Position numbers and translations under genes: made by a program | Notes under the pieces: model-generated | Database searches by the model: none | Told to the model about the DNA's origin: nothing | What the model saw: only the letters and a program-made list of their open reading frames with translations | Shown: positions 1 to 64,000 of the stretch, piece by piece | Layout: each line of letters opens with the position of its first letter | How positions within the stretch are numbered: the first letter of the stretch is position 1 | DNA from: Phyllobacterium sophorae | GTDB taxonomy: Bacteria; Pseudomonadota; Alphaproteobacteria; Rhizobiales; Rhizobiaceae | Direction of reading: 5' to 3' | Length of the DNA stretch: 64,000 nt | Assembly: GCF_003010965.1 (NCBI RefSeq) | Contig: NZ_PGGM01000004.1 | Coordinates: 186,001 to 250,000, forward strand

Positions 1-126
1 CTGATCAAACGCATCAACGGCCAGCCCGCCCACCTGATCGAATTCGCCGACGGGCTCGAGGTCGAGCGCACCGTGCACGCGATGGCACGCTCGTTCAACG
101 AGCAGCGCTGGGTTGATGTGCGGTGA
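1..126 (+). CDS. Gfo/Idh/MocA-family oxidoreductase, C-terminal fragment
   Basis: The window opens inside a gene read in frame 1; 41 codons remain before a TGA. The tail contains FADGLEVERTVHAMARSF, which resembles the C-terminal helix of Gfo/Idh/MocA sugar and inositol dehydrogenases, where a conserved D-G-x-E-V-x-R-T segment precedes the last helix. The NAD-binding domain lies outside the window, so neither substrate nor start can be given. The gene runs towards the converging inositol operon, with a composite palindromic repeat between them. The family call rests only on this short tail, so another oxidoreductase is possible. Confidence 0.55.
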   Translation: MIKRINGQPAHLIEFADGLEVERTVHAMARSFNEQRWVDVR

Positions 127-143
127 TGGTATCCCGAACAGCC

Positions 144-323
144 GATGCCGATTATCTCCCCCTTTGTGGGGGAGAAAGGATTTTCTTGGATTTAGCCTCT
201 TCGCTAAATCCTTAGAAAATCCAAGAGAGGGGGTAGTTCAATAGAGCAAATCCCCTCTCTGGCGATTTCTAGCGCTTAGCAAGAGCTAAGATGCTGAAAT
301 CGCTACCAGGGCGAGCCACGGGT
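144..323. repeat. Composite palindromic intergenic repeat, copy 1 of 3
   Basis: This copy begins GATGCCGATTATCTCCCC and contains an outer C-rich/G-rich hairpin. Inside are a hairpin with arms of the type GGATTTTCTTGGATTTAGC / GCTAAATCCTTAGAAAATCC and a second hairpin around GCGATTTCTAGCGCTTAGC / GCTAAGATGCTGAAATCGC. Copies at 1413 and 4248 share the order and orientation of the parts. It lies between two converging genes and could act as a bidirectional terminator. Confidence 0.8.
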
Positions 324-356
324 CTCGTCCGCCTTCGGGGAGCTATAACGGACAAC

Positions 357-1346
357 TCAGACCGTGATCGTCTTGCCTTCATTGACCGACCTTAGCGCCG
401 CATCGGCAAGCGCCAGTGCGATCAGCCCATCCTCGCCGCTCGGTGCTGCCTTCGTGCCCGTCGCGATTGCATTGATGAATGTGGCGATCTCGTTGGCATA
501 GGCTTCCGTATAGCGGGTCATGAAAAAGTCGTGCAGCGGCGGGCGGGTATAGCCCCTGCCATTGGCGATCTCGATCGACACCGGCCGCTGGTTCTCCGCG
601 GCCGCCATGCCCTTCGAGCCGTGCACTTCGATACGCTGGTCATAACCATAGGTCGCACGCCGTGAGTTTGAGATCACGCACTGCTTGCCCGACGCGGTCG
701 AGAGAATGACGCTGACGCTGTCATAGTCGCCCAGTTCGCCGATCTTCTTGTCCACCAGCACCGAGGCATGGGCGGTCACCGCAACGGGTTCCTCTCCGAG
801 CAGAAAACGGGCCATATCGAAATCATGGATTGTCATGTCGCGGAAGATACCGCCCGAACGGCTGATATATTCGGCCGGCGGTGCGCCCGGATCGCGCGAA
901 GTGATCGTAACCATCTCTACATCGCCTATGGCGCCGTCGTCGATCGCTTTGCGCACGGCGGCGAAATGCGGATCGAAGCGGCGATTGAAGCCGACCATCA
1001 GCGTGGCCCCGGTTTCCTTGACCACGGCGAGGCACTGCCTCACGCGCTCCACGTCGAGATCGATCGGCTTCTCGCAGAAGATCGCCTTTCCGGCCCGGGA
1101 AAAGCGCTCGATCAGATCCGCATGCGTATCGGTCGGCGTGCAGATGATGACGGCATCGATGTCCGAAGCCTTCTCGATTTCGTCGATGGTGCGGATTTCG
1201 CAGCCATGCGCGGCGGAAAGATCCTTGGCGGCCTGTTCGAAAGCATCGGCGACAGCGACCAGTTTCGCTTGGCGGTTGGACGTCACCGCCTTCGCGTGGA
1301 CCTTGCCGATACGGCCTGCACCGAGCAGACCAAAACGTACAGTCAT
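357..1346 (-). CDS. iolG: Inositol 2-dehydrogenase
   Basis: This is a 329-residue Gfo/Idh/MocA enzyme predicted to oxidise myo-inositol to 2-keto-myo-inositol (scyllo-inosose) with NAD+ in the cytoplasm. The Rossmann motif LLGAGRIGKVHA is at residues 7-18. The family triad is visible as K93 in CEKP, D170 and H174 in RDMTIHDFDMARFL. The start is supported by GAGGGT five bases upstream. It is the last gene of a minus-strand series after an inositol-type ABC transporter, separated from the permease gene by a composite repeat. The sequence strongly resembles rhizobial IdhA/IolG; action on a related inositol or on D-chiro-inositol cannot be excluded. Confidence 0.88.
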   Translation of the reverse strand: MTVRFGLLGAGRIGKVHAKAVTSNRQAKLVAVADAFEQAAKDLSAAHGCEIRTIDEIEKASDIDAVIICTPTDTHADLIERFSRAGKAIFCEKPIDLDVERVRQCLAVVKETGATLMVGFNRRFDPHFAAVRKAIDDGAIGDVEMVTITSRDPGAPPAEYISRSGGIFRDMTIHDFDMARFLLGEEPVAVTAHASVLVDKKIGELGDYDSVSVILSTASGKQCVISNSRRATYGYDQRIEVHGSKGMAAAENQRPVSIEIANGRGYTRPPLHDFFMTRYTEAYANEIATFINAIATGTKAAPSGEDGLIALALADAALRSVNEGKTITV

Positions 1347-1412
1347 TTCATACCCTCTTAAAAGAAGCCCGGAAGGATCCCGGGCGTTGCAGATTGATTC
1401 CTTGCCGTCAGT

Positions 1413-1592
1413 GCCGCGTTTATCTCCTCCTTGAGGGGGAGAAAGGATTTTCTTGGATTTAGTCTCTTTGCTAAATCCTTAGAAAATCCAAGAGAGGGGG
1501 TATTTGACCCAGCAAATCCCCTCACTTGCGATTTCTAGCACTTAGCAAGAGCTAAGATGCTGAAATCGCTATCTCTCCCACAAGGGGAGAGA
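1413..1592. repeat. Composite palindromic intergenic repeat, copy 2 of 3
   Basis: This has the same modules and orientation as the copy at 144: a TATCTCCTCC/GGGGGAGA hairpin, then the GGATTTTCTTGGATTTAG / CTAAATCCTTAGAAAATCC hairpin, then the GCGATTTCTAGC hairpin, then a closing TCTCTCCCACAAGGGGAGAGA hairpin (split here as TCTCTCCC / GGGGAGAGA arms). A separate small hairpin, GCCCGG/CCGGGC at 1367-1385, lies just upstream of iolG. The repeat separates the permease gene from iolG inside one apparent operon. Confidence 0.8.
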
Positions 1593-1606
1593 TAGCCGGC
1601 GTCTCA

Positions 1607-2635
1607 CTAGACCTTGCGCTTCTTCTGGCGATATACGTCCACGATCACGGCCGCAACGATGATCACGCCCTTGATGATCTCCTGGTAATAGGCGTCCACC
1701 CGCAGGAAGGTGAAGCCGGAGATCATGACACCGAGAATGATGGCGCCGATAACGGTGCCGGTGATGCGGCCGATACCGCCCGTCAGCGACGTTCCGCCAA
1801 TGACGGCAGCGGCAATGGCGTCAAGTTCGTAGGTGACGCCCATGCCCGCCTGTGCCGTTTGCGCACGGGCGGCACTGACGATACCCGCAAGACCCGCCAG
1901 CAAACCGGCAATGGCATAAACCTTGATCAGGTGCCGCTCGATATTGATACCGGAAACGCGTGCCGCCTGCAGATTGGCGCCAATGGCGTAGGTGAACTTG
2001 CCGTAGCGTGTGTAGCGCAGGGCAATGTGGAAGATCAGCGCCACCACCAGGAAAACGACCACCGGCCATATACTGGTGCCGATGAAATTGAATTGGTCGG
2101 TAAGGCCGGAAACCGGCGAGCCCTTGGTGTACCATTTCGCCACGCCGCGGGCAGAGACCATCATGCCGAGCGTAGCGATGAACGGCGGTATCTTGGTGAA
2201 CGCGATGAGCCAGCCATTGACGATGCCGGCAAGTAGCCCGATGCCGAGACCAATGCCGATGGGGATGAAAAACGGCAGGTCCGTCAAAGCTGGATAGACC
2301 GGCCGGGCCCAAGTGGAGGACTGGGCGAAACTTGCGGCGATCATCGCCGTCATGCCGACGACGGAGCCGGAGGAAAGATCGATGCCGCCGGTAATGATGA
2401 CCTGCGTCACGCCGACGGCGATGATGCCTATGACGGAGACCTGCAGGATGATGATCCGCAGGCGCTGCACATTCATCAGGAAACTTTGACCGGCAAAAAT
2501 CCAGCCGAGAAGCTCAAAAATCAGCGCGATGCCAATCAGCACCAGAAGGATATTGACCTCCGGCGGCAGCCGGCGGCGGCTCCTGCGCGCGAGTGCTGGT
2601 GTTGGCGCCTTGGCGGTTACTTGTTCGCTAGTCAT
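1607..2635 (-). CDS. iatP: Inositol-type sugar ABC transporter, permease
   Basis: This is a 342-residue inner-membrane permease of the CUT2 (RbsC/BPD_transp_2) family. After a short basic N-terminus it has a series of hydrophobic helices and conserved RbsC-like segments [13 protein letters not shown] (about residue 87) and [15 protein letters not shown] (about 276). It would form the channel with the CUT2 ATPase just upstream and the binding protein beyond. AGGAAA precedes the start. Its place between that ATPase and inositol dehydrogenase, on the same strand, suggests inositol as substrate and the symbol used for rhizobial inositol importers. Family membership is clear; substrate is inferred from context. 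Confidence 0.85.
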
Positions 2636-2657
2636 TGTTGTTTCCTCCCCGGGGCGC

Positions 2658-4199
2658 TCATTTTGAGGCGAGCTCCATAACTTTTACCTGGGTTGCTTCC
2701 GCACGATCGAGAAAACCGGTCACCCGGCCCTCGTGCATCACCATGATCCGGTCGCTCATCCCGAGCACTTCCGGCATTTCCGACGAGATCATGATTACCG
2801 CCACGCCCTGGCCTGCGAGCTGGGACACGAGGCGATGGATCTCCGCCTTGGCGCCGACATCGATGCCGCGGGTCGGCTCGTCGAGAATGAGGATTTTCGG
2901 ATTGGTCAAAAGCCAGCGGCCGATCAGCACCTTTTGCTGATTGCCGCCGGAAAGGTTTTCGACTCTCTCCTCCATGTTCGGCGTCTTGACCCGCAGCGTA
3001 TCGCTCATGGTCTTGCACGCCTTGGTAATTTCCTTCTCGGCGACAAAACCGTACTTCACGAAGCGATCCTGCAGCACGGCGATCTGCATGTTCTCGAGCA
3101 CATCGAGGATGAGCAGACAGCCGGTCTCCTTGCGGTCTTCCGTGATAAAAGCCATGCCATGGCTGATCGCCTGGTTTGGCGAATTCATCTTGATCGGCTT
3201 GCCATTGATTTCGATGGTCCCCTCCGTTGCCGGCGTCACACCAAAAATCGTCTCGGCCACATTCGACCGTCCGGAACCAACCAGACCGGCAACACCGAGA
3301 ATTTCTCCTGCCCGGACTTCGAACGAAACATTGTGGAACACGTTCTTCAGCGAAAGGTCCTTAACCGAAAGCACCACGCCGCCAATCGGCACGGTTTCTT
3401 TCGGGAACATCTGGGTGATCTCGCGCCCGACCATCATCTTGATGATGTCGTCGCGTGTTACATCAGTCGAGAGATGCGTGCCGATGTAGCGGCCGTCGCG
3501 GAATACCGAAAACTCGTCGGCAATCTCGAACAGCTCGCTCATCTTGTGGGTAATATAGACGATGCCGATGCCTTGTGCGCGCAAGTCGCGGATAATCGCG
3601 AACAGATGCTCCACTTCGCGCTCGGTCAGGGCCGAAGTCGGCTCATCCATGATCAGCACATCGGATTCGTAGGAAACCGCCTTGGCAATCTCTACCATCT
3701 GCCGGTTGGCAACACTGAGGTCCCGAACCTGGCTTTCCGGGTCGAGCGTGATGTTCAGCCGCTGGAAAAGCTCGGCCGTCATGTCATACATCTTGCCGTG
3801 GTCGACGAAGCCGAAACTGTTCTTCGGCTCGCGCCGGATCCAGATATTTTCCGCCACTGTCATGAACGGCATCAGGTTGAGCTCCTGATGGATCATGGCG
3901 ATGCCATTCTCCAGAGCATCCAGGGGTGATTTGAGGCGGATCGGCAGGCCCTTGAGATAAACCTCGCCCTGATCCGGAATATATATTCCAGCAAGAATCT
4001 TCATCAGTGTGGATTTACCGGCACCGTTCTCGCCCATCAGCGCATGCACCGTGCCGCGCTTCAGCCGGAATTGCACATTGTCCAGCGCCAGCACGCCGGG
4101 AAATTCCTTGCGGATATTTTCAACGTTCAGAAGATATTCCGCCTGCGGTATGGCGCCACTCGCGCGCACCGCGGCCATGGTCGAGGGACTGACTGACAT
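2658..4199 (-). CDS. iatA: Inositol-type sugar ABC transporter, duplicated ATPase
   Basis: This is a 513-residue CUT2 ATPase with two fused nucleotide-binding domains, as in RbsA/MglA. The first has Walker [13 protein letters not shown] and Walker [12 protein letters not shown]. The second has the degenerate P-loop GLVGSGRSN, signature LSGGNQQKV and Walker [13 protein letters not shown], the asymmetry normal for this family. An ATG at 4205 abuts the Shine-Dalgarno GGGAGGAG; the ATG at 4199 has better spacing and was chosen. It ends 22 bases before the permease start. It powers import of the sugar or cyclitol delivered by the binding protein upstream, from which a composite repeat separates it. 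Confidence 0.88.
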
Positions 4200-4247
4200 G
4201 ATCATCTCCTCCCAGAGAGGCTTTATTATAACATCATCAAAAACGCT

Positions 4248-4438
4248 GATGCCGATTATCTCCCCCCTTGCGGGGGAGAAAGGATTTTCCTGGATTTAGC
4301 CCTTTGCTAATCCTTGGAAAATCCAAGAGAGGGGATTTCGCTTCATTCACAGCTATCCCCTCTCTTGTGATTTCTAGCACTTAGCCAACAGGCTAAGATG
4401 CTGAAATCACTTTCTCTCCCGCAAGGGGAGAGATAGAC
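4248..4438. repeat. Composite palindromic intergenic repeat, copy 3 of 3
   Basis: This is the longest and most complete copy. It starts GATGCCGATTATCTCCCC as copy 1 does and ends with the CTCTCCCGCAAGGGGAGAG hairpin. It sits between the binding-protein gene and the ATPase gene. In transporter operons such hairpins commonly lower expression of downstream parts relative to the binding protein; that role is inferred here. Confidence 0.8.
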
Positions 4439-4447
4439 TCGGCGTCC

Positions 4448-5377
4448 TTAATTGGACTTCTGGTACTTCGACAAGTTCTCCGGCGTCACCAGCTCGAAAG
4501 GCACATAGACCTTGGTCTCGACCTTCTCGCCCTTGGCAAGCTTCAGCGCCGCGTCAACGGCACCCTGGCCCTGGCCGGCGGCGTTCTGGAACACCGTTAC
4601 GTCGAGGTCGCCGGCAGCCATGGCGGCAAGCGCGTCCTGCGTGGCATCGACACCGCCGATAACGACCGTGTCCATCGCGCGTCCGGCAGCCTTGAGCGCC
4701 TGGATCGCGCCAATGGCCATTTCGTCATTGTTGGAGACGACCGCATCGAACTTCAGACCAGCGGAGAGCCAGTTCGTCATCAGGTCCGCGCCCTGCGTAC
4801 GGGACCAGTTGGCGGTCTGTTCTTCAACGATCTTGAGACCTTTGCACTCATCGGTCGCGATCACGTCGTGAATGTCCTTGGTGCGCTGACGCGCTGCCTG
4901 ATTGGACAATTCGCCCATCATGACAACGATATCGCCCTTGCCCTTGAGCAGGCGGCAGACTTCCTTGGTCTCGAGCGTTCCGGATTCGACTTCGTTCGAA
5001 GCCACGAAGGCCTGCTTCTCGGGAAGTTCGTTGACGTTCACCGGCTCGCGGTTGACATAAACCAGTGGAATGCCTGCCTCGGCGGCGATCTTCGACATGG
5101 CAGCGGTAGCGTCCGTATCGACCGGGTTGACGATGATGGCGTCGACCTTGGATGCAATGAAGTTCTGGATCTGGCTCTGCTGCTTGGCAACGTCATTCTG
5201 CGCGTCTTCAACCTGCAGCGTCACGCCATCCAGCGTCTTGGCATAATCCTGCATGCCATTGCGCAGAACCGTCAGGAAGTTGTCGTCGAACAGAGCCATC
5301 GACACGCCAATATTGGCGGCAGACGCCGACCCCATCATCAAGGCTGAAACAGCCACGCCCAACAAAAGCTTTTTCAT
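4448..5377 (-). CDS. ibpA: Inositol-type periplasmic binding protein
   Basis: This is a 309-residue periplasmic-binding-protein-like (peripla_BP_4/RbsB class) protein. A Sec signal peptide, MKKLLLGVAVSALMMGSASA, is followed by ANIGVSMALFDDNFL. The motifs DAIIVNPVDTDA and AVVSNNDEMAIGAIQALK are typical of CUT2 sugar-binding proteins. A longer frame starts upstream, but the ATG at 5377 follows GGAGGAG with ideal spacing and begins the signal peptide. It is the first gene of the ABC transporter/iolG series and the only one preceded by a long AT-rich non-coding region. Similarity to rhizobial IbpA/IatA-type inositol binding proteins plus iolG suggests myo-inositol as ligand. The exact ligand is inferred. 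Confidence 0.85.
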   Translation of the reverse strand: MKKLLLGVAVSALMMGSASAANIGVSMALFDDNFLTVLRNGMQDYAKTLDGVTLQVEDAQNDVAKQQSQIQNFIASKVDAIIVNPVDTDATAAMSKIAAEAGIPLVYVNREPVNVNELPEKQAFVASNEVESGTLETKEVCRLLKGKGDIVVMMGELSNQAARQRTKDIHDVIATDECKGLKIVEEQTANWSRTQGADLMTNWLSAGLKFDAVVSNNDEMAIGAIQALKAAGRAMDTVVIGGVDATQDALAAMAAGDLDVTVFQNAAGQGQGAVDAALKLAKGEKVETKVYVPFELVTPENLSKYQKSN

Positions 5378-5753
5378 TTCTTCTCCTCCACAAATGGTGC
5401 CCGATTGCACCGTTATTGGCACACCGGTTTAATCCGGAAGCTCCTCATGCCGTCCCAATGCGCGGCCAACCTACCCTTGGCTTGCGAAAGATCTGGCATG
5501 GAGAGTGCGCGAAGTTTCGCGCAAACTTGATTCTGAGCTCAATTACGGAACATACAGACCGTCACACTCAGTTTCTGAAATATTTATTCCATTTTCTGTT
5601 CGCAGCGTCAAGCCGGATTCAGCCGTCCAATTCAATAAATGGACATCAAATCTTTGCACGGCTGTGCAATTTTGCATCGGCGGCGATCTATTCTAAATTA
5701 AGGGATGGGTAACCATTGGCGCCTATGCCGGGATGATACGAACGGAGGAGCCC
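5378..5753. other. Gene-free AT-rich region upstream of the inositol operon
   Basis: No convincing gene is present in these 376 bases. The stretch 5540-5700 is much richer in A+T than its surroundings and probably holds the promoter for the minus-strand transporter operon. It contains the IolR-like site at 5577 and the inverted repeat GCGCGAA-N3-TTCGCGC near 5506. Confidence 0.5.
5577..5590. promoter_or_regulatory. Possible IolR-type operator
   Basis: On the minus strand the sequence is GGAATAAATATTTC. The motif reported for rhizobial IolR is GGAA-N6-TTCC, so this matches at seven of eight positions. It lies about 200 bases upstream of the inositol binding-protein gene. The match is short and could arise by chance in AT-rich DNA. 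Confidence 0.3.
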
Positions 5754-5894
5754 ATGATCCACCAATGCGTTGTGATTGCCGTATTTTTGATCCTGTTCGC
5801 CTTGCTCGGGGCACTGGCATTGTTCTCTAAAGACGATCCTTTGCCCAACAGGACACCCCCCTCGGCAGTCGAAGCGCCCTCGTCCGCGTCTTGA
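5754..5894 (+). CDS. Small one-helix membrane protein (46 aa)
   Basis: This reading frame is preceded by a strong Shine-Dalgarno, GGAGGAG, at ideal spacing. The product starts MIHQCVVIAVFLILFALLGA, a single hydrophobic helix of about 20 residues, followed by a short polar Pro/Ser/Ala-rich tail. I do not recognise a family. It is the first of several tiny membrane proteins between 5.7 and 7.6 kb and is divergent from the inositol operon. The ribosome binding site and clear hydrophobic segment make it more likely real than chance. Confidence 0.55.
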   Translation: MIHQCVVIAVFLILFALLGALALFSKDDPLPNRTPPSAVEAPSSAS

Positions 5895-5921
5895 ACGGCA
5901 ATCGACCCGCAGGGGCACGCA

Positions 5922-6050
5922 ATGACCAAGGCCGCCGCAAGGACCACGTTGCAATTGGGTTACGGGATGGTCTCGTCGCGCCGGCTTGCCTGGAATGGCG
6001 ACGTTCACGAGATCGCGCTGGTCATCGGAGGGCCAAAAAAGCAACAGTGA
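5922..6050 (+). CDS. Possible small soluble protein (42 aa)
   Basis: A 42-codon frame starts at an ATG preceded by AGGGG and ends before a hairpin followed by T-rich sequence at 6050-6080. The product begins MTKAAARTTLQLGYGMVSSR and is basic, with no membrane segment. No family is recognised. Support is limited to the weak ribosome binding site, the position between two better small genes and the absence of any competing frame. Confidence 0.25.
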   Translation: MTKAAARTTLQLGYGMVSSRRLAWNGDVHEIALVIGGPKKQQ

Positions 6051-6178
6051 ACGGTTTTTTTGGCGCCTCACCCGCGAGGGTGAAGAACTTTGTAAATTGC
6101 CCTCCTATTCTTCAATGACGGCAAGCGTATTTGAGCCGTGACAGAGCGGGAGTTGCGTAAGCATAAAGGGAGGACAAG

Positions 6179-6325
6179 ATGCTATCTCTATCAATCGACA
6201 GCCTGGCTGTTTTGATGCTGCTGGCATTATCGATGTCGTTCATGATTTCCCGGTATCCAAGCGGGATCGGGCAGCCAGTGTGGGGACGGTTGGGCCAGCG
6301 CGCGCCACTACCGCAAAGAAAATAA
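6179..6325 (+). CDS. Small one-helix membrane protein (48 aa)
   Basis: GGGAGGA precedes the ATG at good spacing. The product begins MLSLSIDSLAVLMLLALSMS, a hydrophobic helix over about residues 8-23, followed by a short basic, Gly/Pro/Gln-rich tail ending in RK. The family is not recognised. It lies between the 46-residue protein at 5754 and the phytochelatin-synthase-like gene, all on the plus strand but with gaps too long to call an operon. Confidence 0.5.
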   Translation: MLSLSIDSLAVLMLLALSMSFMISRYPSGIGQPVWGRLGQRAPLPQRK

Positions 6326-6522
6326 AGTTCAGCAGATTCTGTTTATACTGAATGATACATTTTCAACGATATTGCGCGGGGACTAGGCGGAGATGCGGTG
6401 TGGGGATGCCGCATCTCCCGGCTTTTTGCAATCCCGCGCGCACGGTCCTTGAGCGCATGTTGATTTGCGGTTTTTCCGCCTGACCGATAAGATTCATACG
6501 ACCGGCTGTCTAGGTTTCAGCG

Positions 6523-7179
6523 ATGAGGCGTCGTTTTGTTTTCAGTGTGGTTGCCTGCATCGCCCTCATCAGCGGGGCAGCGTTCCTCGTTGCGGGACAG
6601 TCCGGGGTTTCGTCCGAGGCAATTCAATCCTCGGTTGTCCGCGCACCGGAACTGATCGATCGCGCATGGCATCTGCCGGTGGCCGCGAGCTTCAATTCAG
6701 AATTGACGTGGCAATCCAATGGCTCCCGCTGCGGCCCTGCAAGCCTTGCAAATGCTTTCCGCTCCATCGGTGAAGAAGAGACGACCGAAGCCGCGGTTCT
6801 CGACGGGACCGGAAAGTGCTGGACCGGCTTTTGCATCATCGGACTCACACTCGATGAACTCGCCGAAGTCGCGCAACAGCATACCGGCAGGAAGGTGACT
6901 GTCGTCCGGGATCTGAACGCCAAAGAATTTCGCGAACATATGCGGCGCGCCAACGATCCAGACCGCCGTTACATCGTGAATTTCACCAGAGAAAAGGTGT
7001 TTGGCGGCGGCGGCGGCCATCATTCGCCGATCGGAGGGTATATGGAGGCCGAAGACCTGGTCTTTGTTCTCGATGTCAATGAAAACTACAGGCCCTGGCT
7101 CATCGAACGCGAACGGCTGTTCGCAGCCATGGATACGTTCGACGGAGACAAGAAGCGCGGCCTGCTGCTGATCGAATAA
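6523..7179 (+). CDS. Phytochelatin-synthase-like cysteine peptidase, exported
   Basis: This 218-residue protein matches the phytochelatin synthase fold (PF05023, papain-like clan). The catalytic triad is visible as C70 in NGSRCGPASLAN, H166 in GGGHHSPIGGY and D184 in FVLDVNENY. The N-terminus is basic then hydrophobic (about residues 5-26), a signal peptide or anchor, so the enzyme should act in the periplasm. Bacterial short homologues usually hydrolyse glutathione to gamma-Glu-Cys and make little phytochelatin because they lack the eukaryotic C-terminal Cys-rich domain, as here. It is flanked by tiny membrane proteins rather than metal transporters. Substrate and physiological role are inferred only from family. 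Confidence 0.85.
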   Translation: MRRRFVFSVVACIALISGAAFLVAGQSGVSSEAIQSSVVRAPELIDRAWHLPVAASFNSELTWQSNGSRCGPASLANAFRSIGEEETTEAAVLDGTGKCWTGFCIIGLTLDELAEVAQQHTGRKVTVVRDLNAKEFREHMRRANDPDRRYIVNFTREKVFGGGGGHHSPIGGYMEAEDLVFVLDVNENYRPWLIERERLFAAMDTFDGDKKRGLLLIE

Positions 7180-7200
7180 GCCCTGCCCCCTGGGCATGGC

Positions 7201-7226
7201 GGAACCATCTTGGCCTTAACGCGGTT
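7201..7226 (+). promoter_or_regulatory. EcfG (general stress sigma)-type promoter
   Basis: GGAAC at 7201-7205 is followed after 19 bases by TT at 7225-7226, matching the GGAAC-N18/19-TT pattern known for RpoE2/EcfG promoters in Sinorhizobium and relatives. It lies 25 bases upstream of the 43-residue membrane protein gene and has a close twin at 7401. Confidence 0.6.
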
Positions 7227-7250
7227 AACACAGCAACCGGAGGCGATCAC

Positions 7251-7382
7251 ATGCGCATGCAAACATGGATATCGACGGCTGTCATCATCATCCTTGCACT
7301 CGTGGCGTTCCTTTGGCTTTACCCGGCAAGCGATCAGACGCCCGGCCAACCTTCGCCGCATGCACTGGATCAGTCCAATTAA
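7251..7382 (+). CDS. Small one-helix membrane protein (43 aa)
   Basis: The ATG follows GGAGG at good spacing. The product begins MRMQTWISTAVIIILALVAF, giving one hydrophobic helix at about residues 6-25, then a short Pro/Gln/Ser-rich tail. An EcfG-type promoter lies just upstream, suggesting induction by general stress. The family is not recognised. It is topologically similar to the 48-residue protein at 7468, which has its own EcfG-type promoter. Confidence 0.6.
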   Translation: MRMQTWISTAVIIILALVAFLWLYPASDQTPGQPSPHALDQSN

Positions 7383-7400
7383 CCGGCCACGTCGGTTGAA

Positions 7401-7425
7401 GGAACCAGTTGTTTGCCGCAGCGTT
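7401..7425 (+). promoter_or_regulatory. EcfG (general stress sigma)-type promoter
   Basis: GGAAC at 7401-7405, then 16 bases, then CGTT at 7422-7425; counted as GGAAC-N18-TT it fits the alphaproteobacterial EcfG pattern fully. It precedes the 48-residue protein gene at 7468 and probably also drives the GFA-family gene 28 bases beyond. Confidence 0.65.
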
Positions 7426-7467
7426 ATCCCTTGGTCGCAATTCTTCCGCTCATCAAAGGATTAAACA

Positions 7468-7614
7468 TTGAACCGCAACGGTCTGTACTTAATTGTCGGT
7501 GCTCTTCTGGTCGTCGTCGTCGGCTTGGGCATCTATGTCTACCATGAAGAAACCAAGCCCGCCGGCGTCGAACTGAAGATCGGCGAGGGTGGCATCTCCA
7601 TAGAAGAAAATTGA
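7468..7614 (+). CDS. Small one-helix membrane protein (48 aa), TTG start
   Basis: This frame starts with TTG preceded by AAAGGA. The product reads MNRNGLYLIVGALLVVVVGL at the N-terminus, one clear membrane helix, then a charged tail with KPAGVELKIGEGGISIEEN. Similar tiny proteins of this form occur in rhizobia to my recollection, but no function is known to me. The EcfG-type promoter upstream predicts stress induction, and the GFA-family gene follows closely enough to share the transcript. Using TTG rather than ATG is the only way to include the membrane helix, since no in-frame ATG precedes it. Confidence 0.65.
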   Translation: MNRNGLYLIVGALLVVVVGLGIYVYHEETKPAGVELKIGEGGISIEEN

Positions 7615-7642
7615 TATGCTTGCTGTTTGAAGGGAGGGACCC

Positions 7643-8053
7643 ATGAAAGTCGACGGAGCGTGCCATTGCCGCCGCATAACGTTCACTTGCGATGCCGATC
7701 CGGATGAAGTGAGCATATGCCATTGTACCGACTGCCAGATCCTGACCGGGACGGCCTTTCGCACATCGGTTCCCGTGGCGGCGGACAACTTTCATATTCT
7801 ATCAGGGTCCCCAAAAACCTATATCAAGATCGCCGCAAGCGGCGCGCGCCGGGTACAGGCCTTTTGTGGTGAATGTGGTACGCCGATCTATGCAACCTCC
7901 GATAGCAACAATCCATCGGTCTACGGTGTGCGGGTCGGCACGCTCGATCAGCGTTCCCAATTGCGGCCAACCCATGCCGTCTGGCAGCGGTCGGCGCTTC
8001 CGTGGGTGCCGGCCATTGCCGGCATCACCGTCTATGACGAGGAAGACGGCTAG
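7643..8053 (+). CDS. GFA-family zinc-binding protein
   Basis: This 136-residue protein of the GFA/CENP-V family (named for glutathione-dependent formaldehyde-activating enzyme) has the paired zinc-binding Cys motifs GACHCRRITFTC (residues 6-17), SICHCTDCQ and AFCGECGTPIY. Most members are small cytoplasmic beta-tent proteins whose activity is unproven; the formaldehyde role applies to a few. GGGAGGG precedes the ATG. It lies 28 bases after the 48-residue membrane protein gene and probably shares its EcfG-type promoter, so stress induction is likely. Family is secure, reaction is not. Confidence 0.85.
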   Translation: MKVDGACHCRRITFTCDADPDEVSICHCTDCQILTGTAFRTSVPVAADNFHILSGSPKTYIKIAASGARRVQAFCGECGTPIYATSDSNNPSVYGVRVGTLDQRSQLRPTHAVWQRSALPWVPAIAGITVYDEEDG

Positions 8054-8240
8054 CCGCCCGGCCAAGGTGCGACGGTTCCCCTATCGCGCCCGATATTTCT
8101 AAGACTTATTGATAATTGACAGGGATCAGCAGGGGAAATAGTCACAATACCCTTTTTAATCGTTTTAAGCCGGCTTGGGAGGAAGCTGGTTTTGGCGGCG
8201 ACCGGCCGACGGCATTACGTCACGACGGCCTTGGCCCAGA

Positions 8241-8365
8241 GGCCTGATTTCAAACCAAAATCATAATCAAAAAATTCATTTGGAGGAAAATGATGAGATT
8301 CAAAAACACGCTTATTGCGGGATTGCTCGGCTGCACCATGCTGGCCGGCTGCAACGGCTCAGATG
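8241..8365 (+). repeat. Direct repeat carrying 5' leader and lipoprotein signal, copy 1
   Basis: This ~125-bp block runs from GGCCTGATTTCAAAC through the ribosome binding site and the signal-peptide codons of the first GH92 gene. It is nearly identical to 11463-11588 ahead of the second. The two GH92 bodies are far more diverged than this block, so it was copied recently or is kept alike by gene conversion. Confidence 0.85.
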
Positions 8366-11300
8366 ATAAAAACCCGACGACGCCTGATACAAGCCAAAGC
8401 ACCTTCGACACGTTGAAGAACGAATTCGATCAGCTCAAGACTGAAAGCGAGGCAGATCAAACACGGTTTGCGGATATACTAAAAGCTTTGGCTGAAATAC
8501 AGGAGCGGTTGACGCTTTCGGAAACGGACGCGAAGAACGACGTTGCGGAACTGCAAAGCAGAATGACGGCGGTTGAGATTGACCTTGCCGCATTGAAGGC
8601 GCTTGGTACCCGTATCAGCACGCTTGAAAATGCACTGGAGGAAACGGGTGAAAGAACGCTCTCCGTGGACGATCTCGCCCGGCTCACGACGCTGCATGGG
8701 GACTTTGCTACGCTCAAAAGGGATTATGATGCAGCGATCAAGCTGAAATTGGAAGCCGCCGACATTGCCGATCTGCTCGCCGCCGTCGAGACGTTGAAGA
8801 CAGATAAAGCCGATCAGGGCACGATCGCGAAGCTTCAGGATGCAGTTCAAAAACTGCAGGAAGACTTGGCGGCATCACAAAAGCTCGGCGCAACTTCGGT
8901 CAACGACTTTACCAATCGCGTAACGGCGCTCGAAGACGCCCTCTACAAGCTGCTCAATCCGCGCACCGACATGGCGCTGACCCAGTTCGTCGATTTGTTC
9001 GTCGGCACGACCGACACCACCACCGGCGGCGGCCATTCCGGCAATCTCAATCCCGGCGCGCAAACCCCCTTCGGCATGGTCAGTTTCGGCCCCGATACAA
9101 TGGGCAGCGGTAGCGGTTGGGGCTATGGCTCGGGCGGCTATTATAAGGACAGCACGATCCAGTATTTCAGCATGACTCACCTGAACGGCCCTGGGTGCCG
9201 TGGCCAGGGTGCAGTTGCCATATTGCCGCAAGAATCGGGCAGCGCGATATCGACCGGCGGGGTTGGGTATAGCCATGCGAACGAGTCCGCGGAACCCGGC
9301 TACTACAAAGTCAAATTCAACAACAACATCGTCAGCGAATTGACGGCGACGACAAGAACCGGCATGGCGCGCTTCACCTGGCCGGATGCAACCAAGGCAT
9401 TTCTCACAATCGACGCCACCCGCAACAACTCGAACAAGTCTGGCGTTGCTTCCAGCATGGTCGATCTCACGTTCGGTGCCGATAAGCAATCCCTGTCGGG
9501 CAAGGCCATAGCCAGCCCCTTCTGCGAGGCAACCTGGAGCCAGCCTGTCTATTTTTATGCGACCTTCGACAAGAAGCTCAAAAATACCTCTCCGGTCGCA
9601 AACGCGGTAGCAACACTGCAATTCGATCTGACGGATGCTGACAAGACAGTGCAACTCAAAGTGGGTATTTCCTCTGTCAGCGCCGCTAACGCCAAGGCCA
9701 ATCTGGAAGCAGAAAACCCCGGCTGGATGTTTGACGGGCCCAACGGGACCAAGACAAAGAGCAGTACAATCTGGAATCAACGTCTCAATACGATTCAGAT
9801 CGATCTGGCGAAACCTGAAAATGCCAGCAAATTGACAGCGGCAACAGCCAACTATCTGAAGCAGTTCTACTCGGCCTTTTACCGGGTCTATAGCGGACCA
9901 ATTGTCTTTAGCGATGTGAATGGCGACTATCGCAGCATGAAGCAGGTCAACCTGGGTAGCGCTGCCGGATCGGTGCCACAGCGCGCCACCGAAAACGTCG
10001 CCAACTACAAATTCACGGCCGATGGCAAGGATGCGAGCTACAAGACGCACTATTCCGGCTTTTCCATGTGGGATACCTACCGGTCGGCAGCACAACTTGT
10101 AGCCTTCATCGCCCCCGATGAGGCCAGCGACATGATGCAGTCGCTCGTTGCCGATGCGCAGCAATGCGGGGCTTTCCCGCATTGGGTGGATGGCAGCGAA
10201 GACACGACGCCGATGCAAGGCGATCACGCGCCGAATGTCGTTGCCGGTTCTTATATGTTCGGAGCGAGGGGATTTGATCTCGACAATGCGCGCAAATTCA
10301 TGCGGCAATCCGCCTCCAACACAAAAAGCGCATGCAATAATAAATCAAGCTCGCTCGGGCAGCTGGGAAACTACATAAAGAATGGCTATGTGAACACGGC
10401 AGATTCGGATCGCGCGTCGTCCAACACGCTTGAAATGATCACGACGGACGGTTCGATTGGCGCATTCCTCCAAGCTCTGCCCGAAACGGCGGAGGTCGAT
10501 CAGGCCGAAATTCAGACCCTGTTCAAACGCGCGGCAAACTGGAAGAACATTTTCAACGACAGTACGAAAACGCTGGGCGCTAGGAACGCGGCGGGAGCCT
10601 GGCAGAACGGCAACTTCTTCCATGAATCAACGGAACCAAACTACTTCTGGTCGTTTGCGCAGGATTGGACCGCATTGATCGACCGCCTTGGTTTCGACGC
10701 AGGAACTGGAAAAGTCGATACAGCAAAAGGCAAGGCCGCAGCCATCACGCGCCTGAATACACTGTTTTCCATTCCGGCATCGACACCGTTTACCGGCGCC
10801 GGCGCCGAACCGACAGGGCGGGACCTCAACGGCGGCGAATATTCCAACAACTATTACATTGGTAACGAACCCGCTTTCCAGACGCCCTGGGCCTATAACT
10901 GGGCGGGCGCGCCGAAATATGCGCAATACATCATCCCGGTCATCATGCGGAAGAACTTCATGATGATACCCGGCGGCCTCCCCGGCAATGACGATATGGG
11001 CGCGACTTCGGCCTGGTATGTCTGGGCGGCACTCGGGCTCTATCCTGTCGTTCCTTCCGCCCCCGGTCTGGCGGTGTCAGCACCGCAATTTGCCGGCGCA
11101 ACCGTCTGGCTCGGCAATGGCAAGAAGCTGCGCATCGAGACCGACAAGGAAGCGCTGCTCGGCGATGTACGCTACATCAACGAGATGAAGCTCAACGGCG
11201 CGACCTATCAAGGCTCGTGGCTGCCTTTGGACAAGATCAGGAATGGCGGCACGCTGAGCTTCACGCTTTCGGCCACACCGACCGAATGGGGCACGGGCGA

Positions 11301-11385
11301 TAACCTTGCCCCGCCATCGGGTCCGGGTGCCGATTACAGCAAGGCAACCGCCAAGGAGGCAACGGGCGTCCAGATCGTCCAGTAA
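8293..11385 (+). CDS. GH92-family alpha-mannosidase-like lipoprotein with coiled-coil spacer
   Basis: This is a 1030-residue lipoprotein. The signal peptide begins MRFKNTLIAGLLGCTMLAGC, with lipobox LAGC and the acylated Cys at residue 20. Residues about 30-215 are Glu/Lys/Leu-rich heptad-like coiled coil. From about 225 (DMALTQFVDLFVG) the rest is glycoside hydrolase family 92, an exo-acting, Ca2+-dependent alpha-mannosidase family. Family landmarks include QTPFGMVSFGPDT, FSMWDTYRS, YIGNEPAFQTPWAYNW and GLPGNDDMGATSAWYVW near residue 895. It should be anchored to the outer membrane or periplasmic face and trim mannose from glycans. The ATG at 8293 has better spacing from GGAGG than the one at 8290. 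It is followed by a paralogue 130 bases downstream. The exact linkage cleaved is inferred from family only. Confidence 0.88.
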   Translation: MRFKNTLIAGLLGCTMLAGCNGSDDKNPTTPDTSQSTFDTLKNEFDQLKTESEADQTRFADILKALAEIQERLTLSETDAKNDVAELQSRMTAVEIDLAALKALGTRISTLENALEETGERTLSVDDLARLTTLHGDFATLKRDYDAAIKLKLEAADIADLLAAVETLKTDKADQGTIAKLQDAVQKLQEDLAASQKLGATSVNDFTNRVTALEDALYKLLNPRTDMALTQFVDLFVGTTDTTTGGGHSGNLNPGAQTPFGMVSFGPDTMGSGSGWGYGSGGYYKDSTIQYFSMTHLNGPGCRGQGAVAILPQESGSAISTGGVGYSHANESAEPGYYKVKFNNNIVSELTATTRTGMARFTWPDATKAFLTIDATRNNSNKSGVASSMVDLTFGADKQSLSGKAIASPFCEATWSQPVYFYATFDKKLKNTSPVANAVATLQFDLTDADKTVQLKVGISSVSAANAKANLEAENPGWMFDGPNGTKTKSSTIWNQRLNTIQIDLAKPENASKLTAATANYLKQFYSAFYRVYSGPIVFSDVNGDYRSMKQVNLGSAAGSVPQRATENVANYKFTADGKDASYKTHYSGFSMWDTYRSAAQLVAFIAPDEASDMMQSLVADAQQCGAFPHWVDGSEDTTPMQGDHAPNVVAGSYMFGARGFDLDNARKFMRQSASNTKSACNNKSSSLGQLGNYIKNGYVNTADSDRASSNTLEMITTDGSIGAFLQALPETAEVDQAEIQTLFKRAANWKNIFNDSTKTLGARNAAGAWQNGNFFHESTEPNYFWSFAQDWTALIDRLGFDAGTGKVDTAKGKAAAITRLNTLFSIPASTPFTGAGAEPTGRDLNGGEYSNNYYIGNEPAFQTPWAYNWAGAPKYAQYIIPVIMRKNFMMIPGGLPGNDDMGATSAWYVWAALGLYPVVPSAPGLAVSAPQFAGATVWLGNGKKLRIETDKEALLGDVRYINEMKLNGATYQGSWLPLDKIRNGGTLSFTLSATPTEWGTGDNLAPPSGPGADYSKATAKEATGVQIVQ

Positions 11386-11462
11386 TTCCTGGCATGAGAA
11401 ACGGCAAAGGCGCAGCTCGCCCCTTTGCCGGCGCTCATGGCCGCAAAATCGCATTTTATCCA

Positions 11463-11588
11463 GGCCGCTGATTTCAAACGAAAATCATAATCAGAAAATT
11501 CATTTGGAGGAAATGATGCGATTCAAAAACACGCTTATTGCGGGATTGCTCGGCTGCACCATGCTGGCCGGCTGCAATGGCTCGGACG
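11463..11588 (+). repeat. Direct repeat carrying 5' leader and lipoprotein signal, copy 2
   Basis: This is nearly identical to 8241-8365, differing at only a few bases over the untranslated leader, the GGAGG and about 24 codons. Identity stops just after the lipobox, where the two proteins switch to unrelated linkers. Confidence 0.85.
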
Positions 11589-14074
11589 GCGATAAAGCCG
11601 CTACCGGCCAGGGCACCTACGACGAAATGACCGTGCGCAATGGCGCGCCACAGGACGATGCCGGCAAGGAGAACCAACCCGGCCCGGTCGGCCAGAATCA
11701 GGACAATCCTGACGAACAGAAACAGGACGACCCTTTGGCGATCAACAGGCTTGATCCATTGCCCGCGCCGCGTACCGACATGGCGCTGACCCAGTTCGTC
11801 GATCCGCTGATCGGCACGGGACAGGTACCGGCGACCGATACGGGGACAAAGGAAGATCTTCTTGGCGGTTTCACCACACCTTCAGCGAGTGTGCCATTCG
11901 GCATGATCGCATGGGGTCCCGATACGCCGCCGGTACCGAATACCTGGAGCCCGCCCGGCTATCATTATACCCAGGCCTCGATCACCGGCTTCAGCATGAC
12001 CCATCTGAGCGGTGTCGGTTGTGATGCAGGCGGCGCCTTTCCGGTTCTGCCGGTTACCGATGCGAAACAATCCAGCATCGTTTTCAGCCACGGCGATGAA
12101 ATTGCGCAGGCCGGCTATTATTCAGTCAAGATGTCCAACGCGGTTCAGGTGCAATTGGCGGCAGCGGAACGAAGCGGATCGGGGCAGTTCACCTACCCGG
12201 CCGCAAGTCCCGCGATGCTGAAAATAACCTCCAAAACGAACAATGGCACCGGCACCATATCGGTGGATCAGCCGAATCGAACCGTCTCGGGCGATGCGAC
12301 GGGTGGCGGCTTTTGCGGTGCTGGTCAGAGCTACAAGCTTTATTTCCATGCGGCGTTCGATCAGCCCTTTACGGCCACGACGTCCGGCGCCGCTGCCACG
12401 CTGACATTTACACCGCCGCCCGCACCGGTTTCCGGAGTGGGCATAAAGGCCGGCATGAAAGTTGGCCTTTCCTATGTGAGCGCGAGCAATGCCAAGGCCA
12501 ATCTCGAAGCGGAGACCGGCGCGATGAGTTTCGATCAGACACGGCAAAACGCCGACGATGCCTGGAACAAGCGTCTGAACACGATTCAAATTACCGGTGG
12601 AAGTACGGACGACAAGAAGAAATTCTACACAGCCCTGTACCACGCCTTCCTGGCACCATCGATATTCAGCGATGTGAATGGCGACTTTATCAGTTTCAAC
12701 AGCGCCGCCACGACCCGGAAAGCGCCGGCCGGCCATGTGCAATACACGACCTTCTCCAGCTGGGACACTTACCGCTCGCTGATCCCGCTTCAGGCCCTGC
12801 TTGCACCGCTGGAAGTCGGTGACATGATGCAGTCGCTGATCTTTGACGCCGACGATTGCGGCGGCACATTCCCGATGTGGGCCGAAGGCAACAACAACAG
12901 CAATATCATGCCGGGCGACGGGGCATCGATCATCGTGGCGCAAGCCCATGCCTTCGGCGTCAAGGATTTCGACACGCAGAAAGCCCGCACAATCATGCTC
13001 GATACCGCCTTCGGGCGAAAGACCACTTGCCGGGGCGTCAGGACCTTGCCGGGTCTGAGCGGCTATATAAGCCGCGGTTATCTTGCCAAAGGTGCAGGCG
13101 AAGGGCAGCCCACCTCCACCAATATGGAATATGCAAGCACCGACTTCGCCGTTTCGCGCTTTACGAGCGCCGTCCCGGCATCAGATGCCCAGATTGTCGC
13201 GGGTGACACGGCCGCCGAACCCGCATCCTTGCTGACCCGTTCGGGCAACTGGGCAAATCTGTTCAACCCGGACTGGCGTAAGGTGAAAGGCCAACCCTAT
13301 CCGCAATTGCAGCCGCGCAACAGTGACGGTACGTGGAGACCATACCTCCCCGTCTCGACATGGGACAATGATTACCGGGAAGGCAATGCGGAACAATATA
13401 CATTCATGGTGCCCCATGACATTCGCGGGCTTTTCCGCAAGCTGGTGATCGACCCGACCAAAGATGCGAACGCGGAAAATGATGCCGTCGCCCGGCTCGA
13501 TGAATTCACCATGAACCTGAATGGCGGCTGGAGCTATCAGCCGGCGCGGCTTTGGATCGGCAATGAGCCCGGATTCCTCACACCCTGGATGTATAATTGG
13601 ACCAGCCAGCCGCACAAGACGCAGGCGCTGGTTCGCCGCATTCTCGACGAGCAGTTCACAACGGCGCCATCCGGTCTTCCGGGCAATGATGACGAGGGCG
13701 CAATGTCGGGAATATTCGTCTGGGGTGCGCTCGGCCTCTATCCGGAAATTCCGGCTGTACCCGGTTTTGCGCTGAACAGTCCGCTTTTTCCCAAGGCGAG
13801 CATCCTGCTTGGCAACGGCAAAGTGATAACCATCAGCGCTGACAAGTCGCCGGCGAAATATATTCAGAAGCTGACAGTCAATGGGTCTCCCCATGACAGC
13901 CCCTGGATCGGCCTCGACAAATTGTCGGCTGGGGCGCGACTTGATTTCTCGCTCGCCGGCACGGTGAGCTGCTGGGGAACAAATCCTGCGACGGACACCC
14001 TGCCGCCTTCCTTTGCCGCCGACGGAACCCAGACACCAAGACTGAAGCCGGAAAAGGAATGCGCACCAAACTAG
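11516..14074 (+). CDS. GH92-family alpha-mannosidase-like lipoprotein with Pro/Gln/Asp linker
   Basis: This is an 852-residue paralogue of the preceding gene. The signal peptide and lipobox are identical to it, but the linker is only about 60 residues, rich in Asp, Gln, Pro and Asn. The catalytic part begins DMALTQFVDPLIG near residue 86, at the same junction as in the paralogue. GH92 landmarks are SVPFGMIAWGPDT, FSSWDTYRS, WIGNEPGFLTPWMYNW and GLPGNDDEGAMSGIFVW near residue 720. In the last motif the usual S-A-W-Y is S-G-I-F, so substrate preference may differ. Upstream in-frame ATGs fall inside the previous gene; the ATG at 11516 is spaced correctly from GGAGG and matches the paralogue. A strong hairpin ends the unit. 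Confidence 0.87.
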   Translation: MRFKNTLIAGLLGCTMLAGCNGSDGDKAATGQGTYDEMTVRNGAPQDDAGKENQPGPVGQNQDNPDEQKQDDPLAINRLDPLPAPRTDMALTQFVDPLIGTGQVPATDTGTKEDLLGGFTTPSASVPFGMIAWGPDTPPVPNTWSPPGYHYTQASITGFSMTHLSGVGCDAGGAFPVLPVTDAKQSSIVFSHGDEIAQAGYYSVKMSNAVQVQLAAAERSGSGQFTYPAASPAMLKITSKTNNGTGTISVDQPNRTVSGDATGGGFCGAGQSYKLYFHAAFDQPFTATTSGAAATLTFTPPPAPVSGVGIKAGMKVGLSYVSASNAKANLEAETGAMSFDQTRQNADDAWNKRLNTIQITGGSTDDKKKFYTALYHAFLAPSIFSDVNGDFISFNSAATTRKAPAGHVQYTTFSSWDTYRSLIPLQALLAPLEVGDMMQSLIFDADDCGGTFPMWAEGNNNSNIMPGDGASIIVAQAHAFGVKDFDTQKARTIMLDTAFGRKTTCRGVRTLPGLSGYISRGYLAKGAGEGQPTSTNMEYASTDFAVSRFTSAVPASDAQIVAGDTAAEPASLLTRSGNWANLFNPDWRKVKGQPYPQLQPRNSDGTWRPYLPVSTWDNDYREGNAEQYTFMVPHDIRGLFRKLVIDPTKDANAENDAVARLDEFTMNLNGGWSYQPARLWIGNEPGFLTPWMYNWTSQPHKTQALVRRILDEQFTTAPSGLPGNDDEGAMSGIFVWGALGLYPEIPAVPGFALNSPLFPKASILLGNGKVITISADKSPAKYIQKLTVNGSPHDSPWIGLDKLSAGARLDFSLAGTVSCWGTNPATDTLPPSFAADGTQTPRLKPEKECAPN

Positions 14075-14106
14075 GGGCAAAAATGAGAAAGACGTTTCGC
14101 CATTCG

Positions 14107-14137
14107 ATTTCCCGGCCGCAACGGGCGGCCGGGAAAT
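14107..14137. terminator. Bidirectional hairpin terminator
   Basis: A perfect 13-bp stem, ATTTCCCGGCCGC / GCGGCCGGGAAAT, with a five-base loop lies between the GH92 gene and the convergent TIM-barrel gene. There is no long T tract on either side. Confidence 0.7.
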
Positions 14138-14149
14138 ATCCTTGAGTGT

Positions 14150-14977
14150 TCAAATCAGTCCGGCTTTGATCGTGTCCATGCTCGCCGAAATCGCTGCGGA
14201 CGGATTTTCAAGCCGCTGGACTTCGGCCGCAAAAGGTTCGAACGAGAACAGACCCGTGTAACCCTGATCGAGCAAGGCCTGGATCTGGTCGACATTACCG
14301 AGGCGGTCATCCGCATCGACCAGCACCCGGTGCGGGTCGCGCATGTCGCTGACAGTCACCTCCGGATCGGTCACGCCGGAAATATGGACGAGGCCCGTCA
14401 ACGCCGGAAACAGTTCCGGTTCGCCGGCAAGGTGGTGGTGGAACGTGTCATGCACGAGTTTGAAGCGGCCCTGCCCGCCAATGGTTTCGATTGCCTCGGC
14501 CGCCTCGCGCTTGGAACGCAGCGAACAGATCTCGAACCCCAGCGGCTCGACGAAGCCGATGAGCCCGCGGGTCTCGAGGATCGGCTTCAGCGCCTTCAGC
14601 GCGGTGCGCAGGTTCTCCTGCCGCTCGCCATCCTGGCGGCCGGAGCCATCATTGACCGGAACCAGCACCAGTGCCGCCGCTCCGGCCTCCTTCGCATAGT
14701 CGGCAAGCTCGATCGCTTGCTGCTCGCGCTCCGGCGTCCACTCGTTGAACCGTTGCAGCGCATTGATCGTGGCAATGTGAACGCCGGCCTCCGCGGCCAG
14801 CGACCGGACTTCCGCTGCCGGCGTACCATCGATGATCGCATTGCCTTCGAGGTCGTTGCGTATCTCGACATCGCTGAGGCCCAGCGACTTTGCGAGCTGA
14901 AAGAACCCGCGGATGCCAAGGCTCGGCGCGACCATATGGTTGATTGCAAAAACAGGGTGAGAAAATGTGTCGGTCAT
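14150..14977 (-). CDS. iolI: Xylose-isomerase-like TIM barrel, probable 2-keto-myo-inositol isomerase
   Basis: This 275-residue protein belongs to the AP-endonuclease-2/xylose-isomerase-like TIM-barrel superfamily. It resembles IolI, which interconverts 2-keto-myo-inositol and 1-keto-D-chiro-inositol. Metal-site residues are seen in IGFVEPLG (Glu), LVHDTFHHHLAG (Asp, His) and VHISGV (His), with FSFEPFA (Glu) near the end, as expected for this fold. It lies in reverse orientation between the GH92 pair and a LacI regulator, and its upstream region holds TGATAG half-sites like those of the regulator. It may feed inososes into inositol catabolism. Another sugar epimerase of the same fold is possible. 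Confidence 0.7.
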   Translation of the reverse strand: MTDTFSHPVFAINHMVAPSLGIRGFFQLAKSLGLSDVEIRNDLEGNAIIDGTPAAEVRSLAAEAGVHIATINALQRFNEWTPEREQQAIELADYAKEAGAAALVLVPVNDGSGRQDGERQENLRTALKALKPILETRGLIGFVEPLGFEICSLRSKREAAEAIETIGGQGRFKLVHDTFHHHLAGEPELFPALTGLVHISGVTDPEVTVSDMRDPHRVLVDADDRLGNVDQIQALLDQGYTGLFSFEPFAAEVQRLENPSAAISASMDTIKAGLI

Positions 14978-15097
14978 CCGAATGCCTCCCGATGGTACTT
15001 AAAAGGTCTGCTGCCGGTGGTTGCAACGGCCCGCAAATGTCGCGCGCAACCATCTGTTGAGGCTGCCCTCCCGTCAATCGGTGATCTGACCGGAAAA

Positions 15098-15121
15098 CTA
15101 TCATTTCTGATAGATTCTGAG
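15098..15121. promoter_or_regulatory. Probable operator of the LacI regulator, upstream of iolI
   Basis: The inverted repeat CTATCATTTCTGATAG (15098-15113) is followed directly by ATTCTGAG. The stretch TGATAGATTCT equals eleven consecutive bases of the reverse complement of the operator at 16310. The site lies about 120 bases upstream of the iolI-like start. Confidence 0.55.
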
Positions 15122-15265
15122 CTTGTGTGCCATCCGCGAGGCTCGCGCCCGGAAATGCACGGATTTGGCGCAAGGGCATGGGAAAATGGCCTGAGAACCA
15201 TCGATTCTGACCAAAGAATTTCAATTGTAGCGAGAGTTTTGGGTGTGATTGGGTGCAAATGCCGG

Positions 15266-16297
15266 TCAGATGTTCTCCGGCAGATAGATATCGAACGGCA
15301 GGAAGGTCTGACCCGGGGCATTGGCGGCGCCACGTTCGATGGCATGGCCCATCAGTTCCACGAGTTCGCGGCAGAGCCGCGGCAGCGGCGTGGCGATGGC
15401 CATGGTGACGATGTCTTCGGCCAGAGCCGCCCGCGATTCCGGCGTGATCTCGTTGACGATCATCACTGGCGGCGGCTCCACTGCCTGCTCACGCAAGGCT
15501 GCGATCGCGCCTTCCATGCCCCCGCCCGCCACATAGCAGCCGGCCAGATCCGGATGGCGGCGGAGAAGTTCCAGCATCGCCTCATGCGTGATCTGGCGTG
15601 TCTCCAGATTGACCATCGTATCGAGCACGGTGAACTCCGGCGCTTGTTCGCGAAAGAAGGCCCGGAAGCCGATCTCGCGCAATTCATGGCCGTGAAAGCG
15701 ATGACTGCCGACGAAAATCGCGACTTTTCCTGGTTTTTTGGCTGCTTTTGTGATCATCCAGGCCGCTGTGCGCCCGACCTTGCGGTTGTTCACGCCGACA
15801 TATCCTTCGCGAACTCCGGCGGCGAAATCCGAAAGCAGCGAGAAAACCGGGATGTCCTTCGCCTTCAGATCCTCCACCACCGCACTGATCGACGGGTGAT
15901 CGGGAGCGACCAGGCCGATGGACCGGCAGCGCCCCGCCAGCGATTTTACTTTGGCGATAATCTCGTCCGGCGCTTGCGACGCGGAAAAATCAATAACCGG
16001 AACGCCGCGAAAATGCGGCGCCTGGGTCACGGCGTTTTCGATCTCCCGCGCAAACTCCTGATAGAAATGATGGCCGGGCTTTTGCAATACGAAGCCCAAT
16101 CTGTACTCAGGCAACTCCTGCCGCATGCGCTGACGGATCAGCCCGGCCGCGTGATAGCCTATTCGATTGGCAGCTTCGTACACGCGCCGTGCCGTCTCCT
16201 CGCGAACCGGCAACCGGTTGTTCAGGACACGGTCCACGGTCGCAACACTGACCCCTGACTCCCGCGCCAGATCGGCAATTGTCGGCCTGTTCGCCAC
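15266..16297 (-). CDS. LacI-family transcriptional regulator
   Basis: This is a 343-residue LacI/GalR repressor. The N-terminal helix-turn-helix PTIADLARESGVSVATVDRV is followed by the hinge, then a periplasmic-binding-protein-like sensor domain. The frame is open to 16339, but that would place an operator inside the coding part. The GTG at 16297 gives the usual LacI start MANRPTIADLA and has GGAG eight bases upstream, so it was chosen; a GTG at 16306 is an alternative. It is divergent from the MocD/E/F-like genes and downstream-facing to the iolI-like gene. Matching operators lie near both promoters, so it probably controls both and itself. The inducer is likely a cyclitol or its derivative, by context. 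Confidence 0.85.
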   Translation of the reverse strand: MANRPTIADLARESGVSVATVDRVLNNRLPVREETARRVYEAANRIGYHAAGLIRQRMRQELPEYRLGFVLQKPGHHFYQEFAREIENAVTQAPHFRGVPVIDFSASQAPDEIIAKVKSLAGRCRSIGLVAPDHPSISAVVEDLKAKDIPVFSLLSDFAAGVREGYVGVNNRKVGRTAAWMITKAAKKPGKVAIFVGSHRFHGHELREIGFRAFFREQAPEFTVLDTMVNLETRQITHEAMLELLRRHPDLAGCYVAGGGMEGAIAALREQAVEPPPVMIVNEITPESRAALAEDIVTMAIATPLPRLCRELVELMGHAIERGAANAPGQTFLPFDIYLPENI

Positions 16298-16309
16298 CTT
16301 ACGCACTCC

Positions 16310-16326
16310 ATGATAGAATCTATCAT
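16310..16326. promoter_or_regulatory. LacI-type operator O1
   Basis: ATGATAGAATCTATCAT is a perfect inverted repeat with 7-bp arms and a 3-base centre. It lies 13 bases from the regulator start codon and 138 bases from the mocD-like start, in the divergent promoter region. Confidence 0.75.
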
Positions 16327-16352
16327 TCAATTCTACCAATCCCTGATTGAAA

Positions 16353-16370
16353 ATGATAGAATTTTGTCAT
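16353..16370. promoter_or_regulatory. LacI-type operator O2
   Basis: ATGATAGAATTTTGTCAT repeats the left ten bases of O1 exactly and has a degraded right arm. The O1-O2 distance of 43 bases is about four helical turns, suitable for cooperative binding of a tetramer. Confidence 0.55.
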
Positions 16371-16463
16371 CTTTGATTGAGGAGGGTTGTACGCAAGCGT
16401 AGTATCTCCGCCATCCAGCCGGAAAGAAGAAACCGTTTCCGCTGCACGACTGGGAGGTCTCGC

Positions 16464-17567
16464 ATGAATACTGCCGCACTCGCCGCGCCAACCAAACGCG
16501 ATTACAGCCTTATCGGCCGTGACTCGCGGCTGGCAGTTGAGTCGGGCCTTGCCGCAGCGCAGTGGTACCATACCGACATCCCGCGCAAGCAGATGAAGGA
16601 GCTGATGAAACGTTCCGATGGCCCGGCGATGCGCGACACGGCGATCTGGCTCGGCAGTATGGTTATCCTTGCCGGTCTCGGCGTTTATTTCTGGGGCACA
16701 TGGCTCTGCGTGCCGTTCTTCCTCGCCTATGGCGTTCTCTATGGTTCCGCATCGGACAGCCGCTGGCACGAATGCGGTCATGGCACAGCGTTCAAGACCC
16801 GCTGGATGAATGATGTGGTCTACCAGATCGCCTGCTTCATGATCATGCGCAATCCCGTGACCTGGCGCTGGAGCCACACGCGCCATCACACCGACACTGT
16901 CATTGTTGGCCGCGATCCGGAAATTGCCGTGATGCGCCCGCCGGATCTCCTGCGCGTCGTCTTGAATTTCTTCGGCATTCTCGATGTCTGGCATGCCTCA
17001 GGCGATCTCGTCCGCAATACGCTGGGCAACGTCAGCGCGGAAGAAAAGACCTTCATTCCCGAGCAGGAACAGCCGCGGGTGGTGCAGATCGCCCGCATCT
17101 GGGCCGCGATCTACGCGGTCACGATTGCCCTGTCGATCCATACGGGATCGATCATGCCACTGGTGCTGATCGGGCTGCCGCGTCTCTATGGGGCCTGGCA
17201 TCATGTGCTTACCGGCCTGCTGCAGCATGGCGGGCTTGCCGACAATGTCACCGATCACCGGCTCAATAGCCGTACTGTTCTCATGAATCCGGTCAGCCGG
17301 TTCATCTACTGGAATATGAACTATCACGTCGAGCATCACATGTTCCCGATGGTGCCATACCACGCGCTGCCCCAGCTCCATGCAATGATCAAACACGACC
17401 TGCCCGCCGCCAACCCGTCCATTCTGCACGGGTATCGCGAGATGCTACCGGCGTTCCTGCGCCAGCTGCGCAACGAGGATTATTTCATCAAGCGTGAGCT
17501 GCCGCCAACGGCAAAGCCCTATCGTGAGGAATTTCACAACGAACCGGTGGCCACAGCAGCTGAATAG
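16464..17567 (+). CDS. mocD: MocD-like membrane fatty-acid-desaturase-family oxygenase
   Basis: This is a 367-residue integral-membrane di-iron oxygenase of the fatty-acid desaturase/hydroxylase family. The three histidine boxes are present: HECGH (about residue 102), HTRHH (about 139) and HVEHH (about 288), with four hydrophobic segments between them. GGGAGG precedes the chosen ATG; the open frame further upstream lacks a ribosome site. A Rieske ferredoxin and a ferredoxin reductase follow at once, the same trio as mocD, mocE and mocF of Rhizobium rhizopine catabolism, where the complex is proposed to remove the O-methyl group of 3-O-methyl-scyllo-inosamine. Nearby inositol genes support a methylated cyclitol as substrate, but this is inference. 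Confidence 0.8.
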   Translation: MNTAALAAPTKRDYSLIGRDSRLAVESGLAAAQWYHTDIPRKQMKELMKRSDGPAMRDTAIWLGSMVILAGLGVYFWGTWLCVPFFLAYGVLYGSASDSRWHECGHGTAFKTRWMNDVVYQIACFMIMRNPVTWRWSHTRHHTDTVIVGRDPEIAVMRPPDLLRVVLNFFGILDVWHASGDLVRNTLGNVSAEEKTFIPEQEQPRVVQIARIWAAIYAVTIALSIHTGSIMPLVLIGLPRLYGAWHHVLTGLLQHGGLADNVTDHRLNSRTVLMNPVSRFIYWNMNYHVEHHMFPMVPYHALPQLHAMIKHDLPAANPSILHGYREMLPAFLRQLRNEDYFIKRELPPTAKPYREEFHNEPVATAAE

Positions 17568-17595
17568 CAATCACCAATACCAGGGAGGAATAACC

Positions 17596-17910
17596 GTGAG
17601 CAACTGGATCGAGGCCTGCACCTTTGACGACATCGATGAAGAAGATGTCATGCGATTTGACCACGCGGGGCGCACTTTTGCGATCTATCGCAGTCCCGAC
17701 GACGAGTTCTTCGCCACGGATGGCCTGTGCACCCATGAACATATCCACCTGGCCGATGGGTTGGTGATGGATGAAATCATCGAATGTCCCAAGCACAATG
17801 GACGCTTCAATTACAAGACCGGTGAAGCCAAGGGCGCGCCAGTTTGCGTCAATCTGAAGACTTATCCGGTGAAAGTCGAGGCCGGCAAAGTATTGATCCA
17901 ATTAGGATAA
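17596..17910 (+). CDS. mocE: MocE-like Rieske [2Fe-2S] ferredoxin
   Basis: This is a 104-residue soluble Rieske ferredoxin. The cluster ligands are CTHEH (Cys, His) and, 16 residues on, CPKHNG (Cys, His). It would pass electrons from the reductase encoded next to the membrane oxygenase encoded before it. The start is GTG at 17596, placed after GGGAGGAA; an open frame continues upstream but only overlaps the previous gene. The stop codon overlaps the start of the reductase gene (TAATG), indicating translational coupling. The protein fits the MocE class of Rieske ferredoxins. Confidence 0.88.
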   Translation: MSNWIEACTFDDIDEEDVMRFDHAGRTFAIYRSPDDEFFATDGLCTHEHIHLADGLVMDEIIECPKHNGRFNYKTGEAKGAPVCVNLKTYPVKVEAGKVLIQLG

Positions 17911-19148
17911 TGGCTATGGAAAAAGGAATGGTCATCATCGGCGCAGGGGAATGCGGCGCGCGCGCCGCCTTCGCCTTGAGGGAAACCGGCTATGACGGAC
18001 CGGTCACCCTGATCGGCACCGAAAAGCACCTGCCCTACGAGCGCCCGCCTCTGTCAAAAGACGCCATGGTCTCGGAGCATCACCCCCTGCCGAGAACGAT
18101 CGCGGAGGGAACTCAGTTCAGCGAGAAGCGTATCGATTTCATCGGCGATACGACCGCATCGGCGATAAACCGTTCCGAGAAGAACGTGGTTTTCGAAGAC
18201 GGTCGAACCGTGGAATACGATCGCCTCCTGCTCGCGACCGGGGCAATCCCCCGTTCCCTGCCCCAGGCAGCAGGCAGCAGATATTGCGTGACGTTACGCA
18301 GTTTTGACGATGCTCTTGCCATCCGCGCCAAGTTCCGGCCGGACGCGCGCATCGTGATCGTAGGCGGTGGCTTCATCGGACTTGAGCTTGCGGCAAGCGC
18401 CCGCAGGCGCGGAGCGAGAGTGACCGTGATCGAGGCACAAGCCCGCATCATGATGCGAGGCGTGCCGACGGAAATCGCTCAAGTCATCGACCGGCGTCAC
18501 CGCGAGGAAGGCGTGACCATCCGCTGCGATACCGGGATTGTCTCCATTGCCGACAATGCGAATAACGTCGCGATCACCCTTTCGACCGGCGATGTCATCG
18601 CGGCCGATCTTGCCGTGATCGGCATCGGCGCATCGCCGGTCACAGGGCTGGCAGAGGCGGCCGGTCTTGAGACCGGCAACGGCATTGTCGTCAATGAATG
18701 GCTGCAGACCAGTGACCCGGATATTTTCGCGGCCGGCGATTGCTGCACCTTCCCGCTGGCCATTTATGGCGGGAGGCGTGTGCGGCTCGAGGCCTGGCGC
18801 AATGCCCAGGAGCAAGGATCTCTTGCGGCCCGCAACATGCTCGGATCGCTTGAGCCGCATCAGGCCGTTCCGTGGTTCTGGTCGGATCAATATGAGCTTG
18901 GTCTGCAGGTTGCCGGACTGCCGGACGAAGGCACGCAGACCATATGCCGTCAGCTAGACGATGGTGCCTTCATCCTCTTTCACCTCACTGACGACGGCCG
19001 CCTTGCCGCCGCAAGCGGTATCGGCCCCGGCAATGCGGTCGCAAAGGACATAAGGCTTGCCGAAATGCTCATTTCCCGCGGCGCCAGACCCGACCCCATC
19101 CAGCTTGCTGCACCCGGCGTCAGACTGAAATCGCTCCTCGCAGCATAG
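17910..19148 (+). CDS. mocF: MocF-like NAD(P)H:ferredoxin reductase (FAD)
   Basis: This is a 412-residue FAD-dependent pyridine-nucleotide-disulfide-type reductase like those of bacterial dioxygenase systems (BphA4/RhuFR type). The FAD motif VIIGAGECGARAA is at the N-terminus, the NAD(P) motif IVIVGGGFIGLELAASAR is in the middle, and the second FAD motif is DIFAAGDCC. The ATG at 17910 overlaps the stop of the ferredoxin gene; the ATG at 17916 is an alternative. The gene completes the three-part oxygenase electron chain and is followed 12 bases later by the PanB-like gene, so all five plus-strand genes appear to form one operon. Confidence 0.87.
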   Translation: MAMEKGMVIIGAGECGARAAFALRETGYDGPVTLIGTEKHLPYERPPLSKDAMVSEHHPLPRTIAEGTQFSEKRIDFIGDTTASAINRSEKNVVFEDGRTVEYDRLLLATGAIPRSLPQAAGSRYCVTLRSFDDALAIRAKFRPDARIVIVGGGFIGLELAASARRRGARVTVIEAQARIMMRGVPTEIAQVIDRRHREEGVTIRCDTGIVSIADNANNVAITLSTGDVIAADLAVIGIGASPVTGLAEAAGLETGNGIVVNEWLQTSDPDIFAAGDCCTFPLAIYGGRRVRLEAWRNAQEQGSLAARNMLGSLEPHQAVPWFWSDQYELGLQVAGLPDEGTQTICRQLDDGAFILFHLTDDGRLAAASGIGPGNAVAKDIRLAEMLISRGARPDPIQLAAPGVRLKSLLAA

Positions 19149-19160
19149 ACAGGACAGGAA

Positions 19161-19958
19161 ATGGCCAACAGACGACCTACGGTAGCGGACATCCTCGCAT
19201 TGAAGGGCCGCCGCCAATTGACGATGCTGCGTGTAGAAACGCTTGAAGAAGCGGAAGCCGCTGAACGGGCGCGCGTCGATATGCTGTCGGTGCCGCCCGC
19301 ATTGCTCACGCCGGAGTTTCGCGACGCCGCACCCTCAGCTTTCACCTTCCCAGGCCTCGAATATGGGGATTTCATTACGGCCGAGGACTATATGCGTGCT
19401 GCATTCAAGGCGCTGCGTGCGGGCGGGGATGCGGTCTATTGCGCCGCAAGTCTCGCCACGGTGCGGCGGATGCGTGACGAAGGTATCCCGGTTTGCGGCC
19501 ATGTCGGGCTCATTCCTTCCAGAGCAACCTGGACCGGCGGCTTCAAGGCCGTCGGCAAGACAGCCTTGAGTGCACTGGAAATCTGGCGGCAGACCAAAGC
19601 GCTGGAGGACGCCGGTGCCTTTGCGGCGGAAATCGAGGTGGTTCCCGTCGACGTAGCACGTGCCATTTCCGAGCGCACGTCGATGTTCATGATCTCGATG
19701 GGTGCGGGAACGGGTTGCGACGCGCAATATCTGTTCGCACAGGACGTTCTTGGTTCAAATCGCGGCCATTATCCGCGTCATGCCAAGGTCTACCGCAACT
19801 TTTCGGCTGAATATGACCGCCTGCAGCAGGAGAGAGTCGCAGCCTTCTCCGAGTTTGTCGCAGACGTGCACGCACAAAACTATCCGGGGCCCGAACATGT
19901 GGTTGGAATTCCGCGTGACGAACTGGACCGTTTCCTGAAAGAGCTTCCTGGAGTTTAA
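19161..19958 (+). CDS. Diverged PanB-like (ketopantoate hydroxymethyltransferase family) protein
   Basis: This 265-residue protein aligns along its length with PanB, the TIM-barrel enzyme that adds a C1 unit from 5,10-methylene-tetrahydrofolate to a 2-oxoacid. Shared parts include GIPVCGHVGLIPS, the GFKAVGK segment, AEIEVVPVDVA and SMGAGTGCDAQYL. The metal-ligand motifs differ: the usual V-G-D-S-L-G is replaced by MLSVPPALL, and the usual V-K-I-E-G-G by AVYCAAS. It is therefore unlikely to be the ordinary pantothenate enzyme. It is cotranscribed with the oxygenase trio and abuts purU (4-base gap), so a role in handling the released C1 unit or the demethylated product is plausible. Function is unproven. 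Confidence 0.7.
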   Translation: MANRRPTVADILALKGRRQLTMLRVETLEEAEAAERARVDMLSVPPALLTPEFRDAAPSAFTFPGLEYGDFITAEDYMRAAFKALRAGGDAVYCAASLATVRRMRDEGIPVCGHVGLIPSRATWTGGFKAVGKTALSALEIWRQTKALEDAGAFAAEIEVVPVDVARAISERTSMFMISMGAGTGCDAQYLFAQDVLGSNRGHYPRHAKVYRNFSAEYDRLQQERVAAFSEFVADVHAQNYPGPEHVVGIPRDELDRFLKELPGV

Positions 19959-19961
19959 CTT

Positions 19962-20858
19962 ATGGATCATCAGCCCCAAAATCACCTGGCCGCATCGAAA
20001 GCGGCCGAGCATGCACATCGCTTCGTCCTCACCCTCTCCTGCGAAGACAAGCCCGGCATCGTTGCCGCGGTGACGACGGAACTTGCCGGTACCGGCGCTA
20101 ACATTGCGGAGAGCAACCAGTTCTGGGACCGGCAGACCAATCGCTTCTTCATGCGCATCGCCTTCACCACGCCGGAAGCGATCGTCAAGGATGACATCGA
20201 ACGCAGCTTGAAATCATGTGTCGACCGCTTCGACATGAAGACCACTTTGGTCGATCAGGCGAAGAAGCCGAAGATCATCATCATGGTGTCGAAGTTCGAC
20301 CATGCCCTGTTGCATCTGTTCTACCAGATCAAGGTTGGCTGGCTCGATGCCGATGTCGCCGCCATCGTCTCCAACCACGAGGACAGCCGCCGCTTTGCCG
20401 AGCATGAGGGCATCCCCTATCACGTGCTGCCGGTATCCAGGGACAACAAGAAGGAACAGGAAGAGGCGCTGCTGCAGATCGTCAAGGACACCGGTGCCGA
20501 CCTCGTCATCCTCGCCCGCTACATGCAGGTGCTGTCCGACAATCTGTCGAAGCGGCTGTTCGGCAAGGTGATCAACATCCACCATTCGTTCCTGCCCAGC
20601 TTCAAGGGCGCCAAGCCCTATCACCAGGCGCATGAGCGCGGTGTCAAGCTGATCGGTGCCACCGCGCATTATGTCACCCCGGACCTCGACGAAGGTCCGA
20701 TCATCGAGCAGGAGACCGAACGGGTCAGCCACGCGATGAGCGCCGAGGATTTTGTGGCCACCGGCCGCGATATCGAAAGCCGGGTGCTGGCACGAGCGGT
20801 GAAGAAGCACCTCGAATCCCGCGTCATGCTCAACGGCCACAAGACCGTGGTGTTTTAA
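19962..20858 (+). CDS. purU: Formyltetrahydrofolate deformylase
   Basis: This is a 298-residue enzyme that hydrolyses 10-formyl-tetrahydrofolate to formate and tetrahydrofolate. An ACT domain (SCEDKPGIVAAVTTELA, residues about 26-43) is followed by the formyltransferase-like domain. The active-site residues appear in INIHHSFLPSFKGAKPY (Asn, His) and GATAHYVTPDLDEGPII (His, Asp). It is the last gene of the moc-like operon, four bases after the PanB-like gene. In bacteria purU often accompanies demethylases such as the glycine-betaine system, where it recycles folate loaded with C1 units; both the upstream MocDEF-like and the convergent Gbc-like systems would benefit. Confidence 0.93.
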   Translation: MDHQPQNHLAASKAAEHAHRFVLTLSCEDKPGIVAAVTTELAGTGANIAESNQFWDRQTNRFFMRIAFTTPEAIVKDDIERSLKSCVDRFDMKTTLVDQAKKPKIIIMVSKFDHALLHLFYQIKVGWLDADVAAIVSNHEDSRRFAEHEGIPYHVLPVSRDNKKEQEEALLQIVKDTGADLVILARYMQVLSDNLSKRLFGKVINIHHSFLPSFKGAKPYHQAHERGVKLIGATAHYVTPDLDEGPIIEQETERVSHAMSAEDFVATGRDIESRVLARAVKKHLESRVMLNGHKTVVF

Positions 20859-20871
20859 GACGAGCGGCTTG

Positions 20872-20897
20872 GCCTGATGGGTAGATGCCCATCAGGC
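20872..20897. terminator. Bidirectional hairpin terminator
   Basis: A perfect 10-bp stem, GCCTGATGGG / CCCATCAGGC, with loop TAGATG lies between the converging purU and gbcB-like genes. Confidence 0.7.
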
Positions 20898-20913
20898 TGA
20901 GTTTAGAGATTTC

Positions 20914-22017
20914 TCAAGCCTCGATTTCGACATTGCCGAGTGGCTTGGAGCAGCAGGCGAGGACATAACCCTCGTCGATTTCCTCGTCGAGAATGCCGCC
21001 ATTATGGTCCATGTCGACTTCGCCGGAAATCTTCATCACCTTACAGGTGCCACAGAGACCGGATTCGCAGGCCGCTGCGATCCGGATACCGGCGCCGCGC
21101 GCCGCTTTCAGAATCGTGTCGCCTGCAACGCATGGCACATCCATTCCCGACATGGAGAATGTGACGGTCGATGCCGCCTCGACAGCTTCTGTCGAGATGT
21201 CATCCATCATCGGCAAAACCGGCTCGGCGGCGGGACCAAAGCTTTCCTGATGATAGTGGTTCATGTCGAAACCCGATGCTTCCAGCATGGTGCGGACATC
21301 GCGCATGAACCCTTCCGGTCCGCAGCAGAATATTGTCCTGTCCTTGAAATCCGGGGCGAGCAGCGGCAGTTTTGGTGCTTCGAGCCTGCCGCGAATGCCG
21401 GTCCACACCTGGCCCATCTCGTGTTCCTTGATGAGGAAGGCGAGCTTCAGGTTGGGCATGCAACTCATGAGATATTCGAGTTCCTTGCGGAAAATGATAT
21501 CGCTGGGGCGGCGCGCGCAGGTGACGAAACTGATGTCGCTCTGCGGCGCGCAATCATGCATCCAGCGGGTCATTGACATCATCGGGGTAATGCCGGATCC
21601 GGCCGAGATAAACAGATATTTTCCGCCCGGATGTTTGCGCATGGAGAAATCGCCAAGCGGGCCGAATGCCTTGAGCCGCACGCCGGGTGTCAAATGATCC
21701 AGCATCCAGCGCGTGCCGATGCTATCCTCCTGCGCCTTGACCGTCACAGCGATGGTGAAGGGCCGCGACGGGGTGGAGGAGAGCGTATAGGTGCGCAGCA
21801 CCGCTTCGGGCTGCACCGGCAGTTCGAAAGTCATGAACTGGCCCGGCTCATAGCGGAACCAATTCTGATTGTCCGACCTGAAGGTGAAGGTCTTCACATT
21901 GGGCGCTTCCTCAACAATTGACAGGCACTCAAGCAGATGCAGCCGGTCATTCCACGGCTGCATCTGGTCGAGGTGTGGATAGTTCTGAGGAACACCCCCA
22001 GAGCGAGAGTAGGTCAT
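20914..22017 (-). CDS. gbcB: GbcB-like ferredoxin:NAD(P) oxidoreductase
   Basis: This is a 367-residue flavin reductase with an FAD-binding ferredoxin-reductase domain (RTYTLSSTPSRPFTIAVTVK), an NAD(P) domain (FCCGPEGFMRDVRTML) and a C-terminal plant-type [2Fe-2S] domain (CESGLCGTCKV ... CCSKP). It donates electrons to the Rieske oxygenase encoded upstream, as GbcB does for GbcA in glycine betaine demethylation. The longer open frame runs through a repeat element, so the start is placed at the ATG at 22017. That ATG and the next codons (MTYSRSG) lie inside the terminal arm of the repeat, and the ribosome binding site is weak. Confidence 0.85.
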   Translation of the reverse strand: MTYSRSGGVPQNYPHLDQMQPWNDRLHLLECLSIVEEAPNVKTFTFRSDNQNWFRYEPGQFMTFELPVQPEAVLRTYTLSSTPSRPFTIAVTVKAQEDSIGTRWMLDHLTPGVRLKAFGPLGDFSMRKHPGGKYLFISAGSGITPMMSMTRWMHDCAPQSDISFVTCARRPSDIIFRKELEYLMSCMPNLKLAFLIKEHEMGQVWTGIRGRLEAPKLPLLAPDFKDRTIFCCGPEGFMRDVRTMLEASGFDMNHYHQESFGPAAEPVLPMMDDISTEAVEAASTVTFSMSGMDVPCVAGDTILKAARGAGIRIAAACESGLCGTCKVMKISGEVDMDHNGGILDEEIDEGYVLACCSKPLGNVEIEA

Positions 22018-22271
22018 ATTGCACCGTTCTGCCGGAGAGAATTCGCGGACAAGGTCGAGGGGATTGGCGCGGTCGCACTGGTTGTGCGGCCAAAGCCGAG
22101 CCCCGAAGGATTTGGCCCGAATTCGCTCGGCCCTTCGGGTTTCTGGCTGGCGGCCATCCACTTTGTCAGGCGGCATCGTTCGATGGAAAGACATCGGCCT
22201 CGCCACCTTTCTCGTGGGCTGTCTCGCCATCCGAGAAACAGAACTGGCGCAATATGGCCCACTCTCGCTCT
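22000..22271. repeat. MITE-like repeat with long terminal inverted repeats, copy A
   Basis: The ends are inverted repeats of about 30 bp (AGAGCGAGAGTAGGTCATAT outermost on the left, matching the reverse complement of 22252-22271 with few changes). The core holds CCGAAGG and the complement of CCGCCTGACAAAGTGG, shared with copies at 27514, 30322 and 32562. It fills the whole gap between gbcA and gbcB and reaches into the gbcB start. Orientation of the core is opposite to copies B and C. Confidence 0.8.
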
Positions 22272-22276
22272 CGTCA

Positions 22277-23518
22277 TTAAGCTACCCTGCTGAGTTTCTT
22301 GTCGCCGGAGAGACGCGTCTCCATCGCATTGCTGTACCATTCGAGGAATTGCAGCACACCGCCTTCATGCTCGACCGAGTAAGGACCAGGCTCGTAGGCG
22401 GGCGAACGGATACCGAAGGCGTTTTCTTCAACGATACGGCGATCCTGGTCGTTGGTCTCCAGCCAGACATGCGTCAGTTCTTCGATATTGTAGTCGACGC
22501 CTTCCACCGCATCCTTGTGCACCAGCCATTTGGTGGTGACCTGCGTTTCATTGGGACCGAGCGGCAGCACGCGGAACGAGATCGCATGATCGCCAAGAAT
22601 GTGATTCCATGTTGTCGGGTAATGATAGAGCAGCAGCGAACCGATCTGTTTGGCATTGACGTCATCGCTAAGCTGCCTGCCGACGGCACGCTTGCCGCTC
22701 AAGGTATAGCTCTCGGCATCGCGCAACAGTGGCACGCGCGTCGCGCGGTACTGGCCGTCCTCGGCAATACGGAAGACACTCGGCAGGCCAACGGCTTCAC
22801 ACTTGTCCCAATGCGCGACGATTTCCGGATCGTCCTTGGAACCCTGAATACCCGTGACACTCGGCGCCTCCGGGAAGGTCTTGCACAGTTCAGGGTGGTT
22901 GGCGACGCAGTGATAGCACTCGCGATTGTTTTCCCAGACAAGCTTCCAGTTGCCCTTTTCAACGATCGAGCTTTGGAACGCGACCTTCGTCTCGGTGAGG
23001 CGATGCGGCGCGAGGTAGGGTTCGAGCAGCGCGCGCGTCGCTGCGAAATCCGGCGCAACGGGTGCGAGGCAGATGAAGATATACCCGCCGACGCTTTCGC
23101 AATGAACGGTCTTCAGGCTGTGCTGGCTGGCGTCGAAATCATCGCCCATCTGGCGGGCAAACAGCAGGCGGCCATCGAGCTCATAGGTCCACTGGTGATA
23201 GGGGCAGACGAGCTTCGCCGCAGTACCCTTTTCGGCCGAGCAGACGCGTGAACCGCGATGGCGGCAGGAATTGTGGAAGGCTCTGATCTTTCCCTGCCGG
23301 TCACGAACGATGACAACCGGATAGTCGCCGACCTGCACCGTGAAATAATTCCCCGGCTTCGCCACTTCGCAATCATGACCGATGAACAGCCAGTCGCGAT
23401 AGAAGATGTTTTCCATATCGAGACGGTAATAGTCCGGATCGGAATAGAAGGCCTGTTCAAGTCCGTAGCCCGGTTTCCGGTTTTGAAGATTCCGGAGCAG
23501 TTCATTACGAATATCCAT
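22277..23518 (-). CDS. gbcA: GbcA-like Rieske oxygenase (betaine/stachydrine-type demethylase)
   Basis: This is a 413-residue alpha subunit of a Rieske non-heme iron oxygenase. The Rieske ligands are CRHRG and CPYHQW (about residues 84-107); the mononuclear iron site is in WENNRECYHCVANHPEL (about 200-216). The sequence is closest in form to GbcA (glycine betaine to dimethylglycine plus formaldehyde) and the stachydrine demethylase Stc2. A cobalamin riboswitch lies 131 bases upstream in the same direction. The reductase gene follows after a repeat element. Substrate could be glycine betaine, proline betaine or another quaternary amine. Confidence 0.85.
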   Translation of the reverse strand: MDIRNELLRNLQNRKPGYGLEQAFYSDPDYYRLDMENIFYRDWLFIGHDCEVAKPGNYFTVQVGDYPVVIVRDRQGKIRAFHNSCRHRGSRVCSAEKGTAAKLVCPYHQWTYELDGRLLFARQMGDDFDASQHSLKTVHCESVGGYIFICLAPVAPDFAATRALLEPYLAPHRLTETKVAFQSSIVEKGNWKLVWENNRECYHCVANHPELCKTFPEAPSVTGIQGSKDDPEIVAHWDKCEAVGLPSVFRIAEDGQYRATRVPLLRDAESYTLSGKRAVGRQLSDDVNAKQIGSLLLYHYPTTWNHILGDHAISFRVLPLGPNETQVTTKWLVHKDAVEGVDYNIEELTHVWLETNDQDRRIVEENAFGIRSPAYEPGPYSVEHEGGVLQFLEWYSNAMETRLSGDKKLSRVA

Positions 23519-23648
23519 GTCGTGTCCTCGCCCTTACAGCTGCAAAGAACTGACTGGTGGTGACGGAGAAGAACGTCCGCACAGTCAACGAGCGTTGTCT
23601 GCGCAAAATCATGCTCCTTGATCGCCCACCGCGATCAGTCGGTGTTGT

Positions 23649-23827
23649 CACTCGGGGCTGGTTTCCGGGCTCTGGAGTTGCCTTGCCGGGCTTCACGGCG
23701 CCTTCCCGGGGTGCACTCCCAGTGGCTATTTTGCCGCGTTTTACTCCACTACCGTTGCGGGGGCAGCGCCGGGTTTTCGACCGGCTTCCCAATTCTCCGC
23801 TTCCCCTAGAAAGCGGCACCTCAAGTG
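23649..23827 (-). ncRNA. Cobalamin (B12) riboswitch
   Basis: Read on the minus strand, the conserved parts occur in order: closing stem strand CACTTGAGG, then GGTGCCGC, GGGAAGCCGGT, CCCGGCGCTGCCCCCGCAAC, the B12 box AATAGCCACTGGGAG, CCCGGGAAGGCG, AAGCCCGG, AGCCCGGAAACCAGCC and closing strand CCCCGAGTG. The closing stem pairs with one mismatch. The element faces the gbcA-like gene, so adenosylcobalamin should repress that gene and its reductase. Confidence 0.92.
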
Positions 23828-23906
23828 TCCCGATAAAAGCATCCGGCACAGAAAAAGAATAGGTGCGGAAACGACATCGCATTTACGCAAGACGACACAT
23901 ATCCGT

Positions 23907-23935
23907 AAACGAAAACGGCGGCATCTCTGCCGCCG
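23907..23935 (-). terminator. Rho-independent terminator after the fucose operon
   Basis: On the minus strand the 8-bp stem CGGCGGCA / TGCCGCCG with a four-base loop is followed by TTTTCGTTT. It lies 23 bases past the stop of the fuconate dehydratase gene. Confidence 0.85.
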
Positions 23936-23957
23936 CGTTTCATGGACCCTTGCCGGT

Positions 23958-25241
23958 TCAGGCCATCGGTCTGTGCAGATATTGCCTGATCGATTCCGGC
24001 TTCATCTCGATCGAGAAGCCCGGCAGCGATGGCGGCATATAGGCCGCATTCTGGATACTGCAGGGATCGACGAAGTGTTCATGCAAATGATCGACATATT
24101 CGATCACCCTGCCCTCTTTGGTACCAGAGACGGCGACGTAGTCGATCATCGACAAATGCTGCACATATTCGCACAGGCCAACGCCGCCCGCATGCGGCCA
24201 GACAGGCAGATCGTACTTCGCCGCCATGAGCAGCACGGCGAGCACTTCGTTCAGTCCGCCCATACGGCAGGAATCGATCTGCACCACGTCGATGGCGCCT
24301 TCGGCGATGAACTGCTTGAACATGATGCGGTTCTGGCACATTTCGCCGGTCGCCACCTTCACCGGGCTGATCGCCTGGCGAATCTTGCGGTGGCCCGCGA
24401 CATCGTCGGGGCTAGTCGGCTCCTCGATGAAAAACGGCTTGACGAAGGCAAGCTTCTTCACCCAGTCGATCGCCTCATTGACCTCCCAGACCTGGTTCGC
24501 ATCGATCATCAGAATACGATCCGGCCCGATCACCTCGCGGGCGATGGTCAGGCGGCGGATATCGTCGTCGAGATCGCGGCCGACCTTCATCTTGATATGA
24601 TTGAACCCGGCATCGATAGCTTCCTGGCAAAGGCGGCGCAACTTTTCATCCGAATAGCCGAGCCAGCCAGCCGAGGTCGTATAGCAGGGATAGCCTTCCG
24701 CCTTCAGCGTCGCGATCCGTTCCTTCTTGCCGCTTTCGGCCTTACGCAGGATTGCCAAAGCCTCTTCACGAGTCAAAACGTCGGTCAGGTAGCGGAAATC
24801 GACGATGTTGACGATCTCCTCCGGTGTCATTTCACCGACCAGCTGCCAGACGGGCTTCTTCGCTTCCTTGGCGAGCAGGTCCCAGACCGCATTGACGACG
24901 GCACCGGTCGCCAGATGCATCGCACCCTTGTCCGGGCCGATCCAGCGCAGCTGGCTGTCGCCGGTAATGAAGTGCCAGAAACGACCAGGATTTTCCTTCA
25001 CCCAGTCGAGCTCCAGACCAATGACGAGATGCTTCATCGCCTCGATGGCAAGGCAGCAGATTTCGTTGCCGCGCCCGATGGTGAAGGTGAGACCGTGGCC
25101 GGAAAGCCCGTCGGCGTTGGTGTCGAGCACGACATAGGCCGCCGAATAGTCCGGATCCGGATTCATCGCATCCGACCCGTCAAGGCTTTGCGAAGTGGGA
25201 AAGCGGATATCAAAAACGCGAAGATCGGTAATGCGGGTCAC
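23958..25241 (-). CDS. fucD: L-fuconate dehydratase
   Basis: This is a 427-residue enolase-superfamily enzyme predicted to dehydrate L-fuconate to 2-keto-3-deoxy-L-fuconate. The N-terminal capping segment FPTSQSLDGSDAMNPDPDYS is characteristic of L-fuconate dehydratases. Catalytic and Mg-binding positions are seen in IKMKVGRD (Lys pair), MIDANQVWE (Asp), FIEEPTSPDD (Glu), ATGEMCQNR (Glu) and WPHAGGVGL (His). An ATG at 25253 has no ribosome site; the GTG at 25241 follows GAGG at good spacing and was preferred. It is the last gene of the minus-strand fucose operon, followed by a terminator. Confidence 0.9.
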   Translation of the reverse strand: MTRITDLRVFDIRFPTSQSLDGSDAMNPDPDYSAAYVVLDTNADGLSGHGLTFTIGRGNEICCLAIEAMKHLVIGLELDWVKENPGRFWHFITGDSQLRWIGPDKGAMHLATGAVVNAVWDLLAKEAKKPVWQLVGEMTPEEIVNIVDFRYLTDVLTREEALAILRKAESGKKERIATLKAEGYPCYTTSAGWLGYSDEKLRRLCQEAIDAGFNHIKMKVGRDLDDDIRRLTIAREVIGPDRILMIDANQVWEVNEAIDWVKKLAFVKPFFIEEPTSPDDVAGHRKIRQAISPVKVATGEMCQNRIMFKQFIAEGAIDVVQIDSCRMGGLNEVLAVLLMAAKYDLPVWPHAGGVGLCEYVQHLSMIDYVAVSGTKEGRVIEYVDHLHEHFVDPCSIQNAAYMPPSLPGFSIEMKPESIRQYLHRPMA

Positions 25242-25280
25242 GATATGCCTCATGTATCTGTTGCTAAGGGTGCGGCGCGC

Positions 25281-26126
25281 CTATGCGTCGGCGCGCGTCA
25301 CCTGTTTCTGGGTGCCCAGGCCTTCGATGCCGAGTTCCACGACATCGCCGGCCTTGAGATAGCGCGGCGGTTTCATACCCATGCCGACGCCGGGAGGCGT
25401 GCCGGTCGAGATGATGTCGCCGGGCTGCAGGCTCATGAACTGGCTGAGATAAGAAACGAGGAAGGCAACGCCATAGACCATCGTCTTGGTCGAGCCGTTC
25501 TGCATGGTCTCGCCATTTACGGTCAGCCACATGGGAAGGTCCTGCGGGTCTGCGACCTCATCCTTGGTCACGAGCCACGGACCGGTCGGGCCGAACGTGT
25601 CGCAGCTCTTGCCCTTGGTCCATTGACCCGAACGCTCCGTCTGGAAAGCGCGCTCGCTGACATCATGCACCGTGCAATAGCCGGCGACATAATCCAGCGC
25701 CTCGCCTTGCGTGACATATTTTGCCGTGCGTCCGATGACGACACCGAGCTCTACTTCCCAGTCGGTCTTTTCCGAACCGCGCGGAATGACCAGATCGTCA
25801 TTTGGACCTGCGATTGCCGATGTCGCCTTCATGAAAATTACTGGCTCGGGTGGAACGGCCATGCCGGATTCCGCAGCGTGATCAGCATAGTTGAGACCGA
25901 TACAGATGAACTTGCCGGTACCGGCGACGCAGGGTCCGAGACGCGGATTGCCGCCGACTATCGGTAGGCTCTCGACATCCAGATCGCCAAGCTTGGCCAG
26001 CGCGTCCGGGTCAAGCACCGCCGCGGAAATATCGTTCACCTTGCCGGAAAGATCGCGGATTTGCCCTTTGGCATCGAGAACGCCAGGCTTTTCCTGTCCT
26101 GGCTCGCCATATCGTAGAAATTTCAT
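25281..26126 (-). CDS. FAH-family hydrolase, probable 2,4-diketo-3-deoxy-L-fuconate hydrolase
   Basis: This is a 281-residue fumarylacetoacetate-hydrolase-family enzyme. Core motifs are CIGLNYADHAAESG, the metal-binding DWEVELGVVIG (Glu, Glu) and DIISTGTPPGVGMG. In the L-fucose pathway known from Burkholderia and Xanthomonas a member of this family splits 2,4-diketo-3-deoxy-L-fuconate into pyruvate and L-lactate. Its place between fuconate dehydratase and an SDR dehydrogenase supports that role. The frame continues upstream through a palindromic repeat; the ATG at 26126 after AAGGAA is the proper start (MKFLRYGEPGQEKPG). Confidence 0.85.
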   Translation of the reverse strand: MKFLRYGEPGQEKPGVLDAKGQIRDLSGKVNDISAAVLDPDALAKLGDLDVESLPIVGGNPRLGPCVAGTGKFICIGLNYADHAAESGMAVPPEPVIFMKATSAIAGPNDDLVIPRGSEKTDWEVELGVVIGRTAKYVTQGEALDYVAGYCTVHDVSERAFQTERSGQWTKGKSCDTFGPTGPWLVTKDEVADPQDLPMWLTVNGETMQNGSTKTMVYGVAFLVSYLSQFMSLQPGDIISTGTPPGVGMGMKPPRYLKAGDVVELGIEGLGTQKQVTRADA

Positions 26127-26188
26127 CGTCTGTTCCTTTTTCTTGTTGGAGATGCTTGAGAATTCATCCTGATGAGGCAGCTGGTGTG

Positions 26189-26249
26189 GTTTTCGAGAAC
26201 CGGAGCGCAGTGGACTTTTTCGTCCATGAGCACCGGAAGCGTAGAAAAT
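26189..26249. repeat. Short palindromic intergenic repeat, copy 1
   Basis: The core TTTTCGAGAACCGGAGCGCA ... GAGCACCGGAAGCGTAGAAAA forms an imperfect palindrome around GGACTTTTTCGTCC. A second copy is at 43864-43923 in the same orientation. This copy lies between the FAH and SDR genes of the fucose operon. Confidence 0.8.
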
Positions 26250-26288
26250 CGCATCAGATGGCCATCGGGGTGGATTTCCCAAAGTCTC

Positions 26289-27023
26289 CTAGACGGTCCA
26301 GCCGCCATCGATGTTGTAAGCCTGACCTGTCGTATAAGTCGCGCCGGCGAGATAAACGGCGAGGTCGGCGATTTCTTCCGGCAGTCCGAGACGGCCCATG
26401 GGCTGGCGCGCAATGAAGGCCGCGCGCGTTGCCTCATAATCACCTCCCGCACGCATGCGCTGCTCCAGCGATGGGCTCTCAACCGTGCCGGGGCAGATCG
26501 CATTGCAGCGGATACCCTGGGTGATGTAATCGGCTGCGACCGCCTTGGTGAGGCCCAGAACTGCCGCCTTGGTCACGCCATAGGCAAAACGGTTCGGTAC
26601 GCCCTTCACGCTGCTGGCAACCGAAGACATGTTGACAATCGCGCCATCCTTGCGCTCGATCATACCCGGAAGAACCGCCCTGATCGTGCGGATCATGGCG
26701 CGGACATTCAAGTCCAGCGCAAACTCCAGATCAGCATCCGGCATTTCGAGAATCGAACCGCCATGGACGAAACCGGCGCAGTTGAACAGCACGTCGATGG
26801 CGCCAATCTCGCCGATCACCTGATTGACTTCGTCCGTCTTCAGCACGTCGAGCTTGCGGGGGCGAATACCTGCATCCTTTGGCAGCGCGTCGAGTAGCTG
26901 CTGATTGATGTCGGTCGCATGCACAATCGCGCCTTCGCGCGCAAAAGCCAGCACCGAAGCCCGGCCGATGCCTTGCCCTGCAGCTGTAATTAGAACGCGT
27001 TTACCTTCAAGCTTACCTGTCAT
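26289..27023 (-). CDS. SDR dehydrogenase, probable 2-keto-3-deoxy-L-fuconate dehydrogenase
   Basis: This is a 244-residue classical short-chain dehydrogenase. The NAD motif TAAGQGIGRA is at about residues 13-22, NCAG at about 81, the catalytic Ser in NMSSVAS and YGVTK (Tyr, Lys) at about 148. It ends in the usual IDGGWTV. It resembles DHRS6-like enzymes, a group that includes 2-keto-3-deoxy-L-fuconate 4-dehydrogenase, and lies next to the hydrolase acting on the product of that reaction. A role as L-fucose 1-dehydrogenase is the main alternative. Confidence 0.82.
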   Translation of the reverse strand: MTGKLEGKRVLITAAGQGIGRASVLAFAREGAIVHATDINQQLLDALPKDAGIRPRKLDVLKTDEVNQVIGEIGAIDVLFNCAGFVHGGSILEMPDADLEFALDLNVRAMIRTIRAVLPGMIERKDGAIVNMSSVASSVKGVPNRFAYGVTKAAVLGLTKAVAADYITQGIRCNAICPGTVESPSLEQRMRAGGDYEATRAAFIARQPMGRLGLPEEIADLAVYLAGATYTTGQAYNIDGGWTV

Positions 27024-27056
27024 CTTAATTCTCCGTTCGGCACTCTGTTGCGCCTG

Positions 27057-27512
27057 TCATGCACCCTTGGACTTGCGCTCCGCAATCAAAATATGGTCAG
27101 CCGCCAATACCACTTCGTCGCGTTGATTGATCACCTCACAGTGCTCGACCACGCGTCCGCTGTCCGGCCGTTTCGGATCGTCTTCCTTTGCGCTGATCGT
27201 TACCCGCGTGCGGATCGTATCGCCGATGAACACCGGGCGTACGAAGCGCAGGCGGTCGTAGCCATAGGAAAACGCAACGGGATTGATAAGGCTCGCCGTC
27301 AGTCCGACCCCAATGGAGAAAATCATGGTGCCATGGGCAACGCGCTGTCCGAATTGCGTTGTCTTGGCAAATTCCGCGTCCATGTGGTGCGGGAAGAAAT
27401 CGCCCGTATGGCCGGCGTGCACCACGAAATCAGTCTCAGTAATGGTGCGTCCCGTCGTGACACGCACATGGCCGAGTTCATAGTCCTCGAAATAGATGGC
27501 TTGTTCGGACAT
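27057..27512 (-). CDS. MaoC-like hot-dog-fold hydratase
   Basis: This 151-residue protein has the MaoC/R-specific enoyl-CoA-hydratase hot-dog fold. The signature [21 protein letters not shown] (shown here in two parts: [15 protein letters not shown] and FPHHMD) holds the catalytic Asp/His pair, and [13 protein letters not shown] is the second family motif. Such enzymes hydrate or dehydrate acyl-CoA or related 2-enoyl substrates. It has no established step in fucose breakdown, so its presence in this operon is unexpected. The ribosome binding site AAAGG is provided by the terminal arm of the repeat directly upstream. Confidence 0.8.
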
Positions 27513-27513
27513 C

Positions 27514-27787
27514 TAGAACCTTTCATGTTTGGATGGAAACAGTTCTGTTTCCTGGATGGCGAGACAATCCACGCGGAAGGTGGCGAGGCCGATGTACGTG
27601 CATCGGACGAAGCCGCCTGACAAAGTGGGTGGCCGCCAGCCGGAAACCCGAAGGGCCGGGTGAATTTGCTCCAAAGCCTTCGGGCTTCGGCTTGGTCCGA
27701 TGGGTAAATATCGGCCTCGCCAAACCCCTTGACCTTGAACCAAATTCCCTCCGGCAGAATGATTCCATCCAGACATGAAAGGTTCTA
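27514..27787. repeat. MITE-like repeat with long terminal inverted repeats, copy B
   Basis: The arms start TAGAACCTTTCATGTTTGGA on the left, and the reverse complement of the right end reads TAGAACCTTTCATGTCTGGA. The core includes CCGCCTGACAAAGTGG and CCGGAAACCCGAAGGGCCG. The left arm carries AAAGG, the ribosome site of the MaoC gene; the right arm contains the stop codon (TAG) of the Gfo/Idh gene. Confidence 0.85.
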
Positions 27788-28858
27788 AGCCTCCGGCTTC
27801 TGCGCGAGCGGAGTTGCCGGCGTCGCGCTCGATTGATAGGCAGCCTCGACCAGGGCCATGGTGTACCAGCCATCCTCGACCGAACTGACCAGTTCCTTGT
27901 CCTCGCCGCTGGCAAAGCGCTGCAGGTTGGCCATACGCCCGACAAAAGCATCCGGAAACCACGCGCCCTTCAGCGGAACGCTGACCCAGCCGGAGCCACC
28001 CTTCGGATAGATCATCAATTCGTCCGGCTCGCCGCGTGGATAGTCCAGATTGACGCCAAGCTTCACATAGGCCGCGCCTTCCGTACCGCTGACGCGGAAC
28101 TCGCAGGCCTGGAATTTGCGGCCGAATTTGTGATCGTGATTGATCGACAGCGAACAGCGTACCCTATTCCCATAGTCGAGGATGGCGCTGGTCCTCGTCT
28201 GCGCCACTTCATGATTGGGATGGCCGAGCGTCTTGGCGTGCACGCCCAGCGGGTTGCCGAGGATCTGCCGTATGAGGTCAATATAATGGATCGAGTGCAT
28301 CGCAATCTCGACGCGCGGCAGGCCGTTCAAGAACGGCCAGAGCGACCATGGCGTATCCAGCGCCAGCCAGGCATCGAAATCGACAACCTCGCCAAGCCAG
28401 CCTTGTGCCATCGCATCCTTCAGCGCCAGCATCATCGGCGCGAAGCGCAACTGGAAATTGACCGCCGCAGTGATATTGCGCTCCCGGCAAATGCGCAGGA
28501 TCTCGGACGCTTGTCCAAGATCGCTGCCCATCGGCTTCTGGATCAGCGCAAAGGAACCCTCGGGCAGGACCTTCAGGATTTCAGCGTGACGCGATGGCGG
28601 CGTAGCGAGATCGAAGATCGCGTTCTCAACCGCCGCACCCTCGGCGACGGAAGCATAGACTGTGACACCCCATTCATCCGCCAGTTTCCGCGCCTTGGCC
28701 TCATCCGGATCGAACAGTCCGGCAATCGGAAAGCCGCCCTTGTTGTAGGCCGGATAATGCGCATCGCCGACAATGCTGCCCGCGCCGAAGGTCACGACCG
28801 GTCGTGGCTTCGCCGGCAAGGGCCAGCTCTGTTGCAGGGATGCGGGATCAAAACTCAT
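27785..28858 (-). CDS. Gfo/Idh/MocA-family sugar dehydrogenase
   Basis: This is a 357-residue NAD(P)-dependent oxidoreductase. The Rossmann motif is VTFGAGSIVGDAHYPA (about residue 23), and the family Lys-Pro is in LIQKPMGSDLG (about 107). Residues HSIHYIDLIRQILG form the second-domain catalytic region with a His. In the fucose operon it lies next to the mutarotase and before the lactone-acid steps, and no other candidate L-fucose 1-dehydrogenase is present. It may therefore oxidise L-fucose (or a similar aldose) to its lactone. The stop codon lies in the repeat arm downstream. Confidence 0.75.
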   Translation of the reverse strand: MSFDPASLQQSWPLPAKPRPVVTFGAGSIVGDAHYPAYNKGGFPIAGLFDPDEAKARKLADEWGVTVYASVAEGAAVENAIFDLATPPSRHAEILKVLPEGSFALIQKPMGSDLGQASEILRICRERNITAAVNFQLRFAPMMLALKDAMAQGWLGEVVDFDAWLALDTPWSLWPFLNGLPRVEIAMHSIHYIDLIRQILGNPLGVHAKTLGHPNHEVAQTRTSAILDYGNRVRCSLSINHDHKFGRKFQACEFRVSGTEGAAYVKLGVNLDYPRGEPDELMIYPKGGSGWVSVPLKGAWFPDAFVGRMANLQRFASGEDKELVSSVEDGWYTMALVEAAYQSSATPATPLAQKPEA

Positions 28859-28871
28859 CGAATATTCCTCA

Positions 28872-29201
28872 TCAATCCAGATGGAAGACTTCTTCCATCA
28901 TCGCCCACCACTCGCCTTTGGCGCGCGTTTCCAGCGGCACCTGACACGGCATGCACACGTCCCACCATTCCTTGTTCTTCGCATTGGCGGCCATCTTCGC
29001 CATGTCGGCCCCGAAGTCGGTCCCGTGATATTCCCATGTACCGAACAGGATGTTTTCCGGCTCGCGCAGGAAGATCGTGTAGTTGCGGATATTGCAGCTT
29101 GATATCAGTTCCAGAATTTCCGGCCAGACGGCGGCGTGCAGCCGCTTGTATTCCGCGACTTTATCCCCGTTGAGCCCGATCATCATTCCCATACGTTGCA
29201 T
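28872..29201 (-). CDS. L-rhamnose/L-fucose mutarotase family protein
   Basis: This 109-residue protein belongs to the L-rhamnose mutarotase (RhaM/YiiL) family of small alpha/beta barrels. Family features are MMIGLNGDKVAEYKRLHAAV with the catalytic His, NYTIFLREPENILFGTWEY and KNKEWWDVCMPCQ. It interconverts alpha and beta anomers; in this operon L-fucose (6-deoxy-L-galactose) is the probable sugar, as in the Xanthomonas and Burkholderia pathways. GGAG precedes the ATG with good spacing, and the upstream gene ends five bases before it. Confidence 0.88.
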   Translation of the reverse strand: MQRMGMMIGLNGDKVAEYKRLHAAVWPEILELISSCNIRNYTIFLREPENILFGTWEYHGTDFGADMAKMAANAKNKEWWDVCMPCQVPLETRAKGEWWAMMEEVFHLD

Positions 29202-29205
29202 CGCA

Positions 29206-30318
29206 TCAGCTCCGGATTTCGGTGGTAAATTCGTCGATGCTGCGCGCCTTCACGGCATCCCAATCCCAGTCGATACCAATGCCCGGCTCGTTCGGCGCAA
29301 TGGCAAAGCCGTTCTCGATACGCATCTGCGTGTGGGTCAGGTCATCGAGCTGCGGAATAAATTCGACATATTTGCCGTTCTGCACCGCGCAAGTGAGACT
29401 CACATGCAGTTCCATCAGGAAATGCGGGCAGACAGGAATATCGAAGGTCTCGGCGGTGTGTGCCACCTTCAGCCATGGCGTGATACCGCCAATGCGGCCC
29501 ACATCCACCTGCACGATAGAGCAGGCACGCTTCTGCATATATTCGCGGAAATGCCGGATCGAATAGAGCGACTCGCCAATGGCCACGGGCGTTGGTGTTG
29601 CCGCCGACAGGCGCACATGCCCATCAATATCGTCGGCCGGCAGCGGCTCCTCCAGCCAGGCCAGATCGATATCGCGAAGTACCTGAGAGCGGCGGATGGC
29701 CTCGTCCAGTGTAAAACCCTGATTGGCATCGGTCATGATCTCGAAACCAGCCCCTACAGCGTCGCGCACCGCCGACAACCGCTCCAGATCCTCGGAACCA
29801 TGCGGACGGCCGATTTTGACCTTTGCGCCCTTGAAACCCTTGGCCTTTGCCTGCAGGGCATCATCGACCAGCGCCTGCTTTTCAATGTGCAGCCAGCCGC
29901 CTTCGGTCGTGTAGAGCGGGCAGCGATCCTTCGCCCCGCCCGCCAGTTTCCATAGTGGCAGGTTCTGCTTCCTGGCACGCAAATCCCATAGCGCAGTGTC
30001 GACAGCGGCAAGCGCAATTGCAGTAATCGCGCCGATTGTTGTCGCGTGGGTGGCAAATTCAAGGTCACGCCAGATCGCCTCGATCTGATCGGCATCCTTG
30101 CCGAGCAAACGGGGAGCGAGGTGGTCAGAGAGCAGGCGCATCACCGATGATCCGCCCGTACCGATCGTATAGCTGTATCCGGTGCCCGCAGCGCCATCAC
30201 TGTCAGTGATCGTAACGATCGGCGTCTCCTGGCTGACAAAGCTCTGGATCGCATCGGTCCGCAGCACTTTCGGCGGCAGATCCACCATGCGCAACTCAAC
30301 TCGTTCGATTTTGGCCAT
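29206..30318 (-). CDS. Mandelate racemase/muconate lactonizing-family enzyme
   Basis: This is a 370-residue enolase-superfamily enzyme of the mandelate-racemase subgroup. Seen are the K-x-K motif in GAKVKIGRP, metal ligands in MTDANQGF (Asp), WLEEPLPADD (Glu) and IGESLYS (Glu), and a C-terminal His in VCPHFLMELH. These enzymes dehydrate or epimerise sugar acids. A true L-fuconate dehydratase of another subgroup is already present at 23958, so this one may act on a second sugar acid such as a galactonate, arabinonate or lyxonate, or on a stereoisomer. The frame runs upstream into a repeat; the ATG at 30318 has AAAGG, supplied by the repeat arm. Confidence 0.78.
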   Translation of the reverse strand: MAKIERVELRMVDLPPKVLRTDAIQSFVSQETPIVTITDSDGAAGTGYSYTIGTGGSSVMRLLSDHLAPRLLGKDADQIEAIWRDLEFATHATTIGAITAIALAAVDTALWDLRARKQNLPLWKLAGGAKDRCPLYTTEGGWLHIEKQALVDDALQAKAKGFKGAKVKIGRPHGSEDLERLSAVRDAVGAGFEIMTDANQGFTLDEAIRRSQVLRDIDLAWLEEPLPADDIDGHVRLSAATPTPVAIGESLYSIRHFREYMQKRACSIVQVDVGRIGGITPWLKVAHTAETFDIPVCPHFLMELHVSLTCAVQNGKYVEFIPQLDDLTHTQMRIENGFAIAPNEPGIGIDWDWDAVKARSIDEFTTEIRS

Positions 30319-30321
30319 AGT

Positions 30322-30589
30322 AGAGCCTTTCCCGGCCATATTGGCCGTATTCTGTTTCTCGGCTGGCGAGGCAATCCGCGCGGAAGGTGGCGAGGTCGAT
30401 GTGGTGCATCCGAAGCCGCCTGACAAAGTGGGTGTCCGTCAGCCGGAAACCCGAAGGGACGGGGACAGTTGCGCCAATCCCGGCGCAAATCCACTCGCCC
30501 GCACGCGAAGTGCGGGTCTTCGTGTCTTTGCTTGATCTTGTCACAACACGCCTCCGTCAGAATAGGTCAGTATGGCCGGGAAAGGCTCT
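30322..30589. repeat. MITE-like repeat with long terminal inverted repeats, copy C
   Basis: The left arm begins AGAGCCTTTCCCGGCCATAT and the reverse complement of the right end begins AGAGCCTTTCCCGGCCATAC. The core matches copy B (GGCGAGGCAATCC, CCGCCTGACAAAGTGG, CCGGAAACCCGAAGGG) for its first half and then differs. The left arm supplies AAAGG to the downstream gene; the right arm abuts the TGA of the ATPase gene. Confidence 0.85.
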
Positions 30590-31686
30590 CACCTCCGCAA
30601 GGTTTTACCGGTTTCCGGCGAGAACAGATGCGCCTGAGACAGGTCGAAACTGAATTTTACCATCTCTCCGGCACCCATGGGACGCGGATTGAGCATGCGC
30701 GACACCCACTCGCGCTGCGCCATGGTAATAAAGAGCAAAGTCTCGTTGCCCAGTGGCTCGGTGATCGAGACCGGCAGCTCCATTTCATGCACATCGGTGG
30801 CTTCCCCGGAGTTCAAGCCGTGACCCGTCGGGTAAATATCGTCGGGCCGCAGGCCGAAGATCACCTTGTCACCCGCTGCAACCTTACCGCGGAATTCAAT
30901 CGGCAGCGGCAGACTCTGCCCGCCGGCAAAGACGAGTTTGCCATCGGCAACCGTCGCTTCGTTGAGGTTCATCGGCGGCGAACCGATGAACCCTGCGACG
31001 AAGCGCGTGGCCGGCCGCTTGAACACTTCCTCCGGTGTACCGACCTGCTCGATATGACCATCGCGCATGATGACGATGCGGTCGGAGAGGGTCATCGCTT
31101 CCACCTGATCGTGCGTCACATAGATCATCGTCGACTGCACCTTGGCGTGCAGGCGCTTGATCTCGGTGCGAACCTGCGTACGCAATTTGGCGTCGAGGTT
31201 GGAGAGGGGTTCGTCGAAGAGGAACACGTCCGGCTTGCGCACGATCGCGCGGCCCATTGCGACACGCTGGCGCTGGCCACCGGAGAGCTGTGAGGGGCGC
31301 CGGTCCATATACTTGTCCAGATCGAGGATTGCTGCGGCTTCGTTCACGCGTGTGTCGATTTCGCTCTGCGCGACTTTGCCGATCTTCAACGAAAAGCCCA
31401 TGTTCTCGCGCACGGTCATGTGCGGGTAGAGCGCGTAGGACTGGAACACCATCGAGATATTGCGGGCGCGCGGCGGCAGGTCATTCACCGGCTTGCCGCC
31501 GATTTCAACCACACCGCCACTGATGTCCTCGAGCCCGGCAATCATGCGCAGCGTCGTCGATTTCCCGCAGCCGGACGGGCCGACCAGCGCAATAAATTCG
31601 CGATCCTTGACCTCCAGGTCGATCCCGTGGACGACATCGACATTGCCATAACTCTTGACCAGCTTTTTCAATGTAACAGGGGCCAT
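30589..31686 (-). CDS. CUT1 sugar ABC transporter ATPase (UgpC/MsmK type)
   Basis: This is a 365-residue ATPase of the MalK/UgpC group. Walker A GPSGCGKSTTLRMIAG is at about residues 36-51, signature LSGGQRQRVAMGRA at about 135, Walker B VFLFDEPLSNLDAKLR follows, and the switch His is in VTHDQVEAM. A C-terminal TOBE/OB-like regulatory domain begins near residue 240. It energises the two permeases upstream. The operon is SBP, MalF-type, MalG-type, ATPase, then catabolic genes, so the imported sugar is probably L-fucose or a fucoside. Confidence 0.9.
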   Translation of the reverse strand: MAPVTLKKLVKSYGNVDVVHGIDLEVKDREFIALVGPSGCGKSTTLRMIAGLEDISGGVVEIGGKPVNDLPPRARNISMVFQSYALYPHMTVRENMGFSLKIGKVAQSEIDTRVNEAAAILDLDKYMDRRPSQLSGGQRQRVAMGRAIVRKPDVFLFDEPLSNLDAKLRTQVRTEIKRLHAKVQSTMIYVTHDQVEAMTLSDRIVIMRDGHIEQVGTPEEVFKRPATRFVAGFIGSPPMNLNEATVADGKLVFAGGQSLPLPIEFRGKVAAGDKVIFGLRPDDIYPTGHGLNSGEATDVHEMELPVSITEPLGNETLLFITMAQREWVSRMLNPRPMGAGEMVKFSFDLSQAHLFSPETGKTLRR

Positions 31687-31693
31687 GACGAGC

Positions 31694-32560
31694 TTAACCT
31701 TTCACCGCGCCGAACGTCAGTCCGGACACGAGATGCTTCTGGATGATAAAAGTGAGTGTGAGTGCCGGAATGATCATGACCACCGCGAGTGCGCACATGC
31801 CGCGCCAGTCGATGGTGAACTCCGACGTATAATCGAGGAGGCCGACAGGCAATGTCTTCGAATTCACCGAACGGGTGATCTGCGATGCCAGCGCATATTC
31901 GTTCCACGAGGTGAGGAAGGCAAAGATGCCCGCCGACGCGATGCCCGGTCCGGCCAGCGGAAATTCCACCTGCCAGAATGCCTGCCAGCGCGTACAGCCA
32001 TCGATCTGCGCCGCTTCCGCCAGGTCCTTGGGCACTTGCCGGAAGAAGCCGTCGATGAGCCAGATCGTGAATGGCACGTTCAGCGCTACATAAATCAGGA
32101 TCATCGCGAAATGCGTGTCGATAATGCCGACCCGGGCGAAGATCATGAACAGCGGCAGCGACAGTGCGATGCCGGGGACGGCGCGCGTCAGCATGAAGCC
32201 GAGGAAGATGCCCGACTTGCCCTTGAACTTGTAGCGTGCGAACGCATAGCCGCCCGCCATACCGACTATGAGGGCGATGGCCGTCGAGGTAATCGAAATG
32301 ATCAGCGAATTGCGGAAATATTCCCAGATCGGAATGCCGCCCTGCCCTGCGCCGCCAAACATGGCACGGTAGGCATCGAGCGAGACATCCTGCGGTATCC
32401 AAACCGGCGGCTTCGCCATGATCTCGACTGTCGGCCGGAGCGAACTAAGGACAATCCACAGGCCCGGCAGGCAGATGACCAGCATCGCCAGGAATAGCCC
32501 GGCAAGATGCAGGACTTTCAGGCCGCGGCGTTTGAGACGATGAGAGCTGTTCTGGTCCAT
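31694..32560 (-). CDS. CUT1 sugar ABC transporter permease (MalG type)
   Basis: This 288-residue inner-membrane permease has a basic N-terminus, about six membrane helices and the cytoplasmic coupling-loop motif EAAQIDGCTRWQAFWQVEFP (the EAA motif) near residue 190. It pairs with the MalF-type permease encoded upstream. Seven bases separate it from the ATPase gene. The ATG is preceded by AAAGG, which comes from the terminal arm of the repeat element next to it. Confidence 0.9.
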   Translation of the reverse strand: MDQNSSHRLKRRGLKVLHLAGLFLAMLVICLPGLWIVLSSLRPTVEIMAKPPVWIPQDVSLDAYRAMFGGAGQGGIPIWEYFRNSLIISITSTAIALIVGMAGGYAFARYKFKGKSGIFLGFMLTRAVPGIALSLPLFMIFARVGIIDTHFAMILIYVALNVPFTIWLIDGFFRQVPKDLAEAAQIDGCTRWQAFWQVEFPLAGPGIASAGIFAFLTSWNEYALASQITRSVNSKTLPVGLLDYTSEFTIDWRGMCALAVVMIIPALTLTFIIQKHLVSGLTFGAVKG

Positions 32561-32561
32561 C

Positions 32562-32868
32562 TAGAGCCTTTCATGGTTGCACGGAACCATTCTGCCGGTG
32601 ACGGTTTGGGACTTGGCCTGTCCTCGGGCCAGCCAAAGGCTGGACCCGGGCGTCAAGGTCTGCAGCGAAGGCCGGGCTGGCTGCCCGGACGAGCCGGAGG
32701 CCGAAGGATTTGGCCCAAACCAGCCCGGCCCATCGGGTTTCCGTTTGGCGGGCGCCCACGGTGTCAGGCCGCTCGCCCGATGCACCACATCGGGCTTCGC
32801 GCCCTTCCTGGTGGATCGCCGCCCCAAACGAGAAACAGAATGATTTCGTGTAATCATGAAAGGCCCTA
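32562..32868. repeat. MITE-like repeat with long terminal inverted repeats, copy D
   Basis: The left arm reads TAGAGCCTTTCATGGTTGCA and the reverse complement of the right end reads TAGGGCCTTTCATGATTACA. This is the longest copy (307 bp); its core is in the same orientation as copy A and is more diverged. The left arm supplies the AAAGG of the MalG-type permease gene, and the right arm contains the TAG stop of the MalF-type permease gene. Confidence 0.8.
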
Positions 32869-33762
32869 CCACTCCGCTCCGATTTGCTGGCGGGCGGCCG
32901 CAAGCTTTCTGAAGAAATATACGGTGAACAGGATCGACAGCAGGATCGAGATATAGGCCATCGCATTGGCAAGACCCATCCGTGCGTCGCTATAGGCCGT
33001 GCGTCCGACCAGCGTCCACAGTAGCTCCGTGCGCTTGGCGGGTCCGCCGTCGGTCATGATCTTCACAATGTCATAGGCGCGTGCCACGTCGAGCGAGCGG
33101 ATCGTCATGGCGATGAAGGCGAATGGCATCAGATATGGCCATGTGACGTAGCGGAAAGTCTGCCACGGCGTGCAGCCATCGACACGCGCCGCTTCGACCG
33201 GCTCCTGCGGCATGGCAAGCAGCCCTGCGAGGATGAGAATGGCGAAGACAGCCGTCGACGACCAGACCTCGGCAACGATGATCGAGAACAATGCCAGGTT
33301 GCCATCGATCAGCCAGGGAATGGCATTCGTGGTCAGCCCGAGCGATTGCAGCGCGTTGTTGACGAAGCCAATATTGTCATTGAACAGGAACTTGAACTGG
33401 AAGCCGACGAGCACCGGCGAGAACATCATCGGAAACATCATCAGCGTGCGCAGAATACGCTGGCCGCGCGTCGCCTTGTTGACCAGCATGGCAAGCCCGA
33501 GACCGAGGAACATTTCGGCATTGAGCGCGATGGTCAAGAGCAATACGGTCCGGCCGAACGCGGTCCAGAATTCAGGATTGGTCAGCACGCTGACATAGTT
33601 GCGAAAGCCGATGAATATCCAGATCGACTCGGGCTTGGTCAGCCGGAACGGCGTGAAGCTCGAATAGAGCGAGAACAGCAGCGGCAGCACGATAACAGCG
33701 GCAAGAACGACAATTGCAGGCAGCAGCAGTAGCGTCGGCGCTGATAGTTTGGGAAATTTCAT
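32866..33762 (-). CDS. CUT1 sugar ABC transporter permease (MalF type)
   Basis: This is a 298-residue permease with six membrane helices and the EAA-type coupling loop EAARVDGCTPWQTFRYVTWP (about residue 205). It lies between the binding-protein gene, from which a repeat-bearing gap of about 195 bases separates it, and the MalG-type permease. The N-terminus begins MKFPKLSAPTLLLLPAIVVL, the first helix. Its stop codon falls inside the arm of the repeat that follows. Confidence 0.9.
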   Translation of the reverse strand: MKFPKLSAPTLLLLPAIVVLAAVIVLPLLFSLYSSFTPFRLTKPESIWIFIGFRNYVSVLTNPEFWTAFGRTVLLLTIALNAEMFLGLGLAMLVNKATRGQRILRTLMMFPMMFSPVLVGFQFKFLFNDNIGFVNNALQSLGLTTNAIPWLIDGNLALFSIIVAEVWSSTAVFAILILAGLLAMPQEPVEAARVDGCTPWQTFRYVTWPYLMPFAFIAMTIRSLDVARAYDIVKIMTDGGPAKRTELLWTLVGRTAYSDARMGLANAMAYISILLSILFTVYFFRKLAAARQQIGAEW

Positions 33763-33794
33763 CTGAAATATTGGCCTTCGGTCTCTGCTTTGCC

Positions 33795-33950
33795 ACCTCC
33801 TACCCTCCCCCTTGTGGGGAGGGAGGCTGCGAAGCAGCAGGGAGGGGACTTGTTTATTTCTTACTGATCAGCCGTGCTGGCTGCAGAAATACCCTCCCAG
33901 GACTTGCGTCCGTCCCTCCCCACGAGGGGAGAGTTGAGAGCGGCATGCAT
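33795..33950. repeat. C-rich/G-rich palindromic intergenic repeats
   Basis: Two related hairpins occur here, CCCTCCCCCTTGTGGGGAGG at about 33801 and CCCTCCCCACGAGGGGAGAG at about 33915, with the smaller hairpin CTGCGAAGCAG between them. They fill the gap between the binding-protein and permease genes and may limit read-through so that the binding protein is made in excess. Confidence 0.7.
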
Positions 33951-33957
33951 GTATCCC

Positions 33958-35274
33958 TCAAAGCTTACCTGCATCCTGAAGGATTTCGGTTGCCTTTTTG
34001 GCAGCGGTGTCGAGCGCTTCCTTCGACGTCTTGTCGCCAAGGATAGCAGCCTGCAGTTCCGGATAGACCGCATTGGAAATTTCGATCCACTCGGCTAGCG
34101 GCGGAACCGGAAAGGCGTTCTTGGCTTCTTCCTGGAAAGCATTCAGGACTTCGGTCTTGTAGGGATCGCCCTTCGCCTGCTCGATGTCCCAGGCCCAGAC
34201 TGCCGTGCGTGTCGGCAAGGGACCGGCCTTGGCTTCAAGCTTCTGGCTGTCTTCATTGGTCAGCCACCAGACGAGCGAGGCCGCCGCTTCCTTGTTGGCG
34301 CAGGATTCGGTTACCGAGAAGCCATGATGGCCGGACCAGCCCGTCCGCTTGCCGGAGGAACCGGCGGGCGCAACCTTGACGCCTACATTGCCGGCAACTT
34401 TGGACGACTTCGGATCGTTGAAGAAACTTGCCCAGCCCGGCCAGTCGAGATTGATGGCGATGGAGCCTGACGCAAAGCCCTGGCCCAGATCATCCCATAG
34501 GTAATTGGTTGTGCCAGCCGGAACGGCCTTTGCCTTGTAAAGATTGACGAACCAGTCGAGCGCCTTGATACCCGCTTCCGAATTGAATGCGGGCTTGCCC
34601 TCGGCGTCGATATATTCGCCGCCCTCCGCAATCACCATTTCATAGAAGCGGCCGTTGATCGCCTCTTCCTTGCCGGCAAACTGCGTGCCGTAGAAATCCG
34701 GTGCCTTGGTGAAGAAGAGCGCCTGGTCGGCGACCTGCTGCCAGGTGTCCGGCGGGGTCAGGTCATAGCCGTACTTCTCCTTGAAAGCTTTCTTGTTGCC
34801 TTCATCTTCGTAGAGGCTCTTCTGGTAATACAGCGCCGACACGTCGAACTGTGCGCGCGGCAGCATGACCAGCTTGCCATCCAGCGTCGATGACTTGATG
34901 TTCGAAGGTACGAATGCAGCAACTTCTTCGGCCGGTATGAGTTTGTTCAGGTCCGTATAGATTCCCGGATATTGCGGGGCGAATGATGAATGATTTGAAC
35001 CGACGCACCAGTTCAGGCTGCCTGAGGCGATATCCGACTTGATCTCCTTGTCGAGCTCGAAATGATTCTTCTTCGACAGGATGTTCACCTTGGCGCCGGT
35101 AAGCTTTTCCCATTCGCCGATGCGCTCATACAGCGGCTCATATTGCTGACCGCCGATGAGCTTGGCGTCGATCGTCACGCCTTCGAATTTTCCCGGCAAC
35201 TCTGCAGAAAAGGCAGCTTGCACGCTAAAAAGTGCGATCACACCAGCTGAAACACTGGCCAACAGGTTCTTCAT
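33958..35274 (-). CDS. CUT1 sugar-binding protein (fucose operon)
   Basis: This is a 438-residue extracellular solute-binding protein (SBP_bac_1 family). A signal peptide, MKNLLASVSAGVIALFSVQA, is followed by the mature part beginning near FSAELPGKFEGV. The size and the GWSGHHGFSVTESCANKEAA segment fit sugar-binding members. GGGAGGG precedes the ATG. It is the first gene of the minus-strand fucose-type operon, divergent from the IclR regulator, with palindromic sites between. The ligand is probably L-fucose or a fucose-containing saccharide, from context only. Confidence 0.88.
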   Translation of the reverse strand: MKNLLASVSAGVIALFSVQAAFSAELPGKFEGVTIDAKLIGGQQYEPLYERIGEWEKLTGAKVNILSKKNHFELDKEIKSDIASGSLNWCVGSNHSSFAPQYPGIYTDLNKLIPAEEVAAFVPSNIKSSTLDGKLVMLPRAQFDVSALYYQKSLYEDEGNKKAFKEKYGYDLTPPDTWQQVADQALFFTKAPDFYGTQFAGKEEAINGRFYEMVIAEGGEYIDAEGKPAFNSEAGIKALDWFVNLYKAKAVPAGTTNYLWDDLGQGFASGSIAINLDWPGWASFFNDPKSSKVAGNVGVKVAPAGSSGKRTGWSGHHGFSVTESCANKEAAASLVWWLTNEDSQKLEAKAGPLPTRTAVWAWDIEQAKGDPYKTEVLNAFQEEAKNAFPVPPLAEWIEISNAVYPELQAAILGDKTSKEALDTAAKKATEILQDAGKL

Positions 35275-35320
35275 CGGTTCCCTCCCCAGAGCGAGTGGCC
35301 GCTCCCCGGCTCTCGCAATT

Positions 35321-35353
35321 TATGAATACCCATATATGGGCGCTTCATTCATA
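35321..35353. promoter_or_regulatory. Nested palindrome in the fucose operon promoter region
   Basis: Outer arms TATGAAT and ATTCATA enclose the perfect palindrome CCCATATATGGG (35329-35340). It lies 47-79 bases upstream of the binding-protein start, a position fitting an operator for the divergent IclR regulator. Confidence 0.5.
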
Positions 35354-35399
35354 TACAAACATTAATACGCTTGACCGTCAAGCAAGGAAACTGCTTTCC

Positions 35400-35429
35400 T
35401 ACGAATATGGTCTTCGTATATGCATACGA
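35400..35429. promoter_or_regulatory. Overlapping inverted repeats upstream of iclR-type gene
   Basis: TACGAA-N7-TTCGTA (35400-35418) overlaps TCGTAT-N4-ATACGA (35414-35429). They lie 18 bases before the regulator start and could serve autoregulation. Confidence 0.45.
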
Positions 35430-35447
35430 TCCAAGGGGAGACTTCAT

Positions 35448-36251
35448 ATGACAGAAGACGACGATAGCGACCGGTACCGCGCACCGGCGCTTGATAAGGG
35501 GCTCGACATTCTGGAGCTTCTATCCGGGATCGACGGCGGCCTTACCCAGGCGGAAATCGCCAAATATCTCGGCCGCAGCCCCAATGAATTCTACCGCATG
35601 CTCGATCGCCTGGTGCGCCGCGGCTATGTCACGCGTCTCGAAGGTGACCGCTACTCGTTAACGTTGAAGCTCTTCGGCCTGGCCCAGTTGCACGCACCTG
35701 TCCGGCGCCTCGCATCCTATGCGACGCCGCTGATGCGCGACCTTGCGGTCGTGTCGAAACAGGCCAATCAGTTGAGCGTTTTTGATCGTGGTGCGGCGGT
35801 CGTGATCGCCCAGCAGGAAGCGCCGGATTACTGGGGCATTTCCATCAGGGTAGGATCACATATCAGCCTCTTCAACACCGGCTCCGGGCACGTCTTGCTG
35901 GCATTCCGTTCCAACGACGAGCGCGCCCTGATGATCGCAGAATATGAAAAGCACGCCGACGACATTGTACAGCCATCGGACTTTGACGAGCGGCTGAATC
36001 AAATTCGCGAGCGGGGTTACGAGGTCATGCCCAGCGCCCAGACGGCAGGGGTCTTCAACGTCTCAGCGCCCGTCCTCGGGCCCGACGGAAGGGCGATCGC
36101 TGCGCTGACATGCCCCTATATTGAGTTGCTCAACATTCCGGATGCGCCAGGTGTCGACGATGCCCGCAAGATGCTTGTGGCCACGGCACAGAAACTCTCG
36201 GAACTCGCCGGTGCCGACGTGATTCATTCGAGCGTTCTCCGCCAAGCCTGA
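35448..36251 (+). CDS. IclR-family transcriptional regulator
   Basis: This is a 267-residue IclR-type regulator. The N-terminal winged helix (ALDKGLDILELLS, then LTQAEIAKYLGRSPNEFYRM) is followed by the IclR effector domain containing ANQLSVFDRGAAVVI and FNTGSGHVLLAF. The ATG at 35448 follows AAGGGGAG with good spacing, whereas the longer open frame overlaps the divergent gene. It overlaps the lactonase gene by the TGATG junction or lies just before it. It probably controls the divergent fucose operon and its own short operon. Confidence 0.88.
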   Translation: MTEDDDSDRYRAPALDKGLDILELLSGIDGGLTQAEIAKYLGRSPNEFYRMLDRLVRRGYVTRLEGDRYSLTLKLFGLAQLHAPVRRLASYATPLMRDLAVVSKQANQLSVFDRGAAVVIAQQEAPDYWGISIRVGSHISLFNTGSGHVLLAFRSNDERALMIAEYEKHADDIVQPSDFDERLNQIRERGYEVMPSAQTAGVFNVSAPVLGPDGRAIAALTCPYIELLNIPDAPGVDDARKMLVATAQKLSELAGADVIHSSVLRQA

Positions 36252-36268
36252 TGGCAGGAAGATTGACC

Positions 36269-37120
36269 ATGTCACTTACATCAATGATCGACACACATCT
36301 GCATCTGATCGACCGGTCGGCCTTGTCTTATCCATGGTTGTCCGGCGTTGACGCGCTGAACCGGGACTTTCCCTACGAGGAATATGCGCTTCAAGCCCAT
36401 CGCGCCGGGATAACCCAGGCCTTGCACATGGAAGTGGACGTCTCGCCTTCCGATATCGAATCCGAATCGGATTACATCGCGGGCCTTGCGAAACGCGAAG
36501 GCAGCCTCATCACTGGCGCCATCTCCTCATGCCGGCCGGAAGAACACGGCTTTGCCGCCTTCCTCGATCGGCAACGGGCCAATCCTCTGGTCAAGGGCTT
36601 CCGCCGCGTGCTCCATGTCGTGCCGGACGATCTGGCGGAAAGCGCACTCTTCCGGGAGAATATCAGCCGACTTGGCGGTACAGGCTACACCTTCGACCTA
36701 TGCGTGCTGCCACGGCAGATCGACAAGGCCATCGCGCTCGTTGACCTTGCACCCAATGTCCAGTTCATCCTCGACCATTGCGGCGTTCCCGATATCGAGG
36801 GCGACGGGCTGGACGCGTGGCGCGGCAAGATCAGCGATATTGCCGGACGCCCCAACGTGACCGCCAAGATCTCGGGTGTCGTCGCCTATGCTGACGCACG
36901 GACATGGCGCGTTGAGACCCTTGAGCCATATGTGCACCATGTCATCGACAGTTTTGGCTGGGACCGCCTAGTCTGGGGCAGTGACTGGCCAGTCTGCACG
37001 CTCGGCGGCGGTCTTGCCACTTGGGTTGCCGCAACTCATGCATTGTTGTCCGGCTGCAGCGACGGTGAAAAAGCCAAGCTGTTCTCAGAAAATGCAAAGC
37101 GCATCTGGAATTTGGGGTGA
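36269..37120 (+). CDS. Amidohydrolase-family L-fuconolactonase
   Basis: This is a 283-residue metal-dependent hydrolase of the amidohydrolase_2 family, predicted to open L-fucono-1,5-lactone to L-fuconate. Seen are the N-terminal H-x-H in MIDTHLHL, FILDHCGVPD (His) and VWGSDWPVC (Asp), the usual metal and proton-shuttle positions. The frame begins at an ATG overlapping the regulator stop, but the ATG at 36269 has AGGAAG at good spacing and gives the typical short N-terminus. With the mutarotase, Gfo/Idh, dehydratase, SDR and FAH genes it completes the oxidative fucose route. Confidence 0.87.
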   Translation: MSLTSMIDTHLHLIDRSALSYPWLSGVDALNRDFPYEEYALQAHRAGITQALHMEVDVSPSDIESESDYIAGLAKREGSLITGAISSCRPEEHGFAAFLDRQRANPLVKGFRRVLHVVPDDLAESALFRENISRLGGTGYTFDLCVLPRQIDKAIALVDLAPNVQFILDHCGVPDIEGDGLDAWRGKISDIAGRPNVTAKISGVVAYADARTWRVETLEPYVHHVIDSFGWDRLVWGSDWPVCTLGGGLATWVAATHALLSGCSDGEKAKLFSENAKRIWNLG

Positions 37121-37218
37121 TCGGGCCAAAATCCTCGACGTGCGTGAATAGACTTGCCTGCTGCACCCTCTCGCTTTACGTCTGACATTCGACATCAAGC
37201 GAATGCAGAGGAGCCACA

Positions 37219-39054
37219 ATGGCGGCGGAAGTAAGCGGACCTGACCTGTTGAGTGTTGTCGTGCTTCTCGGCGCTGGCGTCGTCGCCGTGCCGCTGTTCA
37301 AACGGCTGGGCCTTGGCTCCGTTCTTGGGTACCTCGCGGCAGGCCTCGTGATCGGCCCGTTCGGCCTCAAATTCTTCACCGACCCGCAAACGATCCTGCA
37401 CGTTGCAGAACTCGGCGTTGTGATGTTTCTCTTCCTTATCGGCCTTGAAATGCAGCCCTCCAGGCTCTGGGGTCTGCGCAAGGACATTTTTGGCCTCGGC
37501 GCATTGCAGGTCGGGTTGTGCGCCGTGCTCCTGACTGGTGTCGGCATCGCTACCGGCTTCCCCATTGCCCAATCTTTCGTCGCGGGCGCCGGTTTTGTCC
37601 TGACTTCCACTGCTATCGTCATGCAATTGCTCGAGGAGCGCGGCGAAATCGCGTCGCCGCAGGGCCAGCGCATGGTGTCGATCCTGCTGTTTGAAGATCT
37701 TGCCATCGTACCGCTGCTGGCACTCGTTGCGTTCCTCGCACCAATAAGCACGACCACAACCGGCGGCTTGCTCTGGATGGATATCGGTATCGGCATCGGA
37801 GCTATCGTCGGTCTCGTCCTGGCAGGAAAGTATCTTCTCAATCCACTCTTCGGATTTCTCGCCCAGTCCCGCGCCCGCGAAGTCATGACGGCCGCCGCCC
37901 TCCTCGTCGTGCTGGGTGCCGCACTTATCATGCAGGTCAGCGGCCTCTCCATGGCCATGGGCGCATTCCTTGCTGGCGTGCTCCTCTCGGAATCGACCTT
38001 CCGCCATCAGCTCGAGGCCGATGTCGAGCCGTTTCGCGGCATCCTTCTTGGCCTTTTCTTCCTTGCCGTCGGAATGTCGCTCGACCTCAGTGTCGTCGCC
38101 GCGAACTGGCAGACAGTGATCTTCTACGTCCTGGCATTCAAACTCGTCAAAGGCGCCGGGATCTATATTGTCGCGCGGCTGCTCAAATCATCCAATCGCG
38201 AAGCCCTCGAGCGCGCGGTCATCATGGCACAAGGCGGTGAGTTTGCTTTCGTGCTTTATTCGACCGCTACGGCGGTCGGTATTCTCGATGGCGAGGCCAA
38301 TGCCATTCTGACCGCAATCATCATCTTCTCAATGGTGCTGACGCCGCTTTTCATTGTTGCCCTGCGTCTGCTGCTGCCAAAGGAAGAGCAGGCGATGGAG
38401 GGGGTCGATGTTGCCGAAGGTTTATCCGGTAACGTCCTGATTATCGGCTTCGGACGCTTCGGTCAGATCTCCAGCCAGCCGCTTTTGCTGCGCGGCGTCG
38501 ATATTTCCATTATCGACAACGACATCGAGATGATCCAGGCCGCGGCGCAGTTCGGTTTCAAGGTCTATTATGGCGATGGCACCCGACTCGACATCCTCCA
38601 TGCGGCAGGCGCGGGACGGGCGCAGGCCGTCCTCATCTGCGTTGACAAGGCCGAAACCATCCTGACGATTGCCCATTTGATCAAGGCGGAATTTCCGCTC
38701 GTGCAGATTTATGCGCGCGCCTACGATCGCGGCACAACGATCGAGCTCATCAAGATCGGCGTGGACTACCAGATGCGCGAAACATTCGAATCGGCGGTGG
38801 TCTTCGGTCAAAACACCTTGATCGGCCTGGGCGTGGATCCGCAGGTAGCAGCTGACATCGCTGCCGACGTGCGCCAGCGTGACGCCGAACGGCTCGATCT
38901 CCAGTTGGCCGGTGACATTTACGCCGGTAATGATCTGATGAAGGGCAACGCCCCGGTTCCGGGGCCATTGATAAAGCCGCGCCAAGCCGGCCGCGCCCTC
39001 AACGAGGAGACCGCAAGTGTCCTGCCTTCGCCACAAGGCGCGGACGCAAACTGA
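37219..39054 (+). CDS. CPA2 monovalent cation:proton antiporter (KefB/KefC type)
   Basis: This 611-residue protein has an N-terminal Na+/H+ exchanger domain with about 12 helices (residues 5-385) and a C-terminal TrkA-N/RCK nucleotide-binding domain that starts with NVLIIGFGRFGQISSQPLL (about 408). Such proteins exchange K+ for H+ and are often gated by glutathione adducts or nucleotides. GAGGAG precedes the ATG. It stands alone between the fuconolactonase and a DUF924 gene. The KefC-type name is by domain arrangement; glutathione gating cannot be shown from sequence, and no KefF/KefG ancillary gene is adjacent. Confidence 0.88.
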   Translation: MAAEVSGPDLLSVVVLLGAGVVAVPLFKRLGLGSVLGYLAAGLVIGPFGLKFFTDPQTILHVAELGVVMFLFLIGLEMQPSRLWGLRKDIFGLGALQVGLCAVLLTGVGIATGFPIAQSFVAGAGFVLTSTAIVMQLLEERGEIASPQGQRMVSILLFEDLAIVPLLALVAFLAPISTTTTGGLLWMDIGIGIGAIVGLVLAGKYLLNPLFGFLAQSRAREVMTAAALLVVLGAALIMQVSGLSMAMGAFLAGVLLSESTFRHQLEADVEPFRGILLGLFFLAVGMSLDLSVVAANWQTVIFYVLAFKLVKGAGIYIVARLLKSSNREALERAVIMAQGGEFAFVLYSTATAVGILDGEANAILTAIIIFSMVLTPLFIVALRLLLPKEEQAMEGVDVAEGLSGNVLIIGFGRFGQISSQPLLLRGVDISIIDNDIEMIQAAAQFGFKVYYGDGTRLDILHAAGAGRAQAVLICVDKAETILTIAHLIKAEFPLVQIYARAYDRGTTIELIKIGVDYQMRETFESAVVFGQNTLIGLGVDPQVAADIAADVRQRDAERLDLQLAGDIYAGNDLMKGNAPVPGPLIKPRQAGRALNEETASVLPSPQGADAN

Positions 39055-39072
39055 ACACACGGGAGCAAGCAC

Positions 39073-39618
39073 ATGGCTGACAGCGAGAACATTGCCCGTA
39101 TTGTCGACTTCTGGCGCCAAGCCGGTCCCGACAAATGGTTCGCCAAAGACGAAACATTCGACGAGACCTGCCGCCAGCGCTTCCTCGCCGATCACTACGC
39201 CGCCGCGCGCCGTGAGTGCAGCGGTTGGCTCGATAGTTCCGATGGTGCGCTCGCGCTGATGATCCTGCTCGACCAGTTTCCGCGCAATCTCTTCCGCGGC
39301 ACCGGCCACATGTATGCGACCGATAGCCTTGCCCGCTATTATGCCAGCCGGGCGCTGGAAAAAGGCCACGACCTGTCGTTCGAGCCGCAACTGCGCGCCT
39401 TCTTCTACCTGCCGTTCATGCATTCGGAGAATGTCGACGACCAGCGGCGATCCGTCGAGCTTTGCCGGGAAGGAGCTCCGGCGAATCTCGAATATGCCGA
39501 TCACCACTATGACATTGTCCGCCGCTTCGGCCGTTTTCCGCACCGGAATGCTATTCTCGGGCGCGCTACGACCGAGGAGGAGCAGGCATTCCTCGAGGGC
39601 GGCGGATTTTCCGGGTAG
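39073..39618 (+). CDS. DUF924 family protein
   Basis: This 181-residue all-alpha protein belongs to DUF924, a TPR-like family of unknown function that is common in proteobacteria. Typical elements are the N-terminal IVDFWRQAGPDKWFAKD, LILLDQFPRNLFRGT and FFYLPFMHSENVDDQ near the middle, and HYDIVRRFGRFPHRNAILGR towards the end. It follows the antiporter gene by 18 bases, so the two may be cotranscribed. No function is assigned. Confidence 0.9.
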   Translation: MADSENIARIVDFWRQAGPDKWFAKDETFDETCRQRFLADHYAAARRECSGWLDSSDGALALMILLDQFPRNLFRGTGHMYATDSLARYYASRALEKGHDLSFEPQLRAFFYLPFMHSENVDDQRRSVELCREGAPANLEYADHHYDIVRRFGRFPHRNAILGRATTEEEQAFLEGGGFSG

Positions 39619-39780
39619 GGCAATTTATTGTCGCACCCCTTTCTTGCGCCCGCCTCTTGAACAGCTTTCGTCTGACTGCCATTATATGCCCATCTGGCAG
39701 CACGAAATTTCACAATGACAGCCAGTCAAACAGGGACTGACGGCGCATCGATGCCGGACGATCAATCTGAAGAGCCTCCA

Positions 39781-39910
39781 AGTCCGGACTTGCGAAGCAT
39801 GCTGACCCTGCATATGCAGCGTCAGCAACGAATCCCCTTATCTTCCGTTTTCTCCTTTGCCTGCGCCACAGGCGGATTTGCGCTGCCATTTGCAAGCGCA
39901 TCCGCCTGTG
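39781..39910 (+). promoter_or_regulatory. Structured leader upstream of terC-like gene
   Basis: Three hairpins lie in the 334-base gap before the TerC gene. They are AGTCCGGACT (39781-39790), GCTGAC-N14-GTCAGC whose inner part CTGCATATGCAG is itself palindromic (39801-39826), and a 16-bp stem CACAGGCGGA...TGCGCT / AGCGCATCCGCCTGTG (39867-39910) ending 42 bases before the start codon. Other sequence in the gap shows no credible gene. TerC genes elsewhere can follow a Mn2+ riboswitch, but its conserved motif was not found here. Confidence 0.5.
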
Positions 39911-39952
39911 AAGCCGCGCGCTGATTTCATAATTAAAGGATCTGACTCCCCA

Positions 39953-41524
39953 ATGGACTGGACACTGGACTGGATTGCCGACCCCAATGCCTGGATTGGT
40001 CTTGCCACGCTTGTCGTGCTTGAAATCGTGCTGGGTATCGACAATCTCGTTTTCATCGCGATCCTTGCCGACAAGCTGCCTCCGCAAGAGCGCAACCGCG
40101 CACGGCTTGTGGGACTGTCGCTGGCGCTGGTCATGCGCCTCCTGTTGCTTGCCTCCATTTCGTGGGTTGTGAGACTGACGACGCCGCTCTTCAACGTCGC
40201 CGGCCTCGATTTCGCCGGACGCGACATTATCCTCATACTCGGCGGCATCTTCCTGCTGTTCAAAGGCACGATGGAGCTGCATGAGCGGCTGGAAGGCCAT
40301 ATGTCCGCCAAGGAAAGCAATGTGGCCCATGCGGTGTTCTGGCAAGTCATTGCGCAGATCGTTGTCCTTGATGCGGTATTCTCGCTCGATAGCGTCATTA
40401 CGGCCGTGGGCATGGTGAAATATCTCGAGGTCATGATGATCGCGGTGGTGATCGCGGTTGGCGTCATGATGCTGGCATCCAAACCCTTGATGACCTTCGT
40501 CAACAAGCATCCGACGGTCGTCATTCTCTGCCTTGGCTTCCTGATGATGATTGGTTTCAGCCTGATCGTCGAAGGTTTTGGCTTCCATATTCCCAAGGGT
40601 TACCTCTACGCGGCGATCGGCTTCTCGGTGCTCGTCGAAGCGGCCAACCAGGTCGGGCGGCACAATCGCGAGAAGCGCGTCACCACGATGGACCTGCGTG
40701 ACCGCACGGCCGGTGCGGTTCTGCGCCTTCTCGGCGGCGGGCGCGGCGACGCACCCCATTCTGACACGCTTGATGTCATCGCCGAACAGAGCGCAGCGGG
40801 AGAAGTGTTCCATCCTGAGGAGAAGGAGATGATCCGCGGGGTGCTGGATCTGGTCGAACGCCCCGTGCGTTCGATCATGTCGCCGCGCAACGAGGTCGAA
40901 TGGCTTGATCTGGACGAGACGAATGAGGAACTGCTCGCCGAGATTCGAACGCTCAGCCATAGCCGCGTCGTGCTGGCACGCGGTCGCGTCGATGAATTCG
41001 TCGGTGTTGCGCTGACCAAGGACCTGCTCTTCGCTATCCTCGATGGCGGCAAGATCGATTGGGACAAAGTCACCCGCCAGCCGCTGATCCTGCACGAAAA
41101 TGCCAATGTGCTGCGGGTCATGGAACAGCTCCGTGGATCATCGGTACAGATGGGCGTGGTTCTCGACGAGCATGGTTCGTTCGAAGGCGTCGTCACACCG
41201 ACGGATGTTCTCGAGGCCATTGCCGGCGACTTCCCCGAGGAGGGTGAGGAAAGCCCCGTCCTCGAACGTTCCGAAGACGGCAGCATGGTCGTCGATGCCT
41301 ATATCGACATTCGCCGGCTTGGCGGCCTGATCGGGCGTGATCTGACCGACGAGGGCGATCGGTATACGACACTCGCCGGTTACATCCTGTGGAATCTGGG
41401 CCACATCCCCTCGGTTGGGGAGAAAGTGACCGTCGATGATCTCGAATATGAGATCGTCGAGATGGACGGCCGCAATATCGGCAAAGTGCGCCTGACAGCG
41501 GTGCAAACGGCTGCGTTTATTTAA
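39953..41524 (+). CDS. TerC-family membrane protein with CBS and CorC/HlyC domains
   Basis: This 523-residue protein has an N-terminal TerC domain of about seven helices with conserved acidic motifs ([30 protein letters not shown]), a CBS pair (about residues 280-400) and a C-terminal CorC/HlyC transporter-associated domain (ending near [12 protein letters not shown]). This resembles YegH/YoaE-like proteins. TerC proteins are implicated in metal, especially manganese, export and metalation of secreted enzymes. The ATG at 39953 is the first methionine before the membrane domain; the ribosome site AAAGGA is unusually far upstream (about 12 bases). Ion specificity is not known. Confidence 0.87.
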
Positions 41525-41554
41525 ACGGCCATCCGCCCATTGTGGGATTGGCCC

Positions 41555-42775
41555 TCAAGCCGCCTGCCACGTCCAGCTCGGGAATGGATCCGGCAATTCC
41601 TGCCATTTGTGCGGCGTGAATTCCTCGGCATCGACCAGGCACGCATCAAGCTTGGCCCTGAGGTCGGCTTCGTTCATTGGATCCATGCCGATGAAGACAA
41701 GCTCCTGCCGCCGGTCGCCCCAGACCGGGTCGAGGTAAGGCTGCATCGCTTCGCGCCAGTCCGGATGGTCTGGCCAGCGGCTTTCCGAAACAGCCGCCCA
41801 CCATAGGCCACGCTTTTCTGTCCTGACCAAAGCCCCGGCCTGGCTCAGCTCGCCCACATGATCCGGCCGCGTCGCCAGCCAGAAGAACCCCTTGGCCCGC
41901 ACGACGCCAGGCCAGTTGCCGTTGATAAAGTCCTGGAATTTCTGCGGAACGAATGGCCGCCGTTCGCGGTAGACGAAGGAACGCACGCCGTATTCTTCGG
42001 TCTCCGGCACATGGTCGGCAAAACCGTTGAGCTCCTTGTACCAAAGCGGATGTTGCTGCGCCTTGTTGAAATCGAACAGGCCGGTATCCAGAACCTCATC
42101 CAGCGCAACCTCGGCGAAATCTGTTTCGATCACCCTTGCATCGGGGTTGAGCGCGCGGATGATCTTGCGTGCCAAATCGCGATCATACAGCGATGTGGCC
42201 GATATCTTGTTGAGGATGATCACATTCGCAAACTCAATCTGATCGACCAGAAGATCGATGAGCGTGCGATTGTCCGCACTGCCCATCGACTCGCCCCGGT
42301 CCTTCAGGAAATCGCTCGACGCATAATCGTTCAGGAGGTTGGCCGCATCGACAACTGTCACCATCGTATCGAGCCGTGATACATCGGAAAGGCTGGATCC
42401 GTTCTCGTCGCGAAAATCGAAGGTGGAAGCGACCGGCAAGGGCTCGGAAATGCCTGTCGATTCAATGAGCAGATGATCGAACCTGCCCTGCTCCGCAAGT
42501 GAACGCACCTCCTTCAGGAGATCGTCGCGCAACGTACAGCAAATGCAGCCATTGGTCATTTCGACAAGTTGTTCGTCGGTACGCGAGAGATTGGCTCCAC
42601 CGTCCCTGACAAGCGCCGCGTCGATATTCACCTCGCTCATGTCATTGACGATGACAGCGACGCGGCGGTCTTCGCGATTGTTGAGAATATGATTGAGTAG
42701 CGTGGTCTTGCCCGCCCCCAAAAAGCCAGAAAGAACGGTGACCGGCAGACGATCGGCTACTGCTTTATTTAGCAT
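41555..42775 (-). CDS. CobW/COG0523-family GTPase, probable zinc chaperone
   Basis: This is a 406-residue G3E GTPase. The P-loop [15 protein letters not shown] is at about residues 17-31, the metal-binding C-x-C-C motif is in [13 protein letters not shown] (about 74), and NKIS serves as the nucleotide-specificity motif; a CobW C-terminal domain follows. Zur-regulated members (ZigA/YeiR/ZNG1 group) deliver zinc to client proteins during deficiency. A Zur-like box lies just upstream and the zinc importer genes follow upstream on the same strand, supporting a zinc role over cobalamin synthesis. A terminator after znuA separates the transcripts. Confidence 0.85.
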
Positions 42776-42787
42776 GACGCGAACCCT

Positions 42788-42806
42788 TCATAACGTAATA
42801 ACATAA
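42788..42806. promoter_or_regulatory. Probable Zur box upstream of the CobW-family gene
   Basis: On the minus strand the sequence reads GTTATGTTATTACGTTATG, an AT-rich imperfect palindrome like alphaproteobacterial Zur boxes (TGTTATAACATA type). It lies 13-31 bases upstream of the start codon and resembles the site at 45739. Confidence 0.6.
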
Positions 42807-42820
42807 CAACTATGAGAATG

Positions 42821-42848
42821 AAAAAAGCGGAATAATCACCCCGCTTTT
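42821..42848 (-). terminator. Rho-independent terminator after znuA
   Basis: On the minus strand AAAAGCGG and CCGCTTTT form an 8-bp stem with a 10-base loop, followed by further T residues. It starts 16 bases after the znuA stop. Confidence 0.85.
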
Positions 42849-42863
42849 CTGAAGTCCTGTAGA

Positions 42864-43799
42864 TCAGCTCCCGAGAATAGCCTTTTTAAATGTATCGATA
42901 TTGTGATGCATCATATCGATATAGGTGCTTGCCCCCTCTTCCGGCGTAGAAAGAGCATCCGAGAACAGTGTGCCGCCGACATTCAACTTGGTCTCGCTGG
43001 CGATCTGCTCGATCAGGCGCGGATTGGTGATGTTCTCGACAAAGATCGCCGAAGCCTTGTCTTCCCTGATCTGCTTGATCAGGGCAACGATATCGGCGGC
43101 CGATGCTTCGGAATCCGTCGAGATCCCTTCAGGTGCCAGGAATTTTAGCCCATACTCATGCTGGAAATAGCCGAATGCATCATGTGATGTGATGATCAGA
43201 CGCTTCGATTCAGGAATGGAGGCGATGGCAGCCTTCACCTCAGCTTCAGTCGTATCGAGTTTCGCCGTATAGGCCGCAGCATTGGTCTTGTAGGTATCGC
43301 AATTTGCCGTATCCGCCGTGCAAAACGCTTCGACGATGTTTTTGACATAGATTTTTGCATTGTGGATCGACTGGAAGGCATGTGGATCATAGGCGCCATG
43401 TTCTTCCTTTTCCGTCCCGGCGGCTCCATGGACATGTTCCTCTTCAGCGCTCTTGATCGGCTCGACACCCTTGGACAGTTCGACGATTGGCGCCTTGGTG
43501 GCACTTGCCTCGACAAGCCGTGGCACGAAGCCTTCGAAATGCAGGCCATTGACCAGAACCACATCGGCTGCAGCGACCGCTGCGGCATCGGCAGGTTTTG
43601 GCTCGTAAACATGCGCGTCCCCGTTCGGGCCGACCAGCGTTGTCAGCGAAATCTTGTCGCCGCCGACGTTCTTGGCAAAGTCAGAAATGACGGTGAAGCT
43701 CGATACGACCTTCAGATCTTTCGCCGAAGCCGTGGAAAATCCGGCGCCAAGTAATAGTATAACATTTAATGCCGTGGCGAGTTTAAGAGCCTTGATCAT
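42864..43799 (-). CDS. znuA: Zinc ABC transporter, periplasmic binding protein
   Basis: This is a 311-residue cluster A-I metal-binding protein. The signal peptide starts MIKALKLATALNVILLLGAG. Zinc ligands are expected from His in GDAHVYEP, in the His/Glu-rich loop EEHVHGAAGTEKEEHGAYDP, in LIITSHDAFGYF and an acidic residue near the C-terminus. A TTG six bases upstream is also in frame, but the ATG at 43799 has AAGGAA at ideal spacing. It is on the same strand as znuC and znuB but separated from them by a 154-base gap containing a palindromic repeat; a weak Zur-like sequence (43751-43770) overlaps its signal-peptide codons. Confidence 0.92.
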   Translation of the reverse strand: MIKALKLATALNVILLLGAGFSTASAKDLKVVSSFTVISDFAKNVGGDKISLTTLVGPNGDAHVYEPKPADAAAVAAADVVLVNGLHFEGFVPRLVEASATKAPIVELSKGVEPIKSAEEEHVHGAAGTEKEEHGAYDPHAFQSIHNAKIYVKNIVEAFCTADTANCDTYKTNAAAYTAKLDTTEAEVKAAIASIPESKRLIITSHDAFGYFQHEYGLKFLAPEGISTDSEASAADIVALIKQIREDKASAIFVENITNPRLIEQIASETKLNVGGTLFSDALSTPEEGASTYIDMMHHNIDTFKKAILGS

Positions 43800-43863
43800 G
43801 GTCAATTTCCTTGAGTTGCGAGGTATATGTCTGGATTTAAATCAGGACGAGATCAAAATGTTG

Positions 43864-43923
43864 CTTTTCGAGACCCGGAGCGCAGTGGACTTTTGGGTCC
43901 ATGCGCACCGGGAGCGGAGAAAA
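43864..43923. repeat. Short palindromic intergenic repeat, copy 2
   Basis: TTTTCGAGACCCGGAGCGCA ... GCGCACCGGGAGCGGAGAAAA matches the copy at 26189 closely and in the same orientation, with centre GGACTTTTGGGTCC. It lies between znuB and znuA. Confidence 0.8.
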
Positions 43924-43953
43924 GTGCCATTTGCGGGCCATCATGGTTTAATC

Positions 43954-44820
43954 CTAAGCTGTTCTGTGGCGATGGGGGCGCAAGCGGGTATTGAGAATGC
44001 CGCGCGAGCCGGCGAGGATTGAACCGAGATATATTGCGCCCGCGGAGAGGATGATGGCCGGCCCCGACGGTACGGCGAAATGATAGGAAACCAGCAGGCC
44101 CACTGTGCACGACACGCAACCGATGACAATGGCGAGCGCGCACATGGGTCCCACCCTCGATGTCCAGAAGCGTGCGGCAGCGGCCGGAAGCATCATCAAC
44201 CCGACCGCAAGTAGCGTGCCCAGCGCCTGGAAACCACCGACGAGATTGATGACGACCAGCGCCAGGAAGATGAAATGAACCGGCGTGCCGATCCGGCTGA
44301 CCGAGCGCAGGAACAGAGGGTCGAGACATTCGGCAACGAGCCCGCGCCAGAAGATCGCCAGCGTCACGACGCTGATCGCCGAGATCATGCCGATCAGGCT
44401 CAGCGCTTCGTTGTTGAGCGCAAGAACCGTTCCAAAGAGCACATGCATCAGATCGACATTCGAGCCGCGCAACGACACAATCAATACCCCGAGCGCCAGC
44501 GATATCAGATAGAAAGCCGCCATTGAGGCATCTTCCTTCTGGATCGTGAAGCGTGACACCGCACCCGCGCCGAGTGCCACGATGACACCCGCGACCAGGC
44601 CGCCAATAGTCATCGGCACGATCTGCAGACCATAGAGCAGGAACCCGACGGCGGCACCGGGCAGGATCGCATGGGCCATGGCGTCGCCGGTAAGGCTCAT
44701 GCGGCGCAGCATCAGGAAAACTCCCACCGGGCAAGAGCCAAGGGCAAGCGCAAGCGAGCCGATGAGCGCACGCTGCATGAAACTGTAGTCGACAAAGGGC
44801 GCGATCAGATAGTCATACAT
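43954..44820 (-). CDS. znuB: Zinc ABC transporter, permease
   Basis: This is a 288-residue ABC-3 family permease with about eight helices. Typical segments are GSCPVGVFLMLRRMSLTGDA near residue 28 and GVLIVSLRGSNVDLMHVLFG in the middle. It forms the membrane channel for zinc import with ZnuC. It starts three bases after the end of znuC, so the two are translationally close-coupled. Confidence 0.92.
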   Translation of the reverse strand: MYDYLIAPFVDYSFMQRALIGSLALALGSCPVGVFLMLRRMSLTGDAMAHAILPGAAVGFLLYGLQIVPMTIGGLVAGVIVALGAGAVSRFTIQKEDASMAAFYLISLALGVLIVSLRGSNVDLMHVLFGTVLALNNEALSLIGMISAISVVTLAIFWRGLVAECLDPLFLRSVSRIGTPVHFIFLALVVINLVGGFQALGTLLAVGLMMLPAAAARFWTSRVGPMCALAIVIGCVSCTVGLLVSYHFAVPSGPAIILSAGAIYLGSILAGSRGILNTRLRPHRHRTA

Positions 44821-44823
44821 GGA

Positions 44824-45675
44824 TCAAGCCGCCCCCTTGGAGCCGTTTCGCTGAGCGCTGTGATCATGATCGCCACCATGGTGATGTTCATGATGCTGGT
44901 GGCCATGCAAATGGTCATGAGCGTGCGGCGCCGCGTGGGCGGCGTCGTCCTCGCACCACGGCGCGCCCTCTTCCCATGCTTCATGGAACTGCCGTGCATG
45001 CAGCAGATTTTCCGGCGCCAGCGTTTCGCGCGATTCACCCCAGGCAATCGGCTTGCGGGCGAGAAGCAGCGTTTCGGGGAAATGTTCACGAACCAGATGC
45101 AGATCATGGACAACAACCATGATCGTGCGCTTTTCACCGTGCCAGCGCTTGATCAGTTCAATCAGGTCGCTGACGGTCTTGGCATCGATCGCGTTGAAGG
45201 GCTCGTCGAGCAAAATGAGATCGGCATCCTGCACCAGCACCCTGGCAAACAGGGCGCGTTGCAATTGCCCGCCCGACAATGTGTCGATCGGCCGCTTTTC
45301 GAAGCCCGCAAGCCCGACGCTCATCAGTGCCTTTGACACTCGTTCGCGATCGTCGGACGTAAAGCGGCCAAGCAGGCCGCGCTTTGGCCAGAGGCCGAGC
45401 GAGACAAGGTCGATCACGCGTGCCGGAAACGACCGGTCCAGTTCGGATTGCTGCGGCAGATAGGCGATGCGGACGTCTTTCTCGACTGTGCACGAACCTG
45501 ACATCGGCTTCAGGACGCCGACAATACCTTTCATGAGCGTGGACTTGCCCGAGCCGTTGGAACCGACGACCGCCGTCAGCGACCCGCGCCTGATGCTCCC
45601 GCTCAAATGATGAACGGCCGGATGGCGATGATAGCCCAGCGTCAGGTCGTCAAATGTCAGGCATGGTTCGGTCAT
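44824..45675 (-). CDS. znuC: Zinc ABC transporter, ATPase with histidine-rich tail
   Basis: This is a 283-residue ABC ATPase. Walker A GSNGSGKSTLMKG is at about residues 37-49, the signature LSGGQLQRALFARV at about 135, Walker B ADLILLDEPFNAID follows, and the switch His is in VVVHDLHL. The C-terminal 35 residues are very rich in His and Asp (HAHDHLHGHQHHEHHHGG), a probable cytoplasmic zinc sensor or store seen in some ZnuC proteins. It is the first gene of the znuCB unit, divergent from zur with a Zur box between. Confidence 0.92.
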   Translation of the reverse strand: MTEPCLTFDDLTLGYHRHPAVHHLSGSIRRGSLTAVVGSNGSGKSTLMKGIVGVLKPMSGSCTVEKDVRIAYLPQQSELDRSFPARVIDLVSLGLWPKRGLLGRFTSDDRERVSKALMSVGLAGFEKRPIDTLSGGQLQRALFARVLVQDADLILLDEPFNAIDAKTVSDLIELIKRWHGEKRTIMVVVHDLHLVREHFPETLLLARKPIAWGESRETLAPENLLHARQFHEAWEEGAPWCEDDAAHAAPHAHDHLHGHQHHEHHHGGDHDHSAQRNGSKGAA

Positions 45676-45738
45676 TCGAATATCCGTATCCGGAATGCAA
45701 TTGGCAGTCGGCCAGGTCGCAGCTTGCCATTTCGATAT

Positions 45739-45756
45739 GTGATGTTATTACATTAG
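45739..45756. promoter_or_regulatory. Zur box between znuC and zur
   Basis: GTGATGTTATTACATTAG is an AT-rich imperfect palindrome resembling known Zur operators of alphaproteobacteria. It is 64 bases from the znuC start and 103 bases from the zur start, so it can repress both directions. Confidence 0.7.
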
Positions 45757-45858
45757 TCAACAATGGCAAATTTGAGAACTGTGAAAATTAATGTATCCAC
45801 TGGCGGGAGAGGCAAATCTTTCCTATCTCTTGTCCACCACCAAGGAGCGCATACGGCA

Positions 45859-46263
45859 ATGACATCGACGCAGGAGCTGACCAAAAACCAATCCCTGGTT
45901 TTCAATGCATTGGCTCGCGCCGATGGCCCGCTCAGCGCCTACACTATCCTCGACCAACTGCGCGGCGACGGTTTCCGCGCGCCGCTTCAGGTCTACCGCG
46001 CCCTCGACAAACTGCTCGACTACGGAATGATTCACCGGCTCGAAAGCATCAATGCATTCGTTGCCTGCTCGCATCCGCACAGCCATAATCACAGCCACGG
46101 CATGATTGCCTTTGCCATTTGCGAGAAATGCGGTCAGGTTTCAGAGTTTTCAGACGATGTTATCACCGGGCGTGTCCGTGAATGGACCAACAGCAACGGC
46201 TTCAAACAGTCGAAGACGACGATCGAGATTCGCGGGCTCTGCGCCACCTGCGGAGCTGCCTGA
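45859..46263 (+). CDS. zur: Zinc uptake regulator Zur (Fur family)
   Basis: This 134-residue Fur-family repressor has an N-terminal winged helix (LSAYTILDQLRGDGFRAPLQ) and a metal-binding dimer domain with FVACSHPHSHNHSHG, CEKCGQ and the C-terminal CATCGAA, the two Cys pairs for structural zinc. The open frame reaches back to 45763, but that would place the start next to the operator and adds an unconserved N-terminus; the ATG at 45859 was chosen. It represses znuCB, and probably znuA and the CobW-family gene, when zinc is sufficient. Confidence 0.92.
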   Translation: MTSTQELTKNQSLVFNALARADGPLSAYTILDQLRGDGFRAPLQVYRALDKLLDYGMIHRLESINAFVACSHPHSHNHSHGMIAFAICEKCGQVSEFSDDVITGRVREWTNSNGFKQSKTTIEIRGLCATCGAA

Positions 46264-46284
46264 ACCCAGGGCAGGACCTCGATC

Positions 46285-46977
46285 TCAGCGCCGGTATGCC
46301 TTCAGGAATACATCGACACCGGAGGTCACGGTCTTTCTGATAAGTTCTTGCGTGGGAGCAGTCGCCATGCAGCCAAACAGCCGCTTCTTGAACATTCCCG
46401 ACATGAACAGATCCGCCAACTGATAAGTGGCAAGTTCGGTGTCATCGATATCGAGTGTCCCCGCGGCAACGTGTTTCTCGATGAGCGCCCTCATCATGGC
46501 CTGCCCGCGTCTCGGCCCCCTCTCGTAGAAATCGCGGCTCATCGACGGCATGCGTTCGGCAACACCGATAACCACCCGCTGCGCACGGATGACGACATCG
46601 GAAGTAACGACGGTCGCCAGGGCCGTGCCGAACTCGATCAGCGCCTCGCGAAGATCCCCGTCGCTTTCCAGCGCGTGGTAGATATCGGCGAACAATATCT
46701 CGCGGTAATGGTTGCAGAGCTCCATGAAGAGCTCCTCCTTGCTGTCGAAATAGACGTAGATCGTGCCCTTGGAGACGCCGGCTTCACGCGTTATGTCGTT
46801 CATGCTCGCAGCGTCAAACCCCATCTGCGAAAAGACCCGGTTTGCACCCTCGAGTATTTGCTGGCGCTTGGCGGGGTCCTGCCCGGCTGCCAATCGGCTC
46901 GGGCGCTCCGCATCGGACATGACATTCGAATCTGCTGCCGTCGCTGATGACATAAAGGCTGGCTTCGTAGACGACAT
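46285..46977 (-). CDS. TetR/AcrR-family regulator
   Basis: This is a 230-residue TetR repressor. After a variable N-terminus of about 35 residues, the helix-turn-helix ITREAGVSKGTIYVYFDSKEEL is at about residues 62-84; the ligand-binding domain resembles the AefR-like/TetR_C group. It is divergent from an EmrA/EmrB-type efflux pair, with two matching inverted repeats in the shared promoter region, so it very likely represses that pair and itself. Confidence 0.9.
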   Translation of the reverse strand: MSSTKPAFMSSATAADSNVMSDAERPSRLAAGQDPAKRQQILEGANRVFSQMGFDAASMNDITREAGVSKGTIYVYFDSKEELFMELCNHYREILFADIYHALESDGDLREALIEFGTALATVVTSDVVIRAQRVVIGVAERMPSMSRDFYERGPRRGQAMMRALIEKHVAAGTLDIDDTELATYQLADLFMSGMFKKRLFGCMATAPTQELIRKTVTSGVDVFLKAYRR

Positions 46978-47011
46978 TTTAGCGCAGTTTCCTCATTTTT
47001 CGATTCTTTTT

Positions 47012-47027
47012 CGAACCAATCGGTTCG
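47012..47027. promoter_or_regulatory. TetR operator 1
   Basis: CGAACCAATCGGTTCG is an inverted repeat with perfect 6-bp arms, 35 bases upstream of the tetR-type start. Confidence 0.75.
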
Positions 47028-47068
47028 ATCCTCTTGATATGCGCTCCCGATTGCGCTATGTCAACGAT

Positions 47069-47084
47069 CGAACCGATTGGTTTA
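47069..47084. promoter_or_regulatory. TetR operator 2
   Basis: CGAACCGATTGGTTTA repeats the AACC-N4-GGTT core of operator 1 with its centre inverted (GATT for AATC). The two sites are 57 bases apart, suited to control of both divergent promoters. Confidence 0.7.
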
Positions 47085-47221
47085 ATCACTTTTCCCTTAC
47101 TGGGCCGAACGTCGCTTGGGACGCACAGGCGCAGTAACAAGTTGAGTGGCGTATGATCCTTTCCAAAAATCGGAGGGATTTTTGGGATTATACGCTGAAT
47201 GTCATCAGAAAGAGCCATCAG

Positions 47222-48400
47222 ATGTCCGCGTCGAAAGCAACGAATGAAGCTGAGATCCGTCAGTTTCCAGCCCCGGCTCCTGCTTCAAAGGCTGAAGCAC
47301 CAGCAAAAACCGAAGCGCCTCAACCCGATGTTACAACCCAGACGCCCGCTCCGCCGAAGCGCTCTGCAAAACGCTTTATTCTGCCAGTCCTGATTTTGGC
47401 GGCGGTTGGCGCCGGTTCCTGGTACGGCCACGAATGGTGGACGACGGGGCGTTTCATGGTCTCAACCGACGACGCCTATATTCAGGGCGATATCACCGCG
47501 ATTGCCCCGAAAGTCACCGGCTATATCGACACGATCAATGTGGTTGCCAACCAGCGCGTAAAGGCCGGCGATGCGCTGGTCACGCTCGACAATGGCGACT
47601 ACACGATTGCCGAAGAGCAGGCCGAGGCGCAGATTGCAACCCAGAAGCTGTCGCTCGACCGCATCGAGGCGCAGACCCAAGCTGCCAGGGCTTCGCTGCA
47701 ACAGGCGCAGGCCGGCAAACTGGCTGCACAGGCGGTTCTGACCAATGCCCAGGCTGCGTCAGTGCGCGCGAACCAGCTCCACGCCACACGCTTCGCTTCG
47801 CAATCCCAGCTTGACGATGCCACTGCCGCACTCGATCAGGCGAAAGCCAATATCGCTTCGGCTGACGCGCAGATCGCCACGGCTGTCGCCAATATCAGCG
47901 TGCTCGAAGCCCAGTACAAGGAAGCCGAAAGCTCGATCGCATCGCTGCAGCTCGCCAAGGACAAGGCGGCCCGCGACCTTGGGTTTACCATTATTCGCGC
48001 CCCGGTCGATGGTGTGATCGGCAATCTTGCCGCCAAGAAAGGCGATCTCGTCAGCCCCGGCCAGCGTCTCGCTGCGCTCGTCCCTGTGAACGCGCTCTAT
48101 ATCGACGCGAACTACAAGGAAACGCAGTTGCGCGATATCGTCGTGGGTCAGAAAGTCAAAGTACGCGTCGATGCCCTGTCAGGCGATACGTTTGAAGGCA
48201 CGGTTGCCTCGGTGGCCCCAGCGTCCGGCGCGGTCTTTTCGCTGCTTCCGCCGGAAAACGCCACGGGCAACTTCACCAAAGTCGTCCAGCGTGTACCGGT
48301 CCGCATCGCCCTGCCCGCCGATGCACTGGCAAGCGGCAAACTACAGGCAGGCCTGAGCGTCATCGTCGACGTCGATACACGCACGACGCCTGCCTCGTAG
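47222..48400 (+). CDS. emrA: HlyD/EmrA-family membrane fusion protein
   Basis: This is a 392-residue periplasmic adaptor. A Pro/Ala-rich cytoplasmic N-terminus precedes one membrane helix (FILPVLILAAVGAGSW, about residues 50-66), then a lipoyl-like barrel (STDDAYIQGDITAIAPKVTG), a long alpha-helical hairpin rich in Ala and Gln, and a second lipoyl half (TIIRAPVDGVIGNLAAKKGD). It links the MFS pump encoded next to an outer-membrane TolC-type channel, which is not in the window. An in-frame ATG at 47153 lacks a clear ribosome site; the chosen ATG has AGAAAGAG upstream. Confidence 0.88.
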   Translation: MSASKATNEAEIRQFPAPAPASKAEAPAKTEAPQPDVTTQTPAPPKRSAKRFILPVLILAAVGAGSWYGHEWWTTGRFMVSTDDAYIQGDITAIAPKVTGYIDTINVVANQRVKAGDALVTLDNGDYTIAEEQAEAQIATQKLSLDRIEAQTQAARASLQQAQAGKLAAQAVLTNAQAASVRANQLHATRFASQSQLDDATAALDQAKANIASADAQIATAVANISVLEAQYKEAESSIASLQLAKDKAARDLGFTIIRAPVDGVIGNLAAKKGDLVSPGQRLAALVPVNALYIDANYKETQLRDIVVGQKVKVRVDALSGDTFEGTVASVAPASGAVFSLLPPENATGNFTKVVQRVPVRIALPADALASGKLQAGLSVIVDVDTRTTPAS

Positions 48401-48425
48401 GACCACTCCGGATAGGCCCGAGAAC

Positions 48426-50015
48426 ATGTCGAACGCCACCACAATCGGTAATGCCGGAGTACCCGCCGTTCCGGAAGATCGCATCGATCCGAAGAAAGCC
48501 ATCGCCTTCCTGGCGATGGTGTTCGGCATGTTCATGGCCATTCTGGATATCCAGATCGTCTCGGCGTCCCTCGCTGAGATCCAGGCTGGTCTGAGCGCTA
48601 GCTCCGATGAGATTTCGTGGGTCCAGACCTCCTATCTGATCGCCGAAGTCATCATGATCCCACTTTCGGGCTTCCTCGGACGGCTCGTATCGACCCGCAT
48701 CCTCTTCTCGGTCTCCGCCGCGGGCTTCACCGCCGCCAGCGTCCTGTGTGCCACGGCGACCAATATCGACCAGATGATCGTTTACCGCGCCATCCAGGGC
48801 TTCATCGGCGGCGGCATGATCCCCAGCGTCTTTGCGGCGGCTTTCACCATCTTTCCCCCTTCGAAGCGTTCCATCGTTTCCCCGATGATCGGCTTGGTTG
48901 CAACGCTGGCACCAACTATCGGGCCAACCGTCGGCGGCTATCTCAGCAATGCCTTTTCCTGGCACTGGCTTTTCCTCGTCAATGTCATTCCCGGCATAGC
49001 CGTCGCAATCGCCGCATGGAACCTGATCGATTTCGACAAGGGCGACCGCTCGTTGCTCAGCAAGTTCGACTGGTGGGGCCTCGCCGGTATGGCGGCCTTT
49101 CTGGGCTCGCTTGAATATGTGCTGGAAGAGGGCCCGCGCAATGATTGGCTGCAGGATCATGCCGTCTATTATTGCAGCATTGTCATGGTCATCGGTGCAG
49201 TGGTGTTCTTCTATCGTGCTTTCACAGCGGAACAGCCGATCGTCGATCTGTTTGCATTCAAGAACCTGAACTTTGCCTTCGGCTCGGCTTTCTCTTTCGT
49301 CCTCGGCATTGGCCTGTACGGCTTGACCTACATCTATCCGGTCTATCTCGGGCAGATCAGGGGCTATGACGCGCTCATGATCGGTGAAGCACTCTTTGTC
49401 AGCGGCCTTGCAATGTTCATGACTGCCCCAGTTGCCGGGTTCCTCTCGGGCCGCATGGATCCGCGCATCATGATCATGATCGGTTTCCTGGGCTTTGGTG
49501 CCGGCACCTGGACCATGACGCACCTCACGGCAGACTGGGATTTCCATGAATTGCTGATCCCGCAAATACTGCGCGGCTGTTCGCTGATGCTGTGCATGGT
49601 ACCGATCAACAATCTCGCCCTTGGCACGCTGCCACCGTCGCGGCTGAAGAACGCTTCCGGTCTTTTCAACCTCATGCGTAATCTTGGGGGCGCAGTCGGG
49701 CTTGCTGTCATCAACCAGATTCTCACGGATCGCGGCGCGATCCACTATGCGCAGCTCTCCGAGAACGTCCGCTGGGGTAACCCGGAGGCTGAGGATCTCC
49801 TCGCAAGCATGAGCAAGAATTTTGCCTCCCATGGTCTTGATGGGCCGACGACCGCACTTAGCAAAGTCTCCGGCATGGTCCATCAGCAAGCGTCTCTGCT
49901 GTCGTTCATGGACGTTTTCTACATACTGACCGTGCTGTTTGCCTCGCTTGCGGTCTTCGCCATCTTGATGCGCAAGCCGGGTGCGCCGGCTCCCGGCGGC
50001 GGTGGCGGACACTGA
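48426..50015 (+). CDS. emrB: DHA2-family MFS multidrug efflux pump (EmrB type)
   Basis: This is a 529-residue, 14-helix major-facilitator drug:H+ antiporter. Typical elements are the first helix FLAMVFGMFMAILDIQIVSA (motif D1 LDIQIV), WVQTSYLIAEVIMIPLSGFL, and motif C-like GPTVGGYLSNAFSWHWLF. It lies 25 bases after the adaptor gene in a clear emrAB operon under the divergent TetR regulator. Substrates are likely hydrophobic antimicrobials or plant phenolics, not determinable from sequence. Confidence 0.92.
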   Translation: MSNATTIGNAGVPAVPEDRIDPKKAIAFLAMVFGMFMAILDIQIVSASLAEIQAGLSASSDEISWVQTSYLIAEVIMIPLSGFLGRLVSTRILFSVSAAGFTAASVLCATATNIDQMIVYRAIQGFIGGGMIPSVFAAAFTIFPPSKRSIVSPMIGLVATLAPTIGPTVGGYLSNAFSWHWLFLVNVIPGIAVAIAAWNLIDFDKGDRSLLSKFDWWGLAGMAAFLGSLEYVLEEGPRNDWLQDHAVYYCSIVMVIGAVVFFYRAFTAEQPIVDLFAFKNLNFAFGSAFSFVLGIGLYGLTYIYPVYLGQIRGYDALMIGEALFVSGLAMFMTAPVAGFLSGRMDPRIMIMIGFLGFGAGTWTMTHLTADWDFHELLIPQILRGCSLMLCMVPINNLALGTLPPSRLKNASGLFNLMRNLGGAVGLAVINQILTDRGAIHYAQLSENVRWGNPEAEDLLASMSKNFASHGLDGPTTALSKVSGMVHQQASLLSFMDVFYILTVLFASLAVFAILMRKPGAPAPGGGGGH

Positions 50016-50405
50016 TGGATTCGATGAGCCAGCCGCCGGCCAGACGGCGGGATTCGGCAAAATAAGTTTAGCCTACTAAGATAAATTGAAGTGGTTGGCA
50101 TTTTCGCGCAGAAGGGGGAATGTCGCACTCGAACTAACGCGACATCATTAACCGGCTAATTGCCGCGCGTTCCAACATTTCTGTCGTTATTGAAGCAATT
50201 TAGACATCAACGGGTTACGCCATAAATTTAGCTTTTGGCTGAATTGCTAAGCCACGAAAAAAGTGGTTCACTCCCTTTCACTGCTCAGGAAAACGACGTT
50301 CACGGCCTCTTCATCGCTCTGTCATCCAACTGACACGAGACACCTATATCGGAGCTGGACGTCGAAACAGAGCCAATGACGTATCGCTTAAAAAGGGGTG
50401 TTAAA
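50016..50405. other. Gene-free region between emrB and the PHO-box ABC transporter
   Basis: No gene is supported in these 390 bases. A hairpin with stem CCGCCG/CGGCGG (50033-50050) lies just past emrB but lacks a T tract. The middle is A+T-rich, and the end carries the PHO box and putative -10 of the transporter operon. Confidence 0.6.
50319..50350 (+). promoter_or_regulatory. PHO box and -10 of a PhoB-type promoter
   Basis: CTGTCATCCAACTGACAC (50319-50336) matches the PhoB box pattern CTGTCAT-N4-CTGTCAT/C at 12 or more of 14 defined positions. TATATC at 50345-50350 is correctly placed as a -10 after the box. The binding-protein gene starts 56 bases further on, so induction by phosphate starvation is predicted. 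Confidence 0.7.
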
Positions 50406-51509
50406 ATGGTTGGTTACACAAAACGCGCGCTCGCGCTGTCAACAGCTCTGCTGTTCGCGAGCACATCAATTTCATTCGCCGAGGCGCCGGCCGAGCTCGT
50501 CGATGCCGCAAAGAAGGAAGGCTCACTCACGACGATTGCCTTGCCACACGACTGGTGCGGTTACGGCGACATCATCGCTGGCTTCAAGGCCAAGTATGGC
50601 ATTGAAGTCAACGAATTGAACCCGGATGCCGGCTCGAAGGACGAAGTCGAGGCGATCAAGGCAAACAAGGACAACAAGGGCCCACAGGCACCTGACGTTA
50701 TCGATGTCGGTCTTTCGTTTGGCCCGGATGCCAAGAAAGACGGCCTGACAATGCCTTACAAGGTTTCCACCTGGGATTCGATCCCGGCGGAACTGAAGGA
50801 TGCTGACGGCCATTGGTATGGCGACTACTACGGCGTTATGGCGCTTGAGGTGAACACCGATATCGTCAAAAACGTACCGAAGGACTGGTCGGACCTGCTC
50901 AAGCCCGAATATGCAAATACCGTCGCACTTGCAGGTGACCCGCGCGCCTCCAACCAGGCTATCCTTGCCGTGCAGGCCGCAGGCGCTTCGACTGGTGCCA
51001 AGCCTGGCGCGGAAGCCGGCGAAGCTGGTCTGAAGTACTTTGGCGATCTGAACAAGGCTGGCAATTTCGTCCCGGTTATCGGCAAGTCCGGCACACTCGC
51101 ACAGGGTGCTACACCCATCATCATCACCTGGGATTATAATGCTTTGGCCGGTCGCGATACACTCAAGGGCAACCCGCCGGTTGAAGTTGTTGTACCTGCC
51201 TCCGGCGTTCTTGCCGGCGTGTATGTGCAGGCCATCAGCGCCTATGCACCACATCCCAATGCAGCCAAGCTCTGGATGGAGTATCTCTATTCCGACGAGG
51301 GGCAAATTGGCTACCTGAAGGGCTATTGCCACCCGACACGTTTCCAGGACCTGGTTAAGAACAACAAGGTGCCAAAAGAAGTCCTCGACAAGCTTCCGCC
51401 TGCGGCAGCCTATGAAAAGGCATTCTTCCCAACCCTTGATGAACAGGCAGCCGCCAAGGATGCCATCACCAAAGGCTGGGACAAGGTCGTCGGCGCCAAC
51501 GTCAAGTAA
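50406..51509 (+). CDS. ABC transporter substrate-binding protein (AfuA/AEP-type)
   Basis: This is a 367-residue SBP_bac_1/6-family periplasmic protein. The signal peptide starts MVGYTKRALALSTALLFAST and cleavage after SFA is likely. The mature part resembles Fe3+/2-aminoethylphosphonate/spermidine-type binding proteins (IIITWDYNALAGRD, PHPNAAKLWMEYLYSDEGQ). AAGGGG precedes the ATG at 50406; the ATG at 50376 has no ribosome site. A PHO box lies upstream. In Sinorhizobium a related operon labelled as iron uptake (afu) is PhoB-controlled. The ligand is therefore more likely an organophosphonate or phosphate ester than iron, but this is inference. Confidence 0.85.
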   Translation: MVGYTKRALALSTALLFASTSISFAEAPAELVDAAKKEGSLTTIALPHDWCGYGDIIAGFKAKYGIEVNELNPDAGSKDEVEAIKANKDNKGPQAPDVIDVGLSFGPDAKKDGLTMPYKVSTWDSIPAELKDADGHWYGDYYGVMALEVNTDIVKNVPKDWSDLLKPEYANTVALAGDPRASNQAILAVQAAGASTGAKPGAEAGEAGLKYFGDLNKAGNFVPVIGKSGTLAQGATPIIITWDYNALAGRDTLKGNPPVEVVVPASGVLAGVYVQAISAYAPHPNAAKLWMEYLYSDEGQIGYLKGYCHPTRFQDLVKNNKVPKEVLDKLPPAAAYEKAFFPTLDEQAAAKDAITKGWDKVVGANVK

Positions 51510-51521
51510 GTTCTGGCTATC

Positions 51522-51551
51522 GAATCCCCGCGGAACCATCCGCGGGGATTC
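51522..51551 (+). terminator. Intercistronic hairpin between binding-protein and permease genes
   Basis: A perfect 12-bp stem, GAATCCCCGCGG / CCGCGGGGATTC, with a six-base loop starts 13 bases after the stop codon. There is little T tract, so it may be an attenuator or mRNA stabiliser that keeps binding-protein expression above that of the permeases. Confidence 0.75.
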
Positions 51552-51638
51552 CGTTCTGTCAGACTATGGGCTTTGCCTGCTTCGCAATGAGCGGGGCAAC
51601 AGTTATATTGAACCCATGAATGCGGTCCCAACACACTT

Positions 51639-52544
51639 ATGAGTGCGATTTCAGAACATAGTTCCTCACCCCCGGTCCCCTTGCCGGTCAACGAGCGCAA
51701 ACGCCTTTCTCTCGATTGGCTGGGCGTCATGCCATTCATGATTTTTGCGGTGATGTTCCTGGTTCTGCCCACGATTTACCTTGTCGCGGGCGCTTTTCAG
51801 GATGCCCAGGGCAATCTGACCCTCGTGAATATGGCTAATCTTTTCCAGCCTTCAATTCGGGACGCCTACTGGATATCGATCAAGATCTCCCTGGCTTCGG
51901 CGCTTTTGGGCGCAGTGATAGGCTTCTGTATTGCTGCTGCAGTCGTTCTGGGCGGCCTGCCAGGCTGGATCCGCTCGCCACTGATGACCTTTTCCGGCGT
52001 CGCCTCGAATTTCGCTGGTGTTCCCCTGGCTTATGCTTTCCTCTTCACACTTGGACGCACAGGTCTCGTCACCTATCTGCTGGTCAATATTTTCGGCTTC
52101 AACCTCTATGCCCATGGCTTTAATCTGCTCAGCTTCTGGGGCCTGACCATCACCTATCTGTACTTTCAGATTCCGTTGATGGTTCTCATCATCACCCCAG
52201 CCCTCGATGGCTTGAAGCGGGAGTGGAAGGAAGCGGCGCTAATTCTTGGCGCCACCGGCCCGCAATACTGGCGCATGGTGGCATTTCCGATCCTCTGGCC
52301 TGCACTGCTGGGAACGATGCTTCTGCTTTTCGCCAATTCCTTCGGTGCTATCGCCACAGCCTATGCGTTGACCGGCTCCTCGCTCAGCATCGTGCCGATC
52401 GTCCTCTACGCCCAGATCCGCGGCGATGTATTGCAGGACCCGCAACTGGGTTATGCGCTGGCCTTCGGCATGATTGTCATCACCGGCGTTTCCAATGGAA
52501 TCTACATCTGGATGCGTGCCCGCAGTGAGCGGTGGCTCAAATGA
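51639..52544 (+). CDS. ABC transporter permease (PotB/PhnU-like)
   Basis: This is a 301-residue inner-membrane permease with six helices and the EAA-type loop KREWKEAALILGATGPQYWR (about residue 190). The N-terminal 30 residues are polar and cytoplasmic. No strong ribosome site is seen before the ATG at 51639, which follows a hairpin-containing gap of 129 bases after the binding-protein gene. The stop overlaps the next start (ATGA). Confidence 0.87.
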   Translation: MSAISEHSSSPPVPLPVNERKRLSLDWLGVMPFMIFAVMFLVLPTIYLVAGAFQDAQGNLTLVNMANLFQPSIRDAYWISIKISLASALLGAVIGFCIAAAVVLGGLPGWIRSPLMTFSGVASNFAGVPLAYAFLFTLGRTGLVTYLLVNIFGFNLYAHGFNLLSFWGLTITYLYFQIPLMVLIITPALDGLKREWKEAALILGATGPQYWRMVAFPILWPALLGTMLLLFANSFGAIATAYALTGSSLSIVPIVLYAQIRGDVLQDPQLGYALAFGMIVITGVSNGIYIWMRARSERWLK

Positions 52545-53332
52545 AGTCAAATCGTTTCTGGTCGTGGATCGCTCTCGCCTTCGGTATTCTCTACTTTGTG
52601 CTGCCGCTGCTGGGTCTGCTCGAGTTTTCATTGCGCATGCGTCGCGGCACCTATTCGCTCGATGCCTACTGGGTAGTGCTGAGTGATCCCGGCTTTCAGG
52701 CGACGTTCACCTATTCCGTCTTCATGGCAATCGCGACAATCATCGTCGGCGTCGTGCTGGTGGTTCCGACAGCCTACTGGGTGCGGTTAAGGTTGCCGGC
52801 CTGGCGCCCGTTCATCGAATTCATCACGCTTCTACCGCTTGTAATTCCTGCAATCGTCATCGTGTTCGGCTACATCCGGCTCTACAACACGTCTTCGATC
52901 CTGCCTCTGACCGGATCGGCGATGGGAACGAATATCTTGCTCTGCCTGGGATATACGACTCTTGCCCTGCCCTATATGTATCGCGCCGTCGACACGGGTC
53001 TTGGCGCCATTGATATCCGCACCCTGACCGAAGCCGCCGAAAGCCTCGGTGCCAGCCGTATCACCATCATGTCGCGTATCATTCTTCCCAACGTGCTCGT
53101 CGCGGTTCTGTCCGGTGCCTTCCTGACCTTCGCCATCGTCATCGGCGAATTCACCATGGCGGCGCTTCTCAATCGCCCGGCGTTCGGACCGTTCCTGCAG
53201 TTGCTCGGTGCAAATCGCGCCTACGAACCGGCAGCGCTCTCGGTGATCGCCTTTGCCATCACCTGGATCTGCATGGGGCTGATCCAGGTCGTCACCCGTC
53301 TCAATAAATCCCTCGCTGCGACCAAGCGATAA
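52541..53332 (+). CDS. ABC transporter permease (PotC/PhnV-like)
   Basis: This is a 263-residue permease with six helices and the coupling loop TLTEAAESLGASRITIMSRI (about residue 165). It starts at the ATG overlapping the TGA of the previous gene (ATGA), showing translational coupling. Together the two permeases form a heterodimeric channel of the spermidine/2-aminoethylphosphonate type. Confidence 0.88.
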   Translation: MKSNRFWSWIALAFGILYFVLPLLGLLEFSLRMRRGTYSLDAYWVVLSDPGFQATFTYSVFMAIATIIVGVVLVVPTAYWVRLRLPAWRPFIEFITLLPLVIPAIVIVFGYIRLYNTSSILPLTGSAMGTNILLCLGYTTLALPYMYRAVDTGLGAIDIRTLTEAAESLGASRITIMSRIILPNVLVAVLSGAFLTFAIVIGEFTMAALLNRPAFGPFLQLLGANRAYEPAALSVIAFAITWICMGLIQVVTRLNKSLAATKR

Positions 53333-53347
53333 TCCGGATACTCACTC

Positions 53348-54415
53348 ATGTCATTTCTCAGCATCAGTCATTTGAAAAAGAGTTTCGGAGCTACCACCGT
53401 CGTTCATGATTTCAATCTCGAGGTCGAGAAAGGGGAGTTTGTTTCCTTCCTTGGACCGAGCGGTTGCGGCAAGACCACGGTCCTGCGCATGGTAGCCGGG
53501 TTTGAAACCCCGACCTCCGGCAAGATCAGCATCGGCGGCAAGGATGTCGTCAATCTGAAGCCAAACCAGCGCAATATCGGGATGGTGTTCCAGGCCTATG
53601 CGCTGTTCCCCAATATGACCGTGGCGCAGAATGTCGCCTTCGGTCTGAAAGTCGCCAAGAAGCCGCAGGCGGAAATCAACGCGACGGTGCACGAAATGCT
53701 GTCGCTGATCAAACTCGACCATCTCGCCGAACGCTTCCCCTATCAGCTCTCCGGCGGTCAGCAGCAGCGTGTGGCACTGGCCCGCGCACTGGCCACGAAG
53801 CCACAGGTGCTACTCCTGGATGAACCCCTCTCCGCTCTCGACGCGAAGATCCGTGTTTCGCTGCGTGAGGAAATCCGGGCGATCCAGCGCAAGCTCGGTA
53901 TCACCACCATTTTCGTCACCCACGATCAGGAAGAGGCCTTATCGATCTCTGACCGTATTGTGGTGATGTATGAAGGCAACGCCGAACAGGTCGGTGCTCC
54001 TTTCGAAATTTACAACCAGCCAGCATCCCGGTTCGTCGCTTCCTTCGTAGGCACGCTCAATACGCTGGATGCCACGGTGCGCGATGCAGCGGCTGGACTC
54101 ATCAGCATTGATGGCAAGGATATTTCGATCGACCGGACACGCCTCAATGGTCACAAGACCGGCGACAAGATATCACTCGCCGTCCGTCCGGAAGCTGTCA
54201 GCCTCGGCGATGCGACTGACAAGCGCGAGACGACGCTCGACGGCACGATCAACAGTGTGCATTTCCTGGGTTCGGTCATCCGCATCCGCGCATCGCTCGG
54301 CGAAAACACTGTATCCTTCGATACCTTCAACAATCCGAGCGCCCCGCCGCCGGAACCCGGCGAGAACGTCAAGGTCAGCCTTTGCGCAAAGGACCTGCTG
54401 GTCCTGGGGCATTAA
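53348..54415 (+). CDS. ABC transporter ATPase (PotA/FbpC-like)
   Basis: This is a 355-residue ATPase. Walker A GPSGCGKTTVLRMVAG is at about residues 37-52, signature LSGGQQQRVALARALA at about 133, Walker B VLLLDEPLSALDAKIR follows, and VTHDQEEALS carries the switch His. A C-terminal TOBE_2 domain of about 110 residues follows. It closes the four-gene ABC operon, 15 bases after the second permease gene. The next genes run in the opposite direction. Confidence 0.9.
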   Translation: MSFLSISHLKKSFGATTVVHDFNLEVEKGEFVSFLGPSGCGKTTVLRMVAGFETPTSGKISIGGKDVVNLKPNQRNIGMVFQAYALFPNMTVAQNVAFGLKVAKKPQAEINATVHEMLSLIKLDHLAERFPYQLSGGQQQRVALARALATKPQVLLLDEPLSALDAKIRVSLREEIRAIQRKLGITTIFVTHDQEEALSISDRIVVMYEGNAEQVGAPFEIYNQPASRFVASFVGTLNTLDATVRDAAAGLISIDGKDISIDRTRLNGHKTGDKISLAVRPEAVSLGDATDKRETTLDGTINSVHFLGSVIRIRASLGENTVSFDTFNNPSAPPPEPGENVKVSLCAKDLLVLGH

Positions 54416-54488
54416 CAGATCAACCGCTCCCGCAGCATCAAAAAAGGCACTGTTTCCAGCGCCTCATTCAACAGGTAAACCTTCGCAG

Positions 54489-55655
54489 TTATCCCGCAAT
54501 CGCCTCATCCAGCAGCTTCAATGCTGCTTTCTTCGTCAACTTGACCGGATTGCCACCGGCCGTCGGATCGACAATGGCCATGTCGGCAATCAGCTCTTTC
54601 TGCTTCTTCGTCATGTTGAGGTCCTTGATCAGACCCGGCAGCGCGTGCGGCACCTTTAGCTCCTTGCGCAGCTTGATCACCGCCTTGGCAAAGCCGTCGA
54701 AACCGCCCTTGATGCCGATATAGCTGGCAAGACGCGCAATTCGCTCTTCCACCGCATCACGGTTGAAGGCCAGCACATAGGGCATGAACACCGCATTGGT
54801 CATGCCGTGATGTGTGTCGTAAAGCGCGCCGATGGGATGCGAGAGCGAATGGATGGCGCCGAGACCCTTCTGGAACGCGGCGGCACCCATCGCAGCGGCG
54901 CTCATCATATGCGCCCGCGCTGTCAGATCCTTGCCATTCGCGTAGGCCTTCGGCAGGTTTTCGAACACCAACCGGATACCTTCGACCGCAATGCCATCGG
55001 CCATCGGATGATAGCCCGGCGCGCAATAGGCTTCGAGGCAATGCGCCAGCGCATCCATGCCCGTGCCGGCAGTTATGAACGCCGGCATACCAACCGAAAG
55101 TTCGGGATCGGCGATAACCACCACCGGCAGAAGCTTCGGATGGAAGATCACCTTCTTGGTGTGGGTTTCCTCATTGGTGATGACACCGGCGCGCCCGACC
55201 TCCGAACCCGTTCCGGCCGTTGTCGGGACTGCGATAATCGGCGCGATCGCGTCGCTGTTGGCGCGTGTCCACCAGTCACCGACGTCCTCGAAGTCCCAGA
55301 CCGGCCGCGTCTGTCCAGCCTGGAAGGCGATCAGCTTGCCAAGATCGAGTGCCGAGCCACCGCCGAAGGCGATGACGCCGTCGTGCTTGCCCTTTTTGAA
55401 TACAGCGATACCGGCCGTCAGGTTCGATTCCACCGGATTGGGCTTCACATCCGAAAACACCCCGTATGGCACCTTCGCGTCGTCGAGGATTTTCAAAGTG
55501 CTTGCCACGACAGGCAGCTTGGCAAGGCCCGGATCGGTGACGAATAGCGGTTTCTTGATCCCCGTCGCTTCCAGAACCTCCGGCAATTCCGCGATGCGCC
55601 CCGCGCCAAAACGGACGGTGGTCGGATAGTTCCATTTGGAAATGAGTTTGCTCAT
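54489..55655 (-). CDS. Iron-containing alcohol dehydrogenase
   Basis: This is a 388-residue group III alcohol dehydrogenase. The NAD motif GGGSALDLGKLIAF is at about residues 97-110 and GTGSEV at about 150. Metal ligands appear as Asp and His in GMDALAHCLEAY and two His in HSLSHPIGALYDTHHG. It lies last in the minus-strand cluster after an aldehyde dehydrogenase and a glutamine-synthetase-like ligase. An alcohol oxidation step fits a gamma-glutamylated amino alcohol as the substrate rather than a diamine. Confidence 0.88.
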   Translation of the reverse strand: MSKLISKWNYPTTVRFGAGRIAELPEVLEATGIKKPLFVTDPGLAKLPVVASTLKILDDAKVPYGVFSDVKPNPVESNLTAGIAVFKKGKHDGVIAFGGGSALDLGKLIAFQAGQTRPVWDFEDVGDWWTRANSDAIAPIIAVPTTAGTGSEVGRAGVITNEETHTKKVIFHPKLLPVVVIADPELSVGMPAFITAGTGMDALAHCLEAYCAPGYHPMADGIAVEGIRLVFENLPKAYANGKDLTARAHMMSAAAMGAAAFQKGLGAIHSLSHPIGALYDTHHGMTNAVFMPYVLAFNRDAVEERIARLASYIGIKGGFDGFAKAVIKLRKELKVPHALPGLIKDLNMTKKQKELIADMAIVDPTAGGNPVKLTKKAALKLLDEAIAG

Positions 55656-55675
55656 GTCATGTCTCTCTCAGGGAA

Positions 55676-57061
55676 TTAGATCTGTTCGCGCAAATGATAG
55701 GACTTGGGTCTCGTCAGATTGCCATAGCCGATGGCGGACATTGCCGCGCCCTTGCCGGTCTCCTTGACGCCGGTCCACACCAGCGCCGGGTCGATATAGT
55801 CGCAGCGGTTCATGAACACCGTGCCGGTCTCGATCCGGTCGCCGATATCTGCCGCGTGATCCGTATCGGTGGTCCACAGCGACGCCGTCAGGCCATACTG
55901 GCTGTCATTCATCAGTGCCACGGCTTCCTCGTCGTTGCGCACCTTCATGATGCCGACGATCGGGCCGAAACTCTCCTCGCGCATGACGCTCATCTGGTGA
56001 TCGACGCCCGTCAGCACCTCTGGCGCGAGATAGGGCGAACCCGCCTTGTCATTGGCAGCACTCATGTTGACGTGCGCCTTGGCGCCCTTGCGCAGGGCTT
56101 CGGCCTTCTGCTCACGCACGAGATCGGCAAAGCGCGTCTGCGCCATGGGTCCCATCGTCGTTGAAGCATCCAGCGGGTTGCCGACGACATATTGCCTGGT
56201 GAGGTCGATAAAGCCATCGACGAAGCGGTCATAGACGTTTTCGTGCACATAGATGCGCTCGATACCGCAGCAGCATTGGCCGGAATTGAAGAAGGCGCCG
56301 TCGACAAGGTTGGCCACCGCGTGGTCGAGATTGACGTCCGGCAGCACATAGGCCGGATCCTTGCCTCCAAGCTCGAGGCCAAGCGTCATGAACGTTCCGG
56401 CAGCAGCCTTCTCGATGGCGCGGCCACCGCCGACGGAACCGGTAAAATTGACATGATCGATACGCCCCGAACCCAGCAGTTTTTCTGTCTGGCCGTGGCT
56501 CAGCACGATGTTCTGGAAGACGCCCTTCGGCAGTCCGGCCTTCTCGAATGCCTGGGCGAAGCGCTCGCCAACGATGAGCGTCTGCGCCGCATGTTTCAGG
56601 ATCACGCTGTTACCCGCCATCAGCGCCGGGATGATGGTGTTGACAGCGGTCAGGTATGGATAGTTCCAAGGCGCGATGACCATGACGACGCCGAGCGGTA
56701 CATGTTTGATGTAGCGGCGGAATCCCGGCCTGTCGTTCTCGACGACCGGTGCGAGCGCCTGTTCGGCGATCCTGACCATGTAGCGCGTACGCTCTTCGAC
56801 ACCGCCCTTTTCGCCGCCATAGCGCACCGGCCGCCCCATCTGCCAGGCGATCTCGGGAACGATTTCGTCATTCATGGCGAGCAGTGCATCAAGCGCGGCG
56901 AGGCAAAACCGGCCACGCTCGGCAATGCTCGTCTGTGCCCAGTCCGCTTGTGCCTGTTTCGCCGTTTCTACAGCGGCGTCGACGGCCTTGTCGGTTGCAA
57001 TGGGGCGTTCCGCATAGACGGAACCGTCGATCGGGGTAATCAGTTTGACCGTCTCGGTCAT
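55676..57061 (-). CDS. NAD(P)-dependent aldehyde dehydrogenase
   Basis: This is a 461-residue aldehyde dehydrogenase superfamily enzyme. Seen are the cofactor/folding motif APWNYPYLTAVNTIIPAL, the general base Glu in LGLELGGKDPAYV and the nucleophilic Cys in FNSGQCCCGIERIYV. It would oxidise the aldehyde made by the adjacent iron alcohol dehydrogenase. In the gamma-glutamyl route the product would be a gamma-glutamyl amino acid. It is separated by 20 bases from the dehydrogenase gene and 37 bases from the ligase gene, so they form an operon. Confidence 0.9.
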   Translation of the reverse strand: MTETVKLITPIDGSVYAERPIATDKAVDAAVETAKQAQADWAQTSIAERGRFCLAALDALLAMNDEIVPEIAWQMGRPVRYGGEKGGVEERTRYMVRIAEQALAPVVENDRPGFRRYIKHVPLGVVMVIAPWNYPYLTAVNTIIPALMAGNSVILKHAAQTLIVGERFAQAFEKAGLPKGVFQNIVLSHGQTEKLLGSGRIDHVNFTGSVGGGRAIEKAAAGTFMTLGLELGGKDPAYVLPDVNLDHAVANLVDGAFFNSGQCCCGIERIYVHENVYDRFVDGFIDLTRQYVVGNPLDASTTMGPMAQTRFADLVREQKAEALRKGAKAHVNMSAANDKAGSPYLAPEVLTGVDHQMSVMREESFGPIVGIMKVRNDEEAVALMNDSQYGLTASLWTTDTDHAADIGDRIETGTVFMNRCDYIDPALVWTGVKETGKGAAMSAIGYGNLTRPKSYHLREQI

Positions 57062-57098
57062 GGCAAAACCTCTAGGCTATTTATGTCAGTTTCGTTCT

Positions 57099-58469
57099 TC
57101 AATACCGTTCGAAGCCGCGATGCAACTCCCAGTCGGTCACGCGGCGGTCATATTCGAACTGTTCCCATTTGGCGGTATGCACGTAGTGCTCGACCACATC
57201 CTCACCCAGCGCCGCTTTCAGCATCTTCGAGCGCGCGAGCGTCTCCGTCGCATCCCGCAAGGTCTTGGGGATTTCCCGCAGGCGGGCGCCACCATAGGCA
57301 TCGCCCTGGAATGGCGCGCCAAGTTCCAGCTTCTCATCGATCCCGGCAAGACCCGAGGCGATAAGCCCGGCAAAAGCGAGGTATGGATTGAGATCGGCGC
57401 CGCCGATGCGGCACTCGATGCGTATGCCTTTCGTCCCCTCACCGCACAGCCGGAACCCGGCCGTACGGTTATCAAGGCTCCAGACATTCTTTGTCGGTGC
57501 AAACGTGCCCGCCTGGAAGCGCTTGTAGGAGTTGATGTAGGGTGCGAGGAAATAGGTGAAGTCATCGGCATATTTCAGCTGCCCCGCCACCCACTGGCGC
57601 ATCAGCGGCGACATGGTGTGCTCGGCCTTCTTGTCGAAGAACAGCGGCGTCTTGCCGTCCGCGCTCCACAGGGAGTTGTGGACATGGCTGGAGCTTCCGG
57701 CGAGCGAATAATCGTACTTCGCCATGAACGTGATCGCCTTGCCCATCTGGGTGGCGATTTCCTTGCAGCCGTTCTTCATGATTACATGCCGGTCAGCCAT
57801 TTCCAGCGCCTCGGCATAGCGCACATTGATCTCTTCCTGGCCCGGACCCCACTCGCCCTTGGAATTCTCGACTGGAATACCCGCATCGAACAGGCCATTG
57901 CGGATCGCGCGCATGACCGCGTCTTCCTTGGTCGTCATCTGGATCACATAGTCCTGGATATAGGGCGATGCGGTCGCCATGCCCTTCCAGTGCTTGGCGC
58001 GGGCGGTCTCGTAGGTTTCGTCGAAGAGATAGAACTCCAGCTCCGAGGCGAAATAGGCAAGATAGCCACGCTCCTTCAGCCGGGCAAGCTGACGTTTCAG
58101 GATAGCACGGGGAGAGTGAGCAAGGTCTTCATGGTGGTGGTGGTCGAGAATGTCGCAAAGAACGAGCGCGCATTTCTCGAGCCATGGAATGTGGCGGATC
58201 GTGGCGAGGTCGGGCTTGATGACGAAATCGCCATAGCCTTGCTTCCAGCTCGCCGCCTTGTAGCCCGGCACCGGCTCCATATCGATATCGTTGGCCAGCA
58301 GATAATTGCAGCCATGCGTCTCGTCATGCGCGGATTCAACGAAGAAACTCGCGTGGAACCGCTTGCCGATCAGGCGGCCCTGCATGTCGACGAAACAGGC
58401 CAGAACCGTATCAATCTCGCCATTGGTCACGTGGCGCTTTAGTTCGTCGAAACTCCAATGTCCGGGCAT
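57099..58469 (-). CDS. Glutamine-synthetase-like gamma-glutamylamide synthetase
   Basis: This is a 456-residue glutamine-synthetase-superfamily ligase of the PuuA/IpuC/GlnA4 type. Metal and ATP-site motifs are SELEFYLFDE, GEWGPGQEEINVRYAEAL, the His pair in AGSSSHVHNSLW, PTKNVWSLDNRTAGFR and IECRIGGADLNPYLA. It would ligate glutamate to an amine with ATP. The usual partner for putrescine, a PuuB-type amine oxidase, is absent; an alcohol dehydrogenase is present instead, which points to ethanolamine or a similar amino alcohol. Substrate is inferred from context. Confidence 0.85.
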   Translation of the reverse strand: MPGHWSFDELKRHVTNGEIDTVLACFVDMQGRLIGKRFHASFFVESAHDETHGCNYLLANDIDMEPVPGYKAASWKQGYGDFVIKPDLATIRHIPWLEKCALVLCDILDHHHHEDLAHSPRAILKRQLARLKERGYLAYFASELEFYLFDETYETARAKHWKGMATASPYIQDYVIQMTTKEDAVMRAIRNGLFDAGIPVENSKGEWGPGQEEINVRYAEALEMADRHVIMKNGCKEIATQMGKAITFMAKYDYSLAGSSSHVHNSLWSADGKTPLFFDKKAEHTMSPLMRQWVAGQLKYADDFTYFLAPYINSYKRFQAGTFAPTKNVWSLDNRTAGFRLCGEGTKGIRIECRIGGADLNPYLAFAGLIASGLAGIDEKLELGAPFQGDAYGGARLREIPKTLRDATETLARSKMLKAALGEDVVEHYVHTAKWEQFEYDRRVTDWELHRGFERY

Positions 58470-58505
58470 ATTTTTTCCTCAAGCAAAAAATGTCGATCCA
58501 GGGCA

Positions 58506-58541
58506 AAATAAAAGGGGCGACCCGCCGAAGCCGGTCGCCCC
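58506..58541 (-). terminator. Rho-independent terminator after the permease gene
   Basis: On the minus strand the 9-bp stem GGGGCGACC / GGTCGCCCC is followed by TTTTATTTT. It lies between the permease gene and the ligase gene, so the ligase may have its own promoter or rely on read-through. Confidence 0.85.
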
Positions 58542-58552
58542 CTGTTTCAAAA

Positions 58553-60109
58553 TCAGGATGTTTCGCCCACTGCCTTTTCCGCAGCCTTGATAGCCGCCTG
58601 GCGCGCGGCAATGATTTCGCCGAGCGGGGGGCCTTGGAACCGGCGCTTCTCGAAGGCGAACCAGATGATCGCCGTCAGGATGAAGAAACCGACGGTGATG
58701 TAGAGCGCCCAGTCATTCGGCGGCTGGATGCCGATGACGAAGATCAGGATCATCGACAGGATCGACAGGATCGCAAACAGGGTGAAGATACCGCGCCCCA
58801 TGTTCCATGGGCCCATCTTGTCCCATTTCGGCGTGCCCCAGGCGAGGAGGCCGAGCACGATCGGTACGGTGAAGGAAAGGAACAGGAAGATAACGGTGCA
58901 GGATACGACGATGGTATAGGCCGAAGTGCCTGCAACCGAAACCAAAGACGATCCCCAGACGAAGAGCACCGACAGGACAGCCGATGTCCAGATGGCGGCC
59001 ACCGGTGTGCGGTAGGTCGGGCTGACCTTTGAAAGCGCCCCGGACGCCGGCAGTCCGCCGTCACGCGAGAAGGCGAAGATCATGCGTGATGCTGATGTCA
59101 CAGTCGCGAGGCCGCAAAGCAGCTGTGCCAGGAACACGACGATATAGACGAACTCCTTCAGGCCAGTGCCGACGCGCTGGTCGAAAGCCCAGAAGAACAC
59201 GTTCCAGCCCTGCTTGGCTGCTTCGTCCATGTTCGGGATCATGAGCACGAATGCGGCAAGGAACAGGTAGCCGAAGATCGCTGACCAAACCACCGACATG
59301 ACCATGGCGCGCGGTACGGAATGAGCCGCCTTGATTGTCTCTTCGGACGTATGGGCCGAGGCATCATAGCCGGTGATCGTATAGATCGGCAGCAGAAGGC
59401 CCAAGGCGAACACCCACCAGTTCGAGACTGCCGGCCATACATTGCCGCCGGCCTCGCCCGAATAGTTCTGGAAGGTGAAGAGCCTGCCGAAATCCCAGGT
59501 TTCGGCTGCGAACAGGCAGACGACCGCGATGAGGATCGAGCCGAAGAATATCAGGTAACCGGAAAAATCGGTAAGCTTCGCGGTCAGCTTGATCCCGAGA
59601 TGGTTGATCAGCGCCTGTGCCCCGGTGATGATGATCAGGAAGATCGTCTGCGTTGTGATCGTGTTCTCGATGCCGAGCGTCGCGCCGAAAGCGCCGACGA
59701 AGAACGTCCACGTCCCGACATTGATGGCGCCAAGCACGGTGATCAGGCCCAGCAGGTTGAGCCAGGCCGTCACCCAGCCGGTTCCGCGATTACCGAGGAT
59801 CGAACCCCAGTGATAAAGCCCGCCTGCCGTCGGATAGGCGGAACTGATCTGCGACATGGCGACGGCAAACGTCAGCGAGACGAAGCAGCCCACCAGCCAG
59901 CCAATGCCAATTCCGGCACCGCCGGCGCCCGATGTCGCCTGTGCCAGTGAATTGATACCGCCGGACAGGATGCAGATGATCGAAAAAGAGACGGCGAAAT
60001 TCGAAAAGCGGCTCAATCGCCGCTCCAGTTCCTGGGCGTAGCCCATGCTGTGGAGGACCTTTATATCCTCCGATTTGTCTGTCTCGGTATAATCTTGCTG
60101 TGTCATCAC
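58553..60109 (-). CDS. APC-superfamily amino acid/amine permease
   Basis: This is a 518-residue, 12-helix permease of the amino acid-polyamine-organocation superfamily, closest in form to GABA/choline-type (ACT/Bat1-like) transporters. Markers are ELERRLSRFSNFAVSFSIIC and SSAYPTAGGLYHWGSILGN near the N-terminus. The start may be the first or second of two adjacent ATGs. It probably imports the amine used by the gamma-glutamyl ligase. The neighbour upstream on the same strand is the amidohydrolase gene. Confidence 0.88.
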   Translation of the reverse strand: MMTQQDYTETDKSEDIKVLHSMGYAQELERRLSRFSNFAVSFSIICILSGGINSLAQATSGAGGAGIGIGWLVGCFVSLTFAVAMSQISSAYPTAGGLYHWGSILGNRGTGWVTAWLNLLGLITVLGAINVGTWTFFVGAFGATLGIENTITTQTIFLIIITGAQALINHLGIKLTAKLTDFSGYLIFFGSILIAVVCLFAAETWDFGRLFTFQNYSGEAGGNVWPAVSNWWVFALGLLLPIYTITGYDASAHTSEETIKAAHSVPRAMVMSVVWSAIFGYLFLAAFVLMIPNMDEAAKQGWNVFFWAFDQRVGTGLKEFVYIVVFLAQLLCGLATVTSASRMIFAFSRDGGLPASGALSKVSPTYRTPVAAIWTSAVLSVLFVWGSSLVSVAGTSAYTIVVSCTVIFLFLSFTVPIVLGLLAWGTPKWDKMGPWNMGRGIFTLFAILSILSMILIFVIGIQPPNDWALYITVGFFILTAIIWFAFEKRRFQGPPLGEIIAARQAAIKAAEKAVGETS

Positions 60110-60174
60110 GTTCCCCTATTATTCTGGTAAGTTGCAACGTCAGATACCCGCTAGAGCGCTACTCCGTAATTTGC

Positions 60175-60981
60175 CTACGCCGTTCCCCTCTTTGGTGTGC
60201 CCGCTTTTTTGGAAAGCGGTTGTTCCAGAATCTCCCTGAGCAGGCCGGACAGCATCGTGCCCCAGGCCTCTTCTTCTTGCGGCGTTGTGATAAGATCATT
60301 GCGGATCTCGATCATCACGGCCGGTAATCCAAGGGCAGAAGCGTGCCGCTCCAGCGTGTAGTAAACACGGTCTGCCGGTGAATAGGGTTCGTTGATGCCG
60401 ACGTTGAACTGATTCAACGCCTGCAGGCCCGCGATCAAGGGCGCGGCGACCCTGTCGTCATCATCATGGATGATGCCGATATGCCATGGGCGTTCCACAC
60501 CGCGATAGACCGGCGTGTAGGAATGCACCGCCACATAAATCGGCTCCGGCAGACCCTCGCTGGCCCGCTCCCGCACAAGCGTTTCAATGGCGGCATGGTA
60601 CGGTATGTGTGAAAGTGCAATTCGCTGCTGTTTGGCTGCTAACTCCAGATCAACATTGGCCGGAATCGTCGTGACCTCGCTCAGGGAGGGAACGAGATCG
60701 GGCGCATCAAGCGGACGATTGCAATCTATGATAAGGCGCGACACGCAGGATTCGACCAGCGGCGCATCCAGCATTTGGCTCATCACCTGGCTGACACCCA
60801 GAGCACCAGGATCCCAGGCAATGTGCTTTTGCAGATCATCCGGCTGCAGGCCCAGGGTGCCAAAGCCTTCGGGAATGTAATTGGAGGCGTGATCACACAG
60901 AATGACGAAGGGTCCGAGCCCATCGGGGTTCGACACCCGGACAGGACTCCAGCCATGCTCCACTGCCTGCGACAATCCCAT
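60175..60981 (-). CDS. N-formylglutamate-amidohydrolase-family protein
   Basis: This is a 268-residue zinc hydrolase of the N-formylglutamate amidohydrolase (HutG-like) family. Conserved parts include FVILCDHASNYIPEGF, AWDPGALGVSQVMS, SCVSRLIIDCNRPLDAPDLV and AVHSYTPVYRG. In this cluster it is a good candidate for the enzyme that splits the gamma-glutamyl amide to release glutamate and the oxidised amine product. It is the first minus-strand gene, divergent from the RpiR regulator. Confidence 0.85.
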   Translation of the reverse strand: MGLSQAVEHGWSPVRVSNPDGLGPFVILCDHASNYIPEGFGTLGLQPDDLQKHIAWDPGALGVSQVMSQMLDAPLVESCVSRLIIDCNRPLDAPDLVPSLSEVTTIPANVDLELAAKQQRIALSHIPYHAAIETLVRERASEGLPEPIYVAVHSYTPVYRGVERPWHIGIIHDDDDRVAAPLIAGLQALNQFNVGINEPYSPADRVYYTLERHASALGLPAVMIEIRNDLITTPQEEEAWGTMLSGLLREILEQPLSKKAGTPKRGTA

Positions 60982-61127
60982 ATTGCCCTCTTTGGCAATT
61001 GTACTTTACGTTACATTTTGTATTTTTATTTCCACTCTCGTATGATTTGATACATATCAACTAAAATTGTCAAATCCGAAAATTGCACTTTGCAAAAAAC
61101 GGTCACGGCAGATGTGGGGAAACACCG

Positions 61128-61961
61128 ATGAGCACCAGCATTTCCGAGCTGATCGCCGAGAAAATCGACGCCATGTCCGCATCGGAACGCAAGGCCGCGC
61201 AGACGCTCATTGCCAACTATCCATTGATCGGTCTGCGCACTGTTGCCGAATTCTCGACTCAGGCCGGGGTTAGTTCTCCGACGATCCTGCGTTTTGTTTC
61301 GCGCTTGGGTTTCCAGAGTTACCCGGATTTCCAGGGTGCGCTCCAGGAGGAACTCGCTGCACAGGTACAATCGCCGTGGAACCGGGCGGCCGCAATCGTA
61401 CCTGCAAAGGGTGGTGCAGCATTTCCCCTCATGGAAGCTGCCATCGAAAACATCCGCGAAACTTTCCAGCACCTGTCCCTGCAACAGCTTGACGACGTAA
61501 CAGATGCCATCAGCCGCAACCGTGCCCGTATCTATCTCCTCGGCGGGCGCTTCACTGATCCCATCGCCAGATACATGGCTGCGCACCTCAAGATTACCCG
61601 CCCTGGCGTGACGCATCTGGTCGGACAGGAAAGTCACTGGCGTGATCAGTTGATCGACATGGGCAAGAAGGATGTGCTGATCATCTTCGACATCCGCCGC
61701 TACCAGGACAGCCTGATCCGCTTTGCTGAAAAGGCCCAGGCGCGCGGTGTGGAGATTGTCCTGATCACGGATCAGTGGCTATCCCCCATTGCCCGATTTG
61801 CCCGTCATGTCATTGCCGGTCGCACCGCCGTTCCTTCGCCATGGGATTCGTCGGCAACCCTTTTCCTCGTTGCCGAAACACTTATCGCCGAGGTCACCCG
61901 CAAGCTCGAGAAAAGCAGCGCTAATCGGATCCGCGACATGGAACAGCTGCGTGATAATTAG
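61128..61961 (+). CDS. MurR/RpiR-family regulator
   Basis: This is a 277-residue RpiR-type regulator. The N-terminal helix-turn-helix (SASERKAAQTLIANYPLIGL, then VAEFSTQAGVSSPTILRFVS) is followed by a SIS domain (ARIYLLGGRFTDPIARYMAAHL). RpiR proteins usually sense phosphosugars, but members near amine genes are also known. The ATG at 61128 has GGGGA upstream; the frame extends a further 15 codons without ribosome site. It probably controls the divergent amine-utilisation genes. The 146-base divergent region is A+T-rich and contains TTGACA on the minus strand at about 61070. Confidence 0.88.
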   Translation: MSTSISELIAEKIDAMSASERKAAQTLIANYPLIGLRTVAEFSTQAGVSSPTILRFVSRLGFQSYPDFQGALQEELAAQVQSPWNRAAAIVPAKGGAAFPLMEAAIENIRETFQHLSLQQLDDVTDAISRNRARIYLLGGRFTDPIARYMAAHLKITRPGVTHLVGQESHWRDQLIDMGKKDVLIIFDIRRYQDSLIRFAEKAQARGVEIVLITDQWLSPIARFARHVIAGRTAVPSPWDSSATLFLVAETLIAEVTRKLEKSSANRIRDMEQLRDN

Positions 61962-62076
61962 ACTATATGCGCATCTAATCGTTGCCGTCAGTGCCCATTG
62001 ATATACAAATGCTCTTCCGGACTCAGAGGTCGCTCACGGCCTGCGGCCCATATCGAAATTATCAAGGACCCAAATC

Positions 62077-63495
62077 ATGCAGCAAGCTGACATCGGATTG
62101 ATCGGCCTCGGCGTCATGGGCGCCAATCTGGCGCTCAATATCGCTGAAAACGGTTATCGCGTCGCGGTTTTCAACAGAACTGTGGCAAAGACCCGCGAGT
62201 TCTACGAAGAAGCAGGTTCCCTGCAGGACAAGATCATACCGTGCGAAACGCTGGAAGAATTGGCCAAGAACATCCGCGCGCCGCGTCCGATCATCCTGAT
62301 GGTCAAGGCGGGCGAAGCCGTCGACGAGCAGATCGCCGCATTGAAGCCGTTCCTCGCCAAGGACGACATCATCATCGACGCGGGCAATGCGAACTTCCAT
62401 GACACGGTCCGCCGCCTGGCCGAACTTGGACCCAATGATCCGACATTTGTCGGCATGGGCGTTTCCGGCGGTGAAGAAGGCGCGCGTCATGGCCCGTCTA
62501 TCATGGTTGGCGGCACGCCGGAATCCTATGCGCGTATCGAGCCCGTCCTGACGGCGATCTCGGCTAAATACGAAGGCGAATCCTGTTCGGCTCTGCTCGG
62601 TCCCGATGGCGCCGGCCATTTCGTCAAGACCATCCACAACGGCATCGAATATGCCGACATGCAGATGATCGCCGAAGTCTATGGCGTGCTGCGCGATGGT
62701 CTCGGCCTTACTCCCCCGGACATCGGCAGGATATTCGAAAAATGGAATGCCGGTCCCCTGAATTCCTATCTGATCGAGATCACCGCCAAGGTTTTGCTGG
62801 CGACAGACAAGAAGACGGGCAAGCCTGCCGTCGACGTCATCCTCGACAGCGCCGGCCAGAAGGGCACTGGCCGCTGGGCCGCGATCGAGGCGCAAATGCT
62901 CGGCATACCCGCGACCGCCATCGAGGCCGCCGTCGCCGCCCGTTCAATCTCATCGCTCATCAAGGAGCGTAGCGAGGCTTCGAAAGCCTATGGCAATCTC
63001 GATGGCGCCAGGCTTGCGAACAGCGACGCCGATTTCATCGACACGCTGGAACGAGGCCTTCTCGCCGGGAAGATCGCTGCCTATGCGCAGGGCTTCGACG
63101 TGATGGCAGGTGCATCGAAGGAGCACGGCTGGAATATCCCGCTTGCCACGACGGCGCGCATCTGGCGCGCTGGCTGCATCATCCGCTCGCAGTTCCTCGA
63201 CCAGATCGCCGCGGCTTTCGAAGGCAGCGAAGGCAAGAACCTTCTGCTCGCGCCAGCCTTCGTCGAACGGATGAAGGCCGGTTCGAAGTCACTGCGCCAG
63301 ATCGTTGCGCAGGCGGCTCTTGCGGGTCTGCCGACCCCGGCGCTCTCTGCCGCGCTGAATTATTTCGACGGCTACCGCCAGGCGCGCGGCACCGCCAACC
63401 TCATCCAGGCACAGCGCGATTTCTTCGGCGCACATGGTTTCAAGCGTCTCGGCGAGGAAGGCGACTTCCACGGTCCTTGGTCGGATATCGGTTAA
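62077..63495 (+). CDS. gnd: 6-phosphogluconate dehydrogenase (decarboxylating)
   Basis: This is a 472-residue NADP-dependent enzyme of the oxidative pentose phosphate pathway, making ribulose 5-phosphate and CO2. The Rossmann motif IGLIGLGVMGANLALNIAENG is at the N-terminus (written here as IGLIGLGVMGANLALN), the substrate loop GVSGGEEGARHGPSIM at about residue 128, and catalytic Lys in GHFVKTIHNGIEYADMQ at about 183. Length is typical for the long homodimeric form. AAGGA precedes the ATG. It is followed by a hairpin (63559-63591) and then by a separate esterase gene. Confidence 0.95.
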   Translation: MQQADIGLIGLGVMGANLALNIAENGYRVAVFNRTVAKTREFYEEAGSLQDKIIPCETLEELAKNIRAPRPIILMVKAGEAVDEQIAALKPFLAKDDIIIDAGNANFHDTVRRLAELGPNDPTFVGMGVSGGEEGARHGPSIMVGGTPESYARIEPVLTAISAKYEGESCSALLGPDGAGHFVKTIHNGIEYADMQMIAEVYGVLRDGLGLTPPDIGRIFEKWNAGPLNSYLIEITAKVLLATDKKTGKPAVDVILDSAGQKGTGRWAAIEAQMLGIPATAIEAAVAARSISSLIKERSEASKAYGNLDGARLANSDADFIDTLERGLLAGKIAAYAQGFDVMAGASKEHGWNIPLATTARIWRAGCIIRSQFLDQIAAAFEGSEGKNLLLAPAFVERMKAGSKSLRQIVAQAALAGLPTPALSAALNYFDGYRQARGTANLIQAQRDFFGAHGFKRLGEEGDFHGPWSDIG

Positions 63496-63558
63496 CTGCG
63501 TCAACAGACCGGGTACTCTGAGTGGCGACTGTCTACAGGACGGAGACAATGTATCAAG

Positions 63559-63591
63559 CGGGAGACGGGTTTAACTATCCCGGCTCCCGCG
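63559..63591. terminator. Hairpin after gnd
   Basis: GCGGGAG-A-CGGG pairs with CCCGG-CTCCCGC around a short loop (TTTAACTAT). No T tract follows, so termination strength is uncertain. Confidence 0.45.
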
Positions 63592-63655
63592 ACATATGCA
63601 GGACATGGAAAAGCAACCAAGTGGTGCGGATGACGCCGCACTGGAGAAGTTAGAC

Positions 63656-64000
63656 ATGTCAATCAATAGCTATCGGCATCGCATCCACAAGGCCGAACAG
63701 CCGGGCAGCCCGCTGCTGTTCGTTTTTCACGGCACGGGCGGCGATGAAAACCAGTTCTTCGATTTCGGCCGGCGCTTGCTGCCGGACGCCACGATCGTAT
63801 CGCCGCGCGGCGATGTATCGGAACATGGCGCATCGCGCTTTTTCCGCCGCACGGGCGAAGGCGTCTACGATATGGACGACCTCGCCGCGCGCACGGGCAC
63901 CATGGCGCAATACATCCGGGCTCACAAGGACAGTGCGAAGCCCGCGACTGTGATCGGCCTTGGCTATTCCAATGGAACGAATATCCTGGCTTCGGTGATG
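63656..64000 (+). CDS. Alpha/beta-hydrolase (carboxylesterase-type), truncated by the window end
   Basis: The first 115 residues of an alpha/beta-hydrolase are present. The oxyanion region LLFVFHGTGGDENQFFDFG is near residue 19 and the nucleophile elbow begins in GLGYSNGTN (Ser) near residue 104, where the family G-x-S-x-G is G-Y-S-N-G. It resembles the YpfH/carboxylesterase-phospholipase group. The ATG at 63656 has GGAG eight bases upstream; in-frame ATGs at 63596 and 63605 lack a ribosome site. The catalytic Asp and His lie beyond the window. Confidence 0.8.
   Translation, partial: MSINSYRHRIHKAEQPGSPLLFVFHGTGGDENQFFDFGRRLLPDATIVSPRGDVSEHGASRFFRRTGEGVYDMDDLAARTGTMAQYIRAHKDSAKPATVIGLGYSNGTNILASVM

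Follow-up and report, generated by a model that had tools for sequence, protein, structure and literature searches.

The window, by which we mean the whole 64,000-nucleotide stretch of Phyllobacterium sophorae DNA analysed here, carries five intact and closely packed open reading frames on the forward strand: a mocD-like gene, mocE, a ferredoxin reductase gene, a gene for a divergent PanB-fold protein (PanBL), and purU (Table 1). An earlier note on this DNA had named these families, and both family models and motifs agree with it. The oxygenase retains three intact histidine boxes (HECGH, HTRHH, and HVEHH) and the ferredoxin an intact CxH...CxxH Rieske motif. MocD reached no NCBIfam cut-off, its top models being desaturases and hydroxylases, and gave no match at E <= 1 to solved structures; the nearest NCBIfam models to the reductase, HcaD and AndAa, were both under their cut-offs. 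Among loci L031-L118, the window MocD has a match in 80 (77–88% identity in 56, 61–77% in 24). The order of desaturase-type oxygenase, MocE-family ferredoxin, and ferredoxin reductase is that of a mocDEF-type three-component oxygenase, which bears out the proposed relationship to MocDEF; from it we infer oxidative demethylation, still the best reading of the sequence.

At the gene borders, mocE and mocF overlap at TAATG, as first described (stop codon TAA at 17908–17910, ATG at 17910), though ATG at 17916 is an alternative mocF start. The gap between mocF and PanBL is the 12 bases given before, and that between PanBL and purU is 3 bases rather than 4. No gene begins at 16310, where the unit had been said to start; this point falls on a palindrome that is a conserved, operator-like site. 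At the other end, the hairpin 3' of purU precedes a convergent Rieske reductase gene.

Table 1. Features of the operon and its divergent arm, in order of position in the window
Feature	Position	Strand	Evidence or detail
IolG, inositol 2-dehydrogenase	357..1346	-	TIGR04380 423.3 > 355
ABC transporter permease	1607..2635	-	PF02653, 149 bits
ABC transporter ATPase, double domain	2658..4205	-	PF00005, 2 stretches
Periplasmic sugar/cyclitol-binding protein, CUT2-type ABC transporter	4448..5422	-	Peripla_BP_4, 207 bits
IolI-like xylose-isomerase-type TIM barrel, beside lacI	14150..14977	-	PF01261, 90.8 bits
LacI-family regulator with Peripla_BP_4 sensor domain, divergent from mocD	15266..16297 (start 16297, 16306 or 16339)	-	PF00356 + PF13407
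Putative LacI operator TGATAGAATCTATCA, palindrome centred on one base	16311..16325	.	Conservation across loci
MocD-like membrane di-iron oxygenase (FA_desaturase), predicted O-demethylase	16464..17567	+	367 aa; PF00487, 126 bits
MocE-family Rieske [2Fe-2S] ferredoxin	17596..17910	+	GTG start, 104 aa; TIGR02377 190.8 > 136.15
MocF-like NAD(P)H ferredoxin reductase	17910 or 17916..19148	+	~410 aa; Pyr_redox_2, 240.9 bits; Reductase_C
PanBL, divergent PanB-fold protein, predicted C1 (formaldehyde/folate) partner	19161..19958	+	265 aa; PF02548, 134.4 bits
PurU, formyltetrahydrofolate deformylase	19962..20858	+	298 aa; TIGR00655 334 > 285.95
Strong hairpin, likely terminator	20866..20903	.	-28.6 kcal/mol, z -4.98; 0/200 shuffles as low

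The divergent arm points to inositol. Just outside the window, 2.9–8.7 kb to its left (contig C44:177269-183112), lie iolB, iolE, iolD, and iolC, and the locus as a whole scores above cut-off for TIGR04380, TIGR04378, TIGR04382/NF047869, TIGR04377, and TIGR04379, which identifies it as a myo-inositol catabolic locus. An 8.7-kb stretch splits the LacI arm and cuts the transporter and iol genes off from the operon. The earlier remark that no mocA–mocB–mocC set adjoins the operon holds in that this stretch intervenes, but a binding protein, IolG, and, outside the window, iolE are all present; the gene in the mocC position of locus L034 belongs to the iolE family. The binding protein is 74% identical to the protein in the MocB position of L034, and scores 49.9 bits against a cut-off of 420 for the NCBIfam model rhzpin_SBP, to which the L034 protein also gave no match at 1e-30. 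A search for a rhizopine-binding protein in R. pisi and two other genomes gave no match over the cut-off in 4 of 4 cases. A defence island was considered for the stretch at 5.7–14.1 kb and dropped: its genes are of GH92, phytochelatin-synthase-like, and GFA-domain type, and the single PADLOC match, to LmuB, is marginal (E 0.00055).

PanBL and PurU as candidate C1-handling partners

PanBL passes the Pfam cut-off for PF02548, yet falls below those of TIGR00222 (99.6 against 207.55) and PRK00311 (122.3 against 272). Its fold is that of PanB, and the next Foldseek neighbours include 2-methylisocitrate lyase and an aldolase. In PanB, the VGDS metal-binding loop carries the ligand D45, and Lys112 is a functional residue. 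With ketopantoate hydroxymethyltransferase (1m3u, 3vav), PanBL shares the fold and the His and Glu equivalent to H136 and E181 (present in all 27 PanBL proteins compared), whereas the loop with D45 and Lys112 are gone—the VGDS columns are gapped in 26–27 of 27 and the Lys112 position is Tyr in 25 of 27, while canonical panB controls keep the D and K columns in 19 of 19. The D84 and E114 positions are also changed in the window protein. We rejected PanBL as the pantothenate enzyme of this genome, which encodes a canonical-scoring PanB elsewhere (C46:36104).

The genomic surroundings of PanBL were compared among close loci (the best 80 of at least 563 confirmed relatives), 40 hand-picked diverse loci, and 20 hand-picked canonical panB controls. 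Loci with no called PanBL were left out of the counts (L040, L042, and L082 of the 80 close loci; L150, L155, and L157 of the 40 diverse; L038 of eight plasmid loci), as was one of the 20 controls with no called PanB (L165). Some loci end at contig ends, and adjoining genes were assigned by BLAST to entries of a small custom reference set, so that other oxygenase families may be missed. In 71 of 77 close loci (from the best 80 of at least 563) and 30 of 37 diverse loci, PanBL has a di-iron oxygenase gene within 6 kb; none of 19 controls shows one at this distance from panB, although one control (L171) has Rieske-oxygenase and Rieske-ferredoxin matches nearby. No such gene was recognised within 6 kb in the other six close loci and seven diverse ones; among the latter, a Rieske oxygenase gene immediately precedes PanBL in L148, MocE is retained in L144, L126 has PfkB and RbsD-type genes, L146 ThiC, L149 a peptidase M20 gene, L153 MocA-like and SDR genes, and L143 unrelated genes. 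The oxygenases are of desaturase type or of sterol-desaturase/FA_hydroxylase type, and the diverse loci further hold CUT2-type transporters and Gfo/Idh/MocA dehydrogenases, in some cases DUF4432 or PfkB-type genes, and at L154 a betaine-type binding protein.

Read from gene content, the common element of these varied partners is the predicted C1 unit, and PanBL is probably a partner that handles it. As the usual PanB catalytic positions are missing, dependence of its reaction on folate is guessed from the protein's ancestry and its gene neighbours. Alternatively, PanBL may act as an aldolase or lyase whose substrate is the demethylated carbon skeleton, with PurU serving general folate balance only. 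The Foldseek neighbours and the altered metal and Lys positions fit this alternative, which we nonetheless find doubtful, since PanBL stays constant across loci that differ in transporters, dehydrogenases, regulators, and oxygenase class, and since purU genes of differing origin are set directly behind it. PanBL is a widespread and, it seems, unstudied look-alike of a vitamin-synthesis enzyme.

Catalysis by PurU depends on an N-H-D motif. This genome has three PurU copies that exceed the cut-off; the one in the window passes the equivalog threshold with intact NIHHS and DEGPI motifs, in support of its suggested role as the outlet for folate-bound C1. It is nonetheless an optional member of the unit. 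In the close set (77 loci from the best 80 of at least 563), purU directly follows PanBL in 14 and does not in 63, nor does it in any of the 37 diverse loci, and one of the five Phyllobacterium loci (L041) gave no PurU match. Formate release would thus not be obligatory, and formaldehyde could leave by routes other than PurU. The earlier note had set chance co-location in this genome as the refuting case: mocD, mocE, mocF, and PanBL do recur together in many genomes, and the full set of five in some of these, so that the co-location is not due to chance.

By sequence comparison, the PurU proteins beside PanBL trace back to two or more sources that share about 50% identity. This could reflect repeated purU recruitment inside Phyllobacterium or, because the window gene is 95% identical to the copy on contig C7 of its own genome, gene conversion. 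Homarine catabolism was considered as a precedent and yielded nothing usable in the literature covered. In the accessible part of one report, a tetrahydrofolate-dependent C1 enzyme is encoded together with FolD and PurU, so that a folate-C1 outlet stands beside a C1-producing pathway, as predicted here; in the window, however, purU sits behind a di-iron oxygenase and PanBL (PMC10848231).

The LacI regulator, its putative operator, and the FixV lineage

The palindrome in front of mocD recurs with at most two mismatches in 46 of 57 LacI–mocD intergenic regions, where about 0.1 would be expected from resampled sequences, and is the sole site at one mismatch or fewer in its own genome. In 41 of 77 close loci (from the best 80 of at least 563) and 3 of 37 diverse loci, PanBL has an IolI-like homologue no more than 6 kb away. 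The window LacI is 64–65% identical to regulators directly upstream of nifA at seven loci; its relation to FixV of M. loti R7A is judged through these nifA-adjacent proteins. The operator occurs upstream of nifA with one mismatch in 3 of 30 nifA loci and with two in a fourth, and no site at four mismatches or fewer lies between LacI and nifA in the seven loci where LacI is directly upstream.

The window locus belongs to the group of fixV-associated mocD operons, in which LacI is likewise divergent from mocDEF and an IolI-like gene (msi119-type, PF01261) adjoins in several cases, according to the available text of PMC3538637; SM_b20817-20820 of S. meliloti 1021 is another member (PMC11387232, available in part). 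The accessible portions of both papers mention neither PanBL, purU, nor the operator, and the window locus differs from the group in adjoining iolCDEB.

Proposed function and the choice of substrate

We consider it probable that the operon, set in an inositol-catabolic locus and controlled by LacI, serves O-demethylation and clears the C1 unit through folate. The CUT2-type transporter would import an O-methylated cyclitol of plants, for example pinitol or ononitol; the cyclitol or a product would then free the operator of LacI or, alternatively, make LacI an activator, the mode reported for the homologous FixV. NAD(P)H would supply electrons, relayed by MocF and then MocE, to the di-iron centre of MocD, which would hydroxylate the O-methyl group to a hemiacetal that falls apart into formaldehyde and the free cyclitol. 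The cyclitol would be degraded by IolG and the products of iolCDEB, while the C1 unit would be loaded on tetrahydrofolate, most likely with the help of PanBL, oxidised to 10-formyl-tetrahydrofolate by the general enzyme FolD, and released as formate by PurU with recycling of tetrahydrofolate. O-methyl-inositols had been proposed before as substrates, and the iolB, iolE, iolD, and iolC genes beyond the window add to the case. Such compounds are widespread in legumes, and pinitol is the component of highest concentration in one root exudate (PMC8730688 and PMC5789663, in their accessible parts). We met no bacterial route for removing the pinitol methyl group in the partly available literature covered, whose scope excluded most subscription journals. 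The operon is a compact candidate for O-methyl-inositol demethylation beside an iol locus, and it adds two overlooked genes, PanBL and purU, to the mocDEF unit.

It is rather unlikely that MocDEF acts on an O-methyl sugar, that is, a methylated hexose or deoxysugar. The transporters, dehydrogenases, and occasional DUF4432 or PfkB-type genes of the diverse PanBL loci would suit such a substrate, as would the GH92 genes and L-fuconate-type cluster nearby, but the partners in this genome are IolG and iolCDEB.

A rhizopine operon, with 3-O-methyl-scyllo-inosamine as the substrate, is improbable. Bahar in 1998 reportedly assigned mocDEF to the rhizopine-catabolic (moc) cluster of S. meliloti L5-30 and R. 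leguminosarum. In Agrobacterium pAoF64/95, for which a mocD is also named, moc stands for mannityl opine. The window shares with the moc cluster its three oxygenase genes in the same order and the similar binding protein, and in the S. meliloti and Phyllobacterium clusters of the rhizopine-like MocR type, PanBL and purU likewise stand directly behind mocDEF. Those clusters, however, also hold mocC/mocA/mocB-like genes and moc-boxes (0, 1, 2, and 4 mismatches upstream of mocD in L195, L196, L034, and L089), whereas no MocR was found among the called neighbours of the window operon, where LacI takes its place, and no moc-box pair with six or fewer mismatches lies in 16201–16600, where the TGATAGANTCTATCA site stands instead; the partners, too, are IolG, the IolI-like protein, and iolCDEB. 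In the midpoint-rooted PanBL tree, five MocR rows form one clade (99/86) that excludes the window and is nested among mainly LacI-type rows, although the LacI label costs 14 changes and several inner branches around the clade are weak. The binding protein falls short of rhzpin_SBP, as does the protein in the MocB position of L034. One genome (G664) carries in its replicons both a LacI-type locus with the operator (L306) and a MocR-type locus (L307), and S. meliloti 1021, with its LacI-type operon, is described in partly available text as a rhizopine non-producer. MocDEF has been published as a rhizopine-inducible unit (PMC10107442, accessible part). Lacking MocR and moc-boxes, the window operon is most likely a sibling of the rhizopine operon with O-methyl-inositols as its substrate; the earlier estimate that these were as likely as rhizopine understates their case.

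Extending the O-methyl-inositol reading, we tentatively suggest that PanBL may found an undescribed C1-capture class, in which a PanB barrel without ketopantoate chemistry loads demethylase formaldehyde or nascent hemiacetal carbon on tetrahydrofolate for any oxygenase class; that the LacI-type operon may be the ancestral O-methyl-inositol system, with rhizopine catabolism as its branch, which would suggest an origin for the rhizopine demethylase; and that, as the FixV lineage switches on nifA in Mesorhizobium, the "inositol derivative" starting nitrogen fixation might belong to the O-methyl-inositols (pinitol, for instance), which would make these a candidate ligand class for this regulator lineage.

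The earlier note had left an O- or N-methyl group open, and the sugar/cyclitol context favours O-methyl. Least probable is N-demethylation of stachydrine or another betaine, tied to the Stc2-like Rieske oxygenase and reductase genes at 20914–23518: the oxygenase is closest to 3n0q, 3vca, and 4qup, the last two of which are the stachydrine demethylase Stc2, and the distant L154 has its betaine-type binding protein, but the operon has its own regulator and a partner arm that are both of the sugar/inositol kind, and we set the link aside because these genes adjoin only five Phyllobacterium loci among L031-L118 (and L306), lie on the opposite strand behind the hairpin, and stand beside L-fuconate-dehydratase-like genes.

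In the available text on woody-host strains of Pseudomonas syringae, of another phylum branch, mocDEF likewise occurs without mocCABR and beside a gene named as xylose isomerase; its function was unclear to the authors, and PanBL and purU go unmentioned in that text (PMC5132102).

The five-gene operon, its surroundings and its proposed reaction

The five genes that the earlier note had described as an oxidative demethylation operon with built-in C1 disposal, at 16310-20858, are present as described and intact, save that the spacer ahead of purU measures 3 rather than 4 bases and that the left boundary falls on an operator-like palindrome and not on a gene. From mocD to purU the successive gaps are 28 bases, an overlap (or 5 bases), 12 bases, and 3 bases, and a hairpin (-28.6 kcal/mol, z -4.98) separates purU from the convergent gene that follows it. 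The genome concerned is 6.35 Mb in size (window, C44:186001-250000, where C44 is contig NZ_PGGM01000004.1); its divergent PanB-like protein, here PanBL, is 88-91% identical to PanB-like proteins of five named Phyllobacterium strains.

Genes of the operon and of its divergent arm (window positions)
Feature	Position	Orientation	Remarks
Desaturase-type oxygenase (mocD)	16464-17567	+	intact, three histidine boxes
MocE-family Rieske ferredoxin	17596-17910	+	intact
Ferredoxin reductase (mocF)	17910/17916-19148	+	intact
PanBL	19161-19958	+	intact, PanB-like
PurU	19962-20858	+	intact
LacI-family regulator	15266-16297	divergent from operon	sugar-binding-protein-like domain
IolI-like TIM barrel	14150-14977	divergent from operon	
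Periplasmic binding protein	4448-5422	strand of lacI	left of IolI-like gene
ABC ATPase	2658-4205	strand of lacI	
ABC permease	1607-2635	strand of lacI	
IolG	357-1346	strand of lacI	over NCBI cut-off

Outside the window, C44:177269-183112 encodes iolB, iolE, iolD, and an iolC-aldolase fusion, each over its cut-off, as well as an RpiR-type regulator; because of these genes and the arm containing IolG, the operon is almost certainly part of an inositol-catabolic region, a setting not visible to the earlier note. In three compared Phyllobacterium loci (L039, L042, and L063), genes for the binding protein, the IolI-like protein, and LacI are consecutive, with at most ~0.4 kb separating the first two. 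In the window, 8.7 kb separates the binding-protein gene from the IolI-like and LacI genes, and the intervening stretch (6523-14074, + strand) carries two large GH92 genes along with genes for a phytochelatin-synthase-like and a GFA-domain protein. The second of the GH92 genes has a related ORF at the same location in L040 and L041.

We propose that an O-methyl-inositol would be imported and its methyl ether hydroxylated by MocD, with electrons delivered via MocF and MocE, and that the cyclitol set free would enter the iol pathway. The released formaldehyde would pass to folate—a step in which PanBL is suspected—after which FolD would oxidise the folate-bound C1 unit and PurU would release formate. 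We regard O-demethylation by the operon as likely and an O-methyl-inositol as its reasonably probable substrate, and we lean towards the folate/formate route for the C1 unit. Candidate substrates are pinitol and ononitol; one or both are made by legumes, and pinitol reportedly keeps osmotic balance in Lotus nodules (PMC8730688). Rhizobium mesoamericanum mocDEF is up 1.5-2.1-fold in Mimosa root exudate, of which pinitol is the most concentrated component (PMC5789663); the authors there read the induction as rhizopine-related, and we read it as a possible response to pinitol, at a locus that could be LacI- or MocR-type.

Convergent to the operon (20914-23518, - strand) lies a demethylase-like pair, a Rieske oxygenase whose nearest matches are 3n0q, 3vca, and 4qup and a GbcB-like reductase, each below the NCBI GbcA/GbcB cut-offs. 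The pair adjoins a deoxysugar-type cluster of L-fuconate-dehydratase-like, FAH, SDR, and MaoC-like genes, and a similar pair is kept in five Phyllobacterium loci.

The putative operator and regulation

Of 57 LacI-mocD intergenic regions, 46 contain the palindrome TGATAGA-N-TCTATCA (16311-16325 in the window) with at most two mismatches, against ~0.1 expected from resampled sequences. This count is partly circular, because the window sequence and k-mers of these very regions served to define the motif. A separate set, made up of the best-scoring LacI loci rather than a random draw and apparently from Mesorhizobium by position among named rows, has it at the same threshold in 29 of 30 LacI-MocD intergenic regions. 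Within its own genome, 16311-16325 is the only site at one mismatch or fewer, which points to a local regulon.

Regulators 64-65% identical to the window LacI are encoded directly upstream of nifA in seven loci (L281, L282, L284-L287, and L289), the position occupied by FixV, which PMC3538637 reports as an activator of nifA2 "possibly in response to an inositol derivative". The palindrome was not found in these seven loci at up to four mismatches. With one mismatch it lies ~0.6 kb upstream of nifA in 3 of 30 nifA loci (L294-L296; resampled sequences, 0/300), and with two mismatches upstream of nifA in L269. L294 and L295 carry LacI and IolI-like genes near this site. In L277-L280, from four genomes, NifA-like matches begin at profile position 167 and contain three in-frame TGA codons, resembling a shared pseudogene.

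PanBL and PurU

PanBL is a PanB-fold protein, not PanB. Its AlphaFold2 model (mean pLDDT 84.2; loops 119-126 and 205-209 at low confidence) retrieved PanB in all of the first 28 listed Foldseek rows, and the protein scores below the cut-offs of both NCBI PanB models. Columns of the VGDS loop, which bears a metal ligand in PanB, are gapped in 26-27 of 27 aligned PanBL sequences, and the catalytic lysine is replaced by tyrosine in 25 of 27; the histidine and glutamate matching PanB H136 and E181 are kept in all 27. The D84 and E114 positions alone are not discriminating, because 6 of 19 control proteins also depart there from canonical PanB. A PanB subgroup (L159-L162, L164, and L169) keeps the VGDS loop and lysine, with LGCMPY and KPQGG replacing the D84 and E114 motifs. 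A separate PanB is encoded in the window's own genome (337.8 bits).

Of 77 close loci (the usable ones among the best 80 of 563 confirmed relatives), 71 have a desaturase- or sterol-desaturase-type gene no more than 6 kb from PanBL, as do 30 of 37 hand-picked diverse loci; the corresponding figures are 71/77 and 23/37 for MocE, and 40/77 and 27/37 for CUT2-type transporter genes. Among plasmid loci (eight taken, seven counted) six have a di-iron gene, as do none of 19 hand-picked canonical panB controls of the same order, where the single MocE-type and single Rieske-oxygenase matches both fall in L171. A Rieske ring-hydroxylase-type oxygenase, not a di-iron one, immediately precedes PanBL in L148 (7556-9525), and a betaine-type binding protein lies directly behind it in L154. 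Since PanBL is retained across changes of oxygenase class and of substrate genes, it probably handles the C1 unit common to these oxygenase reactions; that it loads tetrahydrofolate is a tentative suggestion.

Among the close loci from the best 80 of 563, 14 of 77 have purU immediately following PanBL and 15 have it at a distance of 6 kb or less; none of the 37 diverse loci has purU in the immediately following position. In L031 (S. meliloti ml21 pSymB, 15801-20858), an integrase gene and a group II intron gene follow PanBL, and the locus gave no match to PurU. The window PurU is 95% identical to another PurU of its own genome, versus 49-52% to those of MocR-type clusters, and in a tree of 44 PurU sequences the label "beside PanBL" has to change five times or more along well-supported branches. 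Judged from such comparisons, the position downstream of PanBL has been filled from at least two PurU sources; gene conversion could have acted within Phyllobacterium instead of repeated recruitment of purU. The GC3 of purU is 0.81, versus 0.64-0.74 for its operon neighbours.

Relation to rhizopine clusters

The mocDEF unit, its role in rhizopine use, and the LacI-mocDEF neighbourhood were already known (PMC10107442; PMC3538637; with the S. meliloti 1021 genes of the LacI-type locus SM_b20817-20820 included, PMC11387232). The accessible text of PMC10107442 mentions neither PanB nor purU, the string "purU" being absent from it. Among the papers listed by our literature search, with most subscription journals outside its scope, we did not find PanBL and purU as unit members (MocR-type clusters included), the nested position of the MocR branch, the operator, or PanBL as an oxygenase-linked family.

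The order mocD-mocE-mocF-PanBL-purU recurs in S. meliloti RCAM1115 (L195), Phyllobacterium zundukense Tri-48 (L196), and R. leguminosarum A1 (L034), together with iolE/mocC-like, MocA-like, and MocB-position genes and a MocR-type regulator. The published moc-box pair lies upstream of mocD with 0, 1, 2, and 4 mismatches in L195, L196, L034, and L089, respectively—a scan of four of the five MocR-type rows, the fifth being L090—against best totals of at least 6 in 50 shuffles of an L196 stretch; none was found at up to six mismatches in window 16201-16600. In a midpoint-rooted tree of 124 PanBL rows, some of whose inner branches are weak, the five MocR-type rows come together in a single clade (99/86), which is nested in a supported group (100/98) of 49 rows, 40 of them LacI-type. 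Given the midpoint root, the LacI type appears to be older and rhizopine use derived. One compared genome (G664) has both types, a MocR-type locus (L307) and a LacI-type locus (L306) comprising a 92% identical LacI, the operator, mocDEF, PanBL (96%), and purU. In L195, mocD (13617-14677) is without an entry in the gene table, and its match is split across two reading frames by a frameshift or a sequencing error.
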